The translations under genes and the position numbers were made by a program. Shown piece by piece: positions 1-64,000 of a DNA stretch of 64,000 bases (positions are counted from its first letter, which is position 1; every line of letters begins with the position of its first letter). Origin of the DNA: Caballeronia ptereochthonis (GTDB taxonomy: Bacteria; Pseudomonadota; Gammaproteobacteria; Burkholderiales; Burkholderiaceae); NCBI RefSeq assembly GCF_001545075.1, contig NZ_FCOB02000011.1, forward strand, positions 62,001 to 126,000. The letters run 5' to 3'. The notes under the pieces are model-generated. The model had not been told where the DNA came from. It ran no database searches and worked only from the letters and a program-made list of their open reading frames with translations.

Positions 1-345
1 GCGGAAAGCACGAGTACGGATGTGTACGAAGATCGTCATGTCAAAGCGCGCTACTGGATGGTCAGATTTCTTGTCCACGAAGTAGGTGCGCGTTCCGCGA
101 GTCGTCCGGAAAGCGGACGGACCGATGACGGACCTTTATCCCGCGTCGGATGGAACGCGAGGACGTGTGGAATGCTCGTCGCAAGAGCCCCAGTGAGCCA
201 TTCCACGACAGGTGCTGCGGGGAAGGAAGGGGCGGAGAAGAGACCGTGCAGGAGCCGGTCTCAATTGGGTTTACGGCGGGGAAGCGGGAGACTTGAGGGG
301 CGCGTGGCGCGAAGGAAAGCGGAGTCCTGCCGGATCAGGAAATTT
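1..345. other. No supported gene at left edge
   Basis: I see no convincing gene here. A minus-strand frame is open for roughly 45 codons to the left edge and could be the beginning of a gene lying outside the window, but it has no ATG near its beginning and no ribosome binding site. A weak 7-bp inverted repeat (168-174 and 199-205) follows the end of the GntR gene. Confidence 0.4.
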
Positions 346-1089
346 CTACTTCGACAGCGGTCGCTCGGGCTCCAGCGCCGAGCCGCCGAGTATCGAGTTG
401 GCATCGGCGCGCGCGTTGTCGAGCTGCACGACGCTTGCCTGGCGCGCGGCGAGCGCATCGCGGTTGGCGATCGCCGTGAAGATCGCCTTATGGCGCGGCA
501 GCGAGAGCGCGTGGGTATTCGGATGGCGGCTCGTGAGCTTGATCGACTCGGTGAGCGCGAGCGACAGCATGTTGCCGATGTACGCGAGCATGTCGTTGTG
601 CGTCGCCGCCATGATCGCGCGATGAAACTCGAGGTCGGGATCGAGCAGCTCCGCCGCCGTCGTTGCGCCCTCCATGCGTTCATAGGCGGTGCCGATGCGC
701 GCGATGTCGTCGTCCGTGGCGGAGATCGCCGCGAGCGCGGCGGCGGCCGGCTCGATGATCTGACGCACGGTCATGAGCGAGCGAAAGAACTCGCCTTCCG
801 GAAGACGGCTGATGGTCCACACGAGCACGTCGGGGTCGAGCATGTGCCACTGATCGCGCGCGCGCACGACGCTGCCCACGCGCGGCTTGGAGACGACCAA
901 CCCCTTCGCCACGAGCACGCGCGTCGCCTCGCGCAGCACCGGACGGCTCACGCCATAGGCCTCGCAGAGCGTGGGCTCGGCGGGCAGACGCTGGCCCGGC
1001 GCGAATACGCCGCTCACGATCTGCATGCCGAGCTCCTGCACGATGCGCCCGTGCATGCTCTTGCGTTGCTTGGGGTTGCGGTAATCCAT
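346..1089 (-). CDS. GntR/FadR-family transcriptional regulator
   Basis: A DNA-binding repressor/activator of the FadR subfamily, expected to sense a sugar acid or related metabolite. The N-terminal winged helix-turn-helix spans roughly residues 10-75 and contains the typical run LPAEPTLCEAYGVSRPVLREA. The C-terminal all-helical FCD ligand domain follows, with the metal-ligand pattern D-x3-H in DLEFHRA and later histidines. I start it at the ATG at 1089, because the longer frame begins only with a GTG at 1113 and lacks a better ribosome site. It is the last gene of a minus-strand operon, 48 bp after the ABC ATPase gene, so it probably controls the transporter and the divergent dehydratase. The inducer is unknown. 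Confidence 0.85.
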   Translation of the reverse strand: MDYRNPKQRKSMHGRIVQELGMQIVSGVFAPGQRLPAEPTLCEAYGVSRPVLREATRVLVAKGLVVSKPRVGSVVRARDQWHMLDPDVLVWTISRLPEGEFFRSLMTVRQIIEPAAAALAAISATDDDIARIGTAYERMEGATTAAELLDPDLEFHRAIMAATHNDMLAYIGNMLSLALTESIKLTSRHPNTHALSLPRHKAIFTAIANRDALAARQASVVQLDNARADANSILGGSALEPERPLSK

Positions 1090-1137
1090 GATTGTCCGGC
1101 CACGCCAGTTCACCGCAACTGGCTCAATCGACTAGCT

Positions 1138-1929
1138 TCAATGCGTCGTCGTTGCGCGCATCGCCCGATATTCCCGCCTCACGATGTCCATCAACTCCGC
1201 CACCGACGTGTTCGCGCTGCGCTGCTCGTACGTCACGCGCCCGCGCTGCATCAGCATGATGCGATCCGCGATGTCGAGCGTCTGCGCATAGTTGTGCATG
1301 ATCATGATGATGGAGAGGCCGCCTTTCTCCTTCAGCCGCATGACGAGATCGATGATGAGCGCCGCCTCGCGCGCGCCCATCGCGGCGAGCGGTTCGTCGA
1401 GCAGCAGGATCCTCGCGTTCGAATGCACTGCGCGCGCGACCGCGATGGCCTGCCGCTGGCCGCCCGACAGGCGCTCGACCGGCAGGTCGACGGACGGCAC
1501 ATGCACGCCGATGTCGTCGAGACATTGCGCCGCGCGCTCGCGCATCTGCTTGTGATCGAGAAGACGGAACGGTCCGCGCCGCACGATCTCGCGATTGAGG
1601 AACATGTTGTGATAGATCGACAGCGAATTCGCGAGCGCGAGATCCTGATACACGCATTCGATGCCGAGCGCGCGCGCGTGATCGACCGACTTGAGCAGCG
1701 TCTCCTCGCCGTGCACGTGCAGCGTGCCGCTCGTCTGCTGATGAAAGCCCGTGAGGATCTTGACGAGCGTGGACTTGCCCGCGCCGTTGTCGCCGAGAAT
1801 GCCGAGAATTTCGCCACGGCCGAGCGTGAGCGAGACGCCGTCGAGCGCCGTCACCGCGCCGAAGCGCTTGACGAGATCGTCGCCGCGCAGCGCGAGTTCG
1901 GCGGAAGCCGCTTGCGGTTCTGCCATCAC
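1138..1929 (-). CDS. Sugar ABC transporter ATP-binding protein (single-domain, FrcA-like)
   Basis: This is the cytoplasmic ATPase of a carbohydrate (CUT2-type) importer. It has Walker A (GDNGAGKST, about residues 47-55), the signature LSGGQRQ (near residue 155), Walker B ILLLDEP and the switch histidine in IMIMHNYA. At 263 residues it carries one nucleotide-binding domain, whereas most CUT2 ATPases such as RbsA or the GguA-like protein at 28852 are double-domain. This matches the fructose-type FrcBCA subclass in Rhizobiales. The start codon overlaps the permease stop by 4 bp (ATGA), indicating translational coupling. The substrate is not readable from the sequence; the neighbouring dehydratase suggests a pentose, hexose or sugar acid. 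Confidence 0.9.
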   Translation of the reverse strand: MMAEPQAASAELALRGDDLVKRFGAVTALDGVSLTLGRGEILGILGDNGAGKSTLVKILTGFHQQTSGTLHVHGEETLLKSVDHARALGIECVYQDLALANSLSIYHNMFLNREIVRRGPFRLLDHKQMRERAAQCLDDIGVHVPSVDLPVERLSGGQRQAIAVARAVHSNARILLLDEPLAAMGAREAALIIDLVMRLKEKGGLSIIMIMHNYAQTLDIADRIMLMQRGRVTYEQRSANTSVAELMDIVRREYRAMRATTTH

Positions 1930-2939
1930 CGGCCTCCTCTGAGGCGAATGCGCCCGACGTGAATATTGAAGATCATCGCGGCGAGAATCGCGGCGCCGAG
2001 AATGATGTTGAACGTGAACGCGTTGATGCCGATGAGCGTGAAGCCGTCGCTCAGGATGCCGAGCACCGCCGCGCCGAGCAGGCCGCCGACGATCGTGCCC
2101 GAGCCGCCCGTCAGCGGCGTGCCGCCGATCACCGCGGCGGCGACCGCGAGGAACATGATCTGGTTGCCGCCCGCCTGCGGATCGATCGAGGTGATGCGAA
2201 AGCCTTCGAGCATGCCCGTGAAGCCCGCGAGCATCGCGGCCAGTATGAAGTTGCCGAGGCGCAACCGGTTCACGTGTATGCCCGCCTCGCTCGCGCCGAG
2301 CGAATTGGCGCCCGCCGCCTGTGTATGCAGGCCCCAGCGCGTATGCCGCAAGAGCGTGTGCATGACGAAGGCGATCCCCACGGTCCAGATGATTTCGCTA
2401 TAGCCCCAGGCGCCCATGACCGCGGCGAACTCCGGCGAGCCTGGCGTCGCGACGGGCGTGCCGCGCGACACGGTGAGCGTGATGCCGTTGATCAGAAAGA
2501 GCGTGCCGAGCGTCGTCACGAACGAGGGCAGGCGAAGATAGACCGTGACCGCGCCGTTCACCAAGCCGATGATCGCGGCGGCGACGAGTCCCGCGATCAT
2601 CGCGAGCCACATCGGCGCGCCCGCGTCGTTAGCGAACACCATCATGAAAGGCGCGAACGCGAACACCATGCCCGCCGACAGATCGATGTCGCCGCCGATC
2701 ATCAGCATGATTTCGCCGAACGCGATGATCGCCACCGGAGCGACGAACTGCGAGAGATTGACGAGGCTCGCATTGCTCAGCAGGAAGTCGTGATTGACGA
2801 ACTGGAAGTAGGCCGCGAGCAGCGCGGCCACGAGCAGGATGCGCAGCTCGGGCGCCCAGTGGGACATCCACGCACCGCGCGGAGGTGGTGTCCGCGCGGG
2901 CGCTTCCGCCTTGCGAGGTTCGTTCACCGTGTTCATCAC
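1926..2939 (-). CDS. Sugar ABC transporter permease (CUT2 family)
   Basis: An inner-membrane permease of the RbsC/FrcC type (337 residues). After a polar N-terminal stretch of about 30 residues it shows eight to ten hydrophobic helices, the conserved segment FGEIMLMIGGDIDLSAGM (the usual GGIDLSVG region), and the cytoplasmic loop RHTRWGLHTQAAGANSLGASEAGI that contacts the ATPase. The start and stop codons each overlap a neighbouring gene by 4 bp, so binding protein, permease and ATPase are made from one coupled transcript. It should form a homodimer with two copies of the single-domain ATPase. Confidence 0.9.
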   Translation of the reverse strand: MMNTVNEPRKAEAPARTPPPRGAWMSHWAPELRILLVAALLAAYFQFVNHDFLLSNASLVNLSQFVAPVAIIAFGEIMLMIGGDIDLSAGMVFAFAPFMMVFANDAGAPMWLAMIAGLVAAAIIGLVNGAVTVYLRLPSFVTTLGTLFLINGITLTVSRGTPVATPGSPEFAAVMGAWGYSEIIWTVGIAFVMHTLLRHTRWGLHTQAAGANSLGASEAGIHVNRLRLGNFILAAMLAGFTGMLEGFRITSIDPQAGGNQIMFLAVAAAVIGGTPLTGGSGTIVGGLLGAAVLGILSDGFTLIGINAFTFNIILGAAILAAMIFNIHVGRIRLRGGR

Positions 2940-4045
2940 GACTTGATCGCGCCCTTCATCGGCACGATTTGCGGCTTGGTGGTCTTGCCTTCGTAACGCG
3001 TCGACGTGTTGAGGTACGGTTCGACCGTGTCCTTCGTCACGAACTTCAGACCCGTGTTGATGTTCGCCGGCCCGACGAGCCCGCCTGACGCCAGGAACAC
3101 GAACGCTTCCATCACCGTATAGAAGCCCTGCACGTACGGCTGCTGGTCGATGGTGAAATCGAGGAAGCCTTCATGAATGAGCTGGATGGTCTGCGGCAGC
3201 AGGTCGAAGCCGCCGCCATGCACGCCCTTCGAAGGCAGGTTCGACTCCTTCATCACCTGCGCGACGCCCTGCGTGCTGCCCGCATCGACGGCGAACATGC
3301 CTTTCAGATCCTGGTGGCCGAGATAGAACGCCTTGATCTTCGAAAGCTCTTCGTTGACGGTCGCGCCGGTCGCGACCGTCTGGATGTCGATCTTCTTGCC
3401 CGACTTCTTGATCGCGTCGCTCGCGCCGTCGAGGCGCGGCTGGATGTTGAGCTGCCCCGGCGTCGCGATGAACAGCGCGACCATGCCGCTATCGATCAGG
3501 CTCGCGATGCGCTCGCCCATCTGATAACCGGACAGATACAGGTCCTGGCCGATATACGCGAGACGCGGATTGCTCTTGCCGCGCGGCGCGTCGGCGTTGT
3601 AGGCGAACACCGGAATGCCGGCGTCGAGCGCGGCCTGGATCGGCTTGTCGAATGCGTTCGGATCGACGATCGGCACGGCGATCGCATCGGCTTTCGCGGC
3701 GATCGCGGAGTTCACGGCGCGCACCATCTCGCCCGCATCGGACGTGGCCGAGCCGGTCCACTGGTAGTCCATGCCGAACATGGCGCAGGCGTCCTGAATG
3801 CCGTATTGCGTCGGCACGAAGAATGGATTGGTCGTCACGTGATTGACGAACACGATCCTCCATTTCTTGTGCTGCGGGAACGCCGCTTCAGCCGCCTGCG
3901 CGGTCGAAATCAAGCCGCCCGCGCCGCTCACGCCGCCCAGCAACGATAGCGCGGCGCCCAGGCCCGCGCCCTGCATGAGCCCGCGCCGGCCCGAACTGAT
4001 GAGGCTGTTGCCGTCCTTTGCGTCTTCATCCCGATTTTGCGCCAT
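2936..4045 (-). CDS. Sugar ABC transporter substrate-binding protein, Tat-type leader
   Basis: Periplasmic receptor of the pentose/hexose-binding (RbsB/FrcB-like, periplasmic binding protein type I) family. I choose the ATG at 4045, which is preceded by a strong site (GGAGGAAGAC) and discards 28 residues of the longest frame. The leader contains RRGLMQGAGLGAALSLL followed by STAQAAEAA, so it looks like a twin-arginine signal with an AxA cleavage site. The mature part holds the usual motifs VNHVTTNPFF, ADAIAVPIVDPNAF and AGIPVFAYNADAP. It is the first gene of the minus-strand operon (receptor, permease, ATPase, regulator), divergent from the dehydratase gene. The ligand is unknown. Confidence 0.88.
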   Translation of the reverse strand: MAQNRDEDAKDGNSLISSGRRGLMQGAGLGAALSLLGGVSGAGGLISTAQAAEAAFPQHKKWRIVFVNHVTTNPFFVPTQYGIQDACAMFGMDYQWTGSATSDAGEMVRAVNSAIAAKADAIAVPIVDPNAFDKPIQAALDAGIPVFAYNADAPRGKSNPRLAYIGQDLYLSGYQMGERIASLIDSGMVALFIATPGQLNIQPRLDGASDAIKKSGKKIDIQTVATGATVNEELSKIKAFYLGHQDLKGMFAVDAGSTQGVAQVMKESNLPSKGVHGGGFDLLPQTIQLIHEGFLDFTIDQQPYVQGFYTVMEAFVFLASGGLVGPANINTGLKFVTKDTVEPYLNTSTRYEGKTTKPQIVPMKGAIKS

Positions 4046-4270
4046 GTCTTCCTCCGGTCTCTTCTTCGTTGGTCGATGGGTCGACTCGTCGTCGATCACG
4101 TTCAGATACTGGGTTTCACGGCACGTCATTCACATGCGGCTTTCATGACCGAAAGACGAGACAGTTGCGGATGACGATACGAGCAGTGCGCGAGAGGGTC
4201 GTTCGAAAGCGCGGTGTTTTGAACTAATAGTTGGGATATGCGAAGCCCGCGCCCCGGCTTCAATAGACAA

Positions 4271-4333
4271 ACTATATGCAGCGTCATTCGCCGTTGCGAT
4301 TAGCGTTTTCCCGGTGCGCGGCTGGCATATAGT
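4271..4333. promoter_or_regulatory. Inverted 9-bp arms in the divergent promoter region
   Basis: ACTATATGC at 4271-4279 and its exact reverse complement GCATATAGT at 4325-4333 lie 45 bp apart in the region between the divergently transcribed ABC operon and dehydratase gene. A separate 11-bp palindrome AACTAATAGTT lies slightly upstream, near 4224-4234. These are candidate binding sites for the GntR regulator encoded at the end of the ABC operon; no protein-DNA evidence is available. Confidence 0.35.
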
Positions 4334-4373
4334 CATGCTATTTATGGGTTTTTCTCACAGAGTGGGTGAAGCC

Positions 4374-6116
4374 ATGAGCGCCCCAAAATCCAGGCTTCGT
4401 TCGGCAGCGTGGTTCGGCACCGCTGACAAGAACGGCTTCATGTACCGGAGCTGGATGAAGAATCAGGGCATTCCGGATCATGAGTTCGAGGGCAAGCCGA
4501 TCATCGGCATATGTAATACGTGGTCCGAACTAACGCCGTGCAATTCGCACTTTCGCAAGCTTGCCGAACACGTGAAGCGCGGCGTGTATGAGGCGGGCGG
4601 ATTTCCCGTCGAGTTTCCCGTGTTCTCGAACGGCGAATCGAATCTGCGGCCGACCGCGATGTTCACGCGCAATCTCGCCAGCATGGACGTCGAGGAAGCG
4701 ATACGCGGCAATCCCGTCGATGCGGTCGTGCTGCTCGTCGGCTGCGACAAGACCACGCCCGCGCTGCTGATGGGCGCGGCGAGCTGCGATGTTCCGGCCA
4801 TCGTCGTCTCGGGCGGCCCGATGCTGAACGGCAAGCACGAAGGGCGCGACATCGGCTCCGGCACTGTCGTGTGGCAACTGAGCGAGCAGGTGAAGGCGGG
4901 CAGGATCTCGATCCACGAGTTCATGTCGGCCGAAGCGGGCATGTCGCGCTCGACCGGCACATGCAACACGATGGGCACCGCGTCCACGATGGCCTGCATG
5001 GCCGAGGCGCTCGGCGTCACGCTGCCGCACAATGCCGCGATTCCCGCGGTCGACGCGCGCCGCTACGTGCTCGCGCATCTGTCGGGCATGCGCATCGTGG
5101 AGATGGCGTTGGAGGATCTACGCCTGTCGAAGCTGCTCACGCGCGAGGCTTTCGAGAATGCGATCCGCACGAACGCCGCGATTGGCGGATCGACGAATGC
5201 AGCCATTCACCTGAAGGCGATTGCCGGACGCATCGGCGTGAGGCTCGAGCTCGACGACTGGACGCGCATCGGGCGCGGCACGCCCACGCTCGTCGACCTG
5301 CAGCCTTCGGGGCGCTTTCTGATGGAAGAGTTTTACTACGCGGGCGGCTTGCCCGCCGTGTTGCGCCGTCTGGGCGAGGCGAAGCTGCTGCCGCATCCGG
5401 ATGCGCTCACGGCCAACGGCCGCTCGCTCTGGGACAACTGCAAGGACGCGCCCATTCACAACGACGAAGTGATCCGCCCGCTCGCGAAGCCGCTCGTCGC
5501 CGATGGCGGATTGTGCGTGCTGCGCGGCAATCTCGCGCCCAACGGCGCGGTGCTGAAGCCGTCGGCGGCGACGCCCGCGCTCCTGAAGCATCGCGGCCGC
5601 GCGGTCGTGTTCGAGGACTTCGACGACTACAAGCGCCGCATCGTCGATCCGGATCTCGACGTCACGCCGGACTCCGTGCTCGTGATGAAGAACTGCGGGC
5701 CGAAGGGCTATCCGGGCATGGCCGAAGTCGGCAACATGGGGTTGCCGCCGAAGCTGCTGGCGCAAGGCGTGACCGACATGGTGCGGGTCTCGGATGCGCG
5801 CATGAGCGGCACGGCATACGGCACCGTCGTGCTGCATGTCGCACCCGAGGCGCGCGCGGGCGGTCCGCTCGCGATCGTGCGCGACGGCGACTGGATCGAA
5901 CTCGACTGCGACAAGGGCGTGCTGCGCATCGATATCGACGATGATGAAATCCGCACGCGTCTCGACGAATGGGCGGCTTCGCGCCGCGAGATTCCCGAGG
6001 ATCGAACCGGCTATCGCAAGCTTTACGTGGAACACGTGCTCCAGGCGGATGAAGGCTGTGACTTCGATTTCCTCGTCGGTTGCCGGGGCGCGGAGGTGCC
6101 GAGGCACTCGCATTGA
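4374..6116 (+). CDS. IlvD/Edd-family sugar-acid dehydratase (L-arabinonate dehydratase-like)
   Basis: An iron-sulfur dehydratase converting an aldonic acid to its 2-keto-3-deoxy derivative in non-phosphorylative sugar oxidation. The product is 580 residues, the usual family length. Cysteines expected to hold the cluster occur in GICNTWSELTPCNSHF, in LVGCDKTTPALLMG and in STGTCNTMGTASTMACM; the motif NAAIGGSTNAAIH is also typical. The opening YRSWMKNQGIPDHEFEGKP is what I recall of the L-arabinonate/D-fuconate dehydratase branch rather than IlvD. I start at the ATG at 4374 (GTGGGTGAAGCC upstream), because the longer frame only adds residues unlike the family. It is divergent from the sugar ABC operon, so import and dehydration are probably co-regulated. 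The exact aldonate is uncertain. Confidence 0.85.
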   Translation: MSAPKSRLRSAAWFGTADKNGFMYRSWMKNQGIPDHEFEGKPIIGICNTWSELTPCNSHFRKLAEHVKRGVYEAGGFPVEFPVFSNGESNLRPTAMFTRNLASMDVEEAIRGNPVDAVVLLVGCDKTTPALLMGAASCDVPAIVVSGGPMLNGKHEGRDIGSGTVVWQLSEQVKAGRISIHEFMSAEAGMSRSTGTCNTMGTASTMACMAEALGVTLPHNAAIPAVDARRYVLAHLSGMRIVEMALEDLRLSKLLTREAFENAIRTNAAIGGSTNAAIHLKAIAGRIGVRLELDDWTRIGRGTPTLVDLQPSGRFLMEEFYYAGGLPAVLRRLGEAKLLPHPDALTANGRSLWDNCKDAPIHNDEVIRPLAKPLVADGGLCVLRGNLAPNGAVLKPSAATPALLKHRGRAVVFEDFDDYKRRIVDPDLDVTPDSVLVMKNCGPKGYPGMAEVGNMGLPPKLLAQGVTDMVRVSDARMSGTAYGTVVLHVAPEARAGGPLAIVRDGDWIELDCDKGVLRIDIDDDEIRTRLDEWAASRREIPEDRTGYRKLYVEHVLQADEGCDFDFLVGCRGAEVPRHSH

Positions 6117-6118
6117 CG

Positions 6119-7045
6119 TTACTTGCGCGGGTTCCATGTGGCGATGGCGACGCCCAGCACGGCGACGCCCATCGCCCACCATGCGGCCATCGGCAGGACT
6201 TCGCCGAGAAACAGGTATGACATCACCGCGGCTGCCGGCGGCACGAAAAAGAACAGCGACGCCACTTGCGATACCTTGCCCGCGCGGGTCATCGCTAGCA
6301 GCAGCGTGATCGCGATCAGCGAATTGCCGATCACGAGATACGCGAGCGTTGCGATGAACGTGGGTGTCCATTGCACCTGCGTGTGTTCGAACAGCAGCGC
6401 CATGGGCGCGCAGAACACGAAGCCGACGCTGTACTGCACGAGGTTCGACGTCAGCGGATCCTGCGCCGTGCCGAGGCGCTTTTCATAGAGCATCGCGCCC
6501 GTGATGCCGATGAGCGCGCCGATCGAGAGCAACACCGGCCCGAGCGACGACGCCTGGAGCGGCCCGCGCGCGAGGATCACGCCTGCCGCGCCGGCGAGGC
6601 CGAGCAGCAAGCCGGTCCAGCGCCGCGCACCGATGCTTTCGCCGACGAACTTGGGCGCGAGCACGCCGACGAGAATCGGTTGCAGCGACACGATCAGCGC
6701 GAGCACCGACGTGGCGATGCCCGCCGTCATCGCCAGATAGCTGAGCCCGAAGTACATCACCTGCACGAGAAAGCCGACTACGACGAGATGGCGCCACGCG
6801 CGCGCATCGCGCGGCCATTGCGGGCGCCTGATCGCGCACGCGGCGAGGAGCACGCCCACGCTCAGCGCGAAGCGAATCGCGAGGAAGGTCAGCGGCGACG
6901 CATAGTGCAGGCCGGTTTTCGCAATCGGGAATCCCGCGGACCAGAGCAGCAGAAACACGATGGGACCGCCGATCGTGAGCCAGCGGCGCTCGCTCTGCGT
7001 AGTTGTCGCGCGTTGCTCCCGGTCGACCTGCGGCGCCTGCGCCAT
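6119..7045 (-). CDS. EamA/DMT-superfamily permease
   Basis: A ten-helix inner-membrane drug/metabolite transporter of about 308 residues made of two EamA repeats. The first repeat runs from about residue 20 (IVFLLLWSAGFPIAKTGLHYASPLTFLAIRF is characteristic) and the second begins near residue 165. I start at the ATG at 7045, which has AAGGA seven bases upstream; the longest frame adds 17 polar residues. It converges on the dehydratase gene with only 2 bp between them. Substrates of this family range from amino acids to antimetabolites and nothing here narrows the choice. Confidence 0.85.
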   Translation of the reverse strand: MAQAPQVDREQRATTTQSERRWLTIGGPIVFLLLWSAGFPIAKTGLHYASPLTFLAIRFALSVGVLLAACAIRRPQWPRDARAWRHLVVVGFLVQVMYFGLSYLAMTAGIATSVLALIVSLQPILVGVLAPKFVGESIGARRWTGLLLGLAGAAGVILARGPLQASSLGPVLLSIGALIGITGAMLYEKRLGTAQDPLTSNLVQYSVGFVFCAPMALLFEHTQVQWTPTFIATLAYLVIGNSLIAITLLLAMTRAGKVSQVASLFFFVPPAAAVMSYLFLGEVLPMAAWWAMGVAVLGVAIATWNPRK

Positions 7046-7234
7046 GTTCGCGTCCTTGTGCGTGTCGGTTATTGCAGCCGAAGTATGTGATTGCAACGCA
7101 GCGGGAGCCGGATGGCAAGTGCGAACGTTCCGCGCGCAGGTGAGTTTCTTGCTGGCGGTTGCAATTTCGACGCGCTTTGAGACATGCTCTGCGTGCTGGA
7201 TGTACGAATGTACGGATCAATGGAAAGGGACATC

Positions 7235-8095
7235 ATGACGGACGATCAACGCGCAGCACCCGACAGCACGGCGGCGCGCGTCGCGATGTGGCGGGCGCTG
7301 CACGTCGAAGCCGACGCGCCGCCGCACGTGCTGGAAGACACGGTCGGCCTCGCGCTTCTGGCTCCCGATGACGACTGGCGCGAGCGCGGCGACATGAACC
7401 CGCAATTCACGCGGCCGTTTCGCGCGTCGATCGTCGCGCGTGCGCGTTTCATCGACGATCTCGTGGTCGAACAGGCAGATCGCGGGGTGACGCAATATGT
7501 CATTCTCGGCGCGGGCCTCGACAGTTTCGCGCAGCGCAGGCCGGAGATCGCGTCGCGGCTCACGGTGTTCGAAGTCGATCCGCCCGGGCCGCAGGCGTGG
7601 AAGCGTCGACGGCTGATCGAACTCGGCTTCGGCGTGCCGGACTGGCTGCGCTTCGTACCCGTCGATTTCGAAGCGGGCGAGTCGTGGCGCGAGAAGCTCG
7701 TGACGTCGGGATTCGATGCGAGCAGGCCCGCCATCGTCGTTTCGACGGGCGTCAGCATGTATCTCACGAGGGAGGCGAATGCGGCCACGCTGCGCGAAGT
7801 CGCAGCCTTCGCTCCCGGGTCGATATTCGCGATGACGTTCCTGCTTCCGCTGGAACTCGCGGACCCCGATGTGCGTCCGGGACTCGAGATGGCGGAGAAG
7901 GGCGCGCGTGCGAGCGGGACGCCGTTCATCAGCTTCTTTACGCCATCGGAGATTCAGGCGCTGGCGCGTGAAGCGGGCTTCAAGGAGGCGCGGCATGTTT
8001 CGGCGGCGGATCTGACCCGGCGCTACTTCGCGAACAGGCCCGACGGCTTGCGTCCGCCCGGCAATGCGGAAGAACTGCTGATTGCGAACACATGA
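7235..8095 (+). CDS. Class I SAM-dependent methyltransferase (leucine carboxyl methyltransferase-like)
   Basis: A 286-residue methyltransferase of the LCM-like (TIGR00027) group. Recognisable segments are RPFRASIVARARFIDD, the SAM-binding loop YVILGAGLDSFAQRRPE (about residue 90) and the acidic strand FEVDPPGPQAWKRRRL; later VSTGVSMYLTREAN corresponds to motif IV. I start at the ATG at 7235, preceded by AAAGGGA, rather than at the longer frame. Its acceptor is unknown; relatives are annotated as O-methyltransferases of polyketides or simply hypothetical. It stands alone, convergent with the glpR-like gene. Confidence 0.8.
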   Translation: MTDDQRAAPDSTAARVAMWRALHVEADAPPHVLEDTVGLALLAPDDDWRERGDMNPQFTRPFRASIVARARFIDDLVVEQADRGVTQYVILGAGLDSFAQRRPEIASRLTVFEVDPPGPQAWKRRRLIELGFGVPDWLRFVPVDFEAGESWREKLVTSGFDASRPAIVVSTGVSMYLTREANAATLREVAAFAPGSIFAMTFLLPLELADPDVRPGLEMAEKGARASGTPFISFFTPSEIQALAREAGFKEARHVSAADLTRRYFANRPDGLRPPGNAEELLIANT

Positions 8096-8211
8096 ACGAC
8101 GGCGGAAATTCGTCATGCCCCGAATCGACATCGCCGCTGTGCCGCGTCTGAAGGAGGCCGCGGTTCGATGACTCGCGGATGACGCGAAAATGCCGGACGA
8201 GGCCGATAGTC

Positions 8212-8985
8212 TCAGTCCGCCACGCGAACGGCGACATCCGCGGCGGCGAGCGTTTCGGTCATCCATTCCGGTGGCGGGGCATCGGTGAAGAGCGCATCGA
8301 TCTGACTGAGATGCCCGAGCTTCACGAGCGCGGCGCGGCCGAACTTCGAATGATCCGCGACGAGAAACACCGTGCGTGACTGCTCGACGATCGCCTGCGC
8401 CACGCGCACTTCGGCGATATCGAAGTCCCGGAGCGTGCCGTCCTCCTCGATGCTCGAAATGCCGATGATCCCGAAGTCCACCTTGAACATCCGGATGAAG
8501 TCGACGGCCTGCTCGCCCACGACGCCCTTGTCGCGCGCGCGCACCTTTCCGCCGGCGACCAGCAGCTCGGCGTCCGTTTCGTCCGCGAAAATATTGGCGA
8601 CATTCAGGTTGTTCGTGATGACGCGCAAGCCCGTGTGCTGACGCAGCGCGCGCGCGACTTCCTCGGTCGTCGTGCCGAGGTTGATGAAGAGCGTCGCCTG
8701 GTTCGGAATCTCGGATGCGACGAGCTTCGCGATGCGCCGTTTTTCCTCGAGATACATCTGCTGGCGCGCCGTGTAGGCCGTGTTCTCCGAACTCGTGAGC
8801 GCGCTCGCGCCGCCATGATAGCGGCGCAGCAGGTTGCGGTCGGACAGCCAGTTGACGTCGCGGCGCACGGTCTGCGGCGTGACCTGAAATTGCGCGGCGA
8901 GGTCCTCGATGGTGGCGAAGCCGTCGCGGGCGACACGGTCGAGCAGCGCCCGCTGCCTGCCGTTGAGTGCGTGGTCGGATGTCAT
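8212..8985 (-). CDS. glpR: DeoR-family repressor, probable glycerol-3-phosphate regulon regulator
   Basis: A 257-residue DeoR-type repressor. The N-terminal helix-turn-helix is ATIEDLAAQFQVTPQTVRRDVNWLSDRNLLRRYHGGA (about residues 17-55), followed by a ligand domain with INLGTTTEEVARAL and VADHSKFG, hallmarks of sugar-phosphate-sensing members. I chose the ATG at 8985 because the frame upstream lacks family character. It is divergent from glpD, the classic partner, which makes GlpR the best identity; sn-glycerol-3-phosphate would be the inducer. Two TTCG-N4-CGAA palindromes in the shared intergenic region fit this. Confidence 0.88.
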   Translation of the reverse strand: MTSDHALNGRQRALLDRVARDGFATIEDLAAQFQVTPQTVRRDVNWLSDRNLLRRYHGGASALTSSENTAYTARQQMYLEEKRRIAKLVASEIPNQATLFINLGTTTEEVARALRQHTGLRVITNNLNVANIFADETDAELLVAGGKVRARDKGVVGEQAVDFIRMFKVDFGIIGISSIEEDGTLRDFDIAEVRVAQAIVEQSRTVFLVADHSKFGRAALVKLGHLSQIDALFTDAPPPEWMTETLAAADVAVRVAD

Positions 8986-9144
8986 CGGAGCGCGCGGAAT
9001 CGCAAAAAAATGAAGATCATCGGATGCGCAAGTGTACGACGAAGAAGCGTTGCCGGCCAAAGAGATCTCGTCTTGGGCGGCTTGCTTGCTCGTCCTGCAG
9101 GTGTTCGCTCCGTCTTTTCGTCGTCGGCGCAGGGTGTTAAGATG

Positions 9145-9176
9145 TTCGAAATCGAATGTGGAACTTCGTTTTCGAA
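9145..9176. promoter_or_regulatory. Two phased GlpR-type operators
   Basis: TTCGAAATCGAA (9145-9156) and TTCGTTTTCGAA (9165-9176) are both TTCG-N4-CGAA palindromes, with centres 20 bp apart, about two helical turns. Known GlpR sites share a TTCG...CGAA core. They lie about 70 bp before the glpD start and 160 bp from the glpR start, so one repressor array could act on both genes. Confidence 0.6.
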
Positions 9177-9245
9177 CAAGCCGCGAGGCACGTGTCAAGC
9201 GATGGCATCGCGCGATCGATCGAGCCACCTGCATCACGGTCCGAC

Positions 9246-10808
9246 ATGCAAAACAAGACTCCTTCCGACCGCGCATCGCTCTTGCGCGAACTGGACAAGA
9301 CACCGCTCTTCGATGTCGTCGTGATCGGCGGCGGCGCGAGCGGTCTCGGCGCGGGAGTCGATGCGGCGTCGCGCGGTTATCGAACCTTGCTGCTGGAGGC
9401 GCGCGACTTCGCGAAGGGCACGTCGAGCAAGGCCACGAAGCTCGTGCACGGCGGCGTGCGCTATCTCGCGCAAGGCAACATCCCGCTCGTACGCGAGGCG
9501 CTGCGCGAGCGTGGACTGCTCGCGCGCAACGCGCCGCATCTGGTGCATCCGCTCGGGTTCATCGTTCCTGCGTATCGCTTCGGCGACAAGCTTATCTACG
9601 GCGCGGGACTGAAGATGTACGACTGGCTGGCGGGCTCGCTGAACCTTGGCGCAAGCCGCAGTCTCGGCCTCGCGGAGACGCGCGCGAAATCGCCGATGCT
9701 CGCCGACAGCCTCGACGGCCATGCGCTGCGCGGCGGCACGCTCTATTGCGACGGCCAGTTCGACGATGCGCGTCTCGCCGTCACGCTGATGCGCACGCTG
9801 TTCGATCTCGGCGGCCACGCACTGAACAATGCCGCCGTGCGCGGCGTGGACTTCGATCGCGCGGCGGGACATCATCGGCTTACGGTGGAGGACGTCGAAA
9901 CCGGCGACCGGTTCACGGTGAGCGCGCGCTGCGTCGTCAACGCGACGGGCGTCTGGGTCGATTCGATCAGGGCGATGGCGGACCCCGGCGCGCGCCCGAT
10001 CGTGGCGCCGAGCCAGGGTGTTCATCTGACCTTGCCCGGCCGCTTCCTGCAAAGCGATGACGCGATTCTCGTGCCGAGGACCAAAGACGGCCGCGTGCTG
10101 TTCATCGTGCCGTGGCACGGCCACGCGATCGTCGGCACGACGGACACGCCGCGCCACGATCTGCCGCTCGATCCCCGCGCGAGCGACGAGGATGTCGACT
10201 TCATTCTCGCGACGGCGGCGAATTATCTGTCCGTCAAGCCGACGCGCGACGATGTCCTGAGCGTCTGGGCCGGGCTTCGTCCGCTCGTGAAAGGCGACGC
10301 CAACGCGTCGACCGCGGCGCTGTCGCGTGAGCATACGATCGAAATGAGCGCGACCGGCATGATCACCGTGACGGGCGGCAAGTGGACGACGTATCGCCTC
10401 ATGGCGCAGCAGGTGATCGATCTCGCGGTGACGAAGGGACTGCTGCCCGACGCGCCGTGCCGCACGGCGTCCTTGCCGCTGCACGGATCGACGGCGGAGC
10501 AGGGTGGCTATTACGGTTCCGATGCGGCACTGATCGAGCGGCTGCCGGGCGCGGATAACGTCCTGGTGCAGGCGAGCGGCCTGACCGAGGCGCAGACGCG
10601 TTTCGCGGTGCGCGCGGAACTCGCGCGCTGCGTAGAGGATGTGCTGGCGCGGCGCAATCGCGCGCTGTTTCTCGACGCCGCGGCCGCTCGCGACGCCGCG
10701 CCGGAAGTTGCGCGGATCGTGGCGGAGGAGCTCGGGAAGTCATCGCATTGGCAAGCCGATGAGGTCGAGCGCTTCGACACCTTTGCGCGAACCTGGATGC
10801 TGTCGTAG
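9246..10808 (+). CDS. glpD: Aerobic glycerol-3-phosphate dehydrogenase
   Basis: A membrane-associated FAD enzyme oxidising sn-glycerol-3-phosphate to dihydroxyacetone phosphate and passing electrons to ubiquinone. At 520 residues it matches GlpD. It has the dinucleotide motif VVVIGGGASGLGAGVDAASRG (about residues 20-40), the family signatures KGTSSKATKLVHGGVRYL and RDDVLSVWAGLRPL, and the flavin-site run TVTGGKWTTYR. The ATG at 9246 is chosen because the conserved N-terminus begins a few residues later; the longer frame from 9156 would run through the operators. It is divergent from glpR. No glycerol kinase or facilitator gene is in the window. Confidence 0.93.
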   Translation: MQNKTPSDRASLLRELDKTPLFDVVVIGGGASGLGAGVDAASRGYRTLLLEARDFAKGTSSKATKLVHGGVRYLAQGNIPLVREALRERGLLARNAPHLVHPLGFIVPAYRFGDKLIYGAGLKMYDWLAGSLNLGASRSLGLAETRAKSPMLADSLDGHALRGGTLYCDGQFDDARLAVTLMRTLFDLGGHALNNAAVRGVDFDRAAGHHRLTVEDVETGDRFTVSARCVVNATGVWVDSIRAMADPGARPIVAPSQGVHLTLPGRFLQSDDAILVPRTKDGRVLFIVPWHGHAIVGTTDTPRHDLPLDPRASDEDVDFILATAANYLSVKPTRDDVLSVWAGLRPLVKGDANASTAALSREHTIEMSATGMITVTGGKWTTYRLMAQQVIDLAVTKGLLPDAPCRTASLPLHGSTAEQGGYYGSDAALIERLPGADNVLVQASGLTEAQTRFAVRAELARCVEDVLARRNRALFLDAAAARDAAPEVARIVAEELGKSSHWQADEVERFDTFARTWMLS

Positions 10809-11152
10809 CGGCAGAGGTAGCACGTGACCGTATTCCCTGCGCAGGGTATCGCGTGTCGTCGCATCCTGGTCACGACCGCCTCGCATGGGAAGGCCTTGCC
10901 GGTGCGCTCAAGTTCTCGTAGAAGGCGCCCACAATCATGATTCCGTGGGCGCAGCCAAAGAGCGGCTTCGAAAACCCCTCTCGAGCGGCGGCATCCGCAG
11001 GCTGCTCGCCCTCCTTACCCTGCTCGTGACGAACTCAGCAGGGCCGTACCGCATTGTTCGGCCACGCCGTTAACTCTGTTCAAAGCACGATACTTTTTCC
11101 CGAGCGGGACCCGGCCTAGAGTGTGTGCCTTCAATCTGGCACCAGTGTCGTC
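10809..11152. other. Intergenic region with a gene remnant
   Basis: Apart from the decayed minus-strand fragment annotated separately at 10870-10990, I see no gene, terminator or clear promoter in this stretch between glpD and the MFS gene. Confidence 0.4.
10870..10990 (-). pseudogene. Fragment of an unknown gene, homologous to the remnant at 12468-12783
   Basis: Reading the minus strand gives a short frame containing PLFGCAHGIMIVGAFYENL, which parallels ALFGDFHGLMIASAIYENV in the second remnant beyond the MFS gene. The nucleotide sequences also align over about 65 bp, with several differences synonymous in this frame. There is no start codon and the frame stops at 10870, so only a central piece of the ancestral gene survives. 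I do not recognise the family. Confidence 0.45.
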
Positions 11153-12391
11153 ATGCACATAGATTCGTCTGCAAGCCCAGCGTCGTTGCAAGGAAGCTCA
11201 ACGTCGGTCCGTCAATGGCTCTCCGTCATTGCTGTAGCTGTCAGCGCGTTTGCTTTCGTCACGGCCGAGTTTCTGCCTGTCGGATTGCTGCCGCAAATCG
11301 CGCATGACCTTGGTGTCAAACCCGGCGTTGCAGGTCTCATGGTAACGACGCCGGGCGTCATGGCCGCGATATTCGCGCCAACGCTCATAGTCGGCGCCGG
11401 ACGTACGGATCGTCGGTACGTCTTCCTGCTTCTGACCGCAATATTGCTGATATCCAACATCGTGTGTGCAATCGCTGCGAGTTTCCCGGTCGTGCTAGTG
11501 GGACGGGCCCTGCTCGGTGCCGCGTTAGGTGGTTTCTGGACTCTGGCGACTGCTGCTGCCCCGCGACTTGTGCAACCCAAGGATGCCGCGAAGGCGACGG
11601 CCACCATCCTGACGGGTGTTACCTGTGCAACGGTCATTGGCGTGCCGCTCGGAACGTTTATCGCATCGTTCGCGTCGTGGCGTCTGTCGTTCGCCGCCAC
11701 TGCGGGCTTGGTGGCGCTGGCCCTGCTTGCACAAGGGCTTCTTGTACCCTCGCTTCCGTCGGCCTCGGCGTTGCGCGTCGCCGATTTCAAGACGCTGCTC
11801 GGACGGCCTCACACTCGCTTGAGCATGCTGATGGTCGCGCTCGTTTTCGGAGCACACTTCTCGACTTATACCTACATTGCGCCGCTGCTCGAGCAGGAGT
11901 TCTCGCTAAGCGCGATTACGCTCCTGCTCTTCGGGTTTGGGCTGGTCGGCTTTTTCTCGAATGCATTGATGTCCGCGGTCGTCTCGGACCATCTCAAGAA
12001 GTCGGTCGCCGTAATGACGTTGCTCCTCCTGAGCGCAATGGCGTCAATGTTGCTGCTCGACCATTCGAGCATCGGCGAGACCGTGGGGATGCTGATCTGG
12101 GGAGTCGCTTTCGGTGCGCTTCCGCTTTGTTTTAGCGTATGGATTCAGCGCGGCACAGCAGACTTGCCCGAAGCGGGTTCGGCTATGTTCGTCAGCATCA
12201 TTCAGGTCGCGATTGCCGCGGGTTCGGCAGTGGGAGGCGCGATTGTCGACCGTGCCGGGGTAAGTGCCGACTTCACGATGGGTTGTGGGCTCGCCGTGCT
12301 CGGCCTGGTGATACTTCAGCGCCTGGCTGCGCTGGAACGGCCTGCCCGCGAGTCTTCTTTTCAACCGACTTGCGACGCGTCGCCGGATTGA
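11153..12391 (+). CDS. MFS transporter, drug/sugar-efflux (AraJ-like) type
   Basis: A 412-residue inner-membrane protein with about twelve hydrophobic helices. The first helix carries AFVTAEFLPVGLLPQIAHDLGV, typical of the DHA1/sugar-efflux branch (AraJ, SetA-like), and LVGRALLGAALGGFWTLATAAAPRLV matches motif C. I use the ATG at 11153, since the ten residues before it in the longest frame are atypical; no strong ribosome site is visible. It stands alone between two decayed copies of one gene and is visibly less GC-rich than glpD. The exported substrate is unknown. Confidence 0.83.
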   Translation: MHIDSSASPASLQGSSTSVRQWLSVIAVAVSAFAFVTAEFLPVGLLPQIAHDLGVKPGVAGLMVTTPGVMAAIFAPTLIVGAGRTDRRYVFLLLTAILLISNIVCAIAASFPVVLVGRALLGAALGGFWTLATAAAPRLVQPKDAAKATATILTGVTCATVIGVPLGTFIASFASWRLSFAATAGLVALALLAQGLLVPSLPSASALRVADFKTLLGRPHTRLSMLMVALVFGAHFSTYTYIAPLLEQEFSLSAITLLLFGFGLVGFFSNALMSAVVSDHLKKSVAVMTLLLLSAMASMLLLDHSSIGETVGMLIWGVAFGALPLCFSVWIQRGTADLPEAGSAMFVSIIQVAIAAGSAVGGAIVDRAGVSADFTMGCGLAVLGLVILQRLAALERPARESSFQPTCDASPD

Positions 12392-12467
12392 TTGCTTTAT
12401 CGACGAGGCATCGATTCCTTCGCTTGCCAGGCTGCCAAGGCGGTGTTCGTAGTACGGGCGGTCCCTG

Positions 12468-12783
12468 TCATCGAGAATTGCATGCGGCGCCGCCAAATCC
12501 AGTCCGCCCGTATTCGCGCTTGAATTCGGGCACGACGTTCTCATCCTTCTCGCCCTCCGCGAGTTCCCATCGCTCCATGGCTGCGGCACACGTTCTCGTA
12601 GATGGCACTCGCAATCATGAGGCCGTGAAAGTCTCCGAAGAGCGCCGTGATTGGACTCACAGTCTCGAGATCCAAACTCACTCCAGCGCCTGAGCGCTTG
12701 TTCTTCAACTCGTCGATCGCCGAGAGCGTTTTCTTGAACGTAGCCAAAGGACCGTGCAATTGTTCGAGATATGGGCGAATGCT
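12468..12783 (-). pseudogene. Frameshifted remnant of an unknown gene
   Basis: The minus strand encodes a stretch from PYLEQLHGPLATFKKTL to LFGDFHGLMIASAIYENV in one frame. After an apparent single-base shift near 12590 it continues as AAAMERWELAEGEKDENVV to GRTGFGGAACNSR, with a stop at 12468. The frame is closed by a stop just upstream of PYLEQL. Together they read as one ~100-residue soluble, charged protein broken by a frameshift. A shorter homologous fragment lies at 10870-10990 on the other side of the MFS gene. I do not recognise the family. Confidence 0.45.
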
Positions 12784-13268
12784 CCTTCAAAATCGTTACG
12801 GGAAACCCCTAATCAGAAAGGATTGGTAAGCGAGCGCAAAACTCGCTAAATTGGGGAAACCGTTTTCCCAACGATGACTGAAAGCTAGATTCCCCATCAA
12901 AAAAACCGCTTCGCACCGATGCGCGGCGGGCGGAGACACTCATGCGAAAAGCAATGCCTGGCATGTTGCAGAGCACAGATTGCTGCAACTGGGCGACTCG
13001 CACCCTGCGTCGGTTCGCGGTCATCGCCGACGCTGCCCGCCAATGCGTTTCGATGCTTGTGACCGTATTTGGCGTCCATGCCTTGGAAGTGTTGCACGGC
13101 CCTCGTGACGTGCGCCTGACTGAGCTTGTCCGCACGCGCGGTAGCCTCGCTTGTGCATCTCGCAAATTGTCCGGTGAGCGTCGTGCCGCAAGTGCATGCG
13201 CGGTTGCTTCATCGATGCAAGGATGCGCAATCGCGCACGCTGTGGTGACGCCCGCCGCTCACCCTGCT
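12784..13268. other. Gene-free stretch
   Basis: No convincing gene. Frames are open on both strands because of composition, but none has a start with a ribosome site or a recognisable domain. One minus-strand run (DKLSQAHVTRAVQHFQGMDA, about 13060-13120) looks protein-like and may be another eroded gene. Confidence 0.35.
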
Positions 13269-14276
13269 TCAGGGCTCCGCAATCCGTGGGCTACAAGCAG
13301 TCGACTCGCGCACGATAAGACACGGCTCGATGGTCACATGCTCGACCTCTTCGTTGCCTGCTAGCACATCGATGAGCTTTTGCATTGCAATCTCGCCCAT
13401 CGCCTCGCTCTGTGTGTCGACGCTGGTGAGCGTTGGAGCAGAAATTTCACCATAGGGGACGTTGTCGATGCCGGTCACCGCCACGTCCCGCGGAACGTTG
13501 ATACCAAGCGCCGTTGCTGCCTTGATGAAGCCGAGCGCAATGAGATCGTTGTAGCAGATTACCGCTTGAGGGCGGCGTGGACCGAGCATCACGCGAGAAC
13601 AGGCCTGTTCGCCAGCGCGGTTGGTCGGCGCGTGAACATCGTGCACGTCGAGTTCCAAGCCGGCCTGGTGCAGACACTCGCGTACCCCAGCGATTCGTTC
13701 GTCGTTGATGCGCGCTTGCCCGAAGCCGAGATACGCGAAGTTGCGATGTCCCAAATCCAGAAGGTGCCGAGTGAGCATGAACGTGGCGAGCCGATTGTCG
13801 ATGCCGACGCTGGAAATGGGAAGCCGATCGCTACGCCTCAGAAGAACAAGCGGCTTGTCGAGTTCGAGCAGCCATTCTGATTGCTCCTCGGGCAAACGCG
13901 AACTGAGTATGAGTCCGTCTACCCGCCGCGCCAGCGCTTCGACGAGCGGGCGCTCGCGAGCCTGGTTCTCGTCGACGTCGACGAGCAGCAGGGTGTAGTC
14001 GTGCTTGAGCGCCACGCGGTTTGCGCCCTTCACGACGTTCGTGAAGTGCGGATTGCTGATATCGAGAATCGTGAGACCGATGGTGCGCGTTTGCTTCGTG
14101 ACCATCGACCGCGCGAGTGGATTCGACTGGTAACCGAGCTGTTCGATGGCGGCCTTGAGTTTTGCTTCGACCGGCTCGGTAAATCGCTTGGTGCCATTGA
14201 TGTACTTGGACACGGTCGCAACGGAGACGCCCGATAGAGCAGCGACGTCGCGGATGGTCGGCGAAGGCTTCTTCAT
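13269..14276 (-). CDS. LacI-family transcriptional regulator
   Basis: A 335-residue repressor. The DNA-binding head TIRDVAALSGVSVATVSKYINGTKRFTEPVEAKLKAAIEQLGY (residues 6-50) includes the hinge helix NPLARSM. The periplasmic-binding-protein-like core follows with TIGLTILDISNPHFTNVVKG, GHRNFAYLGF and AVTGIDNVPYGEISAPTLTSV. It is divergent from the GH3 glycosidase gene, so a sugar released from a glycoside is the likely effector. A 12-bp sequence upstream of the GH3 gene recurs inverted upstream of the porin at 19771 and may be its operator. Confidence 0.9.
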   Translation of the reverse strand: MKKPSPTIRDVAALSGVSVATVSKYINGTKRFTEPVEAKLKAAIEQLGYQSNPLARSMVTKQTRTIGLTILDISNPHFTNVVKGANRVALKHDYTLLLVDVDENQARERPLVEALARRVDGLILSSRLPEEQSEWLLELDKPLVLLRRSDRLPISSVGIDNRLATFMLTRHLLDLGHRNFAYLGFGQARINDERIAGVRECLHQAGLELDVHDVHAPTNRAGEQACSRVMLGPRRPQAVICYNDLIALGFIKAATALGINVPRDVAVTGIDNVPYGEISAPTLTSVDTQSEAMGEIAMQKLIDVLAGNEEVEHVTIEPCLIVRESTACSPRIAEP

Positions 14277-14439
14277 GTTGGAGGCAGTGACTGTTTCATG
14301 ACGGGGTCAACCGGAAATCGGGGGTTGGAGACTCCCATAGATATAAAGAGTCAGAAGCTGCAAGTCAACTGATCCGGATTTGCCAAACGTCCCGCAACAA
14401 GACCTGAAGCTGGATTCTCATTGTTTTATCAATAAGGTC

Positions 14440-14451
14440 TACTACGTATTT
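14440..14451. promoter_or_regulatory. Shared 12-mer upstream of the GH3 gene (candidate LacI operator)
   Basis: TACTACGTATTT lies 32 bp before the GH3 start codon. Its exact reverse complement AAATACGTAGTA occurs at 19736-19747, 23 bp before the porin start. The core TACGTA is palindromic, as expected for a dimeric repressor, but the flanks are not symmetric. Confidence 0.35.
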
Positions 14452-14483
14452 CGATGCGAATGCTTGATCATAAGGAGGGGAAG

Positions 14484-16736
14484 ATGCTGATGAGGAAGCG
14501 GACTTTGATATCCACGGCGATTGCAATGATTGTGGCCGCCGGTTGCGGAGGGGGCCATGATGACAACGGCGCGCCTGCGGGAACGAATGCTCACGCATGG
14601 ATGAACACGGCTTTACCTCCGGACCAACGAACGGCGCTGTTGTTGGCTGCAATGACACCAGCCCAGAAAGTCGCTCAGCTCAGCGGGTCGGCGGGCGTGG
14701 TACCTGAAATTCCATCGTGTTACGGCGGGCGGCACATCCTGGGAATACCGGAGTTGCAGATCCCGACCCTGCGGGTGACGAATGGGCCGGTGGGTGTTGG
14801 ACAAAACGATTGCGTGCCTCCGGATTCGGTGACGAATCCAACGGCAGCGCTGACGAGCACCGCGTCGGCGAAGGCCACGGCGTTACCGTCTGGCATGGCC
14901 GTAGCCGCATCGTTCGACACCGCGGTAGCCGCGCAATTCGGCGACGTGATTGGCCGTGAGTCCAGGAATCTTGCGCTACACGTGCTGGAAGGACCCGGGA
15001 TGAACCTCGCCCGCAATCCGACGCTCGGACGAAATTTCGAGTACTTCGGCGAGGATCCGGTCCTGAGCGGAACGATGGGCATCGCGGAGATAAACGCGAT
15101 TCAATCCCACGGCGTCATTGCAATGGCGAAGCATCTCGTTGCGAACGAGCAAGAGACCAATCGCATGACGATCAACGAGAATATAGACGACAAGACGCTA
15201 CATGAACTGTACCTGCTGCCGTTCGAGATGGCGGTCAAGGACGGCGGTGTTGCCTCGGTCATGTGCTCGTACAACTCGGTGAACGGCTTCCAAATGTGCG
15301 AGAACAAGCACATTCTCACTGACGTACTGCGGGGACAGTGGGGATTCACGGGCTACGTTCAGTCCGACTTCTTTGCCAACCACAGCACGGTGAATTCGAT
15401 GCTCGCGGGCCTCGACAACGAAATGCCCGGCATCGAAGTGGGGCCCTTGGTGAAGTACTGGTCGGCGGACAGGATAAACGCCGCCCTTGCGGCCAGCCAG
15501 ATCAAACAATCCGACGTCGATACAGCGCTTGGCCGCCGCTACAAACAGATGTTCAAGCTGGGCATCTTCGACCGGCCTGTTGCGCAGACCGCCATCGACC
15601 AGGCCGCTGACGGCGCCATCGCTCGCGCAATCGGCGAACAGTCGGCGGTATTGTTGAAGAATGAAAACAACGTGCTGCCCTTGAACGCGAAGGCGGTCCA
15701 CACTGTCGCGCTCATCGGGCAATCCGCATATGCGAACAAGGCGGTGTCGGGTTGTTGTGGCGGAAGTTCGGACGTCATTCCCCTGTACACCGTCACGCCG
15801 CTCCAAGGCGTGCAAAACGCTCTCAAGCAACTCGGTTCGAGTGCGACAGCGAGTCTCACCGTTGTCGCGGACGACAACAGCAATCTTCAGGATGCTGTCG
15901 CCGCAGCCAAACAGGCAGATGTGGTGATTCTGCTGGCCGGTACGATTGCGGAGGAAGGTGCCGACCGGCCGAGCATCGAGTTGTCGAACAATCAGGACGC
16001 GATCGTTACTGCGGTTGCTGCAGCTAATCCGCACACCGTGGTCGTCATGAAAGACAACGCGTCCGTGCTGATGCCCTGGATCGACCAGGTACCGGCGGTA
16101 CTGGAAACGTGGTTCCCGGGGCAGGAAGACGGGAACATCGTTGCGAATCTCTTGTTCGGCATCGCGAATCCGTCCGGCAAGCTACCCGTCACCTTCCCGA
16201 AGAGCGCCGGAGATTGGCCTGCAAACACGCCTGCCCAATTTCCGGGTGTGAATGTCAACGGTGTGCCCACCGTTACATACTCCGAAGGCCTGCAGATCGG
16301 CTATCGCTGGTATGACGCTCGTAACGTCAAGCCGCTGTTCGCGTTTGGTCACGGGCTGTCGTACACGACGTTCAAGCTCTCCAGCTTGCAGGTGACCCCG
16401 CAAGCATCCGACGGAAAGAAGCCCATCACCGTGCAGGTGGATGTCGAAAACACCGGCAAGGTGGCGGGTGCGGAAGTTCCGCAGGTCTATCTTGCGTTGC
16501 CCGCGGGACTTGGGCAGCCGCCGAAACGCCTGGTCGGTTTCCAGAAAGTCCAGCTCGCTCCGGGAGAAAAGAAGACGGTGCAAATCACCATCGACCCAAC
16601 CTCTTCGAGCCATCCGTTTGGCACGTGGGATACCGCGACGCAGCAATGGACAAATGCGACGGGCCAATTCCAGGTACTGGTCGGAAATGGCTCGGATAGC
16701 CTGTCCTTGAGTTCGACGCTGTCCGTTTCCAACTGA
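14484..16736 (+). CDS. Glycoside hydrolase family 3 lipoprotein (beta-glucosidase-like)
   Basis: A 750-residue exported exo-glycosidase, probably anchored to the outer membrane. The leader ends in IVAAGCGGG, a lipobox with Cys as residue +1. The GH3 N-terminal barrel follows with GPGMNLARNPTLGRNFEYFGEDP and AKHLVANEQE; the nucleophile is expected at Asp295 in GYVQSDFFA. The GH3 C-terminal domain (about residues 380-610) and a fibronectin-III-like domain (VQVDVENTGKVAGAEVPQVYL) complete the usual bacterial beta-glucosidase/xylosidase architecture. The ATG at 14484 has AAGGAGG upstream; an ATG six bases later is also possible. It is divergent from a LacI regulator. The glycone specificity is not readable. 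Confidence 0.9.
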   Translation: MLMRKRTLISTAIAMIVAAGCGGGHDDNGAPAGTNAHAWMNTALPPDQRTALLLAAMTPAQKVAQLSGSAGVVPEIPSCYGGRHILGIPELQIPTLRVTNGPVGVGQNDCVPPDSVTNPTAALTSTASAKATALPSGMAVAASFDTAVAAQFGDVIGRESRNLALHVLEGPGMNLARNPTLGRNFEYFGEDPVLSGTMGIAEINAIQSHGVIAMAKHLVANEQETNRMTINENIDDKTLHELYLLPFEMAVKDGGVASVMCSYNSVNGFQMCENKHILTDVLRGQWGFTGYVQSDFFANHSTVNSMLAGLDNEMPGIEVGPLVKYWSADRINAALAASQIKQSDVDTALGRRYKQMFKLGIFDRPVAQTAIDQAADGAIARAIGEQSAVLLKNENNVLPLNAKAVHTVALIGQSAYANKAVSGCCGGSSDVIPLYTVTPLQGVQNALKQLGSSATASLTVVADDNSNLQDAVAAAKQADVVILLAGTIAEEGADRPSIELSNNQDAIVTAVAAANPHTVVVMKDNASVLMPWIDQVPAVLETWFPGQEDGNIVANLLFGIANPSGKLPVTFPKSAGDWPANTPAQFPGVNVNGVPTVTYSEGLQIGYRWYDARNVKPLFAFGHGLSYTTFKLSSLQVTPQASDGKKPITVQVDVENTGKVAGAEVPQVYLALPAGLGQPPKRLVGFQKVQLAPGEKKTVQITIDPTSSSHPFGTWDTATQQWTNATGQFQVLVGNGSDSLSLSSTLSVSN

Positions 16737-16742
16737 CGTGCT

Positions 16743-16788
16743 GCGTACCATCAATCGACCTGGTTATCGATCGTGGTTGATGGTACGC
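16743..16788 (+). terminator. Stem-loop after the GH3 gene
   Basis: GCGTACCATCAA (16743-16754) pairs perfectly with TTGATGGTACGC (16777-16788) across a 22-nt loop, starting seven bases after the GH3 stop codon. There is no U-run, so it is an mRNA 3' stem-loop or a weak terminator rather than a textbook intrinsic one. Confidence 0.45.
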
Positions 16789-17124
16789 GACCATCGAAGA
16801 CGAAACAGGATTCCTGGGTCAGCTCGGGAAAGGTCAGAAGAAAGACGGCTCCATTCCCAAGCAGTCCGGAGAGCCGGTGATGGTTATGTCAGTGCAAGAC
16901 ACGCGTAGTCGTTTACCCGAGGCGCCAGTCAACCACCGCTACGCTGGCATCACAACGAAAGGAAGGATCAGTAGAATGTTTAAGGACTGAACACGCGACC
17001 AGAAAGTTGGAAAATAAGCGAAAATAGAAAGACATCCAGCGGCTCAGGGAGATAGGGCATTGTCAAGATCGCTTGTTGTCGGAGCGCAGCTGCGTAGAGG
17101 TAATTTCGAGCGGCGAGTCAACTT
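16789..17124. other. Gene-free stretch before the double hydrolase
   Basis: I find no gene here. No strong promoter is recognisable; the downstream hydrolase also has a poor ribosome binding site. Confidence 0.35.
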
Positions 17125-18948
17125 ATGACGCCGATTGTCTTTGAGGGGCGTTTTGGGTGGCTTCATGGTGGCCAAGGCAAACACGGCGTTGTGCTGTGCA
17201 AGCCCTTCGGTCATGAGGAGTCTTGGGTGCACAAGGCCATGCGTTATCTGGCCGACGAGCTTTCCCGGCAGGGTCTTCCGGTCTTGCGCTTTGACTATCT
17301 CGGGACGGGCGATTCAGTAGGCATTGGTCACGAAGGCGATCGGCTGGATGACTTCGTCGCGGATATCACTGAAGCTGTCGAATGTCTGCGGAAAGAAGCG
17401 GGCGTAACGAAGATTACGTTGTGCGGCTTGCGTCTAGGTGGGACCTTGGCAGCGCTTGCATCGCATCATGCCTCGGTGGAATCGCTTGCGTTGCTTGCAC
17501 CCGTTGTGAACGGACGCCACTACCTGCGCGAGCTGACGGCCTTGCGCAAAAGCTGGCTCGAGACGCTTCCCCTTCCCATGCGAACGATGCAGATCGATTC
17601 GCCGTTCAACGTACTCGGGCAAAAGTATAGTGCAGCGTTCCGCAGCCAAATGAGCGGGTTCGATCTCGGCATGGCCATGAGACGTCAGCCCGCAATACCA
17701 AAACGCGTGTTCGTGGCCGATATACAGCCCGGAGCCAGCCAGCCGCTATACGCCGCACTACGCGATCGGGGCGTCGAGGTACAAACGAATGCATTCGACG
17801 ACTACTTCGACTTCATGCAGGACACTTCATCGTCGGTCTTGCCGGAGAAGACGCTCAAGCAGACTGCGCAATGGATAGCGGAGAGCGTGATCGATAGCTC
17901 CCCCGGCGACCTCAATTCGGTTCGGACGAGAAAGGCCGCGCGGCTGAGTATGGGCGACAATGCGATCATCGAGACGCCGGAAGCGATCGAGCGCCCGGTG
18001 GTCTTCGGCGCGGCCGGCCTGTTCGGTATCCTATGCGAGCCGCGCGACAGGCTCGTGGGTGGTCCGGCTGTCGTCATCACCAATACGGCAGGCAACGCGC
18101 ATCATGGCGACAGCCGTCTGTCGGTGAGGATCGCGCGGGAAATGGCGCGACGCGGTATTGCATCGATGCGCATCGACGCTCGCGGGATCGGCGATAGTCC
18201 GCCGCTGCCGCTGGATCATGCGCCTAACACGATCACACCGATCCATGCGGAGACGATAATCGAAGACGTTGCGACTGCCGCTGCATGGCTCAAGCGCAAG
18301 GGCTACGACTCGATCGTCACGTTTGGCATCTGTTCGGGCGCGTATAGCGCCTTGCGTGCGTCGCTCGTCGAGCCTGCGATCGAAGCCGTCATCGCCATCA
18401 ACCTTCAGCGCTTCTACATATCCGAGAAGATGAGTTTGCAGGAACTCAGGAACCAGATGTGCAACACGATGGCGCGGCTCGGACCGGCCATCCTGAAGCC
18501 AACGAAATGGTGGCTGGTCCTGAGTGGGAAACGGGGGTTCAGGCCAATCGCCAAGGCCTTCGCATCGAATGCCACAGCGCGCCTGCAATCTCAAATGTTC
18601 GGTGTGACCCGCCGGGATGCCTTGGGCGCAGATGAAAAGCCACTCACGCACCCGCACGGTGTCGTTCAGAGGCTCGAACGCAAGGGTGTCGACACGCTTC
18701 TCCTGTACGGCGTGGGTGACGACGGCCTCGATCAACTCAATGCTTATTTTGGCCGGTACGGACAGAAACTGTCGCGCCTGACGAAAGTGCGGACCACGGT
18801 TTGCGAGGACATCGATCACTCGCTCTACGATCCGCGCGCATTGGCCAAGGTCGTGGCGCTATCCGAAAGTTTCCTCAGGAATCTTCATCCCAAGAGTTCG
18901 CCGGTCATGGACACAGTTTCGCCTCTGGGTATTTCACGGCAGTTGTGA
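17125..18948 (+). CDS. Fused double alpha/beta hydrolase with atypical nucleophile positions
   Basis: A 607-residue cytoplasmic protein built of two consecutive alpha/beta-hydrolase domains. The first (about residues 1-255) has HEESWVHKAMRYLADEL, LRFDYLGTGDS and, at the nucleophile elbow, CGLRLGG with Arg103 where serine is usual. The second (about 290-590) has MRIDARGIGDS and the elbow FGICSGA with Cys403, and a late histidine in DIDHSLYDPR. The GLRLG elbow and the Cys elbow resemble what I recall of the exosortase-A-associated hydrolases 2 and 1 (TIGR03101 and TIGR03100), normally two separate neighbouring genes. No exosortase or polysaccharide genes are nearby. Activity is therefore uncertain; an acyl-transfer or thioesterase-like role is possible. 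Confidence 0.7.
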   Translation: MTPIVFEGRFGWLHGGQGKHGVVLCKPFGHEESWVHKAMRYLADELSRQGLPVLRFDYLGTGDSVGIGHEGDRLDDFVADITEAVECLRKEAGVTKITLCGLRLGGTLAALASHHASVESLALLAPVVNGRHYLRELTALRKSWLETLPLPMRTMQIDSPFNVLGQKYSAAFRSQMSGFDLGMAMRRQPAIPKRVFVADIQPGASQPLYAALRDRGVEVQTNAFDDYFDFMQDTSSSVLPEKTLKQTAQWIAESVIDSSPGDLNSVRTRKAARLSMGDNAIIETPEAIERPVVFGAAGLFGILCEPRDRLVGGPAVVITNTAGNAHHGDSRLSVRIAREMARRGIASMRIDARGIGDSPPLPLDHAPNTITPIHAETIIEDVATAAAWLKRKGYDSIVTFGICSGAYSALRASLVEPAIEAVIAINLQRFYISEKMSLQELRNQMCNTMARLGPAILKPTKWWLVLSGKRGFRPIAKAFASNATARLQSQMFGVTRRDALGADEKPLTHPHGVVQRLERKGVDTLLLYGVGDDGLDQLNAYFGRYGQKLSRLTKVRTTVCEDIDHSLYDPRALAKVVALSESFLRNLHPKSSPVMDTVSPLGISRQL

Positions 18949-19046
18949 ACCGGACGGCGGGATGCCAGCCATAAACGCATACCGCCTGCCCTGAGCGAAG
19001 GAGTTTCCGCTTTTCGTTTGTGACCGTTGAAAATTGCAGGGCGCTT

Positions 19047-19067
19047 GGCCGACTCATCGAGTCGGCC
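19047..19067 (+). terminator. Perfect 9-bp hairpin after the double hydrolase
   Basis: GGCCGACTC-ATC-GAGTCGGCC forms a perfect 9-bp stem with a 3-nt loop about 100 bp after the hydrolase stop codon and before the chemoreceptor remnant. It lacks a U-run, so it is only a candidate terminator or RNA end. Confidence 0.5.
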
Positions 19068-19101
19068 CTCCTCATCCGCATCTTTACGCCCGACACGATC
19101 G

Positions 19102-19290
19102 CTACGGCATCGAGTCAGATTGCCACTCCTGATCTTCGAGCGATCGGGTAGCGGCTACGGCCTCTTCCACCAGCGCGGCATTCTGCCGTGTGACTTCGTC
19201 CATGTACGTGATCGCCTGATCGACCTGCTCGATGCCGCGGCTTTGTTCGCTGGATGTCGCCGCGATCTCAACCATGATGTCTATCAAGCA
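19102..19290 (-). pseudogene. Methyl-accepting chemotaxis protein, C-terminal fragment
   Basis: The minus-strand frame reads [50 protein letters not shown], unmistakably the descending arm of an MCP signalling hairpin, including the [11 protein letters not shown] heptads just after the CheA/CheW tip. It is cut immediately upstream (an in-frame stop precedes IDIM) and ends early with an atypical tail. Everything before it (receptor, membrane, HAMP and most of the coiled coil) is missing, so this is a dead fragment, probably left by a recombination event. Confidence 0.75.
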
Positions 19291-19310
19291 TCAGGAACGC
19301 ACGAACCGTA

Positions 19311-19735
19311 ATAGAAGACGTGCGTGGAAGGGAACAGGGGTTAACCGCGACTGCGCAACACAGGATTGCGCCGAAACGCCCACGGCCACTCGCGGGAGTG
19401 TGCACTTTCCCAAAATCTGCGAAAGAGATTCCTCGTCCTGCTCTTTGTTCAAGGGAACGGGGAATCTACACTCCGGCAAAACTACACGAGCAAGCGTTGG
19501 AGACGCACCCTCACGAAAATCATGCCTTCCGATATGCGCCCACCTTTAGCGACTGTTCATCCGGAGATCGCTCATTGCAGCCAGGAAGTAGTCGATGTCA
19601 ATCGTCACGTGAGGCTCGGAGCGATTGCGCCGCCAATTCGGTGAGTTGAGCGATAACGGTTGAATGTCTTGGGAGAACGTCGCTAGTGCATCAAGGAAGC
19701 ATGCTTTATGCGCTGGCGAATTACAAACTAAATGT
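19311..19735. other. Gene-free leader region upstream of the porin
   Basis: About 400 bp without a supportable gene; open frames here have no ribosome sites or family features. It presumably carries the porin promoter near its right end. Confidence 0.35.
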
Positions 19736-19747
19736 AAATACGTAGTA
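19736..19747. promoter_or_regulatory. Shared 12-mer upstream of the porin gene
   Basis: AAATACGTAGTA is the exact reverse complement of the 12-mer found upstream of the GH3 gene (14440-14451). It sits 23 bp before the porin start, where a bound repressor would block transcription or initiation. Confidence 0.35.
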
Positions 19748-19770
19748 TAACTATGCAAATGGAGATGGAA

Positions 19771-20955
19771 ATGAAGAGGCTCGTGCTTGGACTGGTCCTG
19801 ACGTCCGCAACGGCATATGTCAATGCGCAAAGCAGCGTGACGCTGTATGGAATTGTGGACAATGGCATTGTCTACGAGACGAATCTGCCGAAGGGACATG
19901 TCTTCGGCGCGCAGAGTGGAGGCTGGGCGCAATCGAGATTTGGTCTCAAAGGCGCTGAAGACCTCGGCGGGGGCACCCAGGCTATCTTCCAGCTTGAATC
20001 CCGTTTGAATACCCAGAACGGAAGCTTTGCGAACGGTAGCTTCTTCGAAGGACAGGCGACTGTCGGTTTTCACAACGATACATGGGGCCAGATTAAGTTC
20101 GGGAACATGGGTTCAGCCGAGATTAGCCAGTACTCGGGCGACGTAGACCCTCAGCAAACCAAGAAGTATGCGATTGGAACGCTGGTACGCGGCCGCATCT
20201 TCTCGCAGGCAGCGAACGGCGTGGAGTACCTGTCTCCGACGATTGCCGGTTTCACCCTGCAAGGCCAGTATGACTTGACGAACTCGCCGACGTGGAACGC
20301 CGGCAATCCTGGAAGCGCGCCTGGTCAACTCGGTACTTCCAGCGGACTCGGAAGTTCTCAGGGGCGCTCGGACGGCATCAAATTGTCCTATGCCAACCAG
20401 GGGCTTTTTTGGCAGGCGACGTACGACGAGGTTCGCGACGGCAATGGGCAGTTCAGCAATGTCTATCTTGCGTCACGTTCCATCCTGACCGGCCTGACCT
20501 ATGCATTCGGCCCGGTGACGGCCTATGTTGGCTACCAACACTTGAGTGCACCTGACGCGTCCAATGCAGGCTATTTTGGCACGGCTGCCCCAACAGTGTT
20601 GCCGGCGGGAACGAGCCTCCCGACCACCGTCAATCATGAGTGGATCGGTGCGACGTGGCAGACGACTCCTGCACTCGCTATCACTGGGGCCGTATATCAT
20701 GCCAACGCGAATAAGGGGAATGGAAACGCTACGCTTTACACATTGGGTGTGAACTATTCGCTTTCCAAGCGGACGCTCCTTTATACTGAACTGGGCTACA
20801 TCCGAAACAGTTCAACGTCGAACCTCGGCCTCAACAGTGGCCTGTATGGTGCGAACGTCAACGACGACCCGGCGAACGGTAGCGCGTCGAGCAGCAACCC
20901 CGACTACGGCAAGAGCCAGTTCGGCGTCATCGCGGGCCTCGCGACGAGGTTCTAG
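19771..20955 (+). CDS. Gram-negative general porin (OmpC-like)
   Basis: A 394-residue outer-membrane trimeric beta-barrel of the Burkholderiales porin family. The signal peptide MKRLVLGLVLTSATAYVNAQ is followed by the canonical SSVTLYGIVDNGIVYETN, then SRFGLKGAEDLGGGTQAIFQLES, and it ends with QFGVIAGLATRF with the terminal Phe needed for barrel assembly. The ATG at 19771 is chosen among several in-frame ATGs because GGAG lies six bases upstream and the signal peptide begins there. It probably admits sugars or glycosides, since it may share an operator sequence with the GH3 gene. Confidence 0.93.
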   Translation: MKRLVLGLVLTSATAYVNAQSSVTLYGIVDNGIVYETNLPKGHVFGAQSGGWAQSRFGLKGAEDLGGGTQAIFQLESRLNTQNGSFANGSFFEGQATVGFHNDTWGQIKFGNMGSAEISQYSGDVDPQQTKKYAIGTLVRGRIFSQAANGVEYLSPTIAGFTLQGQYDLTNSPTWNAGNPGSAPGQLGTSSGLGSSQGRSDGIKLSYANQGLFWQATYDEVRDGNGQFSNVYLASRSILTGLTYAFGPVTAYVGYQHLSAPDASNAGYFGTAAPTVLPAGTSLPTTVNHEWIGATWQTTPALAITGAVYHANANKGNGNATLYTLGVNYSLSKRTLLYTELGYIRNSSTSNLGLNSGLYGANVNDDPANGSASSSNPDYGKSQFGVIAGLATRF

Positions 20956-20965
20956 AGGTCATCAG

Positions 20966-20997
20966 AAAATCCAGGAGAATGTATTCTCCTGGATTTT
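20966..20997 (+). terminator. Bidirectional intrinsic terminator after the porin
   Basis: AAAATCCAGGAGAAT (20966-20980) and ATTCTCCTGGATTTT (20983-20997) are perfect reverse complements separated by two bases. The A/T-rich ends provide a U-run on either strand, so it can end the porin transcript and also the convergent LacI gene. Confidence 0.85.
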
Positions 20998-21103
20998 CCG
21001 TGCTGAGAGCCTTCGGCCACATATGCGTCACTGGCGTGCCGACGAGAGGCGTGTGTAAGGGCAACGCCTCGTAGCAGCAGGAAAAAAGATTCGAGAACTT
21101 GCG

Positions 21104-22147
21104 CTAAGGGCGGAATCGACTGGCTATGTAGTCCGGTATGTTTTCAGGCGTAACGACCACGACGGACGAAGAGGGCGATACGGCTGAAGCAGGCAAGAGC
21201 TTGTGATAGTGCATGATGTGCTGACACGCGGACCGCATGTCTTGACGGAGGTCATGATGCAAGATTGCTTGAATCCTTCCGTCGCGCAGCAGAGGCACGT
21301 TTTCCCTGTCCAGATCGTGCGCGATGAAGCAGACCGGGACTTGCCGTTGCAGGTCCAATGCGCGAAGAATTGCTTTATTCCCCCCGCCCATGCAGTAGAC
21401 GGCGGCGACGCTGGTTCCGTCATTGAGTACATTTCTGACTCTCTCCTCCGTGGCCAAATCCAGACCACGTCCACCGCTCGCATCGATTAGCCGAAGCTGC
21501 GGATGACGTGTCCTTAAGGCACGACGAAAACTTATTTCGCGCTCCTCCTCGCCCCTGAAATGCTCATCGCTCATCGTAATCAGGACGTTAGCAGGCCCGG
21601 AACCAAGCCATTGCCCGAGGAGATAAGCGGCGGTGGCGCCAGCCGCCCGATTGTCGAGGCCCGCGTACGCAATGCGGGCCGACAGCGGAATGTCGGTGAC
21701 GACCGTGACGACAGGGATGCCATGACGGTGTAACTCACCCACGGCGTCCGCAATCTCCGGAACGTCGCGCGCCTTCAGGAGGACGCCATGGCTTCCTCGG
21801 CGGGCGATTGACCGCAGCACCTCCACGACCTCGGAAGTCGTCATCGTCTCCTGCAGCAAGTAGCGCGGACGAACAACTGCGGGATGCAACATCGGGAGTT
21901 CGGCGTCGAGCGCACTCGCAATTTCATCACTAAAGCGCGAGGGAGCTTCCACGACCACATCAACGATGAGCTTCCGCCCAGTGGTGGCCAGGTTCAACTC
22001 CTGCCTCTCGAGTTCTTTAATCGCCTGCTCGACCCGCTTACGCGTGTGCTCCCGGACGTGCGCACGCCCGTTCAGCACTCTATCGACGGTCGCCACGCCC
22101 AGACCCGCCTGGAGCGCGATTTCCTTGATCAAAAAGCGGTGAGCCAA
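21104..22147 (-). CDS. LacI-family transcriptional regulator, TTG start
   Basis: A 347-residue repressor with head IKEIALQAGLGVATVDRVLNGRAHVREHTRKRVEQAIKEL (about residues 7-47) and a type I periplasmic-binding core including HGVLLKARDVPEIADAV and GIPVVTVVTDIP. The GLGVATVDRVLNGR type of head is common in regulators of inositol and other cyclitols, but that is only a family impression. The start is a TTG at 22147, supported by GGAGGAGGG five bases upstream and by the position of the head; no in-frame ATG precedes the helix-turn-helix. It probably regulates the sugar ABC/dehydrogenase operon that begins at 23577. Confidence 0.87.
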   Translation of the reverse strand: MAHRFLIKEIALQAGLGVATVDRVLNGRAHVREHTRKRVEQAIKELERQELNLATTGRKLIVDVVVEAPSRFSDEIASALDAELPMLHPAVVRPRYLLQETMTTSEVVEVLRSIARRGSHGVLLKARDVPEIADAVGELHRHGIPVVTVVTDIPLSARIAYAGLDNRAAGATAAYLLGQWLGSGPANVLITMSDEHFRGEEEREISFRRALRTRHPQLRLIDASGGRGLDLATEERVRNVLNDGTSVAAVYCMGGGNKAILRALDLQRQVPVCFIAHDLDRENVPLLRDGRIQAILHHDLRQDMRSACQHIMHYHKLLPASAVSPSSSVVVVTPENIPDYIASRFRP

Positions 22148-22529
22148 TTCGACCCTCCTCCGTTGATGTGGTCTGATGCGTTTTTGAAGCGCCGTTGGGT
22201 GACTCCCAAGCTATCCTACATCGAAAAAGAGCGTGCGCGCATGGTTGCTCGCAGGAACGTGTGTTCGGGCCCAGATCGTCGGAATCCGTGATGGTGGCGG
22301 CCGATGCGCGAGCGTAAGACGCGAACGACCGTACGTGGCCGCCGATGCTGCTTCCCGGGCGAGACTATCTGTCCACCTGGGCATCTGATGGATTGTTGAT
22401 GTGTTTTGGTTGTTTAAAGATAGACGCCTTGAACTATCATGATGTCGGCGTGCCACAAAAAATTCGACGATATCGCGTGCCCTGCATTGAGTTCAATGCG
22501 GGCAGAAAAGGGCGAGACGGTGCAAGGCT
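22148..22529. other. Divergent intergenic region between LacI and LysR genes
   Basis: About 380 bp carrying the promoters of both divergent regulators; the only clear element is the strong ribosome site of the LacI gene at its left end. No gene is supported. Confidence 0.4.
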
Positions 22530-23444
22530 ATGGACCAGTTCAAGGAGTTGCAACTGTTCGTCGAAGTCGCTGAGACGGGCAGTATCAGTCGAGCCGCGGA
22601 AGCCGTCGAGCTTTCAATTTCGGCGGCAAGTCGGTATCTGATTTCGTTGGAGACAAGGCTCGGGATTCAACTGGTACGCAGGACCACCCGCAATCTTTAC
22701 CTGACAGAAGCCGGCGCCGAGTTTCACCGGCGTTGCAAATCCATCCTCGCAGACCTTGGTGAAGCCGAAGCAGTAATCAAGGAGGCGGTCGTACGTCCTA
22801 GCGGCGTGCTCCGCGTCACCGCTTCGTTATCGTTCTGCATGCTGCACATAGCGCCAATGCTTCCTGATTTCACGGCGCGTTATCCCGAGATCACCGTAGA
22901 TGTGGTAGCCGCTAACCGCTACTACGACATCATTGAGAATGGCATCGACGTAGCGATAAGAACCAAGGTCCTTGAGCCGGATAGCAACATCACGATTAGA
23001 AGACTGGCGTCGACACGTCGCATACTGGCTGCATCGCCCGGCTATATCGAGGTCAACGGCCGTCCTCGCTTCCCGGCGGAGCTTGCGAAGCACAGGCTGC
23101 TCAACTATCAACTAGCCGACAATCCACGCGAGCTTGCTTTTACACGTGGTGGCGAGAACGTCGTTGTCAGGGTGAAGCCTTTGGTGGAGTCAAACGACGG
23201 CCAGATATTGCGCCTCGCCGCACTCGACAACATGGGCATTCTCGTGCAGCCCAAATACATTATCTACGACGACCTCAAGGCCGGCCGCCTCGTCCCGGTG
23301 CTCGACGACTGGGACCTTCCCCGGCTGACCATGAACATTGCATTTCAGACCCGCTCGCATCTTCCGGTGAAGGTGCGGTTGTTCATTGACGCGCTTGTGG
23401 AGCGGTTCCAGCAGAACGACTACGAACGGCATTGGACGGCGTGA
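22530..23444 (+). CDS. LysR-family transcriptional regulator
   Basis: A 304-residue regulator. The winged helix-turn-helix LFVEVAETGSISRAAEAVELSISAASRYLISLETRLGIQLVRRTTR (residues 8-53) belongs to the CrgA-like branch, and the effector domain begins near residue 90 (VLRVTASLSFCMLHIAPMLPDF). It lies 132 bp upstream of and in the same direction as the dioxygenase gene, so it may activate or repress the ring-cleavage operon with an aromatic inducer, alongside the LacI regulator responding to the sugar side. Confidence 0.88.
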   Translation: MDQFKELQLFVEVAETGSISRAAEAVELSISAASRYLISLETRLGIQLVRRTTRNLYLTEAGAEFHRRCKSILADLGEAEAVIKEAVVRPSGVLRVTASLSFCMLHIAPMLPDFTARYPEITVDVVAANRYYDIIENGIDVAIRTKVLEPDSNITIRRLASTRRILAASPGYIEVNGRPRFPAELAKHRLLNYQLADNPRELAFTRGGENVVVRVKPLVESNDGQILRLAALDNMGILVQPKYIIYDDLKAGRLVPVLDDWDLPRLTMNIAFQTRSHLPVKVRLFIDALVERFQQNDYERHWTA

Positions 23445-23576
23445 GCCCCGTGCTCATCGCAATTGAGGCTTCTTCCCACTCAGCGCGAAAGACTTTCCCT
23501 TTCCAGCTCTGTTTTGCCAGCCAAGGCGAATATAGACTCGTCTCAAAGCTACAGAAAAGATTGATGGAGACACTCA

Positions 23577-24497
23577 ATGCAAAGCCCATCCTCTGCAGTC
23601 CAGTCCGAGTTGCCGTACTTCGATGAAGCTCGCTCGGCAGATGTCGTCAATGCTCGTATGAGCGAAGATGCCGACGCTCGTCTGCGCCACGTCATGTCCG
23701 TTCTGGTTAGGCATCTTCATGCCGCGGTGAAGGAAATCGAACCGACGCACGAAGAGTGGTTCACCGCCATCCGCTTCCTGACCGAGACGGGTCAAATGTG
23801 TACGGACTGGCGGCAAGAGTACATCCTGCTCTCGGACATCCTCGGCGTCTCGATGCTGGTCGACGCAATCAACCATCGTCGTCCGAGCGGTGCTACGCCG
23901 AACACGATTCTGGGTCCGTTCTACATCGCGAACGCACCCGAGTATCCGAACGGCGCGAATATCTGCCTGGATGGAAAGGGCGAGCCCATGGTTGTCGAAG
24001 GTCGCGTAACCGATATCGAGGGAAACCCGATTCCGAACGCGAAGTTGGAAGTGTGGCAGACCAACGACGACGGCTTCTATGACGTGCAGCAAAAAGGCAT
24101 TCAGCCTGATTCAAATCTTCGCGGCGTTTTTACGTCGGATTCTGAAGGCCGCTACTGGTTCAGGTCGGTCAAGCCGCGTCACTATCCGATTCCGTCGGAC
24201 GGCCCGGTCGGAAAGCTCCTCGGCGCAATGGGGCGGCACCCGAACCGTGCCGCTCACTTGCACTTTATCGTGACTGCCCCAGGATTCGACCCGGTCATCA
24301 CTCACATCTTCACGCCGGACTGCCCATATCTCCCCGAGGACGCAGTCTTCGGCGTCAAGCGTGAACTCATCGCCGAATTCAACAAGATTGACGACACAGA
24401 GGCAGCGAAGCGCGTCGGAGTCTCATCGCCGTTCTGGTCTGTGTCGTGGGACTTCACTCTCGCGACGTCCACCACCCCCACTCGGGCAACCCCGTAA
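23577..24497 (+). CDS. Intradiol dioxygenase, hydroxyquinol (or catechol) 1,2-dioxygenase type
   Basis: A 306-residue Fe(III) enzyme cleaving a catecholic ring between the two hydroxyls. The N-terminal helical linker domain (about residues 30-100, with EEWFTAIRFLTETGQMCTDWRQEYILLSDILGVSMLVDAIN) precedes the beta-barrel. The four iron ligands are visible: Tyr116 in LGPFYIANAPEY, Tyr203 in RHYPIPSDGPVG, and His227 and His229 in AAHLHFIV. Presence of a maleylacetate reductase gene in the same run favours hydroxyquinol as substrate, because the product would be maleylacetate. The ATG at 23577 follows GGAG. It is the first gene of a nine-gene co-directional run ending at 33126. Confidence 0.85.
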   Translation: MQSPSSAVQSELPYFDEARSADVVNARMSEDADARLRHVMSVLVRHLHAAVKEIEPTHEEWFTAIRFLTETGQMCTDWRQEYILLSDILGVSMLVDAINHRRPSGATPNTILGPFYIANAPEYPNGANICLDGKGEPMVVEGRVTDIEGNPIPNAKLEVWQTNDDGFYDVQQKGIQPDSNLRGVFTSDSEGRYWFRSVKPRHYPIPSDGPVGKLLGAMGRHPNRAAHLHFIVTAPGFDPVITHIFTPDCPYLPEDAVFGVKRELIAEFNKIDDTEAAKRVGVSSPFWSVSWDFTLATSTTPTRATP

Positions 24498-24565
24498 TCG
24501 TTTGGCACGCGGGAGCGCGTGTCGTCAAGAATTTGATGAAATCATGTAACACAGGAATCCTACAT

Positions 24566-25447
24566 ATGAGCGCGAAGAATACTGAACTGCTGGCTGCGTA
24601 CTGGACCCTTGCCGGCGACGTTTATCCGTGTGCACCGACCGAGATCAGCCCGTTCCCGCTGCGTGAGCGCTGCGAAGCGGCGTCGCGTGCCGGCTGGAGC
24701 GGCATTGGACTCATTCTCGACGATCTCGAGTACAGCATCGAGAAGTATGGGCTCTCCGGCGTCAAGAAAGTTCTGGACGACACGGGCATGAAGTACTTCG
24801 AGCTCGAAATTCTCATGGACTGGTACCTCGACGGCGAGGCGCGCGCCAAATCGGATAGTTGCCGCCGCCGTTTCATCGAACTGGGCAGCGAGCTCGGCAT
24901 GCGCAACCTGAAGATCGGCGCGAGCCCCTTCGACGAAAGTCCGGCCGACTTTCCGCGCATGACCGACGAATTCGCGAAGCTTTGCGAAGACGTGGCGACG
25001 GTTGGCGCGACGGTCGCAATCGAGTTCATGCCTTTTTCTCCCATCCGAAATGTCGCAGACGCGCTGAAGGTTGCTGAAGGCGCGAATCAGCCCAATGGCG
25101 GACTGATGGTGGACCATTGGCACGTCGCGCGCGCCAGCACGCCGTATAGCGAAGTCGCCCGCATCCCGGCGCGCTTCATCAAGGGAGTAGAGCTGGATGA
25201 CGTGGGCGCGCGGGTCAAGGGGACGCTGTTCGAGGATTCGACCTTTAATCGCCAGCTTTGCGGCGAAGGTGCAGGCGACTGTCCGGCCTTTATTGATGCC
25301 TTGAAACGAGCGGGCTGCACGCTTCCTTACTACGGCGTGGAACTCATCTCGGAGGTGCACCGGAAGCTTCCGCTCGAAGAGATGGCAAAGCGTGCTTACG
25401 ACACCACCATCGCGCAGTTCTCGGCAAAACCCGCCACTGCCGCCTGA
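24566..25447 (+). CDS. Sugar phosphate isomerase/epimerase-like TIM-barrel enzyme
   Basis: A 293-residue protein of the AP-endonuclease-2/xylose-isomerase-like TIM-barrel family that includes IolE (2-keto-inositol dehydratase), IolI and the beta-eliminating partners of keto-glycoside pathways. The expected metal ligands are Glu in VAIEFMPFS, Asp in GLMVDHWHVA and Glu in YYGVELISEVH; the position often occupied by His or Gln lies in FIKGVELDD. The ATG at 24566 (AGGAA upstream) is used; the longer frame overlaps the dioxygenase. Its place before two Gfo/Idh/MocA dehydrogenases suggests it acts on a keto-cyclitol or 3-keto-glycoside. The precise reaction is unknown. Confidence 0.75.
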   Translation: MSAKNTELLAAYWTLAGDVYPCAPTEISPFPLRERCEAASRAGWSGIGLILDDLEYSIEKYGLSGVKKVLDDTGMKYFELEILMDWYLDGEARAKSDSCRRRFIELGSELGMRNLKIGASPFDESPADFPRMTDEFAKLCEDVATVGATVAIEFMPFSPIRNVADALKVAEGANQPNGGLMVDHWHVARASTPYSEVARIPARFIKGVELDDVGARVKGTLFEDSTFNRQLCGEGAGDCPAFIDALKRAGCTLPYYGVELISEVHRKLPLEEMAKRAYDTTIAQFSAKPATAA

Positions 25448-25488
25448 TGCTTCTGACCTTGAACCATAAAGTATTTCTGGAGACTCAC

Positions 25489-26481
25489 ATGATTCGAATC
25501 GCCGTACTCGGTGCTGGCCGCATCGGTCGTATTCACGCCGGCAACGTCGCCGCGAGCCCGAATGCACAACTGGTCGTCGTGGCAGACCCCGTTGAAAGTG
25601 CAGCCAACGCGCTGGCTAGCCGCCTCGGCTGCGAAGCATCGACGGACCCCGCAGGCGTCCTCGAGCGCAATGACATCGACGCAGTGGTCATCGGTACGCC
25701 GACGGACACGCACATTACGTTCATGCTCGAGGCCGTCAAGCGCGGCAAGGCTGTTCTGTGCGAGAAGCCCATCGACCTGGACATGGACAAGTCGCTCGCC
25801 GCGGCAAACGAAGTCGAGCGCCTGGGCGGTCGCGTCATGCTCGCGTTCAATCGACGTTTCGATCCGACGTCGCAGGCCTTTCGCAGGGCGATCGACGCGG
25901 GCGACGTTGGCGAGGTGCGTCAGGTCATCATTTCGAGCCGCGACCCGGGCATGCCTCCCCGCGATTATGTCGAGCACTCGGGTGGCATTTTCCGCGACAT
26001 GGTCATCCATGACCTGGACATGGCTCGCTGGCTGCTCGGCGAAGAGCCGGTTGAGGTAATGGCCATGGCGAGCCGCCTCGTTGACGAGTCGCTCGAGGAA
26101 CTGACCGACTTCGATACGGTGATGGTTCAGTTGCGCACCGCTTCGGGAAAGCAATGCCACATCAACTGCTGCCGCGAAGCCGTGTACGGCTACGACCAGC
26201 GCATGGAAGTGTCGGGTTCGAAGGGCATGCTCCTGCAGGAGAACCTCCGTCCGTCGACGATTCGCCGCTGGTCGAAGGACGCCACGGACGCGCGGGAGCC
26301 GCTCCTCAACTTCTTTCTCGAGCGCTACGTGGAAGCGTACAAGGCTGAGCTCGAAGCCTTCGTCGAAGCACTGAACACGAATTCGCCGCTGCCGACATCC
26401 GTTCAGGACGGGCTGAAAGCGTTGCGGCTGGCGGATGCTGCACTCGAATCCGCGCTGGCGGGCAAAGCAGTCAAAGTGTAA
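25489..26481 (+). CDS. Inositol 2-dehydrogenase-like oxidoreductase (IolG family)
   Basis: A 330-residue NAD-dependent dehydrogenase of the Gfo/Idh/MocA family. The Rossmann motif is AVLGAGRIGRIHAGNV (residues 5-20). The catalytic lysine is Lys93 in CEKPIDLD, and Asp170 and His174 in FRDMVIHDLDMARW match the Lys/Asp/His triad of Bacillus subtilis IolG. It would oxidise a ring hydroxyl of an inositol or related polyol or glycoside to a ketone. The ATG at 25489 has GGAG seven bases before it. Similarity is strongest to bona fide inositol dehydrogenases, but sugar or levoglucosan dehydrogenases share these motifs. Confidence 0.82.
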   Translation: MIRIAVLGAGRIGRIHAGNVAASPNAQLVVVADPVESAANALASRLGCEASTDPAGVLERNDIDAVVIGTPTDTHITFMLEAVKRGKAVLCEKPIDLDMDKSLAAANEVERLGGRVMLAFNRRFDPTSQAFRRAIDAGDVGEVRQVIISSRDPGMPPRDYVEHSGGIFRDMVIHDLDMARWLLGEEPVEVMAMASRLVDESLEELTDFDTVMVQLRTASGKQCHINCCREAVYGYDQRMEVSGSKGMLLQENLRPSTIRRWSKDATDAREPLLNFFLERYVEAYKAELEAFVEALNTNSPLPTSVQDGLKALRLADAALESALAGKAVKV

Positions 26482-26505
26482 CTGGGAATCCGGAGGAGAT
26501 AAGTC

Positions 26506-27594
26506 ATGACGCGAAAGATTGCTCCCAACGAAACGCTCGGCGTGGCATGTCTTGGCATCACTCACCCGCATACCTCCGGGCGAGTCAAGGCAATCCAGCG
26601 TCGTACGGACGCGAAGATGCTCGGTGCGTGGGATACGAGCCCGCTGCTCACTCCCTTCGTCGACGCGCTCGGTCTCGAGGCGCGCTCGAAGGAAGACATC
26701 CTGGCAGACGAGAACGTGCATGTCGTGCTCGTCCACTCCAAGAGCGAGAAGATGGCCGCCCTGACCATTGAGGCGCTCGAAGCCGGCAAGGCCGTGCTAT
26801 GCGAAAAACCGGCCGGCCGCAGTTCGGCGGATGCGAAGCGCATCGTCGAGGCTGTGGAACGTACCGGCGGCCTCGTGCAGGTCGGCTACTGCTGGCGCTT
26901 CGCTCCTTCGGTCGACGCCATGCAAGCGGCGCTCAAGAGTGGCCGTCTCGGGAAAGTCGTGCAGGTGCGCGCCCACGGCGGTTGCTCGCACGATGAGGCG
27001 GGTACGCCTCACATGACTCAGCCAGGCGACATCGGCGGCGCAGTGTTCGTTATCGGTTGCCACCTCATCGACCGCATTCTTCTGCACTTCGGCTTGCCGC
27101 GCTCTGTGAACGCCCGCATCACGAAGTTCCCGAACTTCCACGGCGACGAATCGCGTGAGGACGCGGCAGGTGCGGTGCTGAACTACAAAGACAAGATCGT
27201 CACCGTCGACTTCATGTCCTGGGACGTTCTGCCGTGGACGGAGAGCTGGGACATCACCGCGTACGGGACGGAAGGCATCATGTCTTCCCGCTCGTTGCCC
27301 GCGAGCTACAAGATTTATGACGCGGGCAAAGGCGACCATCCGGAGGGCTGGACCGAGTGGCAGGAGACCAGCTTCCCGGAAATCTGGGCGACGAAAAAGA
27401 CGGAGTATTCGCCCGATATCGCTGAAATCGGCAACCCGGTGTACTTCGACCGCGAGTCGAACGCGTTCTTCGACGCGTTGCGCAACGGAACGCCGTCGGT
27501 CGTGCCCGCCACGCAGGCGTACAACATCAGCCGCGTCATCGAGGCCATGTTCGCTTCTTCCAAAGAGGCTGGTGCAGAAGTCTTTATCGGTTAA
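26506..27594 (+). CDS. Gfo/Idh/MocA-family oxidoreductase
   Basis: A 362-residue NAD(P)-dependent dehydrogenase distinct from the preceding IolG-like protein. The N-terminus LGVACLGITHPHTSGRVKAIQRR departs from the usual GxGxxG loop. The catalytic lysine is in CEKPAGRSS, and the later HLIDR in GCHLIDRILLHFG supplies a histidine. Translation starts after a strong GGAGGAGATAAG site, 24 bp after the previous gene. Two non-identical members of this family next to an isomerase-type enzyme recall oxidise-eliminate-reduce pathways (levoglucosan, C- or O-glycosides) as well as inositol isomer interconversion. Substrate unknown. Confidence 0.82.
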   Translation: MTRKIAPNETLGVACLGITHPHTSGRVKAIQRRTDAKMLGAWDTSPLLTPFVDALGLEARSKEDILADENVHVVLVHSKSEKMAALTIEALEAGKAVLCEKPAGRSSADAKRIVEAVERTGGLVQVGYCWRFAPSVDAMQAALKSGRLGKVVQVRAHGGCSHDEAGTPHMTQPGDIGGAVFVIGCHLIDRILLHFGLPRSVNARITKFPNFHGDESREDAAGAVLNYKDKIVTVDFMSWDVLPWTESWDITAYGTEGIMSSRSLPASYKIYDAGKGDHPEGWTEWQETSFPEIWATKKTEYSPDIAEIGNPVYFDRESNAFFDALRNGTPSVVPATQAYNISRVIEAMFASSKEAGAEVFIG

Positions 27595-27690
27595 GCGCTT
27601 TAACGGCTGGCACCCTCGGGCGTCAGTCGACGATTCCACGGGTTATAAACCGGAAGCGTAAATACGCATTCCTAATCAGGAGACGATGTG

Positions 27691-28761
27691 ATGAAGATTT
27701 TGAAGACTGTCGCGGCTATTATGGCCGCCTCGGCAGCTTTCTCGGCAACGTCGGGTGCTGCTTTCGCCCAGGATAAGGGTGTCGTTGGCATTTCGCTGCC
27801 CGACAAGACCGAATCTCGCTGGATTACCGACGGGAAAAGCATGGTCGACGCGCTGAAGGCGAAAGGCTACTCGGCCGACTTGCAGTACGCGAACTACGAC
27901 GTTCCGACGCAGGTGAATCAGGTCGAGAACATGCTCGCGAAGGGCGTCAAGGCACTGGTCATCGCGCCTATCGACGGCAAGACCTTTTCTGACGCTCTGG
28001 CGCTCGCCCAGAAGAAAGGCATCAAGGTCATCTCGTACGACCGCCTGATCAGCCAGACCAAGGACGTCGACTACTACGCGACCTTCGACAACTACGGCGT
28101 CGGCGTCCTGCAAGCGCAGAGCATTGTCAGCGCCTGGCAGAAAGCGGGCAGCAAGACCCCGTTCAACATCGAAGTGTTCGGCGGTTCCTCTGACGATAAC
28201 AACGCCCACATGGTCTACGCGGGCGGCATGTCGATTCTGAAACCGTACATCGACAGCGGCAAGTTCGTGATTCGCAGCAAACAGATGGCCTTCGAAAAAG
28301 TCGCGACACGCAACTGGGATGGCGCGACCGCTCAGGCCCGGATGGACAACTTGCTGAGCGCATTTTATGGCAAGGACCACCTCGATGCGGTCTGGGCACC
28401 GAATGACGCGCTGGCGATCGGCATTATCTCGTCTCTCAAGGGCGTGGGATACGGTTCGGGTCAGCAAGCTATGCCCATCATCACGGGACAGGACGCCGAT
28501 ATTCAGAACGTCAAAAGCATCGTTCGAGGGGAACAGACATCCACCGTGTTCAAGGACACGCGCAAACTCGCTGGCGTGACCGCCGACATGGTCGATAACG
28601 CGTTGACGGGCAAGCAGGTGACCATCAACGACACGAAGAGCTACAACAACGGCGCGAAGATCGTTCCCACCTACCTCGTGAAGCCGGTCCTGGTGGACAA
28701 GGCTAACTATCAGTCGGAGCTGGTCTCCAGCGGCTACTACACGCAGGCGCAAATCAAGTAA
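27691..28761 (+). CDS. Sugar ABC transporter substrate-binding protein (ChvE-like)
   Basis: A 356-residue periplasmic receptor. The signal peptide MKILKTVAAIMAASAAFSATSGAAFA is cleaved before QDKGVVGISLPDKTESRWITDG. The sequence closely resembles the multiple-sugar receptor ChvE/xylose-binding branch (LQYANYDVPTQVNQVENMLAKGVKALVIAPIDG, DAVWAPNDALAIGI). The ATG at 27691 is used; a GTG lies one codon earlier. With the next two genes it forms a complete importer. A stable GC hairpin after the stop codon (28781-28806) probably lets the receptor be made in excess over the membrane parts. Confidence 0.9.
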   Translation: MKILKTVAAIMAASAAFSATSGAAFAQDKGVVGISLPDKTESRWITDGKSMVDALKAKGYSADLQYANYDVPTQVNQVENMLAKGVKALVIAPIDGKTFSDALALAQKKGIKVISYDRLISQTKDVDYYATFDNYGVGVLQAQSIVSAWQKAGSKTPFNIEVFGGSSDDNNAHMVYAGGMSILKPYIDSGKFVIRSKQMAFEKVATRNWDGATAQARMDNLLSAFYGKDHLDAVWAPNDALAIGIISSLKGVGYGSGQQAMPIITGQDADIQNVKSIVRGEQTSTVFKDTRKLAGVTADMVDNALTGKQVTINDTKSYNNGAKIVPTYLVKPVLVDKANYQSELVSSGYYTQAQIK

Positions 28762-28780
28762 GGCAACTGCACATCAGCGC

Positions 28781-28806
28781 GGCGGGGATCTCAGCAAAAC
28801 CCCGCC
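28781..28806 (+). terminator. Intra-operon attenuator stem-loop
   Basis: GGCGGGG (28781-28787) pairs with CCCCGCC (28800-28806) over a 12-nt loop, between the receptor gene and the ATPase gene of the same operon, with no U-run. Such stem-loops commonly stabilise receptor mRNA or attenuate downstream expression. Confidence 0.55.
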
Positions 28807-28851
28807 TCACGCGGGCACGCGCCGAGCGTGACCAACCAGAGGAATTTGACC

Positions 28852-30390
28852 ATGGATACCATTCTGGAGATGCGCGGGATTCAGAAAAGCTTTGGCCCTG
28901 TCAAAGCGCTGAATAACGTGAACATGAGGGTGCGCCAGGGCGAGATTCACGCCATTTGTGGAGAGAATGGCGCGGGAAAATCGACCCTGATGAAGATCCT
29001 CAGTGGCGTCTACCCGCACGGCTCCTATTCCGGCGACGTCCTTTACGACGGTCAGGAACGCAAATTCGCCGATATTTCCGACAGCGAGGCCGTCGGAATC
29101 ATCATCATCCACCAGGAGCTTGCCCTCGTTCCTATGCTCTCGATTACCGAGAACATCTTTCTCGGTAACGAACAGTCCAGGCGCGGCGTCATCGATTGGC
29201 AGGTGTCGCACGCGAAAGCCCGGGAACTGTTGACGAAGGTAGGCCTCACGGACTCTCCGGACGCACCGGTCGGCACGCTCGGGATTGGCAAACAGCAACT
29301 TGTTGAAATTGCGAAGGCACTGTCGAAAGAGGTTCGTTTGCTCATTCTCGACGAGCCTACGGCAAGCTTGAATGAGAAGGACAGTGACACGCTTCTCACG
29401 CTGCTGCTCGAGTTGAAATCGCGTGGTGTCACGTCAATCATCATCTCGCACAAGCTGAACGAAATCTCGCGCGTTGCGGACAGTATCACCGTCATTCGCG
29501 ATGGCTCGACGGTCGACACACTCGATTGCCGTGCGGAAAGTGTCAGTGAAGACCGCATCATCAAGGCGATGGTTGGTCGGGAGATGTCCGACCGGTATCC
29601 GCCGCGTACGCCGAACATCGGCGAGGTGATCTTTGAAGTCAAGGATTGGCGTGTCCAGCATCCCACGCAGCGGGACCGTGCTGTTATCAAGGGGGTAAAT
29701 CTGAAGGCGCGCAAGGGCGAAATCGTCGGTATCGCAGGGCTGATGGGCTCCGGGCGCACGGAACTCGCGATGAGCGTCTTCGGCGGCACATACGGTCAGG
29801 GCATCTCCGGCCACGTGCTGATGCACGGAAAGCAGGTTGACGTCTCATCGGTACAGAAGGCCATCAAGGCGGGCATCGCGTATGTGACCGAAGACCGGAA
29901 AGGAAACGGTCTGCTCCTGGACGACAACATCAAGCGAAACATCACGCTGGCGAACCTGTCCGGAGTCTCCAGGTTAGGCGTTGTCGACGAGCACGAAGAG
30001 ATAACGGTCGCGACGGATTTTCTCAAGAAGCTTCGAATCCGCGCGCAAGGCGTCACCCACGTCGTTGGCAACCTGTCGGGCGGCAACCAGCAGAAGGTCG
30101 TGCTGAGCAAGTGGCTGTTCTCCGAACCCGAGGTGCTGATTCTCGACGAGCCCACACGAGGCATCGATGTGGGGGCGAAGTACGAGATCTACAACATCAT
30201 CAATCAGGCGGTTGCGGCAGGTAAGTGTGTGGTCATGATTTCCTCGGAAATGCCCGAACTTCTTGGCATGTGCGACCGTGTTTATGTCATGAACGAAGGC
30301 CGGTTTGTCGGCGAATTCACCGCAGAAGAAGTCTCGCAGGAAAAAATCATGCGAGCGATTATGCGAAATGGAGGCATCGAAAATGCGTAA
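28852..30390 (+). CDS. Sugar ABC transporter ATPase, double-domain (GguA-like)
   Basis: A 512-residue ATPase with two nucleotide-binding domains. The first has Walker [10 protein letters not shown] (about residue 37) and Walker [16 protein letters not shown]; its signature is degenerate ([15 protein letters not shown]), as usual in this family. The second has the atypical Walker [11 protein letters not shown] and an intact LSGGNQQK signature with [13 protein letters not shown]. This is the normal CUT2 arrangement and matches the GguA/MmsA type that accompanies ChvE. The ATG at 28852 follows AGAGGA and is preferred over the upstream GTG. It overlaps the permease gene by 8 bp. Confidence 0.9.
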
Positions 30391-31591
30391 GGCACTCTCT
30401 CCGGTGGCCGCCGAAGGCACCGAGGTCAAGAAAAGCGAAGTTTTCGGAACGCTCAAGCGTATTGGCAGCGAATATGGCCTGCTCCTTTCGCTCGTCATCA
30501 TCATGGTGTTCTTCCAGGTCTCGACGAATGGCGTGCTGATGCAGCCGCTCAACCTGACCAACCTGGTGCTTCAGAACAGCTATATCGTCATCATGGCGCT
30601 CGGCATGCTCATGGTGATCGTGTCAGGCCATATCGACCTCTCGGTCGGCTCGACAGCCGGTTTGGTGGGCGCGTTGGCAGCGGTGCTGATGGTGCAGTAT
30701 GACGTCAACTACATCTGGGCGACCATCATCTGTATCGCGGCGGGCGCGCTGATTGGCGCCGTGCAAGGCTACTGGATTGCATTCTGGCGGATGCCGTCGT
30801 TCATCGTGACGCTGGCCGGCATGCTGGTTTTCCGCGGTATGACGAACCTCGTGCTCCAGGGCCAATCCATCGGCCCGTTCCCCGATGCTTTCGGCGCTGT
30901 GAGTTCGGGCTTCATCCCTGACCTCTTTCACGGGCAAGCGCTCCACATCACCTCGATATTGCTCGGCGTTTTCGTCGGCGCCCTGTTCTTCGTAATCGAA
31001 CTGCGTCATCGCGCAGGTGCTGCGAAGCACGGAGTCGAGAGCGGTTCGTTCGCCATGTTCGTAACGAAGAACGTCGTTCTCACCGCGCTGATTGTGTTCT
31101 TCTGTTACCTGCTTGCATCGTATCGTGGCCTGCCTACGGTCCTCGTCATCATGGGTGTGCTGATTGGCGTCTATACGTTCATCATGAATCGCACGACAAT
31201 CGGTCGTCGAATCTATGCGGTTGGCGGCAACGCAAAGGCGGCGAGATTGTCGGGTGTCAGCGTGCCGGCCGTGAGTTTCCTGACCTTCGTGAACATGGGC
31301 GTTCTTGCGGCGCTGGCAGGTCTGATTTTCGCCGCGCGCCTGAATAGCGGAACACCGAAGGCCGGCACCGGATTCGAGCTCGACGTCATCGCAGCGTGTT
31401 TCATTGGCGGTGCCTCCGCATCCGGTGGTGTCGGAAAGGTTGTCGGCGCGGTCGTGGGCGCCTTCATCATGGGCGTGATGAACAACGGCATGTCCATCAT
31501 GGGTATCGGCGTGGACTATCAGCAGGTCATCAAAGGCATCGTTCTGCTCGCAGCCGTGTTCGTCGACGTCTACAACAAGAATAAGGCGTAA
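30383..31591 (+). CDS. Sugar ABC transporter permease (GguB-like)
   Basis: A 402-residue inner-membrane permease of the CUT2/BPD_transp_2 family. The start at 30383 follows GGAGG inside the end of the ATPase gene. It shows about ten hydrophobic helices, with [25 protein letters not shown] (the conserved GHIDLSVGS) and the ATPase-contact loop [26 protein letters not shown]. The extended middle region (residues about 190-240, [23 protein letters not shown]) is typical of the GguB/XylH branch rather than RbsC. Confidence 0.9.
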
Positions 31592-31622
31592 CGGCTCCTT
31601 TACGGCAGACCAGATTTAGAAC

Positions 31623-31657
31623 TCAGCGGGGCAAGACGAGTGGCGAGGCCCCGCTGA
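31623..31657 (+). terminator. GC-rich stem-loop after the permease gene
   Basis: TCAGCGGGGC (31623-31632) pairs perfectly with GCCCCGCTGA (31648-31657) over a 15-nt loop, downstream of the permease and before the Dabb gene. No U-run follows, so it is a candidate attenuator or RNA-stability element separating the transporter from the last two genes. Confidence 0.6.
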
Positions 31658-31729
31658 CATGCATACTTGAGTCATGGATTGCATCTCGAACATTTGGCCT
31701 GTTCATAAGCATCACTAATGGAAATAAAT

Positions 31730-32026
31730 ATGGTCAAGCATATCGTTATGTGGAACGTTCGCGGTGAGACTTCCGAGCAAAAGAAGGAATCCGCGATGCT
31801 CGTAAAGACCGCGTTCGAGAGCCTGAGCGGGAAGATTCCCGGGCTTACCAAGCTGGAGGTCGGGCTGGATGTAAGCGCCGTGGACTATGCCTGTGACGTC
31901 GTCTTGTACACGGAATTCGAAAACCAGGAATTGCTCGACGCGTATGCATCGCATCCTGAGCATCTGCGAGTGAAGCAAATCGTGGGTGACGTTCGCATCG
32001 CTCGCCACCAGGTCGACTACATCTAA
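31730..32026 (+). CDS. Dabb-domain (stress-responsive alpha/beta barrel) protein
   Basis: A 98-residue ferredoxin-like dimeric alpha/beta-barrel protein. MVKHIVMWNVRGETSEQ and PGLTKLEVGLDVSAVDYACDVVLYTEFENQELLDAYASHPEHLRVK are characteristic Dabb motifs; His4 and the His of YASHPEH line the usual cavity. Family members include plant polyketide cyclases and many small proteins in catabolic operons of unknown function. Its position between the transporter and maleylacetate reductase suggests a role in handling a reactive cyclic intermediate, which is inference only. The start at 31730 is preferred over an ATG four codons upstream. Confidence 0.82.
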   Translation: MVKHIVMWNVRGETSEQKKESAMLVKTAFESLSGKIPGLTKLEVGLDVSAVDYACDVVLYTEFENQELLDAYASHPEHLRVKQIVGDVRIARHQVDYI

Positions 32027-32064
32027 GCGAGCTATATCGTTCGACGATACAGGAAGCAAATCTC

Positions 32065-33126
32065 ATGTATGAGTTCACCTACACCACGCCGGCGGCGAGA
32101 GTCGTGTTCGGCGCTGGGAGCATGAAGCTGATTCAACAGGAAGTCGAGACCTTGGGGGCACGTCGTGCGTTAGTTCTCTGTACGCCCGAGCAGAAGGCGC
32201 AAGCCGAGGTGGTTTCGTCTCTTCTCGGTCCTTCGAGCGCTGGAGTCTTCGACGGCGCCCAAATGCATGTTCCCATAGAGAACGCCCGCCGCGCCCGCGA
32301 GCACGCCAAGTCTGTCGACGCGGACTGTGCGGTGGCAATCGGCGGCGGTTCCACGATCGGACTCGGCAAGGCGATTGCGCTCGAATCGTCACTGCCGATC
32401 ATCGCAATACCGACGACCTACGCTGGGTCGGAGATGACGCCAATCTACGGGATAACCGAAAACGGTCTTAAGAAAACGGGTCGCGATACCAAGGTCATCC
32501 CGAAGACTGTTCTTTACGACCCGGAGCTGACGCTCGGGCTTCCGGTTCGTCTCTCCATTGTCAGCGGTCTTAACGCCATCGCGCATGCCGCGGAGGGGCT
32601 GTATGCGAAGGACGGGAATCCCATCATGTCGCTGATGGCAGAGGAAGGCATTCGCTCTCTTGCCAATGGCCTGCGTGGAGTGAAGAAGAACGGCAAGGAT
32701 AAAGCGGCGCGCAGCGAGTGTCTCTACGGTGCGTGGCTGTGCGGAATGGTGCTCGGCAATGTCGGCATGGCCCTTCATCACAAGCTTTGTCATACCTTGG
32801 GCGGAACGTTCAATCTTCCTCACGCCGAGACGCATGCAATCGTTCTTCCTCATGCCCTCGCTTATAACAGTACCGTCGCGGGCGAGGCAATGGATCGAAT
32901 TGCCAGGGCGCTGAACGTAGAGTCTGCGCCTGATGGCCTCTACCAGCTCAACCAGGAACTTGGGGTAGCTCGAGGCCTTCGCGAGATCGGGTTAGGCGAA
33001 GCCGACCTGGACCACGCGTGCGAGGTTGCTTTGTCAAACCCATACTGGAACCCGCGACAGATAGAGAAAGATCCGCTTAGAGCACTGCTGCAGCGTGCCT
33101 GGGAGGGTGCCCGTCCCGCCGTTTAG
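32065..33126 (+). CDS. Maleylacetate reductase (iron-containing alcohol dehydrogenase family)
   Basis: A 353-residue enzyme reducing maleylacetate to 3-oxoadipate with NAD(P)H, the step after hydroxyquinol ring cleavage. YTTPAARVVFGAGSM at the N-terminus, the nucleotide site AIGGGSTIGLGKAIAL and IAIPTTYAGSEMTPIYG are typical of this subgroup. Histidines of the active site occur in AIAHAAEGLYA, HHKLCHTLGG and HAETHAIVLPHAL. The DSPMMD-like metal motif of other family-III dehydrogenases is absent, as in known maleylacetate reductases. It closes the run that starts with the intradiol dioxygenase, confirming an aromatic ring-fission branch leading to the 3-oxoadipate pathway; later steps are not in the window. 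Confidence 0.88.
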   Translation: MYEFTYTTPAARVVFGAGSMKLIQQEVETLGARRALVLCTPEQKAQAEVVSSLLGPSSAGVFDGAQMHVPIENARRAREHAKSVDADCAVAIGGGSTIGLGKAIALESSLPIIAIPTTYAGSEMTPIYGITENGLKKTGRDTKVIPKTVLYDPELTLGLPVRLSIVSGLNAIAHAAEGLYAKDGNPIMSLMAEEGIRSLANGLRGVKKNGKDKAARSECLYGAWLCGMVLGNVGMALHHKLCHTLGGTFNLPHAETHAIVLPHALAYNSTVAGEAMDRIARALNVESAPDGLYQLNQELGVARGLREIGLGEADLDHACEVALSNPYWNPRQIEKDPLRALLQRAWEGARPAV

Positions 33127-33155
33127 ATTTGGACAAATTTGAGGCAGCGGACCGT

Positions 33156-34632
33156 TCACTCGCGATACGCAGCGAACCTCGACGTCTTCCCGGTGCCTGG
33201 GTTGAAGCAATTGCACGGATCGAGCTTCCTGTAGAACGCGGCGAGTTGCGGTTTCGCCTCGTACAGATGCCCCACGTTGTGCTCGGCGGGATACTCCGCG
33301 CCGCGATCGTCGAGCAGTTCCAGCATCTCGTGCTTCAGCGCCATGCAGTCCTTGCCCTTCACGACGATGTAGTCCTGGTGAAAGACGTGACACAGGAAGT
33401 GCCCGTAGTAAAGCTTCAGTACGATCTCCTGCTCGATGTTCCGCGGCAAGCTCTCGAACCAGTCGCGGTCGTTGCGTCGTAGCGCGATATCGAGCGCGAC
33501 GATGTCTTCCACATCGCGATGATGCACCGCGCGATAGCGCACGGCCGCGCTCGCCGCCGCGAAGCGGTGCAGGAATGCCTTGCGGCCTTCCTCATCGGTG
33601 CATTCGAAATACGCGCCTTCGGATTGCGCGAATCGTTGCGACAGAAACGCGCGCGCTTCGTCGATGTCCGCCGCTGGCACCTTCAGCATCAGGTGATGCG
33701 CATACTCCTCGCGATAGGCCATCAGACGCGCGGGCAGATGTTCCGGCAGACGCTCGCTGATCCATTGCAGCACGCGATCGGTCAGATGCTTCGGCATGAA
33801 GCCGAGGCGCTCGAACCACGCATCGCAGCGCGTCTTCAGATTGAAGAACAGCGGCAGGCGGTGCGTGCCGAACCTGTCGATGATGACGAACAGGTCCTTC
33901 CCATACTTTCGCGCGACGTCGAACGCATCGCGATGCAGATATTCACCCGCGATCGGCAGATGCGCGAAATTCGCGAGCGCGCGGCGTCGAATGTCGGTCA
34001 GCACGCTCGTATCGTTCGTGCCGATGTAGAACACCTTCGCGCCCTTTTCCGCCGCGAACGTGCACGCCCGACGCATCGACGGCGGCGAACAGCGCCATCT
34101 CCGTATAGGCCGGTCCGCGATGCACGAGCGAGCCGCCCGAATTGTTGCTGATGCCGCCGAGCACCGACGCGCCGATACACGAGGATCCGATCACCGAATG
34201 CGGCTCGCGTCCGAGCGGCTTCAGCGTGCGTTCGAGCTGATCGAGCGTCGTGCCGCCGATGCAGACCACCTGACGGCCGCGCTCGATCAGATGAACACGC
34301 CTGATGCGCGTCGTGCTGATGATCACGACGTCGCGGCCGTAGTCATCGCCATCGGGCGTCGAGCCGCCAGTCAGTCCGGTATTCGACGCCTGCGTGATGA
34401 CGATCGTGCGCGCAGCGACGCAGGCGGCGAGCGTGCGCCATTGCTCGAGCAGTGTGCCGGGACGCACGACCGCCAGCACGCGGCCCGTGCCGAAGCGATA
34501 GCCCCTGCGGTAGCGGCGCGTCCGGGCGTCGCCGGTCAGCACGTTGCGCGCGCCGACGATATCGCCGAGCGACGCGAGCAACGGTCCATTTGCGTTGCCG
34601 TGCGAGAGGGCGGGCTGGGCTGTATCGGACAT
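33156..34632 (-). pseudogene. dld: D-lactate dehydrogenase (quinone), disrupted by deletion and frameshift
   Basis: The N-terminal FAD-binding part (from the ATG at 34632; ASNTGLTGGSTPDGDDYGRDVVIIST, SCIGASVLGGISNNSGGSLVHRGPAYTEMALFA) and the C-terminal membrane-binding part (GAKVFYIGTNDTSVLTDIRR to CNCFNPGTGKTS) of a Dld-type enzyme lie in different frames, meeting near 34070-34080. Against the ~570-residue family, about 75 residues are missing at the junction after VDASG, and the reading frame changes. A functional enzyme (D-lactate to pyruvate, electrons to quinone) is therefore not expected. Downstream parts look otherwise uneroded, so the lesion may be fairly recent. A truncated MFS gene precedes it on the same strand. 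Confidence 0.85.
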
Positions 34633-34639
34633 GGCGACC

Positions 34640-35034
34640 TCAGACGCGGCTCGGCTCCGAAGACGCCGCCGCCGATGACGAGATCGCACGTTGCGTCAGC
34701 GTCAGCACCGCGCCGAGGAGCAGCGCCGCCGCGACGACGACCAGACCCGCGTTCGTGCTGTGCGTCACGTCCTTCATCCAGCCGATGATCGACGGACTGA
34801 CGAACCCGGCGAGATTGCCGATTGAGTTGATCATCGCGATTCCGGCAGCGGCGGCGGTGCCGGTCAGTACGCTGCTCGGATAGGTCCAGAAGACCGGCAT
34901 CATCGACAGCACGCCGGCCGTGCCGAGCGACAGCGTGAGCATGGCGAGCGCGAGATTGCCCGCATGGAGCGTGCTCGCGTAGAAGCCCGCTGCCGCGGCG
35001 GCGCGTCCGCTCGCGCCTGCCTTCGACGCGCATG
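34640..35034 (-). pseudogene. MFS transporter, C-terminal fragment
   Basis: Only the last ~130 residues of an ACS-type MFS carrier remain: LAMLTLSLGTAGVLSMMPVFWTYPSSVLTGTAAAAGIAMINSIGNLAGFVSPSIIGWMKDVTHSTNAGL, corresponding to helices 9-12. The rest of a ~430-residue protein is missing; the GNAT gene ends just beyond the break. It would have formed an uptake-oxidation pair with the broken dld gene that follows it 8 bp later. Confidence 0.8.
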
Positions 35035-35040
35035 CATCAT

Positions 35041-35589
35041 TCAGCCATCGACCGGATTCGTCGGCGTTTCGAGATTGAGTTGATAGAACGCCGCGTCCAG
35101 CCAACGTCCGAACTTGAATCCGGCTTCCTTGATGGTTCCAGCTTGAACGAACCCCAGCCGGGTGTGCAGTCCGATGCTCGCTCCATTCGCCGCGTCGACG
35201 CATCCGACAAGAACGTGCACCTGCGCTTCGCGCGCGCGCCGGATCACTTCGCGCAACAGGCGCTCGCCGAGTCCACGGCCACGATGTTCGCGATGCACGT
35301 AGACGCTGTGTTCCACCGAATATTTATACGCAGGAAATGCGCGAAACGTGCCCCAGCTTGCGAAGCCGAGCAGCGTTCCTTTGGCGTCCACCGCTCCCAC
35401 GACCGGAAAGCCGCCTGCGCGCTTGGCTGCGAACCATGTCGACATCGCCTGTGGAGGACGTGGCGCGTAGTCGTACAAGGCAGTCGAATTGACGATGGCT
35501 TCGTTCAGGATTTCGAGTATGGCCGAAGCATGCTCGGCTTCGTTGCAGTCGATCAGGCGCACGTCATCGCGTGGTTCGGGTGAGTTCAT
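35041..35589 (-). CDS. GNAT-family N-acetyltransferase (phosphinothricin acetyltransferase-like)
   Basis: A 182-residue acetyl-CoA-dependent N-acetyltransferase. The N-terminal AEHASAILEILNEAIVNSTALYDYAPR matches the PAT/Bar subgroup (small amino acids or phosphinothricin-like compounds, methionine sulfoximine), and the acetyl-CoA loop is VYVHREHRGRGLGERLLREV (the R/Q-x-x-G-x-G/A signature). GLHTRLGFVQAGTIKEAGFKFGRWLD is also typical. I start at the ATG at 35589; one four codons upstream is possible. It stands alone and its substrate is unknown. Confidence 0.85.
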   Translation of the reverse strand: MNSPEPRDDVRLIDCNEAEHASAILEILNEAIVNSTALYDYAPRPPQAMSTWFAAKRAGGFPVVGAVDAKGTLLGFASWGTFRAFPAYKYSVEHSVYVHREHRGRGLGERLLREVIRRAREAQVHVLVGCVDAANGASIGLHTRLGFVQAGTIKEAGFKFGRWLDAAFYQLNLETPTNPVDG

Positions 35590-35651
35590 TGGTGATCCCA
35601 TGTAAATCGAAATAGCTTCATCGAGCGATGTCCGGATGCATGCGAAGCGTT

Positions 35652-36263
35652 CTATGCACCCGGGACGTTACAGAGAGCGAGGATGTAGCGCGCGGCGCTG
35701 GACGTGGGGTTGCTGAAGATCAGCGGCTGATTCAGCCGCATGGCCAGACAATCGCCTTGCTGAAGCGCATGAAGCTCGGTTCCGAGGACGATGTCGATGC
35801 GCCCGCTCATCACCCAGACCTGCTGATGCACGGTGGATTCGCGCCCACCCGTCTCATAGGCCACGCGCGCGCCTGGCGGAAAGTTCACTTCCACCAGCTG
35901 GATTGGAGAAGGCCAGCCCGGCGGAGAGAGATTCCGGCGCGTATAACCCGACTCCGGATCGCGCCATTTCAATTGCTGTGCGCGCCGGACGAGCGGTTCC
36001 GAAGGCGTGCCTTCCTGTTCGCCGCCGAAGAGGCTGGCGAGCGATACGTCGAGCCCGGCCGCGAGTTTCTCCAGAACGACCGCCGTCGGACTCGCGGCGC
36101 CGCGTTCGATCATCGAAATCATTGACCGGCTCACGCCGCAACGGGTCGCCAGTGCGTCGAGCGTGTAGCCGCGCGTCGCCCGCAACTCGCGCACGCGGTC
36201 GGCGATGCGCCGGTTGATTCCGGAGTCGGCGACTTCCTCTGATGATTTGGCTTCTTCCAGCAT
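35652..36263 (-). CDS. XRE-family regulator with C-terminal cupin sensor domain
   Basis: A 203-residue regulator: an N-terminal helix-turn-helix (IADRVRELRATRGYTLDALATRCGVSRSMISMIERGAASPTAVVLEKLAAGLDVSLASLF, about residues 15-75) joined to a small cupin (QLVEVNFPPGARVAYETGGRESTVHQQVWVMSGRIDIVLG). Members of this class sense small amines, acids or amino-acid derivatives. I start at the ATG at 36263, because the upstream ATG at 36302 would place the conserved palindrome and -35-like box inside the gene. It is divergent from a cysteine hydrolase and MFS pair, its likely targets. Confidence 0.87.
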   Translation of the reverse strand: MLEEAKSSEEVADSGINRRIADRVRELRATRGYTLDALATRCGVSRSMISMIERGAASPTAVVLEKLAAGLDVSLASLFGGEQEGTPSEPLVRRAQQLKWRDPESGYTRRNLSPPGWPSPIQLVEVNFPPGARVAYETGGRESTVHQQVWVMSGRIDIVLGTELHALQQGDCLAMRLNQPLIFSNPTSSAARYILALCNVPGA

Positions 36264-36284
36264 AATGGAACCATTTTCCAGTAA

Positions 36285-36302
36285 ACAAGAAATTCTTGTC
36301 AA
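36285..36302 (-). promoter_or_regulatory. Palindrome overlapping a TTGACA box upstream of the XRE-cupin gene
   Basis: ACAAGAAATTCTTGT (36285-36299) is a perfect 15-bp palindrome. On the minus strand TTGACA (36302-36297) overlaps it, a consensus -35 box for the regulator gene. This suggests autoregulation and possibly control of the divergent operon. A convincing -10 hexamer is not seen. Confidence 0.5.
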
Positions 36303-36423
36303 CGACAGATCGCGCCTTTTCGTCCCGGCTGGCGCGGCTGGCTCGCAATGAAGGTGACTTTTTCACCGCCGCGAGCGCCTCGGATTCATGCCGAATCAGG
36401 TAATAAACATGGCCAAACAGTAA

Positions 36424-36453
36424 TTGGACTCGCAATAATGTCGATCCTATAGT
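36424..36453 (+). promoter_or_regulatory. Putative sigma-70 promoter of the cysteine hydrolase/MFS unit
   Basis: TTGGAC (36424-36429), an 18-bp spacer and TATAGT (36448-36453) resemble a vegetative promoter about 60 bp upstream of the hydrolase start codon. Confidence 0.45.
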
Positions 36454-36510
36454 TTTTCTGCCGACACACATGGCACACGCGTCCCAGAGAAACTTTCGGA
36501 GATTGAAGAG

Positions 36511-37197
36511 ATGAATGCAGGATTGAACGAGATGTTGGCGAAAGCCTTTGCAGAAGCCACCGAGCTCTATCAGCAACGCGGCTTTCAGCGGCGCGTCGGG
36601 TTTGGCAGGAAGCCGGCGCTGGTCAACGTCGATCTCGCGAACGCATGGACCCGGCCCGGCAATCCCTTCACGTGCGAGCACATCGACGACCGGATCATTC
36701 CCGGCGTGCAGCGCCTGCTCGCCGCATGTCGCGAGAACGGTCATCCGGTCATTCACGTGACCACGTGCTATCAGGTCACCGACCGCAACAACCCGTATAC
36801 GGACATGGGCCTCTGGCACAACAAGATTCCCGTCGATGTCGTTGCGCAATCGGATGAAAACCTCTGGGCGATCGATTCGCGCATCGCGCCGATCGAGGGC
36901 GAGCAGGTGCTCATCAAGAAGCGCGCGAGCTCGTTCCATGGAACGTACCTCGCGGGCTATCTGCGCGCGGCGGGCGTCGACACGATTCTCGTGACCGGAG
37001 TCACGGCTTCGGCCTGCGTGCGCACGACGCTGTGCGACGGACTCGCCGAAGGCTTCCGCACGATCGCGGTGCGCGAGTGCATTGGCGATCGCGTGCCGGG
37101 CGCGGTCGAATGGAACCTCTTCGATATCGATGCAAAGTTCGCGGACGTCGAATCGGTCGATCGCTGCGTCGACTATCTGCAATCGGTGAAGGGCTGA
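36511..37197 (+). CDS. Isochorismatase-like cysteine hydrolase (N-carbamoylsarcosine amidase type)
   Basis: A 228-residue cytoplasmic amidohydrolase of the isochorismatase superfamily. The Asp-Lys-Cys triad is apparent: Asp in PALVNVDLANAW, Lys in VLIKKRASSFHGT, and Cys in VTGVTASACVRTT, with the cis-peptide motif GVTAS before it. The N-terminal extension and spacing match N-carbamoylsarcosine amidase and related ring-opening or deamidating enzymes. GGAG precedes the ATG. The next gene is an MFS uptake carrier and the divergent gene an XRE-cupin regulator, so this is a small uptake-and-hydrolysis unit for an amide or carbamoyl compound; the substrate is not known. Confidence 0.82.
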   Translation: MNAGLNEMLAKAFAEATELYQQRGFQRRVGFGRKPALVNVDLANAWTRPGNPFTCEHIDDRIIPGVQRLLAACRENGHPVIHVTTCYQVTDRNNPYTDMGLWHNKIPVDVVAQSDENLWAIDSRIAPIEGEQVLIKKRASSFHGTYLAGYLRAAGVDTILVTGVTASACVRTTLCDGLAEGFRTIAVRECIGDRVPGAVEWNLFDIDAKFADVESVDRCVDYLQSVKG

Positions 37198-37320
37198 GCG
37201 CCGCGCGGGCCGCCCGGCGACACGGGTTCGCACGGGAAATGGCTAGACCGTGCGAGCGCCTCTGGCTTCCACAGGGTTTCGGTTCGACGCTTGACATCAC
37301 CCATCTTTGGAGAGAATGCG

Positions 37321-38655
37321 ATGAGCGAAAGTGCACTACCGGGCGCAGTGCTGACCGACGAGGCCGCGCCGCATTCCCTGGCGACGGTGAACGCCACCTA
37401 TCGCCGGATCACGTGGCGTCTGATTCCGTTTCTCTTCGTGTGCTACGTGGCGGCATATCTGGACCGCATCAACATCGGCTTCGCGCAGATTCAGATGCGC
37501 AACGATCTCGGTTTCAGCGACGCCGTGTATGGGCTCGGCGCGGGCATCTTCTTCGCGGGGTATTTCCTCTTCGAAGTGCCGAGCAATCTCGTCCTCGAGC
37601 GCATCGGCGCACGCAAGACCCTGATCCGGATCATGCTGCTCTGGGGCCTGACGTCGGCCGGCATGATGTTCGTGAAGTCGCCCACCACGTTCTATATCAT
37701 GCGTTTCATGCTCGGTGTCTTCGAGGCGGGCTTCTTTCCGGGCATGATCTTCTACCTCACCTACTGGTATCCGGCCGAGCGTCGCGGCCGCGTGATGGCG
37801 CTCTTCCTCACCGCGGTGGCGATGGCCGGCGTGCTGGGCGGCCCGGTGTCGGGATGGGCGCTGAATCGTCTCGACGGCCTGCACGGCCTGCAAGGCTGGC
37901 AGTGGCTCTTCCTTGTGGAAGGACTGCCGTCGTGTCTCCTCGGGATCGCCGCGTACTTCCATCTCGACGATAATCCCCGCGAGGCGCGCTGGCTGAGCGA
38001 CGCAGAAAAGACCATCGTGCGGCATCAGCTCGACAAGGAGCGTGATGCCGGGTCGCCCTTCGACAGGCATGGCTTTGGCGGTGCACTGAAGAGCGGGCGC
38101 ATCTATGCCCTGGCGTTCGTCTGGTTCACGTTCATCTGCGGCGTGTACGCGATCAGCTTCTGGCTGCCCGCCTTGATCCGCGGCGCGGGCGTCACCGATG
38201 CGTACTCGATCGGCATGCTGTCCGCCATTCCCTACGGCGTCGCGGTGCTCACGATGGTGCTCGTGAGCCGTCACTCGGACCGCACGCGCGAGCGCCGCTG
38301 GCACACGGCGGCCTGCGCGCTGATCGGTGCTGCGGCGCTGTCGGCCATCGCCGGCACGGGCTCCGATCTGACGCTCGCGCTCGCATGCATCAGCGTGGCG
38401 ACAGCCTGCATCTTCACCTTGCAGCCGCTCTTCTGGGCGATCGCCACCGACTTTCTCGCGGGCACGCGCGCGGCAGCGGGCACGATCGCGTTCATCAACA
38501 GCCTCGGCCTGCTCGGCGGCTTTGCGAGCCCGAGCATGCTGGGCTTCGTCAAGACGGTGACGGGGAGCCTGAACAACGGGCTGTATGTCGTCTCGGCGCT
38601 GCTCGTGACCGGCGCGTTGATCACGCTGCGCCGGGCCGGACGACCGGTAAGATAG
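37321..38655 (+). CDS. MFS transporter, ACS (anion:cation symporter) family
   Basis: A 444-residue twelve-helix carrier for organic anions. RRITWRLIPFLFVCYVAAYLDRINIGFAQIQMRNDLG and YFLFEVPSNLVLERIGARKTL are diagnostic of the ACS/phthalate permease branch; WQWLFLVEGLPSCLLGIAAYFHLDDNP ends the first half. The ATG at 37321 follows GGAGAG. It probably imports the substrate of the cysteine hydrolase encoded just upstream. An adjacent co-directional LysR gene may also influence it. Confidence 0.9.
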   Translation: MSESALPGAVLTDEAAPHSLATVNATYRRITWRLIPFLFVCYVAAYLDRINIGFAQIQMRNDLGFSDAVYGLGAGIFFAGYFLFEVPSNLVLERIGARKTLIRIMLLWGLTSAGMMFVKSPTTFYIMRFMLGVFEAGFFPGMIFYLTYWYPAERRGRVMALFLTAVAMAGVLGGPVSGWALNRLDGLHGLQGWQWLFLVEGLPSCLLGIAAYFHLDDNPREARWLSDAEKTIVRHQLDKERDAGSPFDRHGFGGALKSGRIYALAFVWFTFICGVYAISFWLPALIRGAGVTDAYSIGMLSAIPYGVAVLTMVLVSRHSDRTRERRWHTAACALIGAAALSAIAGTGSDLTLALACISVATACIFTLQPLFWAIATDFLAGTRAAAGTIAFINSLGLLGGFASPSMLGFVKTVTGSLNNGLYVVSALLVTGALITLRRAGRPVR

Positions 38656-38723
38656 AGCACACGCCCGGAGCGCGATGAAGCTGCGTCCGGCCCGTCCGAC
38701 GCCAAAGAAGTTTACGACGCGAC

Positions 38724-39635
38724 ATGCGCATCGACGTTCATCACATCCGAGCCTTTCTGGCGGTCGCGGACGCGCTGCAATTCAGCGTCGCGGCCGAGCG
38801 ATTGCACATGACGCAGCCGGCGTTGAGCCGCATCATCAAGGCGCTCGAGGAATCGGTGGGCGCAGCGCTGCTCGCGCGCACGACACGGCGCGTCGAACTG
38901 ACGAATGCGGGCCGTGTGTTCGCGGAGCATTGCCAGCTCGCGCTCACGCATATCGAGCAGGCGATCACGCTCGCGCAGCGCGCGGAGGCGGGCAACATCG
39001 GGCATTTGCGCATCGCCTACATGGACTTCGCGATCAACGGGACCTTGCCGGCCATCATCGAGGCTTTCGGCAAGAAGTTTCCGTCGATCAACATCGATCT
39101 CGTGCACATGCCGAGCACGGTGCAGAAGGAAGCGATGCTCGATGCGACCATCGACGTGGGCTTCATGATCGGGCCGTTCGCGGCGCCGGGCGTCGAGACG
39201 CGCATCTTCGGCCGTGAGCCGATGGTCGCGCTGCTGCCCGCTGCACACCCGCTCACGGAGAAAAAGACGCTGCGCCTCGCCGATCTCGCCGACGAGCGCT
39301 TCGTGCTCGGCACGCCGCATTCGTGGGAAGCGTTTCGCCATCACTTCTTCTCGATCTGCCATCGCGTGGGGTTTTCGCCGTCGATCGCGCAGGAGGCGTC
39401 GACGAGCGACGGCATCATCGGGCTGGTCGCGGCGAACACCGGCGTGAGCATCTATCCCGAATGCATCCGGAATATCCAGCGCAGCGGCTTGTGCGTGCGC
39501 CCGCTCGCGGACAAAGGCACCGAGATCGAAATGGTCGTGTGCTGGCGCGCGGATACGCGCAATCCGTCGGTCGAGACCTTCGTCGGCGAGCTGAAGACCG
39601 CGGCGTTCCAGCGGAGCGGGCGGCGGCAGGCGTAG
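38724..39635 (+). CDS. LysR-family transcriptional regulator
   Basis: A 303-residue LysR protein with HTH LAVADALQFSVAAERLHMTQPALSRIIKALEESVGAALLARTTR (residues 12-55) and the co-inducer domain starting at IGHLRIAYMDFAINGTLPAIIEAF. It lies 68 bp after the ACS transporter gene in the same direction and may regulate it. The branch resembles BenM/CatM-like members in its TTRRVELTNAG wing. Effector unknown. Confidence 0.87.
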   Translation: MRIDVHHIRAFLAVADALQFSVAAERLHMTQPALSRIIKALEESVGAALLARTTRRVELTNAGRVFAEHCQLALTHIEQAITLAQRAEAGNIGHLRIAYMDFAINGTLPAIIEAFGKKFPSINIDLVHMPSTVQKEAMLDATIDVGFMIGPFAAPGVETRIFGREPMVALLPAAHPLTEKKTLRLADLADERFVLGTPHSWEAFRHHFFSICHRVGFSPSIAQEASTSDGIIGLVAANTGVSIYPECIRNIQRSGLCVRPLADKGTEIEMVVCWRADTRNPSVETFVGELKTAAFQRSGRRQA

Positions 39636-39679
39636 TGAGGCGCGGGGAGCGGGAGACTGCGGCGAGAGACCGATGCTAC

Positions 39680-40933
39680 CTACCGCGCCACAGCGGACCG
39701 CAACGCCGCCTGCCGCCGCACGATCCAGTTGAACAGCGGCGTCGCCATCAGCGTGCTCAGCACGGCCATCAGCACCAGGATCGAGAACAACCCGGGCAGG
39801 ATCACCCCGGCCGCGAGACCGATGTTGATGATGATCAGCTCCATCAACCCGCGCGCGTTCATCAGCGCGCCGATCGCCATGGCATCGCCGGACGGCTCGC
39901 CGTTCAGGCGCGCCGCCGCCCAGCACGCGATGCCCTTGCCGCCGAACGACGCGAGCAGGATGACGATGGCGGCGACCATGATGCTCGGGTCCGTCAGCAC
40001 GTCGAGCCGCGTATTCAGCCCCGAATAAGTGAAGAACATCGGCAGGAGGAACACGACGACGAACGGCTGCAGCATGTCGCGCAGCTTCTCGGTCAGCGGG
40101 CCGCGCGGCAGCGCGACGCCGAGCAGGAAGCCGCCGAACACCGCATGGATGCCGATGGCGTCCATCGCGAAGGCGCAAAGAGAGAACAGCACCAGGACGG
40201 TCGCGAGCACGCTGGCGGGCAGCGGCATGTCCGGATTCAGACCGGCCGCGAGCCTGCGCAACAGCTTGTTGCCAGCGAGGATCATGAACAGCGCGAAGGC
40301 CGCGCCGCCGCCGATGGCGGCGTACGCGCCCATCCACGAGCCGCCGAAGCTCGCAAGCACGATCGCGAGGATGCACCATGCGGCCGCGTCGTCGAATGCG
40401 CCGGCGGTCAGCGCGAGCGTGCCGAGCGCGGTGCCGGCCAGCCCGCGCTCGTGGATGATGCGCGCGAGCATCGGAAATGCGGTGATCGCGATCGCCGCGC
40501 CGAGAAAGAGCGACGCCTCGTAGAGCCGCACTTTCTCGGCGAACAGCCCGGGAATCGTGTGCAGCCAGGGCGCAAGCGCAAACGCGAGCGCGAAGGGCGC
40601 GACGATGCCGGCGAGCGACACGCTCATCGCGCTCTTCGCCCGCGCGCGAAAGTGGTCGGCGCGAAATTCGGTGCCGACGAGGAACATGTAGAGCCCGACG
40701 CCGAGCTGCGCGGCGACGTAGAGCATGCCCATCGTGGCCTTGGGAAACAGCGCCTGCTGCCACTGCGGCAGCAGCAGCCCGAACAGCGATGGCCCGAGCA
40801 GGACGCCGGCGATCATCTCGCCGACCACTTGAGGCTGGCCGGCGCGTTGCGCGAGTCGGCCGACCAGCTGGCTCGCCAGCACGATCACGGCGGCCTGTAT
40901 GAAGAAGTAGACGGACAACTGGGCGGTCGGCAT
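39680..40933 (-). CDS. CPA2-family cation:proton antiporter
   Basis: A 417-residue, roughly twelve-helix Na+(K+)/H+ antiporter of the KefB/NapA-like family, without a C-terminal TrkA domain. The family signature GEMIAGVLLGPSLFGLLLPQ is near residue 38, and the double-acidic centre is in TAGAFDDAAAWCILA. The ATG at 40933 is chosen from the start of the first hydrophobic helix (VYFFIQAAVIVLASQLVGRL); the ribosome site is poor, and the longer frame adds sequence overlapping the LysR gene. Likely role: pH or ion homeostasis. Confidence 0.83.
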   Translation of the reverse strand: MPTAQLSVYFFIQAAVIVLASQLVGRLAQRAGQPQVVGEMIAGVLLGPSLFGLLLPQWQQALFPKATMGMLYVAAQLGVGLYMFLVGTEFRADHFRARAKSAMSVSLAGIVAPFALAFALAPWLHTIPGLFAEKVRLYEASLFLGAAIAITAFPMLARIIHERGLAGTALGTLALTAGAFDDAAAWCILAIVLASFGGSWMGAYAAIGGGAAFALFMILAGNKLLRRLAAGLNPDMPLPASVLATVLVLFSLCAFAMDAIGIHAVFGGFLLGVALPRGPLTEKLRDMLQPFVVVFLLPMFFTYSGLNTRLDVLTDPSIMVAAIVILLASFGGKGIACWAAARLNGEPSGDAMAIGALMNARGLMELIIINIGLAAGVILPGLFSILVLMAVLSTLMATPLFNWIVRRQAALRSAVAR

Positions 40934-40992
40934 TGTCGGCGGAACGAAAAAAAAAAGAACGACCGCAGTCTGATGTCGAAGACGACGGTTCG

Positions 40993-41913
40993 TCAACCGG
41001 GCGCTCGATCTCCGGAATCGAGAAGATTGGCGGTGAAATCGCACGATTGTGCAGCGAGCCGGGCGACGGCCGCGCTCAGCGAATGAGCCTGATCGGCCCG
41101 ATGCATCGCGATGTACCGCACGGGCGGAAGCGCGGGCCGCGTCTGCACCACGACGAGCGCGCGCCGCTCCAGCATACGCGAAAGGCACGCCTTCGGCAGA
41201 TAGCTGACGCCGAGACCCGAGAGCGCCAGACCGATCTGCGCGATCAGGCTGTTACTCGCCAGGATCTTCTGCGGCGCCACGCCCTGCTCCTGCAAAAAGC
41301 GGCTGTATACGTACCCCGTGCCGGAGAGGCCGCCCTGCAGAATGAGCGGAAACTTCGCGACTTCCGTGAGCGGAATGGCGCTCTTGCGCGGCGCGAGACT
41401 GGCCGCGCACATCCACGCGTTGTCGACCTGGCCGACGGGCGTCGTCGCAAAGGATTCGACCTCGTGCGTTTGCGGAACGATGATCACGTCCATCGTCGCC
41501 GCCGCGAGCCGCTCGCGCAAGGTCGCGTTCAGATCCACTTCCGCCTCGACGTTGACCTTCGGGTACTCGGCCTGGATCGCCGCGATCAGGCGCGGCAGCC
41601 ACGTGAGCGCCGTGAGCTCGGTCACGCCGATGCGAATCTGCCGCACGAGCGATGTCTTCGAGCTGATGCGCTCGACGATCCGGTCGCGCCGCTCCAGCAG
41701 CTCCTTCGCATATTCGAAGCATTCCGTGCCCTTCTCGGTGAGCCGGGCGCTGCGATTCGCCCGGTCGAACATCGAGATGCCGAACGCGCGTTCCAGTTCC
41801 TGCACGCGCTTGGAGACCGCCGACTGGGTCGTGTTCAGGCGCACCGCGGCGGCCTCGAAGGAGCCGAGCTGAACGATCCAGTACAGCGCTTCCATCTGCT
41901 TGAAAGTCAGCAT
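40993..41913 (-). CDS. LysR-family transcriptional regulator
   Basis: A 306-residue LysR protein with HTH LYWIVQLGSFEAAAVRLNTTQSAVSKRVQELERAFGISMFDRANR (residues 10-54). It is divergent, across about 170 bp, from the symporter-aminotransferase operon, which is the expected target; the inducer is probably the transported amino or dicarboxylic acid. Confidence 0.88.
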   Translation of the reverse strand: MLTFKQMEALYWIVQLGSFEAAAVRLNTTQSAVSKRVQELERAFGISMFDRANRSARLTEKGTECFEYAKELLERRDRIVERISSKTSLVRQIRIGVTELTALTWLPRLIAAIQAEYPKVNVEAEVDLNATLRERLAAATMDVIIVPQTHEVESFATTPVGQVDNAWMCAASLAPRKSAIPLTEVAKFPLILQGGLSGTGYVYSRFLQEQGVAPQKILASNSLIAQIGLALSGLGVSYLPKACLSRMLERRALVVVQTRPALPPVRYIAMHRADQAHSLSAAVARLAAQSCDFTANLLDSGDRAPG

Positions 41914-42085
41914 TGGTGCCCGGGAAGCATGAATTAAAGCGATAGTTTCTCATAGAAAAAAATCGCTTTTTTTGCTTCTTTTGGCTGGATATGGTTTGAC
42001 ACCGAGCCTTGCGACGAGGCTCGACGTAGACGGCGCTCCCACGAGGGCGCACCCCGCCATCAATCGAGCCGCACCTGGAGAACGC

Positions 42086-43411
42086 ATGGAATCCGTGATC
42101 GAAACACCTTCCGCCGAACGCGTGGAACCCAAGCCGCGCATCGGGCTCGCCTGGCAGATCCTGATCGGGCTCGTCATCGGCATTGCCGTGGGCGTCGTGC
42201 TGAACCGCTTTCCGCAGGCGCGCGAGACGGTGGTCGGAGGCTTTCTTCAACCCGCGGGCGAGATCTTCATCCGCCTCATCAAGATGGTCGTCGTGCCGAT
42301 CGTGTTCACGAGCATGGTGATCGGCATCGCGGGCGTGGGCGACGGACGTGCGCTCGGTCGCATCGGCCTGAAGACGCTCATCTACTTCGAGGTCGTCACG
42401 ACGATCGCCATCGTGCTGGGGCTCGTGCTCGGCAATGTGCTGCAGCCCGGCGTCGGCACGGACATGTCGCAACTCGGTCACACGGACATCTCGCGCTTCG
42501 CGCAGACGTCGCAGCAGACGCAGGGGCATCACGGCTTCATGTCCCTCCTGCTCGGCATCATTCCTGACAACATCATCTCGTCGATGGGACGCGGCGACCT
42601 GCTGCCCGTCATCTTCTTCGCGGTGCTGTTCGGGCTGGGCCTGCAGTCGGTGCCCGCGGAATACCGAAAGCCGGTGCTCGCGACGTTCAAGGGCATCGGC
42701 GACGCGATGTTCAAGGTCACCGGCATGGTGATGCGCTACGCGCCGATCGGCGTGTGCGCCCTGATCGCGGTGACGGTCGCGAGCTTCGGCTTCGGATCGC
42801 TGCTGCCGCTGGTCAAGCTCGTCGCGGTGACTTACCTCGCCATCGTCCTGTTCGCGGTGTTCGTGCTCGGCGTCACGGCGCGCCTCTTCGGCTTCAGGAT
42901 TCTGACGCTGCTCAAGGTGATCAAGGACGAGCTGGTCATCGCGTTCTCCACGTGCAGTTCGGCCACCGTGCTGCCGCAACTGATGAAGAAGATGGAGGAC
43001 TTCGGCGTGCCCAAGAGCATCGCCACCTTCGTGGTGCCGACGGGCTACACGTTCAATCTCGACGGCGCGTCGATCTATCTCGGCATCGGCACGTTGTTCG
43101 TCGCGCAGCTCTACGGCGTGCATCTCGGCTTGCAGGAGCAGGTGGTGCTGATCCTGACGATGGTCGTCACGTCCAAGGGCGCGGCAGGCGTGCCGGGATT
43201 CATGTTCGTGATCCTGCTGACGACGCTGGCGAGCGCCGGGCTGCCGCTCGAAGGGCTCGCGTTCATCGCGGGCGTGGACCGCATCATGGACATGGGACGC
43301 ACCGCGCTGAACGTGGTGGGCAATGCGCTCGCGCCGCTCGTCATCGCGAAGTGGGAAGGGCAGTACGACGCGGAAAAAGGCAGGGCCTATCTCGCGTCGC
43401 TCGACGCCTGA
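42086..43411 (+). CDS. Dicarboxylate/amino acid:cation symporter (DctA/GltP family)
   Basis: A 441-residue DAACS carrier. It shows eight hydrophobic helices plus re-entrant loops; AFSTCSSATVLPQLMKKMEDFGVPKSIATFVVPTGYTFNLDGASIY contains the serine-rich hairpin HP1 and the NxDG motif, and VTSKGAAGVPGFMFVIL lies in HP2. The ATG at 42086 has GGAG six bases upstream. An extra polar insert (MSQLGHTDISRFAQTSQQTQGHHG) sits between helices 3 and 4, as in many DctA proteins. It is followed after 35 bp by a PLP enzyme, suggesting that an amino acid is imported and then processed. Confidence 0.92.
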   Translation: MESVIETPSAERVEPKPRIGLAWQILIGLVIGIAVGVVLNRFPQARETVVGGFLQPAGEIFIRLIKMVVVPIVFTSMVIGIAGVGDGRALGRIGLKTLIYFEVVTTIAIVLGLVLGNVLQPGVGTDMSQLGHTDISRFAQTSQQTQGHHGFMSLLLGIIPDNIISSMGRGDLLPVIFFAVLFGLGLQSVPAEYRKPVLATFKGIGDAMFKVTGMVMRYAPIGVCALIAVTVASFGFGSLLPLVKLVAVTYLAIVLFAVFVLGVTARLFGFRILTLLKVIKDELVIAFSTCSSATVLPQLMKKMEDFGVPKSIATFVVPTGYTFNLDGASIYLGIGTLFVAQLYGVHLGLQEQVVLILTMVVTSKGAAGVPGFMFVILLTTLASAGLPLEGLAFIAGVDRIMDMGRTALNVVGNALAPLVIAKWEGQYDAEKGRAYLASLDA

Positions 43412-43446
43412 GAGCCGATCAAGCAACACATCGAGGAGCAAGTCAG

Positions 43447-44736
43447 ATGAGCAGCAAGCAAGGGCAGTTGTTTTCCGAATCCCTCATGGAGCAGCTCAAG
43501 CAACGTTTTCATTTCGTCGATCGCGACGTGGACGGACGCGAGCGTCTCTTCTTCGACAACGCGGGCGGATCGTTTCGGCTGAAGACCGCCACCGAAGCGT
43601 TCGCGAGCATCGATGCGCTGCCCGACTGCCCGGAGCGCATTCACGAACGCGCGCGCCACCTGCAGGACATTCAGGCGCGCGGCGAGGCCGATATTCGCCG
43701 CATCCTCAATGCGCGCGACGGCAGCGTCTATCTTTCGCTGACTGCATCCGCCGCGATGTTCGAGATGGTGCGCGCGGTGATGGAGAACGTGCCCGGCACG
43801 AACGCGGTGACGACGATTCTCGAGCACCCCTCGTCGTTCGACGCGATGAAGCTCTACAGCGAACGCACCGGCAAGACACTGCGAGTCGCGCCGAGCAACG
43901 CGCAGACGGGCGGCGTGGACGCCGACGCCATCGTCTCGCTGATCGACGAGAACACTGCGCTGCTGAGCGTGATGTATGCGTCGAACATATCGGGCGCGAA
44001 GCTCGACATCGCCGCGATCGTCGAAGCGGCGCGCGCGAAGAAGCCCGACCTGTTCATCATCGTCGATGCGGTTCAGCACGCGCCGCACGCAGTGATCGAC
44101 TTGCAGAAGACGCCGGTCGACGGCATCAATTTCGCGCCGTACAAGTTCTTCGGTTGCCGCGGCTCGGGCGTTTCATGGCTGTCGGAGCGGCTCGCGGAAT
44201 TGCCGCATCACCGGCTCGAGGCGAAAGAGAAGGGCGAGTGGGAATTGGGCAGTCCCGCGCCGGCGCAGTTCGGGGTCGTGAGCGCGATCGTCGATTACGT
44301 GGCGTGGATCGGCGCGCAGTTCAGCGATGCGGAGGATCGCCGGGAACGCTTCGTACAAGGCATGCAGCGGATCGAGAATCACGAGCGCGCGCTGCTCTCG
44401 ATGCTGCTCGACGGCGTGGACGGGCAACGCGGGCTGAGAGCGATGGAAGGCGTGCAGGTGTACTGGGATCACCCGGATCTGGCGCAGCGCGATCTGATCG
44501 TCGGCATCGGCTTCGACGGTCTCGAACCGGCGGCCGCGGTGCGCGAGTATGAGCAGCGCGGCGTGATCGTGTACGAACGCATCGGAACGAGCCTCTATTC
44601 GGGACGCATGCTCCGGTCGTTCAAGCTGGACGGCGCGGTGCGGATCTCGCCGCTGCATTGCCACGCGCCGCGCGATATCGCACGCTTTCTTGCGGCGACG
44701 GAGAACGTGGCATCCGCAGGCCGACGAGGCGGCTGA
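43447..44736 (+). CDS. Class V aminotransferase (cysteine desulfurase/kynureninase-like PLP enzyme)
   Basis: A 429-residue PLP-dependent fold-type I enzyme. The N-terminus has LFFDNAGGSFRL; the cofactor aspartate lies in LFIIVDAVQHAPH and the Schiff-base lysine in INFAPYKFFGCRGSG. The pattern resembles SufS-like or isopenicillin-N-epimerase-like members. The ATG follows AGGAG. It is co-transcribed with the DAACS symporter and ends at a strong hairpin, so it probably deaminates, desulfurates or cleaves the imported amino acid. The specific reaction cannot be read. Confidence 0.82.
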   Translation: MSSKQGQLFSESLMEQLKQRFHFVDRDVDGRERLFFDNAGGSFRLKTATEAFASIDALPDCPERIHERARHLQDIQARGEADIRRILNARDGSVYLSLTASAAMFEMVRAVMENVPGTNAVTTILEHPSSFDAMKLYSERTGKTLRVAPSNAQTGGVDADAIVSLIDENTALLSVMYASNISGAKLDIAAIVEAARAKKPDLFIIVDAVQHAPHAVIDLQKTPVDGINFAPYKFFGCRGSGVSWLSERLAELPHHRLEAKEKGEWELGSPAPAQFGVVSAIVDYVAWIGAQFSDAEDRRERFVQGMQRIENHERALLSMLLDGVDGQRGLRAMEGVQVYWDHPDLAQRDLIVGIGFDGLEPAAAVREYEQRGVIVYERIGTSLYSGRMLRSFKLDGAVRISPLHCHAPRDIARFLAATENVASAGRRGG

Positions 44737-44962
44737 TCTCGAAACGCACGAAGGCCGGGTTCACTCTCTGAACCGGGCCTTGTTCATTGAACGCGCAGGC
44801 GCGGCTTAACGGGGATTGCTTGCAACGAAGCTCGTTCTTCAGGAGGCCATACGCGCCTTCGCCGGACGAAGCATCATCGCCGGCTCCGCCGCCGCATGCG
44901 GCGAGCAATACGCTCGCGGCGAGCGCAGCAGCGACAGAGATCGTTTTCGACACGGAGAACAA
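44621..44962 (-). CDS. Small putative lipoprotein, possibly frameshifted at its 3' end
   Basis: MFSVSKTISVAAALAASVLLAACGGG is a convincing lipoprotein signal with lipobox LLAAC, followed by a Gly/Ser/Asp linker. The open frame then runs through the strong hairpin at 44751-44781 and antisense into the end of the aminotransferase gene, which is unlikely for a functional gene. In another frame a stop occurs at 44784, right before the hairpin, so a base may have been lost or gained or the natural product is shorter (about 55-60 residues). Function unknown. Confidence 0.5.
   Translation of the reverse strand: MFSVSKTISVAAALAASVLLAACGGGAGDDASSGEGAYGLLKNELRCKQSPLSRACAFNEQGPVQRVNPAFVRFEISRLVGLRMPRSPSPQESVRYRAARGNAAARSAPRRPA
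44751..44781. terminator. Hairpin terminator after the aminotransferase operon
   Basis: AAGGCCGGGTTCA (44751-44763) and TGAACCGGGCCTT (44769-44781) are complementary apart from one central mismatch, around a 5-nt loop. It ends the symporter-aminotransferase transcript and may also serve the convergent lipoprotein gene. Confidence 0.7.
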
Positions 44963-45033
44963 GCGGTCCGCCTTTACGGGCAGGCAATCTGCACGTCGTC
45001 GTTTTTGCTTTCGTATGAATTATTCGAAACGAT

Positions 45034-45762
45034 TTAACGTTGCGCGGCAACCAGAAGCATCATGGGACGCTCGACTTCCTCGGCCAGCGCGGGCAAGGCG
45101 CGGACCTGTTCCCGCGTCGGTCCCCATTCGATCAGCCGCCTGAGCACGAGGCCGCAATCGATGAGCATGTTGACGAGCGTGCCCATCGTGCGATGCTGCT
45201 TGACCACGCCGTCCGCCAGCCAGTGTGTCACGCGTCGGCCTTCGTTCTGATAGCCGTCGAGCGGCCAGAATGTTCTGCCGTCGCCGTCCACGTCGAATGC
45301 GGGGCGGCGCGGCGCCATGAACACGGGATGCTCGATCGAGAACACGAAGCTGCCACCGGGCACGAGCGCGCGATGGACGGAGGCCATCAATGTCTGCAGG
45401 TTCTCGACGTAATGAAGCGCGAGCGAGCTGTAGATCAAGTCGAAGGCGCGTTCGGGCAAGTCGATCGTCTCCAGATCGGCGCGACGATACGTGATCGCAG
45501 GATGCGCATTCGACTGCGCCGCGCGCTCGAGCATCTTCGCGGCGACATCGACGCCCAGCACGCGCGCCGCGCCTTGCTCGGCGGCCCAACGGCAGAACCA
45601 GCCGTAGCCGCATCCCAGATCGAGCACCTTCAGCTTGCGTACATCCGGCAACAGCGCGCGCAGCGCGGGCCATTCCGGCGCGCCGTCGAGGCCGTGAACC
45701 GAGCGATTCAAACGGCTGTAGCCCTCGAAGAAGGCTTCGTCGTCGTAGATGTTCTGCGTCAT
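45034..45762 (-). CDS. Class I SAM-dependent methyltransferase
   Basis: A 242-residue small-molecule methyltransferase of the UbiE/Methyltransf_11 type. Motif I is VLDLGCGYGWFCRWAAEQG (about residues 47-65), motif II VLGVDVAAKML, and motif IV DLIYSSLALHYVENL. The ATG at 45762 follows GGAGA. It stands alone, divergent from the peroxidase/cytochrome b561 pair; acceptor substrate unknown. Confidence 0.87.
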   Translation of the reverse strand: MTQNIYDDEAFFEGYSRLNRSVHGLDGAPEWPALRALLPDVRKLKVLDLGCGYGWFCRWAAEQGAARVLGVDVAAKMLERAAQSNAHPAITYRRADLETIDLPERAFDLIYSSLALHYVENLQTLMASVHRALVPGGSFVFSIEHPVFMAPRRPAFDVDGDGRTFWPLDGYQNEGRRVTHWLADGVVKQHRTMGTLVNMLIDCGLVLRRLIEWGPTREQVRALPALAEEVERPMMLLVAAQR

Positions 45763-45872
45763 GCGGTTGTCTCCGGCTGGAGGGGTATCTGAGATTTTTG
45801 CGCGTTTCAGGCACGATTTCGCTCACGCTGCTAGATTACTCGTGCAGCAGATTCGTTGATCGAGAGACTTCG

Positions 45873-46934
45873 ATGACTGACAAAAACGCTCCCCCGCGCT
45901 CCGCTGTCCCTTCGTTGATCCTCATCGCGGCCATCGTCGTCGCGCTGGTCGCGGTCTTCGCCTACACGGCAGGCTGGCTTTCGCCCCAGCGCCTCACGCC
46001 CGCGAAGATCGTCGGCAGCCTCGCACCGCCCGGCGGCGCGGTGCCCGGCTTCAGGCGCAATCATGCGAAGGGCATCTGCTTCACCGGCGATTTCGAATCC
46101 AACGGCTCGGGCGCGATGCTCTCCAAAGCCAAAATGTTCGCGCCCGGTACCTATCCCGTCACGGGCCGCTTCAATCTGGCCACACCGGACCCGAAGGCAT
46201 CGGATGCGACGGCGCGCGTGCGCGGCCTGAGCCTGCGCATCGTCATGCCGGACGGCAGCGAGTGGCGCTCGGCGATGATCGATGCACCGTTCTTCCCCGT
46301 CGCGACGCCGCAGGCTTTCTATGAACTGCAGCGCGCGCTCGCCAGCAAGGACGATCCCGAGTCGATGCAGAAGTTCTCTGCCGCGCATCCGGAGATCGCG
46401 GCGTTCGGCGCGTGGGCGGGCAGTGCGCCATGGACGGTTTCCTACGCCGAGGAGCGCTACAACAGTCTCAACAGCTTCATCTTCACGAATGCGGAAGGAC
46501 AGGACCAGACCGTGCGCTGGTCCTTCATTCCGGCGGCCGGGCCCGACAACGTCAGCGCCGATGAACTGAAGAAGCGCGGCGCGAATTTTCTCGATGCCGA
46601 CATCACGCAGCGCGTGCGGAGCGGACCGCAGCGCTGGGCGATGGTCGTCACCGTCGCCAATCCGGGCGACCCCACCGCCGATCCGAGCAAGGCCTGGCCG
46701 GAAGACCGCCGCACGGTCGAAGTGGGCACGCTCGTGGTCAAGGCCATCGAGCCCGAACCCGATGGACCATGCCGCGACCTCAACTTCGACCCCACCGTGC
46801 TTCCATCGGGCATGCACGTGTCCGACGATCCGTTCCCCGCCGCGCGTTCGGCCGCCTACTCGGTGTCGTTCAATCGACGCACGGCGGAGGACAAGTACTA
46901 CCCGCACACGCCAGCGCAAGGAGCCCGGCCATGA
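45873..46934 (+). CDS. Membrane-anchored catalase-related peroxidase (SrpA-like)
   Basis: A 353-residue haem peroxidase of the catalase core family, shorter than true catalases. A single N-terminal membrane helix (SLILIAAIVVALVAVFAYTAGWL, about residues 13-35) places the catalytic part in the periplasm. The distal His is in FRRNHAKGICFTGDF, and the proximal Tyr is expected in ARSAAYSVSFNRRTAEDKYYPH. It overlaps the cytochrome b561 gene by 4 bp, so electrons for peroxide reduction probably come from quinol through cytochrome b561. Confidence 0.87.
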   Translation: MTDKNAPPRSAVPSLILIAAIVVALVAVFAYTAGWLSPQRLTPAKIVGSLAPPGGAVPGFRRNHAKGICFTGDFESNGSGAMLSKAKMFAPGTYPVTGRFNLATPDPKASDATARVRGLSLRIVMPDGSEWRSAMIDAPFFPVATPQAFYELQRALASKDDPESMQKFSAAHPEIAAFGAWAGSAPWTVSYAEERYNSLNSFIFTNAEGQDQTVRWSFIPAAGPDNVSADELKKRGANFLDADITQRVRSGPQRWAMVVTVANPGDPTADPSKAWPEDRRTVEVGTLVVKAIEPEPDGPCRDLNFDPTVLPSGMHVSDDPFPAARSAAYSVSFNRRTAEDKYYPHTPAQGARP

Positions 46935-47464
46935 ACGCGATCAACGAGCGGTTCTCGCCGCTGCAACGCGCCCTGCACTGGATCATGGCCATATGCATCC
47001 TCGCGATGCTGTTTATTGGCGTCGGCATGGTGTCGACGATCAAGCCCGACTATCTGACGCTCGTGTCGATCCACAAGCCGCTCGGCGTCACGATACTCGT
47101 GCTGGCGCTGATTCGCCTCGTCGTGAGGATCACGCGCGGTGCGCCGCCGCTGCCTGCGAACATGCCCCAGCCGATGAAGCTCGCGGCTTATCTGTCGCAC
47201 TATGCGTTCTACGCATTGATGATCGCGCTGCCGCTGCTCGGCTATGGCATGTTGTCGGCGGCCGACTACCCGGTCGTGCTGTGCGGCATGCGCCTGCCTT
47301 CGCTTCTGCCGCATAGCAATTCATTGCACACGTTGCTGTGGAATGCGCACCGGTTTCTTGCCTTGTGCTTCTTCGCGTTGATCGTCGTGCATCTGGCAGC
47401 GGCGCTGTTTCATGCGCTCGTCAGGCGCGACGGCGTTTTTCACGCCATGGCGCCGTGGAAATAG
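46931..47464 (+). CDS. Cytochrome b561 family protein
   Basis: A 177-residue inner-membrane di-haem b cytochrome with four helices. Likely haem ligands are the histidines in LQRALHWIMA, LVSIHKPLGV and the pair in HRFLALCFFALIVVHLAAALFH. The ATG at 46931 overlaps the peroxidase stop codon (ATGA), with AGGAG upstream, showing translational coupling. It is the presumed quinol-linked electron donor of the periplasmic peroxidase. Confidence 0.9.
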   Translation: MNAINERFSPLQRALHWIMAICILAMLFIGVGMVSTIKPDYLTLVSIHKPLGVTILVLALIRLVVRITRGAPPLPANMPQPMKLAAYLSHYAFYALMIALPLLGYGMLSAADYPVVLCGMRLPSLLPHSNSLHTLLWNAHRFLALCFFALIVVHLAAALFHALVRRDGVFHAMAPWK

Positions 47465-47474
47465 GCAAGGCGAT

Positions 47475-48992
47475 TCAAGGCCGCCGTTGCTGCACGACTT
47501 GCGCGAGCGCCCGCACGCCCGGCTCGATCAGTTCCGCGCGAATCGCTGAAAAGCCCATGCGAAAGCATCGCTGACCATCGGCGGGATCGGCGAAGAACAC
47601 GCTGCCGGGTTCGATCAGCACGCCGAGCGCCTGCGCGTCCTTCGCGAGGCGCGTGGCGTCGAGCCATGGCGGTCCTTCTACCCAGCAGGACGCGCCGCCC
47701 GTCACCTTCGATGCGCGCAGCTCCGGCAGATGCGTCGCGAGCGCGTCCATCAGCACTTCGGCGCGCTCCTTGTAGACGCGCCCCAGCTTGCGCAACAGCG
47801 TGTCATGGTGACCAAGCGCGAGGAAGGTGGCGAAGGCGCGCTGAATGTACGCTGCCGGATGCCGGATCATCAGCCGGCGCAGCGCGCGCAATTCGCGGAT
47901 CAGCGTGCGCGGCGCGACGATATAACCCAGTCGCAAGCCGGGCGCGAGCGTCTTCGACAATGAGCCGATATACACGACGCGCTCCGCCGTATCGAGGCTC
48001 TTCAAAGCCGGATGCGGCGTGCCCGAAAACGTGTTCTCGCTTTCGTAGTCGTCCTCGATGACGATGAAATCGTGCTTTACCGACAGATCGAGCAGCTTGC
48101 GCCGCCGCTCGATCGGCATCGTCACCGTGGTCGGGCATTGATGGCTTGGCGTCACATACACGTAGTCGCAGGACGACATCACGCTTTCGTCGTCGATGAC
48201 CGCGCCTTCGTCATCGACATTCAGCGGCACAATCTGCGCGTTGTGATGCTGGAAGATGTTGCGCGCATCCGGATAGCCGGGGTTCTCCATGCCGACATTC
48301 GTCTGCGGACCGCACATCAGATCGGCGATCAGATACAGCGCCTGCTGGCAGCCGTTCGTCACGACGATTTCTTCGGGCATGGCGAACACGCCGCGGCGCG
48401 GCAGCACGCGCGTGCGGATCTGCTCGACGAGCGACTCGTCGTCGCGCTCGATGAGATCGGGTGCCCAGTTGCGTATCTCCATGACCGAGAGGCCGTGCAT
48501 GCAGCTCTCGCGCCAGTCGCTCGTGGGAAAGAGCTCGGTATCGAATTGCCCGTAGATGAACGGATACTCGTAGCTCTGCCAGTTGGGCGGCTTGACGATG
48601 TTGCGCTGATTCGAAGGCGCGTGCTTGATGCGCGCGCTCCAGTCGGGATGGTCTTGCTGCGTCGGAACGGCGGGCGCGTCGCTCACGCCCGCCGCGGTAA
48701 AGCCGCGCTGCAATTCCTCGGTTGCCGGATTGACGAAATGGCCGCTGCGTTCGCGCGACACGAGATAGCCTTCCTCGACCAGTTGCTGATACGCGAGCAC
48801 CACCGTATTACGCGACACGTTCAGCTGATCCGCGAGCTCGCGGCTCGAAGGCAGCGCGGTGTCGGGCGCGATATGGCCGCTCAGGATCGCGTTGACGATC
48901 ATCTGGCGGATCTGGTTCTGCAAGCTCATCCCCGAGACCCGCGAGCGCTCGAAGAGCTGCGCCCAAAGCGTGGCAGTTGGGCGGGTCGGCAT
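47475..48992 (-). CDS. MocR/PdxR-type GntR regulator with aminotransferase-like domain (TauR-like)
   Basis: A 505-residue fusion. The winged HTH (LQNQIRQMIVNAILSGHIAPDTALPSSRELADQLNVSRNTVVLAYQQLVEEGYLVSRERSGHFVN, about residues 24-88) precedes a fold-type I aminotransferase-like domain that binds PLP through the Lys in IGSLSKTLAPGLRLGYIVAP. TauR, a MocR protein, regulates taurine degradation in alpha-proteobacteria, and this gene sits next to xsc/pta and a likely isethionate system, so a TauR-like role is plausible. It lies upstream, on the same strand, of nothing related in the window, so its target may be the sulfonate operon in trans. The identification as TauR is tentative. Confidence 0.83.
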   Translation of the reverse strand: MPTRPTATLWAQLFERSRVSGMSLQNQIRQMIVNAILSGHIAPDTALPSSRELADQLNVSRNTVVLAYQQLVEEGYLVSRERSGHFVNPATEELQRGFTAAGVSDAPAVPTQQDHPDWSARIKHAPSNQRNIVKPPNWQSYEYPFIYGQFDTELFPTSDWRESCMHGLSVMEIRNWAPDLIERDDESLVEQIRTRVLPRRGVFAMPEEIVVTNGCQQALYLIADLMCGPQTNVGMENPGYPDARNIFQHHNAQIVPLNVDDEGAVIDDESVMSSCDYVYVTPSHQCPTTVTMPIERRRKLLDLSVKHDFIVIEDDYESENTFSGTPHPALKSLDTAERVVYIGSLSKTLAPGLRLGYIVAPRTLIRELRALRRLMIRHPAAYIQRAFATFLALGHHDTLLRKLGRVYKERAEVLMDALATHLPELRASKVTGGASCWVEGPPWLDATRLAKDAQALGVLIEPGSVFFADPADGQRCFRMGFSAIRAELIEPGVRALAQVVQQRRP

Positions 48993-49069
48993 TGCATGTC
49001 TCCTGCGAAAGTATGGGTGATCTCAAGATATTACGTGCGGCCTGCACGCGTGGCCAGTGCGATAAAAAA

Positions 49070-49097
49070 CCGCCGCGCCGGACGTCCGGCGCGGCGG
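49070..49097 (-). terminator. Intrinsic terminator after the putative isethionate carrier gene
   Basis: CCGCCGCGCCGGAC-GTCCGGCGCGGCGG is a perfect 28-bp palindrome followed on the minus strand by TTTTTTATC. This is a textbook terminator 28 bp after the MFS gene and ends the sulfonate transcript before the MocR gene. Confidence 0.92.
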
Positions 49098-49125
49098 CTC
49101 CCGGTTCTTCGTGCGGATACGGCGG

Positions 49126-50448
49126 TCAACTCGCGCCGCCTACGGAAAACGCGGGCGAACGGCGCTGCCGCAATCCGACCCACGCGGCTGACAGCGCGCT
49201 GATGATGCCCGCGGCAAGGCAATACCCCGCGATCATCCACGGATCGCCGCCGTTGCGCTGCAAAAGCCAGGTCGCGATGATCGGGCTGATGCCGCTCGCG
49301 AAGATGCCCGAGAACTGATACACGAACGAGATGCCCGAGTAGCGCACTTTCGCGTCGAAGAGCTCGGAGAAGAGGGCGGCCTCCGGCCCGTAGACCGACG
49401 CATACACTACGCCGAGCGGAATCACCACCGCGAGCCACGCGAGCATCGTGTTGCCGCCACTGTTCTTCATCAGCCAAAAGCCGAAGAAGGCCGAGAGCCC
49501 GGTCGCGAGCGAGCCCCAGAAGTAGATGCGCGCACGGCCGACGCGATCCGAAAGGCGCCCGAAGAACGGAATCGTGAAGATCATCACGAACGCGGCGACC
49601 ATGACGCCCAGCAGCGCATCGGTGCGTTGCAGATGCAGCGTGCCCGTCAGATACGAAATCGAGAACACGCCGAACACGTTGAAGAACACACCGTCGATGA
49701 AGCGTGCGCCCATGCCCGCGATCGTGTTGCCTGGATACTTCACGAGCACGTCGACGATCGGCATGCGCGCCTCGCTGCCCGTCTTCCGGATGCGCGCGAA
49801 CTCCGGCGTCTCCATCACGTTCAGGCGGATATACATGCCGATTGCGACGAGCGCGAACGACAGGAAGAACGCGACGCGCCAGCCCCACGCGAGGAACTGC
49901 GCATCGGTGAGGGTGAGCGACAGAGCCGCGACCACGCCCGACGACAGGCACAGCCCGAGCGCGAGACCGATCTGCGGAATGCTCGCGTAGTAGCCGCGCT
50001 TGTTCGCGGGCGCGTATTCGAACGCCATCAGCACCGCGCCGCCCCATTCGCCGCCGAGCCCGATGCCCTGCAGCACGCGCAGGAACAGCAGCAGCGACGG
50101 TGCCCAGATGCCGATCTGCGCGTAGGTGGGCACCATGCCGATCAATACGGTCGCCACGCCCATGATGGTGAGTGTCATCACGAGCATGCTCTTTCTGCCG
50201 ATGCGATCACCGAAGTGGCCGAAGATCACGCCGCCGAGCGGCCGGCTCAGGAAGCCGACGGCGAAGGTGCCGTAGGCGAGCATCGTCGAGATGAGCGGAT
50301 CGCTGCTCGGGAAATACAGCTTGTTGAAGACGATGCCGGCGACCACGCCGTATAGAAAGAAGTCGTACCACTCGATCGTCGCGCCAATCAAACTGGCGAC
50401 GACGACTTTCCTCATCTGCTTGCCATCGGTTCCGGGCAGTGCGTTCAT
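49126..50448 (-). CDS. MFS transporter, MHS family; candidate isethionate uptake carrier
   Basis: A 440-residue twelve-helix proton symporter. SLIGATIEWYDFFLYGVVAGIVFNKLYFP and GRKSMLVMTLTIMGVATVLIG are diagnostic of metabolite:H+ symporters (ShiA/KgtP-like). The ATG at 50448 follows GGAGA. It is 41 bp downstream of the GMC dehydrogenase gene and co-transcribed. In Cupriavidus necator the isethionate cluster contains an MFS carrier IseU next to a GMC-type dehydrogenase IseJ, and the arrangement here parallels that; the substrate assignment is inference from context. Confidence 0.85.
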   Translation of the reverse strand: MNALPGTDGKQMRKVVVASLIGATIEWYDFFLYGVVAGIVFNKLYFPSSDPLISTMLAYGTFAVGFLSRPLGGVIFGHFGDRIGRKSMLVMTLTIMGVATVLIGMVPTYAQIGIWAPSLLLFLRVLQGIGLGGEWGGAVLMAFEYAPANKRGYYASIPQIGLALGLCLSSGVVAALSLTLTDAQFLAWGWRVAFFLSFALVAIGMYIRLNVMETPEFARIRKTGSEARMPIVDVLVKYPGNTIAGMGARFIDGVFFNVFGVFSISYLTGTLHLQRTDALLGVMVAAFVMIFTIPFFGRLSDRVGRARIYFWGSLATGLSAFFGFWLMKNSGGNTMLAWLAVVIPLGVVYASVYGPEAALFSELFDAKVRYSGISFVYQFSGIFASGISPIIATWLLQRNGGDPWMIAGYCLAAGIISALSAAWVGLRQRRSPAFSVGGAS

Positions 50449-50489
50449 GGTTGTCTCCGTATGTCTCGGTCTGTGTGTGAGACTTGTGT

Positions 50490-52163
50490 TCAGTCTCTTT
50501 GCCCTGCATGGGCCATGCGCTTTTTCAAAACGGCTCCGGGTACCTCTTCCACGCGCGTGACGTGCTGATAGCGCTGGTCTTCGAGGATCATGTCGGCGGC
50601 CTTCTCGGCGATCATGATGACGGGCGCATTCGTATTGCCCGACACCAGCTCCGGCATGATCGACGCATCGACCACGCGCAGGCGTCCGATGCCGCGCACC
50701 TTCAGGCGTTCGTCGACGACCGCGAGCGCATCGCCGCCCATCTTGCACGTGCCCGCCGGGTGATAGATCGACTGGCTGAACTTGCGCGCGACTTCGAGCA
50801 GATCGGCATCGGTTCGATATTCGGGCCCGGGAATGAATTCCGACACGATGTGCTTCGCGAGCGACGGCGCGGCGGCGATGCGGCGCGCCACCTTGATGCC
50901 GCCGATCACGACAGGGTGATCGCGTTCGTCGGACAAGTAGTTTGCGTGAATCGCCGGGTATTGCAGCGGATCGTTCGAGCGGATCTCGACGCTGCCGCGG
51001 CTGTGCGGGCGCAGCTGGCACACCGACGACGTGAACGCCGAGAACGGATGCGCGCCGTGGCCGGGCTTGTCGGCGGAAAGCGGTTGCATGTGAAACTGGA
51101 TGTCGGGGCGCGTGACTTCCGGCGACGAGCGCGTGAAGATCACGACTTGGCTTGCCGCGAGCGTCAGCGGTCCCGTACGCGAGATCGCATATTGCAGGCC
51201 GATGAGCGCTTTCTTGAGCGGATTGTTGATCTCGTCGTTCAGCGTCCGTTCGCGCGTCTTGAAGACGAGCCGCACTTGCAGATGATCCTGCAGGTTCCGG
51301 CCGACGCCGGGCAGTTCGTGCCTCACTTGCACGCCCGCGTTGCTGAGCACGTCGGACGGGCCGACGCCCGAATTCTGCAGAATCTGCGGCGATCCGATCG
51401 CACCCGCCGCGAGGATCACTTCGACGCGCGCGCGAACCGTCTTCACCGTGCCTTCATGCATGTATTCGATGCCGACGGCTTCCTTGCCGCTGAGGAGCAC
51501 CTTGCGCGTCTGCGCACGCGTCTGCACGATCAGATTGCGGCGGTCGCGCACGGGCTTGAGAAAGCCCTTCGCCGTGCTCCAGCGCAGGCCCTTGTAGGCC
51601 GTCTGTTGAAAATAGCCGACGCCTTCCTGCGTCGCGCCGTTGTAGTCCTCGTTGAACGGAATTCCGGTTTCCTGCGCCGCCGCGATGAAGTGTTCGGCGA
51701 TGGGGCGGCGCAGGCGCAGGTCCGACACCTTGAGCGGACCGCCGGCGCCGTGATATTCGCTAGCGCCGTGCTCCTGATCTTCCGACTTCCTGAAGTAGGG
51801 CAGTACCTCCTTGAAAGCCCATCCGGCATTCCCGAGTTCGGCCCAGCGATCGTAGTCCTCGTGCTGGCCGCGCACGTAGAGCAGTCCGTTGAGCGAACTG
51901 GAGCCGCCCAGCACCTTGCCGCGCGGCCAGTCGATGCTGCGTCCGGCGACCGCATCGTCGGGCTCGGTGCGGTAGCACCAGTCGAGCCTGGGGTCGTGCA
52001 TCGTCTTGAAGTAACCGACGGGGATATGGATCCACGGGCTCGCATCGGGTCCGCCCGCTTCGAGCAGCAGCACCGTATTGGACGGATCGGCGCTCAGGCG
52101 GTTGGCGAGCACGCAGCCTGCCGAGCCCGCACCGACGATGACGTAATCGACTTCCTGCTGCAT
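50490..52163 (-). CDS. GMC-family flavin dehydrogenase; candidate isethionate dehydrogenase
   Basis: A 557-residue FAD enzyme of the choline dehydrogenase family. The N-terminus has DYVIVGAGSAGCVLANRLS (FAD site), the GMC signature WPRGKVLGGSSSLNGLLYVRG lies near residue 85, and the C-terminal active-site region is SIYHPAGTCKMG with VSGNTNAPVIMIAEKAADMI. It would oxidise an alcohol, here probably isethionate (2-hydroxyethanesulfonate) to sulfoacetaldehyde, feeding Xsc. Choline or polyethylene-glycol-type alcohols are alternatives, but a neighbouring betaine-aldehyde dehydrogenase is absent, while xsc and pta are present. GGAGA precedes the ATG, and a GGAAC-N5-GTTCC palindrome lies 28 bp upstream. 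Confidence 0.85.
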   Translation of the reverse strand: MQQEVDYVIVGAGSAGCVLANRLSADPSNTVLLLEAGGPDASPWIHIPVGYFKTMHDPRLDWCYRTEPDDAVAGRSIDWPRGKVLGGSSSLNGLLYVRGQHEDYDRWAELGNAGWAFKEVLPYFRKSEDQEHGASEYHGAGGPLKVSDLRLRRPIAEHFIAAAQETGIPFNEDYNGATQEGVGYFQQTAYKGLRWSTAKGFLKPVRDRRNLIVQTRAQTRKVLLSGKEAVGIEYMHEGTVKTVRARVEVILAAGAIGSPQILQNSGVGPSDVLSNAGVQVRHELPGVGRNLQDHLQVRLVFKTRERTLNDEINNPLKKALIGLQYAISRTGPLTLAASQVVIFTRSSPEVTRPDIQFHMQPLSADKPGHGAHPFSAFTSSVCQLRPHSRGSVEIRSNDPLQYPAIHANYLSDERDHPVVIGGIKVARRIAAAPSLAKHIVSEFIPGPEYRTDADLLEVARKFSQSIYHPAGTCKMGGDALAVVDERLKVRGIGRLRVVDASIMPELVSGNTNAPVIMIAEKAADMILEDQRYQHVTRVEEVPGAVLKKRMAHAGQRD

Positions 52164-52190
52164 GAGACTTGTCTCCTGGATTCTTCTTCT

Positions 52191-52205
52191 GGAACGAATC
52201 GTTCC
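52191..52205. promoter_or_regulatory. Candidate IclR-type operator upstream of the GMC gene
   Basis: GGAACGAATCGTTCC is a perfect palindrome (7+1+7) 28 bp before the GMC start. E. coli IclR recognises TGGAAATNATTTCCA, also a 15-bp GGAA...TTCC palindrome. The IclR gene immediately upstream is the obvious candidate regulator. Confidence 0.6.
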
Positions 52206-52381
52206 GCCTGTCTTTCGTTCAATGTGAAAGAAGCGGCCAAGGAAGCCAAGAGAAAAGCGCGGAAGCTCGCGAAAATGAAACGGAAAATGCGAAATCCGAT
52301 TCAGAAGTGGAAGGCCTGTTCGGGTTGTTCCGGACGCCGCGTCATATGATTCGACATCCGAATGAAATATGCTGCGATGCG

Positions 52382-53212
52382 TCAGAAAGTCGCCGCGAGT
52401 TCGGCTGCCGCATGCTGAAGACGCGGTACGAAAGTCAGCGCGCGCGACAGCGCCATGCGCGACACCGGCCCGTGAACGGCGATTGCCGCGATGCACCTGC
52501 CGCGCGGGTCGAGCACCGGCACGGCCACGCAGGCGATGCCCAGCACGAATTCCTCGTTGTCGACGGCGATGCCCTTGTGGGCGATGCGATCCAGCTCGCC
52601 TTCGAGCAGACTGGGGTCGGCGAGCGTGTTGGGCGTGAAGCGTTCGAGCCGCATCGCGCGGATCAGCGCCGCTCGTTCGTCGCGCGGCATCATCGCGAGA
52701 AGCAGCTTGCCGCTCGCGCTGCAATGCGCGGGCACGTGCGAGCCGGGTTCGAGCTCGAGCCGCAACGCCCACGGCGATTCGCAGCGGTCGAGATAGAGCA
52801 CCTGCGTGTCGTGCAGCATGCTCAGATTGCAGGTCTCGCCGAGATCGGCGACGAGGTGCTCCAGAATCGCATGGCGCTGGCGGCGCGCGCCGCTGTGCAT
52901 CATCACGTCGACGCCGAGGCGCTCCAGCCGCGGGCCGATGACGTAGGCGTTCTTCTGGCCCGGCTCGCGCGCGACGAAGCCGCCCGCTTCGAGCGATTGC
53001 AGCATCCGGTGCAGCGAGGCCTTCGGCTGCTCGATGATGCTCGCGAGATCCGCAAGCGAGAGCGCGCCCTTCGCCGCGACCAGATGTTCGAGCACGCTGA
53101 AGGCGCGCAGCGTGGGCGTATCGCTGCGTGTGGACGAGGCGCTTTCGCTGAGCGGCGCGCTTTCCGCCGGTTCAGGCTGGACGAGCGCTCCGGTTTCGAC
53201 TCGCGTATCCAT
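52382..53212 (-). CDS. IclR-family transcriptional regulator (IseR-like by context)
   Basis: A 276-residue regulator. After a ~30-residue acidic tail the winged HTH is LRAFSVLEHLVAAKGALSLADLASIIEQPKASLHRMLQSLEAGGFVAREP, followed by the IclR effector domain (ETCNLSMLHDTQVLYLDRCES, SGKLLLAMMPRDERAALI, IAVDNEEFVLGIACVAVPV). It lies 8 bp after pta and before the GMC gene, so it sits inside the sulfonate operon. It is clearly paralogous to the protein at 57312-58064 over the whole length. Isethionate or sulfoacetaldehyde is the likely effector. Confidence 0.88.
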   Translation of the reverse strand: MDTRVETGALVQPEPAESAPLSESASSTRSDTPTLRAFSVLEHLVAAKGALSLADLASIIEQPKASLHRMLQSLEAGGFVAREPGQKNAYVIGPRLERLGVDVMMHSGARRQRHAILEHLVADLGETCNLSMLHDTQVLYLDRCESPWALRLELEPGSHVPAHCSASGKLLLAMMPRDERAALIRAMRLERFTPNTLADPSLLEGELDRIAHKGIAVDNEEFVLGIACVAVPVLDPRGRCIAAIAVHGPVSRMALSRALTFVPRLQHAAAELAATF

Positions 53213-53220
53213 GATGCGGC

Positions 53221-54234
53221 TCACGCCACCTGATGCCGCGCCGCCTGCGCCTGCACGCAGGTCACGGCGATCACGTGGTAGATGTCGTCGGCGCTGCAGC
53301 CGCGCGACAGATCGTTGGCGGGCTTCGCGAGCCCCTGCAGCAGCGGCCCGATGGCTTTCGCGCCGCCGATGCGCTCGGCGAGCTTGTAGCCGATGTTGCC
53401 CGCTTCGAGGCTCGGGAAGATCAGCGTGTTCGCGTGTCCTTCGATCTGGGAATGATGAACCTTGCGCATCGCGATTTCGGCGACGATCGCGGCATCGAGC
53501 TGCACGTCGCCGTCGATGGCGAGGCCCGGGCGCGCCTCCTTCACGCGCCGCGTCGCGTCGATCACCTTGTCGACGGCCGCATGATGAGCGCTGCCGCTCG
53601 TGGAAAACGACAGCATCGCGACCCGTGGGTCTTCCATCAGCAGGCTGCGCGCGCTGTCGGCGGCGGCCATCGCGATTTCGGCGAGCTGCTCGGAATTCGG
53701 CTCGACGACGAGCGCGCAGTCGGAAAAGATCAGGCCGCCTTTCATCGTATGAAAGGGCTCGCACAGCATCATCAGGAAGAAGCTCGACACGAGCTTGAAC
53801 GACGGGCGCACGCCGATGATCTGGATCGCGTTGCGCACGACGTCGGCAGTGGTATTGACCGCGCCGGAAACCGAGCCGTCGGCTTCGCCCAGCCGCACCA
53901 TCAGATTGGCGAAGCAAAGCGGGTGGAGCACGGCGGCGCGCGCCTCGTCGGGCGTCATGCCTTTCTTTTCGCGCAGTGCGAAGAGCTCCTCGGCGAAGCG
54001 CTGCGCGAGCGGTGATTGGGAAGGATCGATCAGTTCGATGCCTTCGAGGTCGATGCCCGCGCCATCCGCGACCTGATACGCACGCGCTCGCGCACCGACG
54101 AGCACGATGTGCGCGATGCCTTCCCGGTGTGCGCGCTGCGCGGCCTGAAGCACGCGCGCGTCTTCGGCTTCGGAGAGGACGATGCGCATCGGCAGGTCGC
54201 GAGCCTGATCGATGATGCGATGCATGGCTTTCAT
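53221..54234 (-). CDS. pta: Phosphate acetyltransferase (short form)
   Basis: A 337-residue Pta converting acetyl phosphate and CoA to acetyl-CoA. It comprises only the catalytic PTA_PTB domain, without the N-terminal P-loop and DRTGG regions of the long enteric enzyme. RIVLSEAEDARVLQAAQRA, ANLMVRLGEADGSVSGAVNTTADVVRNAIQIIG and LSFSTSGSA are conserved. Placement directly after xsc is the standard sulfonate arrangement in which Xsc yields acetyl phosphate. Confidence 0.93.
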   Translation of the reverse strand: MKAMHRIIDQARDLPMRIVLSEAEDARVLQAAQRAHREGIAHIVLVGARARAYQVADGAGIDLEGIELIDPSQSPLAQRFAEELFALREKKGMTPDEARAAVLHPLCFANLMVRLGEADGSVSGAVNTTADVVRNAIQIIGVRPSFKLVSSFFLMMLCEPFHTMKGGLIFSDCALVVEPNSEQLAEIAMAAADSARSLLMEDPRVAMLSFSTSGSAHHAAVDKVIDATRRVKEARPGLAIDGDVQLDAAIVAEIAMRKVHHSQIEGHANTLIFPSLEAGNIGYKLAERIGGAKAIGPLLQGLAKPANDLSRGCSADDIYHVIAVTCVQAQAARHQVA

Positions 54235-54262
54235 GGCGGGCTCACTGTGGTCGGAGAGAAAA

Positions 54263-54288
54263 CGCCGCCCCGGGCGAACGGGGCGGCG
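54263..54288 (-). terminator. Hairpin between xsc and pta
   Basis: CGCCGCCCC (54263-54271) pairs with GGGGCGGCG (54280-54288) over an 8-nt loop; on the minus strand it is followed by TTTT. It lies between xsc and pta, so it can reduce read-through and set a high Xsc to Pta ratio. Confidence 0.7.
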
Positions 54289-54300
54289 CGACGGCTGGGC

Positions 54301-56136
54301 TCAGACGTAGTCCTTGTACTTGTCGAGCATGCGCACGGGCTTCGAGAGCGCGTCACGGCGGAACGGATCGCCGAGTTCGCGCGTGCACATGATCTCGATG
54401 ATGGTCGTCTTGCCGTGATTCATCTGCAGATCGATGGCCTTCTTCAGCGCCGGGCCCACATCCTCCAGCTTGTCGACGACGATGCCTTCCGCGCCCATCG
54501 CCTTCGCGATCGCGGCGAAGCTCTGGTTGTCGAGCTCGCCGGCGACGAAGCGGCGGTTGTAGAAGTCCACCTGGTTCTTCTTCTCCGCGCCCCATTGCCG
54601 GTTATGGAACACGACAGCCGTCACCGGAATGTTGTGGCGCACGCACGTCATGGTTTCCATCAGGCTCATGCCCCAGGCGCCGTCGCCCGCATACGACACG
54701 GCCGGACGATGCGGCGCCGCCACCTTCGCGCCGATGATCGTCGGGAACGCGTAGCCGCAATTGCCCCAGCTCATCGCCGCGAAGAAGCTGCGCGGCTTGT
54801 TGAAGCGCAGGTAGCTGTTGGCCACCGAGTTGATGTTGCCGATGTCGGTCGAGACCATCACGTCTTCCGGCATGGCCTTTTCCAGCTCGCGCAGCACCTG
54901 GCGCGGATGCAGATACTGTCCGCCGCTGAACGGCTTCTCGTTCTTCTGCTCCTCGATCATGTCGAGGCTGTACGGATCGCGCTCGTGGGTCCATTCGTCG
55001 AGTTCCTTCTCCCACGCGGCCTTTTCCGCGGCGATGGTCTTCGCGCGGGCGTCCTTCGTCGCGTCGCAGTCGAGCTTGCGATCCGCGAGGCGTTGCGTGA
55101 GCGCGATGGCGCTCGCCTTCGCATCGCCGCAGATGCCGACGGAGATCTTCTTCACGAGGCCGAGCATCTTGTGGTCCGCGTCGATCTGGATGACCTTCGC
55201 TTCCTTCGGCCAGTAGTCGAGGCCGTGTTGCGGCAGCGTGCCGAACGGTCCGAGACGCGAGCCGAGCGCGATCACGACATCGGCCTGGCTCAGGAGCTTC
55301 ATCGCCGCCTTCGAGCCCTGATAGCCGAGCGGGCCGCACCAGAGCGGATGGTTCGCGGGGAACGAGTCGTTATGCAGATAGCTGTTGACGACCGGCGCGC
55401 CGAGACGCTCGGCGAGCGCCTTGCATTCCTCGATGGCATCGGACATCACCACGCCGCCGCCCGAGATGATGACGGGGAATTTCGCTTCGGCGAGCAGATC
55501 GGCCGCTTCGTTCAGGCTTTGGTCGCCGCCCGGGCCGCGGTCGAGGCGCTGCGGCTTCGGAATCTCGACCTTGACCTGGCCGTAGAAGTAGTCGCGCGGA
55601 ATGTTCAGTTGCGTCGGGCCCATTTCCGACATCGCGCGATCGAAGCAGCGCGCCGTGAACTCGGCCATGCGCGCCGGATGCGTGACGTGGCCCTGATACT
55701 TGGTGAATTCCTGGAACATCGGCAGTTGCTTCGCTTCCTGGAAGCCGCCGAGGCCGATACCCGTCGTGCCCGCTTCGGGCGTGACGATCACGACCGGGCT
55801 GTGCGCCCAGTAAGCGGCCGCGATGGACGTCACGCAGTTGCTGATGCCCGGGCCGTTCTGGCCGATCACGACGCCGTGACGGCCCGACACGCGCGAATAG
55901 CCATCGGCCATGTGACCGGCGCCCTGCTCGTGCACGACCGGAATCAGACGGATGCCGGCAGGCGCGAAGATGTCCATCGCGTCCATGAACGCCGAACCCA
56001 TGATGCCGAACATCTCGGTCACGCCATTGGCGGCGAGCGTTTCGACGAATGCTTCCGATGGGGTCATCGCCTGCGGACCGCTCGGGGTCGCCCCGGCGTC
56101 GGTCTTGGAAGGACGGGCTTGGTCGTGCTCGCTCAT
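54301..56136 (-). CDS. xsc: Sulfoacetaldehyde acetyltransferase
   Basis: A 611-residue thiamine-diphosphate enzyme that splits sulfoacetaldehyde with phosphate into acetyl phosphate and sulfite. The catalytic glutamate is in IPVVHEQGAGHMADGYSRVSGR; NGPGISNCVTSIAAAYWAHSPVVIVTPEAG is close to known Xsc proteins; the ThDP/Mg motif is YAGDGAWGMSLMETMTCVRHNIPVTAVVFHNRQWG (GDG...N). The C-terminus MCTRELGDPFRRDALSKPVRMLDKYKDYV is also Xsc-like and distinguishes it from acetolactate synthase. Sequence and the adjacent pta gene together make this identification strong. Its promoter carries an IclR-type palindrome. Confidence 0.95.
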   Translation of the reverse strand: MSEHDQARPSKTDAGATPSGPQAMTPSEAFVETLAANGVTEMFGIMGSAFMDAMDIFAPAGIRLIPVVHEQGAGHMADGYSRVSGRHGVVIGQNGPGISNCVTSIAAAYWAHSPVVIVTPEAGTTGIGLGGFQEAKQLPMFQEFTKYQGHVTHPARMAEFTARCFDRAMSEMGPTQLNIPRDYFYGQVKVEIPKPQRLDRGPGGDQSLNEAADLLAEAKFPVIISGGGVVMSDAIEECKALAERLGAPVVNSYLHNDSFPANHPLWCGPLGYQGSKAAMKLLSQADVVIALGSRLGPFGTLPQHGLDYWPKEAKVIQIDADHKMLGLVKKISVGICGDAKASAIALTQRLADRKLDCDATKDARAKTIAAEKAAWEKELDEWTHERDPYSLDMIEEQKNEKPFSGGQYLHPRQVLRELEKAMPEDVMVSTDIGNINSVANSYLRFNKPRSFFAAMSWGNCGYAFPTIIGAKVAAPHRPAVSYAGDGAWGMSLMETMTCVRHNIPVTAVVFHNRQWGAEKKNQVDFYNRRFVAGELDNQSFAAIAKAMGAEGIVVDKLEDVGPALKKAIDLQMNHGKTTIIEIMCTRELGDPFRRDALSKPVRMLDKYKDYV

Positions 56137-56156
56137 GAGATGTCTCCAGAAAAAAC

Positions 56157-56220
56157 GGAACGATCAGTTCCGGAATATGTATCGTGAAGACATCGTAGGA
56201 CGTCGCGATTTCGCAGTCAA
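56157..56220 (-). promoter_or_regulatory. xsc promoter with IclR-type operator
   Basis: On the minus strand TTGACT (56220-56215), a 17-bp spacer and TACGAT (56197-56192) form a good sigma-70 promoter. The palindrome GGAAC-GATCA-GTTCC (56157-56171) lies just downstream of the expected start site and about 20 bp before the ATG, where a bound repressor could block elongation. Confidence 0.6.
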
Positions 56221-56346
56221 CCTGTTTTTCAAATAAATGGAATGTTTTGTCTCTAAAAAATTCGGAATTTCAGGGCGTGACCGGGAAGAATCTCCGCGAG
56301 GGCCCGTGTGATGGGCGTCCGCGGGAAATGCCGGTGGAAATGGGCG

Positions 56347-57195
56347 CTAGCGCGCCGACTGACGATCCCGCGCCATGAGCGTCAGACCATCGGATGCGTC
56401 GGTGAGCGTCGCGAGCTTCACGGCGGTATCGCGCAGCTGCGGCACGGCCTTGAGCAGATCGTTGAGGTTCGCGCGCGCGGTCGGCGCGTGCGCGGCGAGG
56501 CACGCGAGCACGCGCCCGGTCGCGGCATCGGCGATGGGCACCGCGACCGCCACCATGCCGAGCACGAATTCCTCGTTGTCGATGCCGATGCCGCGCGCGG
56601 CGAGCCGGTCGAGCTCGGCTTCGAGCAGCGCCTGATCGGTCAGCGTGCGATGGGTCTTTCTCGTGAGCGTGAGGCGACCGAGAATCTGGCGGCGCTCGGC
56701 GAGGGGCATCTGCGAGAGAAACAGCTTGCCGCTCGCGGTGCAATGCAGCGGCACGCGCATGCCGGCCTGCATGTGCAAACGCAGCGGCTCGGCGGTCTCG
56801 ACGCGCTCGATATAGAGAACGGTATCGCCGTCGAGCGCGGTGAGGTTGCAGCTTTCGCCGATCACGTCGACGAGCGAGCGCAGAATCGAGCGGCATGCGC
56901 GGGTAAACGAGCTGTTGGCAAGCGTGGCCAGCGCGAGCTGCGCGGCGCGCGGGCCGAGCGCGATGCCGCGGTCGGTGCCGCGCGAGTCCGGCATGTGCGC
57001 GACATAGCCTTGCTCCTCGAGCGAATCGATGAGGCGCAACAGCGTCGCCTTGGGAATGCGCACTCGCGCGGCAAGCTGGGACAGCGTGTAAGCGTGCCCG
57101 GCCGCGGCGAGCTGTTCGAGCACGGCGAGCGGACGAAGCGTCCGCGCTTCATCGCGGGTGTGGCCGGCGGGATCGAGGTGAGTGACGTCGCGCAT
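56347..57195 (-). CDS. IclR-family transcriptional regulator
   Basis: A 282-residue IclR protein more divergent than the other two in the window. HTH: LAVLEQLAAAGHAYTLSQLAARVRIPKATLLRLIDSLEEQGYVAHMP; effector domain: ESCNLTALDGDTVLYIERVETAEPLRLHMQAGMRVPLHCTASGKLFLSQM. It lies upstream of xsc on the same strand, separated by about 210 bp with the xsc promoter. Its own promoter region carries a degenerate copy of the GGAAC-N5-GTTCC palindrome 12 bp before the ATG. Confidence 0.88.
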   Translation of the reverse strand: MRDVTHLDPAGHTRDEARTLRPLAVLEQLAAAGHAYTLSQLAARVRIPKATLLRLIDSLEEQGYVAHMPDSRGTDRGIALGPRAAQLALATLANSSFTRACRSILRSLVDVIGESCNLTALDGDTVLYIERVETAEPLRLHMQAGMRVPLHCTASGKLFLSQMPLAERRQILGRLTLTRKTHRTLTDQALLEAELDRLAARGIGIDNEEFVLGMVAVAVPIADAATGRVLACLAAHAPTARANLNDLLKAVPQLRDTAVKLATLTDASDGLTLMARDRQSAR

Positions 57196-57206
57196 GAACC
57201 GGAAAC

Positions 57207-57221
57207 GGAACGAATGGTTTC
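57207..57221. promoter_or_regulatory. Degenerate IclR-type operator upstream of the second iclR gene
   Basis: GGAAC-GAATG-GTTTC differs from a perfect GGAAC-N5-GTTCC palindrome at one position of the right arm. Its location immediately before the start codon suits autorepression or cross-regulation. Confidence 0.45.
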
Positions 57222-57311
57222 GGATTAGGGCTACTTTAACCCGAAATTCGCCCTCCTAGCTGGATTTTCCGGAACACGTGGTTGCAATTTTTGCTCGATA
57301 AGGAGGCGAAT

Positions 57312-58064
57312 TCAGAAAGTCTTCCTGAGCTCCTCCGCAGCTTCCTTCAGGCGCGGCACCATCTCCAGCGCGCGCGACAGCGGCGAGCGCGACACCGGCG
57401 CGTGGACCGCGATCGCCGCGATGCATGCCCCGCTCGAATCGACGATCGGCGCCGCCGCGCACACGATGCCCTGCACGAACTCCTCGTTGTCGATTGCGAT
57501 ACCCTTCTTCGCGATGCGGTCCAGTTCCGCTTCGAGCATTTCGGTATCGGTGATCGTGTTGGCGGTGAAGCGCTCCAGCTTCATCGAGCGCACGAGCACA
57601 TTGCGCTCCTCGCGCGGCAGCATCGCGAGCAGCAGCTTGCCGCTCGCGCTGCACCAGACGGGCACGTGCGAGCCCGGCTTCAGGTCCAGTCGCAGCGGCC
57701 ACGGGGCTTCCACGCGGTCCAGATACAGCACTTCGTTCTCGTGCAGCATCGTGAGATTGCAGGTCTCGCCGAGATCGGAGACGAGCCGCGTGAGGATCGC
57801 GTGACGCAACCGGCGCGCGCCCGCGTGCGTCATCACGTTGAGGCCCAGTTGCGCGAGGCGCGGGCCGACGACATAAGCGTTCTTGTCGCCCGGCTCGCGG
57901 ATCACGAGGCCGCCCGCCTCGAGCGACGCCAGCATGCGGTGCAGCGAAGGCTTCGGCATGCCCATGTCCTCGGCCATGTCGGTCAGCGACACGGGATTTC
58001 CCGCCTGCACGAGATACTCCAGCAGCGCGAAGGCTCGCAGCGTGGGCGTGTCGGGCTTGTCCAT
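57312..58064 (-). CDS. IclR-family transcriptional regulator
   Basis: A 250-residue IclR protein strongly similar along its length to the one at 52382-53212 (shared DTPTLRAF, KNAYVxGPRL, LGETCNL, CSASGKLLLAM and AxDNEEFVxGI), pointing to duplication. HTH: LLEYLVQAGNPVSLTDMAEDMGMPKPSLHRMLASLEAGGLVIREP. It is divergent from the cobS-like gene with a shared ~150-bp region that contains a half-degenerate IclR-type site, so the cobST pair may be one of its targets. Confidence 0.88.
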   Translation of the reverse strand: MDKPDTPTLRAFALLEYLVQAGNPVSLTDMAEDMGMPKPSLHRMLASLEAGGLVIREPGDKNAYVVGPRLAQLGLNVMTHAGARRLRHAILTRLVSDLGETCNLTMLHENEVLYLDRVEAPWPLRLDLKPGSHVPVWCSASGKLLLAMLPREERNVLVRSMKLERFTANTITDTEMLEAELDRIAKKGIAIDNEEFVQGIVCAAAPIVDSSGACIAAIAVHAPVSRSPLSRALEMVPRLKEAAEELRKTF

Positions 58065-58150
58065 CGGCGTTTTTCCATTTGAATTCGTTCGACATTATTG
58101 TAAATGAGGTGCCGAACATCGCCCGATAGGCCGAATGTCTATAAATAAAC

Positions 58151-58187
58151 GAAATGAATTGTTCCGGAAAAATATAGACGCTATGAT
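58151..58187 (+). promoter_or_regulatory. cobS-like gene promoter overlapped by an IclR-type half-site
   Basis: TTGTTC (58159-58164), a 17-bp spacer and TATGAT (58182-58187) form a plausible promoter about 27 bp upstream of the start codon. GAAAT-GAATT-GTTCC (58151-58165), a degenerate version of the IclR-type palindrome with one intact arm, overlaps the -35 box. Confidence 0.45.
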
Positions 58188-58213
58188 GGAGCCTCAGCAA
58201 CGGGAGACGAAGC

Positions 58214-59200
58214 ATGATGCGCGACACCTGGATGGACGAGCCGGACCGGAAAGTGTCCGTACGCACGCTGTTTGGCATCGACTCGGATTTGCAGGTGCCG
58301 GCGTTCGGCACGCGCGATCCGCACGTTCCGGAAATCGACGAGGCGTACCGCTTCAATCCCGAGGTCACGCTGGCGATTCTCGCGGGCTTTGCGTTCAACC
58401 GGCGCGTGCTGGTGCAGGGGCTGCACGGCACCGGCAAGTCCACGCATATCGAACAGGTGGCGGCGCGCCTCAACTGGCCGTGCATGCGCGTGAATCTCGA
58501 CGGCCACGTGAGCCGGCTCGATCTCGTCGGCAAGGACGCGATCGTCGTGCGGGACGATGTCCAGGTCACCGAGTTTCAGGAAGGCATCGTGCCGTGGGCC
58601 TTGCAGCGGCCTGTCGCGCTCGTGTTCGACGAATACGATGCGGGCCGCCCTGACGTGATGTTCGTGATTCAGCGCATTCTCGAGCGCGAGGGCAGCTTCA
58701 CGCTGCTCGACCAGAACCGCGTGATCCAGCCGCACCGCTTCTTTCGCCTGTTCGCGACCACGAACACGATCGGCCTCGGCAATCTGAACGGCATGTATCA
58801 CGGCACGCAGATGCTGAATCACGCGCAGATCGACCGCTGGAACGTGGTCGCGACACTCAATTATCTGTCTCGCGAGGAAGAGGCGCGCATCGTGCTCGCG
58901 CGCGTGCCGCGGCTCGATCACGAGGAAGGTCGCGCGCTCGTCGATTCGATGGTGAGCATGGCGGGACTCACGCGGCGCGGGTTCCAGGCCGGCGATCTTT
59001 CCACGCTGATGTCGCCGCGCACCGTCATTAGCTGGGCGGAGAACTGCGAGGTCTTCCACGATGTGAAGCTCGCCCTGCGTCTCACTTTCCTGAACAAGTG
59101 CGACGAGGCGGAACGGCCGATCGTCGCGGAATATTTTCAGCGCGCGTTCGGCGAGGAACTGGAGACGCCGTCGCAGTGGCACGACGAGTCCGCGAAATGA
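58214..59200 (+). CDS. CobS-like AAA+ ATPase (cobaltochelatase small subunit family)
   Basis: A 328-residue AAA+ protein, the same length as Pseudomonas denitrificans CobS. It has Walker A GLHGTGKS (Lys75), Walker B ALVFDEYDAGRPDVMFVIQRILE, and sensor residues in FATTNTIGLGN. The N-terminus (RKVSVRTLFGIDSDLQVPAFGTRDPHVPEID) is closely CobS-like. Together with CobT it would form the motor complex driving metal insertion by CobN, but no cobN or other cobalamin genes are in the window. The ATG follows GGGAGA, and the stop overlaps the cobT-like start (ATGA). Confidence 0.87.
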   Translation: MMRDTWMDEPDRKVSVRTLFGIDSDLQVPAFGTRDPHVPEIDEAYRFNPEVTLAILAGFAFNRRVLVQGLHGTGKSTHIEQVAARLNWPCMRVNLDGHVSRLDLVGKDAIVVRDDVQVTEFQEGIVPWALQRPVALVFDEYDAGRPDVMFVIQRILEREGSFTLLDQNRVIQPHRFFRLFATTNTIGLGNLNGMYHGTQMLNHAQIDRWNVVATLNYLSREEEARIVLARVPRLDHEEGRALVDSMVSMAGLTRRGFQAGDLSTLMSPRTVISWAENCEVFHDVKLALRLTFLNKCDEAERPIVAEYFQRAFGEELETPSQWHDESAK

Positions 59201-60930
59201 GCGGCTCGCGCGAACTCGCGCGGCGCGACGCGCTGTGCGCCGCAACGGTGCGCGCGCTGACGGGCGATGGTGCGCTCCACTATCGGGGCGGCAGGCTGTA
59301 TCGCCACCTGCGGCCGGTGCCGCTGCATGCGCCGCATTTGCGCCGCGACGCCAGGGACGACGAGGACGTTGCTGCGACGCGCGGCGCGGCGGATGCGTCC
59401 GCGCTGCGCATTGCGCTTTCCGATGCGGCGGTGCATCAGGCGCTCGCGCCGGAAGAACCGGTCGAGCGTCTGATCTTCGACATGCTGGAACAGTTGCGCT
59501 GCGAAGCGCTCGTGCCTGCCGGCATGGAAGGCGTAAGGGATAACGTCCGGCATCGCTTCGATGCGTGGTCGCTCACGTGCTACGAAGCGGGGCTGCTCGA
59601 CAGCGACATCGGTCTGTTGATTTACACGGTCGCGCAGATGGCCGCGTCGCGTCTGTCCGGGCGCGCCGTGCTCGAAGAAACCGAGGGGCTCATCGAGGCG
59701 ACGCGCGCTGCGCTCGCGCCGTCGCTCGGCGTGGCGCTCGCGGGTTTGCGGCGGCACTGCGGCGATCAGCGCGCGTATGCGGATCACGCGCTGGATATCG
59801 CGCGACGCATTGGTGCGATGGTGCGCGACGTGCGGCACGCGTTCGTCGAAAGCAATGCTTCAAGCGACGATGACAAGGAGGAAGCCGCACGGGCGATGCT
59901 CGGCACCTGGTTCGACATCGACGACGAGGAGGGCGAAGCCGAACGCCTCGCGCTGGCCGCGAGTGGGGAGAGCAGCGCGCGCGAGGCATCGGGTGAGGGC
60001 TATCGCATCTTCACTACGCGCCATGACAAGACCATTCGCCCGGCGACGCTGATTCGCGCTGCGCTGTTGCGCGAATACCGCGAGCGTCTCGACGATCTGA
60101 TCGCCGCGCGGCACATCAACGTGCCGCGCCTCGCGCGGATGCTGCAGGCGTCGATTGCGGTGCCGCAGCGCGATGGCTGGTCGTTCGGCGAGGAAGAGGG
60201 GCGCATCGACGGGCGGCGTCTGGCGCAACTGGTCGCATCGCCGGGCGAGCGGCGCTTGTTCAGGCGCGAACGCGAACGGCCGAACGCGGATTGCGCGGTC
60301 AGCTTTCTGATCGACTGTTCCGGGTCGATGAAGGCGAGCATCGAACCGGTCGCGGTGATGATCGACGTGCTCGTACGTGCGCTGGGCATGGCCGGTGTGG
60401 CGACCGAAGTGCTCGGCTTCACGACGGGTGCATGGAACGGCGGGCGCGCGAAGCTAGACTGGTTGGCGTTGGGCAGGCCGCGCCATCCGGGGCGGCTCAA
60501 CGAAGCGTGCCACATGATCTTCAAGGAAGGCGATGCAAGCTGGCGTGCGGCGCGCGGCGATATCGCGGCGCTGTTCAAGGCTGATCTGTTCCGCGAGGGC
60601 ATCGATGGGGAGGCGGTGGAGTGGGCCTGCTCGAGGCTGGTCGCGCGTGGTGAAGCGCGACGCATTCTTGTCGTGATCTCGGATGGAAGTCCGATGGATA
60701 GCGCGACTGCGCAGGCGAATGATTCCTGCTATCTCGATCAGCATTTGCGTGAAGTCGTGGAGCGGTATGATGCTGCGCGGGTGGTGGAAGTGCTTGGGCT
60801 CGGCGTCGGGCTCGATCTTAGTCCGTACTATCGGCATCACTTTGCCGTTGATTTATCCGTGGCGCCGGATATGACTTTGTTTGCGAAGCTCGCGGGGTGG
60901 GTGGGGGAGCGGCGGCGTAGTGGGGGCTAG
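59197..60930 (+). CDS. CobT-like VWA-domain protein (cobaltochelatase subunit family)
   Basis: A 577-residue partner of the CobS-like ATPase, somewhat shorter than classical CobT (about 630). The N-terminal CobT domain includes LIFDMLEQLRCEALVPAGMEGVRDNV. An acidic middle region (DDDKEEAARAMLGTWFDIDDEEGEAE) links to a C-terminal von Willebrand A domain with the MIDAS motif DCSGS (Asp373) and VVISDGSPMDSATAQANDSCYLD. The short product and isolated location allow either true cobaltochelatase or a MoxR/VWA-style metal-insertion pair for another enzyme. Confidence 0.85.
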   Translation: MSGSRELARRDALCAATVRALTGDGALHYRGGRLYRHLRPVPLHAPHLRRDARDDEDVAATRGAADASALRIALSDAAVHQALAPEEPVERLIFDMLEQLRCEALVPAGMEGVRDNVRHRFDAWSLTCYEAGLLDSDIGLLIYTVAQMAASRLSGRAVLEETEGLIEATRAALAPSLGVALAGLRRHCGDQRAYADHALDIARRIGAMVRDVRHAFVESNASSDDDKEEAARAMLGTWFDIDDEEGEAERLALAASGESSAREASGEGYRIFTTRHDKTIRPATLIRAALLREYRERLDDLIAARHINVPRLARMLQASIAVPQRDGWSFGEEEGRIDGRRLAQLVASPGERRLFRRERERPNADCAVSFLIDCSGSMKASIEPVAVMIDVLVRALGMAGVATEVLGFTTGAWNGGRAKLDWLALGRPRHPGRLNEACHMIFKEGDASWRAARGDIAALFKADLFREGIDGEAVEWACSRLVARGEARRILVVISDGSPMDSATAQANDSCYLDQHLREVVERYDAARVVEVLGLGVGLDLSPYYRHHFAVDLSVAPDMTLFAKLAGWVGERRRSGG

Positions 60931-60949
60931 GTTTTGTTTGGTCGCTTGC

Positions 60950-61590
60950 TTGTTCTTCCGTGGAATCCTGAATTCTTAGTGGTCTATTAGTGTTGCCCCT
61001 GTGCGGGGCGGCAGTCACTTTCTTTGCTGCTGCAAAGAAAGTAACCAAAGAAAGCAGCTTTGGGCCGGAGTGCTTGAGGCGGACTCGTCGTCATCGGTCC
61101 GAGTGGCCCAGCCCCTAAGTGTCGCCCTCAAAGGACCAACGCGCCGTGGCTCGCGCACGGTCTGCCAAATCGCACCACAAAACTGACTGGTTCAGCACCC
61201 AAGAGCACGGGCCGCTGCGCGGCCGAAGGGGAAATCGGGTGTGCGCCCGCGTTCTTACTAACGCTTCCATCTCTCCGCTTCTGCCTAACGGCGGTTTCCC
61301 TTGCAGACCCTGCGGCAGCGCGTAGCGCTGTGCCGGAACGCTTTGGTGCTGAACCAGCACCCTTAAACTTCTAGCTCGCCAGACCGTGCGCGAGCCACGT
61401 CGCGTTGGTCCTTTGAGGGCAACACTTAGAGGCTGGGCCACTCCGAACGATGACGACGAGCCCGCTCAAGTACTCTGGGTCCAAAGCTGCTTTCTTTGGT
61501 TACTTTCTTTGCAGCAGCAAAGAAAGTGACTGCCGCCCCGCACAGGGGCAACGCTAATAGACCACTAAGAATTCAGGATTCCACGAACAA
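60950..61590. repeat. ~640-bp long inverted repeat between convergent genes
   Basis: A left arm of about 215 bp (60950-61164) matches the reverse complement of a right arm of about 211 bp (61380-61590) with few differences. The outermost part reads TTGTTC...TGGAATCCTG on the left and its complement on the right. The ~215-bp centre contains an inner inverted pair (CTGGTTCAGCACC near 61186 and GGTGCTGAACCAG near 61345). Each arm itself contains a nested hairpin, CTTTCTTTGCTGCTGCAAAGAAAG. The right end includes the last codons of the cobW gene. No transposase is encoded; short frames inside are unlikely to be genes. It may be a MITE-like element or a large bidirectional terminator. Confidence 0.85.
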
Positions 61591-62508
61591 AGAAGCAGCC
61601 CCAAGAAGCGCCGCATCAAAACCCTGAACCTCATCCGGCTCGAAGAGCCCAATAACGACGATATCGGTCCCCGCAACATCGCAGCAAGGCCTGACACACC
61701 ACCGCTTCCCGACGACATGAATCTCCGCACAAGCACCATCGTCGAAGCGAACGAAACCCTTCGCCCGCAAGATCCGATCGGAGAAGGAAGCACACGTGTC
61801 CTTCAGCCGCCGCCTGTCGAAGCGCTTGTCGGAATGAAACGTGAAGCTGCGCAGGTTCGCAGGAAGATCTCGAGACGGCCCTAATGCCCGCAGCGGCATG
61901 ACGCCTTCACGCAACAATGCCTGATCGCCAAAGAAAAGCACATTCGGCACCTCGCCCCGATCGCCATCGAACACGATGCGCGTATGCGCCAACTCCATCA
62001 CCCGCGCACGCACCGCACGCGCATCATCGGCCGCGATGAGATCAGTCTTCGTGAGCACGATCGATGTCGCGCCTTCGATCTGCCGCCGCGCAATATCGCC
62101 GATATACGCATCCGCAAGCGTCTCCTCGATGCGCTCCGCATCCACCGCCACGACGATGCCCTGCAAACGGAAGGCGCGATCGAGCATGCCCACCTGCGCG
62201 ATGCGCACCGGGTCCGACACGCCGCTCGCCTCGATCACGAGCAGATCGGGCCGCACCTCCCGCGCGCTGATGTCGATCAGCGTTTCCATCAGCTTGCCGC
62301 CGATCGAACAGCACACGCAGCCGTTCTCCAGTCCGATCACATCGTCACTGCGCTCGCGGATCAACGCCGCATCGATGTTGATCGAGCCGAAGTCGTTGAC
62401 CAGCACCGTGACGCGGCGGCCCTCGGTGTTGCTCAGCAGCGCGTTGATCATCGTGGTCTTGCCCGCGCCGAGATAGCCACCGATGACGACGAGCGGAATC
62501 GGAGACAT
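61573..62508 (-). CDS. CobW/G3E-family GTPase (metallochaperone)
   Basis: A 311-residue P-loop GTPase of the COG0523 family. The P-loop is GGYLGAGKTTMINALL (residues 8-23), the metal-binding CxCC motif is in LENGCVCCSIGG, Walker B/switch lies in LLVIEASGVSDP, and the guanine motif is LTKTD. A CobW C-terminal domain follows (LRSFTFHSDKRFDRRRLKDTCASF). The start at 62508 overlaps the amidohydrolase stop (ATGA). Members deliver Zn, Co or other metals to enzymes; the coupled amidohydrolase, a metalloenzyme, is the obvious client. The last codons lie inside the inverted repeat. Confidence 0.9.
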   Translation of the reverse strand: MSPIPLVVIGGYLGAGKTTMINALLSNTEGRRVTVLVNDFGSINIDAALIRERSDDVIGLENGCVCCSIGGKLMETLIDISAREVRPDLLVIEASGVSDPVRIAQVGMLDRAFRLQGIVVAVDAERIEETLADAYIGDIARRQIEGATSIVLTKTDLIAADDARAVRARVMELAHTRIVFDGDRGEVPNVLFFGDQALLREGVMPLRALGPSRDLPANLRSFTFHSDKRFDRRRLKDTCASFSDRILRAKGFVRFDDGACAEIHVVGKRWCVRPCCDVAGTDIVVIGLFEPDEVQGFDAALLGAASLFVES

Positions 62509-64000
62509 CAAGCAGGCGCCTGAAAAGCGCGACCGCCAAGGATCGTGCCCCACACGCGCATTTGGCCGAGGCGCTCGGCGGGAACCTCACGCGGATCTTC
62601 ATCGAGCACGGCGAAGTCCGCGAACTTGCCGACCTCGATGCTGCCGATCACGTCGTCCATGCCGATCGTATAAGCGGCGCCGAGCGTGATCGCACGCAGT
62701 GCGTCGGCTACGCTCAGGCGCTCCGCTTCGCCCAGGACACGGCCCGATGCGGTCTGCCGTTGCACCGCGCACCACGCCGTAAAGAGCGGATTGAGCTGCG
62801 TGATCGGCGCATCCGAATGCAGGCCGAACGTGATGCCGAGCGCGTTCGCCGTGCCCGCCGCGTTCATCCGGTTCGCACGGTCGGCGCCCATCGTCTGCGT
62901 ATAGTGCGCGTCGCCCCAGTAATAGATGTGGTTCGAGAAGAAGTTCACGCACATGCCGAGGCGTGCAGCGCGCGCGAGCTGCCGCGCGTCGGCCATCTGG
63001 CAATGCTGCAGCGTATGCCGATGGTCCGCGCGCGGGTGTCGGCTCACGATGGCCTCGATCGCGTCCAGCACGAGCTCGGTCGCTTCGTCGCCATTCGTGT
63101 GGATGTGCAGTTGCAGCCCTGCGAGATGGAAGGGCAGAAACGTTTCGACGAACTGCTCCGGCGGAATCAGCCACAAACCGTTCGGCCGCCCGTTCACATA
63201 GCCCGGCCAGCGCAGGCGGGCGGTAAAGCCCTGAATCGAGCCGTCGACGATGAACTTCACCGGACCGAAGCGCAGCTTGTCCGAGTTGAGCTCGACCGCT
63301 TCGAGCACGCGAGAAGGCCCGCCTTCGGGATTGCGCTGCGGCCCGAACGCGGGCACGAGCCGAATCGGAAAGCGCGCATCGCGCGTCACTTCGACGAGAT
63401 TGCGCATGCCCTTGTCGGACAGATCGTTGAGCAGGTCGGTAGCCGTCGTCACGCCCGCGAGCTGCGCGACCCGGCCGAAGTCGCGGATCGCCTCGGGGTT
63501 GTCGCTCGCGGATAGCGAGAGCTTCGCGCCGATCACGCGATACACCGGAAACATTGCCGCGAACTCCTGCAATTCGCCGGTGAGCCCACCGCTCGCGTCC
63601 TTCACGATGCCGTCGACATCCGTGTCCTCGTCGATGCCGGCGAGTTCGAGCATCGGCGAATTCACGTTCATCAGATGCACGCTCGCATGCAGGATCGCGA
63701 TCGGGCGCGTCGCCGATACGCGATCGAGTTGCGCCACCGTCAGGCGGTCGCTGCCGAAGAAGATCGGATCGAAGCCCCATGCGAGCAACGGCGTGCTGGC
63801 GTCGTCGAGCTTGCGCTCGGCTTCCCGCAATCGCTCGATCACCGCATCGAGCGATTGCAGGCCGGCCCAGCGCGTGCCATCCGGCCCGCGGCGCTCGTAA
63901 TAGCCGACATACACCGCGCTCCACATCGCGCCTTCCATCAGATGCGAGTGGCCTTCCACGAGGCCCGGCATCAGCACCTTGTCGCCGAAGGTCGTGTCCG
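62508..64000 (-). CDS. Amidohydrolase family protein (YtcJ-like), 5' end beyond the window
   Basis: A metal-dependent hydrolase of the amidohydrolase_3 group; about 497 codons are inside the window and the frame continues past the right edge. Metal ligands are visible: HxH in LVEGHSHLME, histidines in LQLHIHTNGDEA and HTLQHCQMAD, and Asp in FGLHSDAPITQLNPL. The C-terminus AYTIGMDDVIGSIEVGKFADFAVLDEDPREV is the usual composite-domain ending. It is translationally coupled to the CobW GTPase, which probably supplies its metal. Substrates of YtcJ-like proteins are mostly unknown amides or formamides. Confidence 0.88.
   Translation of the reverse strand, partial: DTTFGDKVLMPGLVEGHSHLMEGAMWSAVYVGYYERRGPDGTRWAGLQSLDAVIERLREAERKLDDASTPLLAWGFDPIFFGSDRLTVAQLDRVSATRPIAILHASVHLMNVNSPMLELAGIDEDTDVDGIVKDASGGLTGELQEFAAMFPVYRVIGAKLSLSASDNPEAIRDFGRVAQLAGVTTATDLLNDLSDKGMRNLVEVTRDARFPIRLVPAFGPQRNPEGGPSRVLEAVELNSDKLRFGPVKFIVDGSIQGFTARLRWPGYVNGRPNGLWLIPPEQFVETFLPFHLAGLQLHIHTNGDEATELVLDAIEAIVSRHPRADHRHTLQHCQMADARQLARAARLGMCVNFFSNHIYYWGDAHYTQTMGADRANRMNAAGTANALGITFGLHSDAPITQLNPLFTAWCAVQRQTASGRVLGEAERLSVADALRAITLGAAYTIGMDDVIGSIEVGKFADFAVLDEDPREVPAERLGQMRVWGTILGGRAFQAPA

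Follow-up and report, generated by a model that had tools for sequence, protein, structure and literature searches.

In the hydroaromatic pathway of quinate and shikimate, the 3-dehydroshikimate dehydratase QuiC acts ahead of intradiol ring cleavage, and the route proceeds to 3-oxoadipate. The hydroxyquinol branch belongs to the degradation of resorcinol, nitrophenols and chlorophenols. Oxidation to a 3-keto-glycoside followed by elimination is known for levoglucosan and for DgpABC.

The operon analyzed here is located in a 64,000-nucleotide stretch of Caballeronia ptereochthonis DNA (the window). Like the hydroxyquinol branch, it has a predicted hydroxyquinol dioxygenase and a maleylacetate reductase-like enzyme; however, its aromatic compound would come from a cyclitol, and neither a ring hydroxylase nor a monooxygenase was found among its genes (ORF list and Pfam). 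Compared to the quinate/shikimate pathway, the operon has an IolG-type oxidation, a predicted hydroxyquinol rather than protocatechuate intermediate, a sugar importer, a Dabb protein and an atypical Gfo/Idh/MocA protein (GFO2). Its TIM-barrel protein did not pass the QuiC model NF042435 (28.1 bits, cut-off 1200), which is a poor test because the model has 635 positions and the protein 295 residues. The presence of Gfo/Idh/MocA and TIM-barrel genes resembles the eliminase logic of the 3-keto-glycoside systems, but the operon's IolG falls in the inositol family and there is only one TIM gene (ORF list and Pfam). In contrast to canonical iol catabolism, the operon ends in aromatic ring cleavage; no IolB, IolC/J, IolD or IolE was found among its genes with Pfam and NCBIfam models, and these were located on another contig of the host (C68).

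The nine-gene operon is real: all nine genes are co-directional within 23577-33126, and the ORFs together with Pfam and NCBIfam matches bore out both the shared strand and the families named in the first-pass annotation (Table 1). Gene starts inferred from alignments of homologs were preferred over the longest ORFs for the TIM barrel, IolG, the sugar-binding protein, the ATPase and, approximately, the permease. With these starts the intergenic gaps were, in gene order, 68, 41, 24, 96 and 90 bp, an overlap, 126 bp and 38 bp. Between 22400 and 33400 each of the six terminator-like matches on the plus strand lay within coding sequence, and the total of 12 was close to the shuffle expectation (mean 9.8, sd 3.5).

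Table 1. Features of the operon and its upstream region (window coordinates).
Feature	Coordinates	Strand	Evidence
LacI-type regulator, sugar-binding-like domain, conserved neighbor	21104..22147	-	PF00356 + PF13407
LysR-type regulator, likely controlling the operon	22530..23444	+	Pfam HTH_1 + LysR_substrate
Candidate operator palindrome GAAAGACTTTC	23487..23497	.	Conserved block, 24 aligned intergenic regions
Intradiol dioxygenase, predicted hydroxyquinol 1,2-dioxygenase type	23577..24497	+	Bit scores to solved structures, tree
Xylose-isomerase-like TIM barrel	24566..25447	+	PF01261
IolG-like inositol dehydrogenase	25489..26481	+	TIGR04380
GFO2, signature gene of the cluster type	26506..27594	+	Gfo/Idh/MocA fold
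ChvE-like sugar-binding protein	27691..28761	+	NF040907, 479.7 bits, cut-off 460
GguA-like ABC importer ATPase	28852..30390	+	NF040905, 864.4 bits, cut-off 810
ABC importer permease, GguB-like by position	30368..31591	+	PF02653; start inferred
Dabb small alpha/beta-barrel protein	31718..32026	+	PF07876
Maleylacetate reductase-like, last gene of the operon	32065..33126	+	Bit scores to solved structures

The dioxygenase scored 241.6-316.5 bits against hydroxyquinol-type enzymes, with 316.5 bits for the 6-chlorohydroxyquinol dioxygenase 8r2x and about 242-260 bits for the others (246.6 bits for 1tmx), compared to at most 140.5 bits against catechol dioxygenases; these scores place it closer to the former and predict the hydroxyquinol type. 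Residues Y168, Y203, H227 and H229, which we take to be the four iron ligands noticed in the first-pass annotation, are at least 95% conserved in an alignment of 53 sequences. For the tree of dioxygenases we omitted 14 of the 19 loci L007-L025 as near duplicates, along with identical rows and any protein shorter than 250 residues; the deep joins of this tree are unsure because of long branches (own-genome rows, 1tmx and PnpC). The product of the last gene scored 505 bits against 3jzd, a structure named iron-containing alcohol dehydrogenase, and 409 and 391 bits against 3w5s and 3hl0, both named maleylacetate reductase. By these scores it is maleylacetate reductase-like, as kin of the solved maleylacetate reductases.

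We surveyed 70 loci selected by the TIM gene, whose presence is not counted as evidence because of this selection. The dioxygenase was not found in 15 of the 70 locus stretches, while GFO2 was present in 48 loci, all of which had the dioxygenase. Plasmid loci selected by GFO2 alone made up 13 records, and all 12 inspected (H27 was left out) had the dioxygenase, TIM, Dabb and reductase genes within 20 kb. In this set 5 of the 13 records had GFO2 split into two or three fragments, and L107 had broken genes; the rhizobial reductases were 50-54% identical to that of the window, below the 60% threshold used in the 70-locus survey. The reductase was absent from the stretch in 8 of the 48 GFO2 loci (L011, L027, L031, L042, L047, L051, L056 and L059), four of these stretches being shorter than 17 kb and four about 20.8 kb long. 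A Dabb gene was present by tblastn in 38 of the 48; the ten loci where this search did not find it were four shortened stretches and six Acinetobacter loci, four of which had an ABM-cluster gene.

The gene set was observed together across beta-, gamma- and alphaproteobacteria, with variable gene order, importer, first dehydrogenase and dioxygenase clade, and other versions of the cluster included 3-oxoadipate genes. The coupling of polyol genes with ring cleavage is not due to chance (48/48 and 12/12). The comparison of neighborhoods suggested in the first-pass annotation revealed a gene set that does not assort independently, in line with its central claim of a single pathway for polyol redox, sugar import and hydroxyquinol cleavage. 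One could still argue that sugar-catabolism genes and a hydroxyquinol module are merely adjacent and share no pathway, since another intradiol dioxygenase gene lies beside an iron-type alcohol dehydrogenase gene about 26 kb upstream on the same contig (L098) without GFO2, which is single-copy in the host genome. Against such a constant co-occurrence, kept through rearranged orders and exchanged dioxygenase clades, mere adjacency is highly improbable. The idea that all clusters stem from one transfer was also disfavored, as different dioxygenase clades accompany one IolG clade.

The LysR gene ends 132 bp 5' of the operon on the same strand, and kin with 82-96% identity precede the cluster in loci L007-L026, L059, L063 and L064. 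Alignment of 24 intergenic regions revealed the palindrome GAAAGACTTTC, a candidate operator, and after it a conserved TATAGACT element near 23531. Kin of the LacI-type regulator (at least 70% identity) were present in 26 of the 70 loci, namely the window-type ones and L030, L037, L039, L061 and L063; this regulator is possibly part of the same regulon. A porin considered as a recurring neighbor in other cluster versions was not borne out when the loci were checked.

The operon's IolG passed the inositol 2-dehydrogenase model TIGR04380 (395.9 bits, cut-off 355) and failed the levoglucosan dehydrogenase model (83.7 bits, cut-off 650). Motifs shared with canonical inositol dehydrogenase are kept, and the alignment supports the Lys/Asp/His triad claimed earlier, presumably catalytic, as K93, D170 and H174. 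In the tree this IolG branches apart from canonical IolG, with support of only 89/91 for the 50-row cluster-type group and 98/97 for the canonical group; row L102 sits on a very long branch. On contig C68 the host carries a canonical myo-inositol operon separate from this one, whose IolG is 45% identical to the one analyzed here. A further IolG-like gene of the host (C68:270220-271218; 308.6 bits, below the TIGR04380 cut-off) had no row of its own in the tree. IolG was missing in 10 of the 12 inspected plasmid loci, and the seven annotated loci among these ten had SDR and zinc-type or other alcohol dehydrogenases; therefore, IolG does not define the pathway.

The importer agrees with its earlier description as ChvE/GguAB-like, in that the binding protein and the ATPase pass their models and the permease is GguB-like by position. 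Because its models are named for multiple monosaccharides, it speaks for sugars no less than for cyclitols.

GFO2, described earlier as a second Gfo/Idh/MocA enzyme, does have the overall fold, near levoglucosan and scyllo-inositol dehydrogenases and DgpA, but lacks both the glycine motif usual for NAD binding and the catalytic Asp. In all 40 aligned sequences (drawn from the genes of the 48 loci and from the best 120 of 442 search matches), glycines 2 and 3 of GxGxxG are replaced by Thr/Ser19 and His22, and the catalytic Asp position is Val182. This puts in doubt our first guess of a plain NAD oxidoreductase. We do not call GFO2 non-redox because NAD(P) binding may still be possible with a non-standard glycine loop. 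Neither this odd active site nor the redox-neutral inositol route considered below appeared in the first-pass annotation.

For the TIM barrel, the AF2 model (mean pLDDT 91.1) had Lmo2234, IolI and the 5hmq TIM-barrel fusion as its nearest folds, and the 2-hydroxy-3-keto-glucal hydratase 8ro4 was also among the matches. The protein has an E/D/E/E pattern at positions that we assume to be metal ligands. It had no match to the IolE model TIGR04379 at E 0.001; this model matched three places in the host genome, none in the operon. We propose that the TIM barrel is a keto-cyclitol dehydratase and the Dabb protein a second dehydratase or tautomerase.

Two models had been offered at the outset, and we favor the conversion of a cyclitol to a trihydroxybenzene because IolG keeps inositol dehydrogenase motifs, the TIM barrel resembles IolI and the 5hmq fusion, and the operon lacks a ring hydroxylase and has a single TIM gene. 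In the weaker model a phenolic glycoside would be imported and oxidized to a 3-keto sugar, the TIM barrel would beta-eliminate the aglycone and the phenol would be cleaved. The sugar-type importer, the fold neighbors of GFO2 and the 8ro4 match fit such a scheme, as does a Gfo protein of one other cluster version whose best NCBIfam match was levoglucosan dehydrogenase, below the cut-off (106 bits against 650). Still, the operon's own IolG follows the inositol and not the levoglucosan model, the operon has neither a hydroxylase nor a second TIM gene, and the aglycone would need to be hydroxyquinol itself. We regard the aryl glycoside model as quite unlikely.

Cyclitol aromatization in general, with the redox-neutral inositol route included, is probably the function of the operon. 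A polyhydroxycyclohexane would enter via the ChvE/GguA-type importer; a quercitol-type deoxyinositol is the most likely candidate, though a tentative one. IolG would introduce a ketone at the carbon adjoining the CH2 group. The metal-dependent TIM barrel would next take out one water in the position beta to this ketone, and Dabb, possibly with GFO2, a second one, giving 1,2,4-trihydroxybenzene (hydroxyquinol). The dioxygenase would then open the ring to maleylacetate, which the last enzyme would convert to 3-oxoadipate. Sequence and neighborhood support the gene families, their conserved coupling, the predicted types of the dioxygenase and the reductase, and the link to 3-oxoadipate genes elsewhere. 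What the substrate is, in which order the steps occur and what the TIM barrel, Dabb and GFO2 do are inferences. The titles and abstract openings in a limited survey of open-licence literature contained no description of a route from a cyclitol to hydroxyquinol.

The quercitol version of the pathway leaves GFO2 without an obvious task. A redox-neutral aromatization of an inositol isomer, itself a cyclitol route, would give every gene a task, GFO2 too. IolG would form an inosose, the TIM barrel, by the IolE reaction, trihydroxycyclohexane-1,2-dione, and GFO2 would use the fresh NADH on one ketone to give a deoxyinosose from which Dabb would take two more waters. Loss of three waters from inositol leaves C6H6O3, which is also the formula of hydroxyquinol, and both the motifs kept in IolG and the GFO2 fold near scyllo-inositol and levoglucosan dehydrogenases agree with this route. 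However, a canonical myo-inositol operon is already present in the host, neither GxGxxG nor the catalytic Asp is found in GFO2 (absent in 40/40), and the TIM barrel did not match the IolE model at the threshold used, so we consider it rather unlikely. A chemical precedent is the elimination of myo-inositol derivatives to 1,2,4-trihydroxybenzene (PMC11467972).

The substrate could also be another hydroaromatic polyol (a conduritol, cyclohexanetetrol or aminocyclitol), aromatized by GFO2 in the manner of dimeric dihydrodiol dehydrogenase. Yet other Gfo structures match GFO2 equally well or better, and its usual NAD motif is missing, which makes this reading distinctly improbable.

Returning to cyclitol aromatization, we can venture, as a doubtful extension, a modular and widespread pathway that would aromatize quercitols or inositol isomers with exchangeable front-end dehydrogenases and importers, GFO2 being a new kind of Gfo/Idh/MocA protein that dehydrates or aromatizes, and not one of ordinary NAD redox. 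If cyclitol aromatization is true, bacteria would turn cyclitols into a benzene ring as a way of feeding on them, which would parallel the quinate route. The TIM barrel, Dabb and the odd Gfo/Idh/MocA family that co-occur in many genomes would gain functions, and enzymes for hydroxyquinol production from renewable cyclitols would become available. The pathway could also account for the use of quercitols or rare inositols by soil and plant bacteria.

The gene calls, together with Pfam and NCBIfam matches, confirmed the nine-gene co-directional operon proposed in the first-pass annotation. With inferred starts, the intergenic gaps did not exceed 126 bp, and a terminator scan found no plus-strand terminator-like hits between the operon genes. 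A LysR gene was located 132 bp upstream of the dioxygenase gene; an alignment of 24 sequences showed conserved blocks, one of them a palindrome, in the stretch between the two. The genome carrying the window is 7.7 Mb long, and the closest named kin of the window, by tree and tables, were Burkholderiaceae.

Coordinates of the operon, its neighbors and features of compared loci
Feature	Sequence	Coordinates	Strand	Composition
Operon	window	23577-33126		dioxygenase, TIM barrel, IolG, GFO2, sugar-binding protein, ABC ATPase, permease, Dabb protein, maleylacetate reductase
Porin gene	window	19753-20955		upstream of LacI gene
D-lactate dehydrogenase gene (membrane-binding)	window	33156-34689	minus	two overlapping reading frames (PF09330, PF01565 halves)
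Another intradiol dioxygenase	L098, own contig C36	6611-9988		adjoins iron-type alcohol dehydrogenase and aldehyde dehydrogenase
Decayed window-type dioxygenase copy	L063, Paraburkholderia rhynchosiae	4560-5300		after conserved LysR gene and promoter region
Genes between cluster parts	L081, Agrobacterium plasmid	3250-6343		substrate-binding protein, methyl-accepting chemotaxis protein

The D-lactate dehydrogenase gene appears to be split, probably by a frameshift. Kin of the porin gene (81-91% identical) were present in 21 of 70 loci, all of the window type. The L098 dioxygenase region lies upstream of the window, ~26 kb before the operon.

The operon dioxygenase scored 316.5 bits against the 6-chlorohydroxyquinol dioxygenase 8r2x, 241.6-259.5 bits against PnpC, 1tmx and two more relatives, and at most 140.5 bits against catechol dioxygenases. 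The last gene matched best to 3jzd (505 bits), followed by the named maleylacetate reductases 3w5s (409 bits) and 3hl0 (391 bits). These scores point to a route from hydroxyquinol via maleylacetate to 3-oxoadipate. The following steps were encoded in other cluster versions: 3-oxoacid CoA-transferase subunits and PcaF in Aureimonas, a CoA transferase and a PcaF-type thiolase in Acinetobacter, and a 3-oxoadipate:acetyl-CoA acetyltransferase, above the model cut-off, in Puniceibacterium.

Among 70 loci picked by the TIM-barrel gene, whose presence is thus by selection, the dioxygenase was found in 55 and GFO2, the atypical second Gfo/Idh/MocA protein, in 48. All 48 GFO2 loci had the dioxygenase, while IolG was present in 44, the reductase in 40, and Dabb in 38 by tblastn (37 by gene calls). 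Because of the selection bias, plasmids were searched with GFO2 alone. Of the 13 records, 12 were inspected, and all 12 had the dioxygenase, TIM, Dabb and reductase genes inside 20 kb. The coupling of polyol-redox genes to hydroxyquinol cleavage, also claimed initially, is well supported. IolG appeared in two of the 12 records; among the 10 IolG-less loci, the seven annotated ones carried SDRs plus alcohol dehydrogenases of the zinc type or another type.

Gene order varied between Burkholderiales, Rhodobacterales/Aureimonas, Acinetobacter, Pseudomonas and rhizobia. The GFO2-cluster dioxygenases formed three groups in the tree, and a single IolG clade (99/99) occurred with two of them, so the pairing was probably made more than once. 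In a version lacking IolG and GFO2 (L030, L032, L033, L037, L039), the dioxygenase was accompanied by genes for an FMN reductase, an amidohydrolase, TIM and the reductase; a Gfo protein and an SDR were encoded close by (family scan, L030 only). At L063, the decayed dioxygenase was followed by the reductase and then by a different cluster version, which suggests replacement of the cassette in place. The two genes lying between cluster parts in L081 may point to chemotaxis toward the substrate.

At 395.9 bits, the operon IolG cleared the 355-bit cut-off of the inositol 2-dehydrogenase model. A separate canonical operon was present on contig C68 of the same genome, with IolC/J (1102 bits), IolD (899), IolE (407), IolB (334) and its own IolG (414), all above cut-offs. 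Across 21 genomes, including this one, canonical-type IolGs were 44-46% identical to the window IolG and another group was 65-95% identical, the 65-66% copies being placed there by sequence identity. In a 64-row tree, the 13 canonical-type rows separated with support 98/97; the two groups had 96 positions in common at ≥90% and differed at 46. Together, these results make an inositol-like ring the probable substrate of the window IolG, though not necessarily myo-inositol. In two relatives, G686 and G690, a canonical IolG gene was accompanied by two non-canonical ones, which lie ~14 kb from each other and share 90% and 66% identity with the window IolG; G690 had another copy, 82% identical.

Both hydroxyls beta to the ketone of an inosose are open to elimination; in older work described in PMC5327690, inosose esters gave 1,2,3,5-tetrahydroxybenzene in this manner. 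By our own deduction, the same eliminations on a ketone with an adjacent CH2 would yield 1,2,4-trihydroxybenzene, i.e. hydroxyquinol. A deoxyinositol oxidized beside its CH2 would fit this scheme. Alternatively, an inositol isomer would undergo one oxidation, one reduction and the loss of three waters; according to a review (PMC11467972), myo-inositol derivatives have yielded 1,2,4-trihydroxybenzene. In the deoxyinositol route, no step falls clearly to GFO2. Also counting against the cyclitol reading are the exchangeability of IolG among cluster versions, the absence of Dabb from some of them, importer models named for monosaccharides, and the 15 of 70 TIM loci where the dioxygenase was not found in the stretch. 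Aromatization of a cyclitol, either a deoxyinositol or an inositol isomer, to hydroxyquinol is our best reading of these genes, and one we hold to be somewhat more likely than not.
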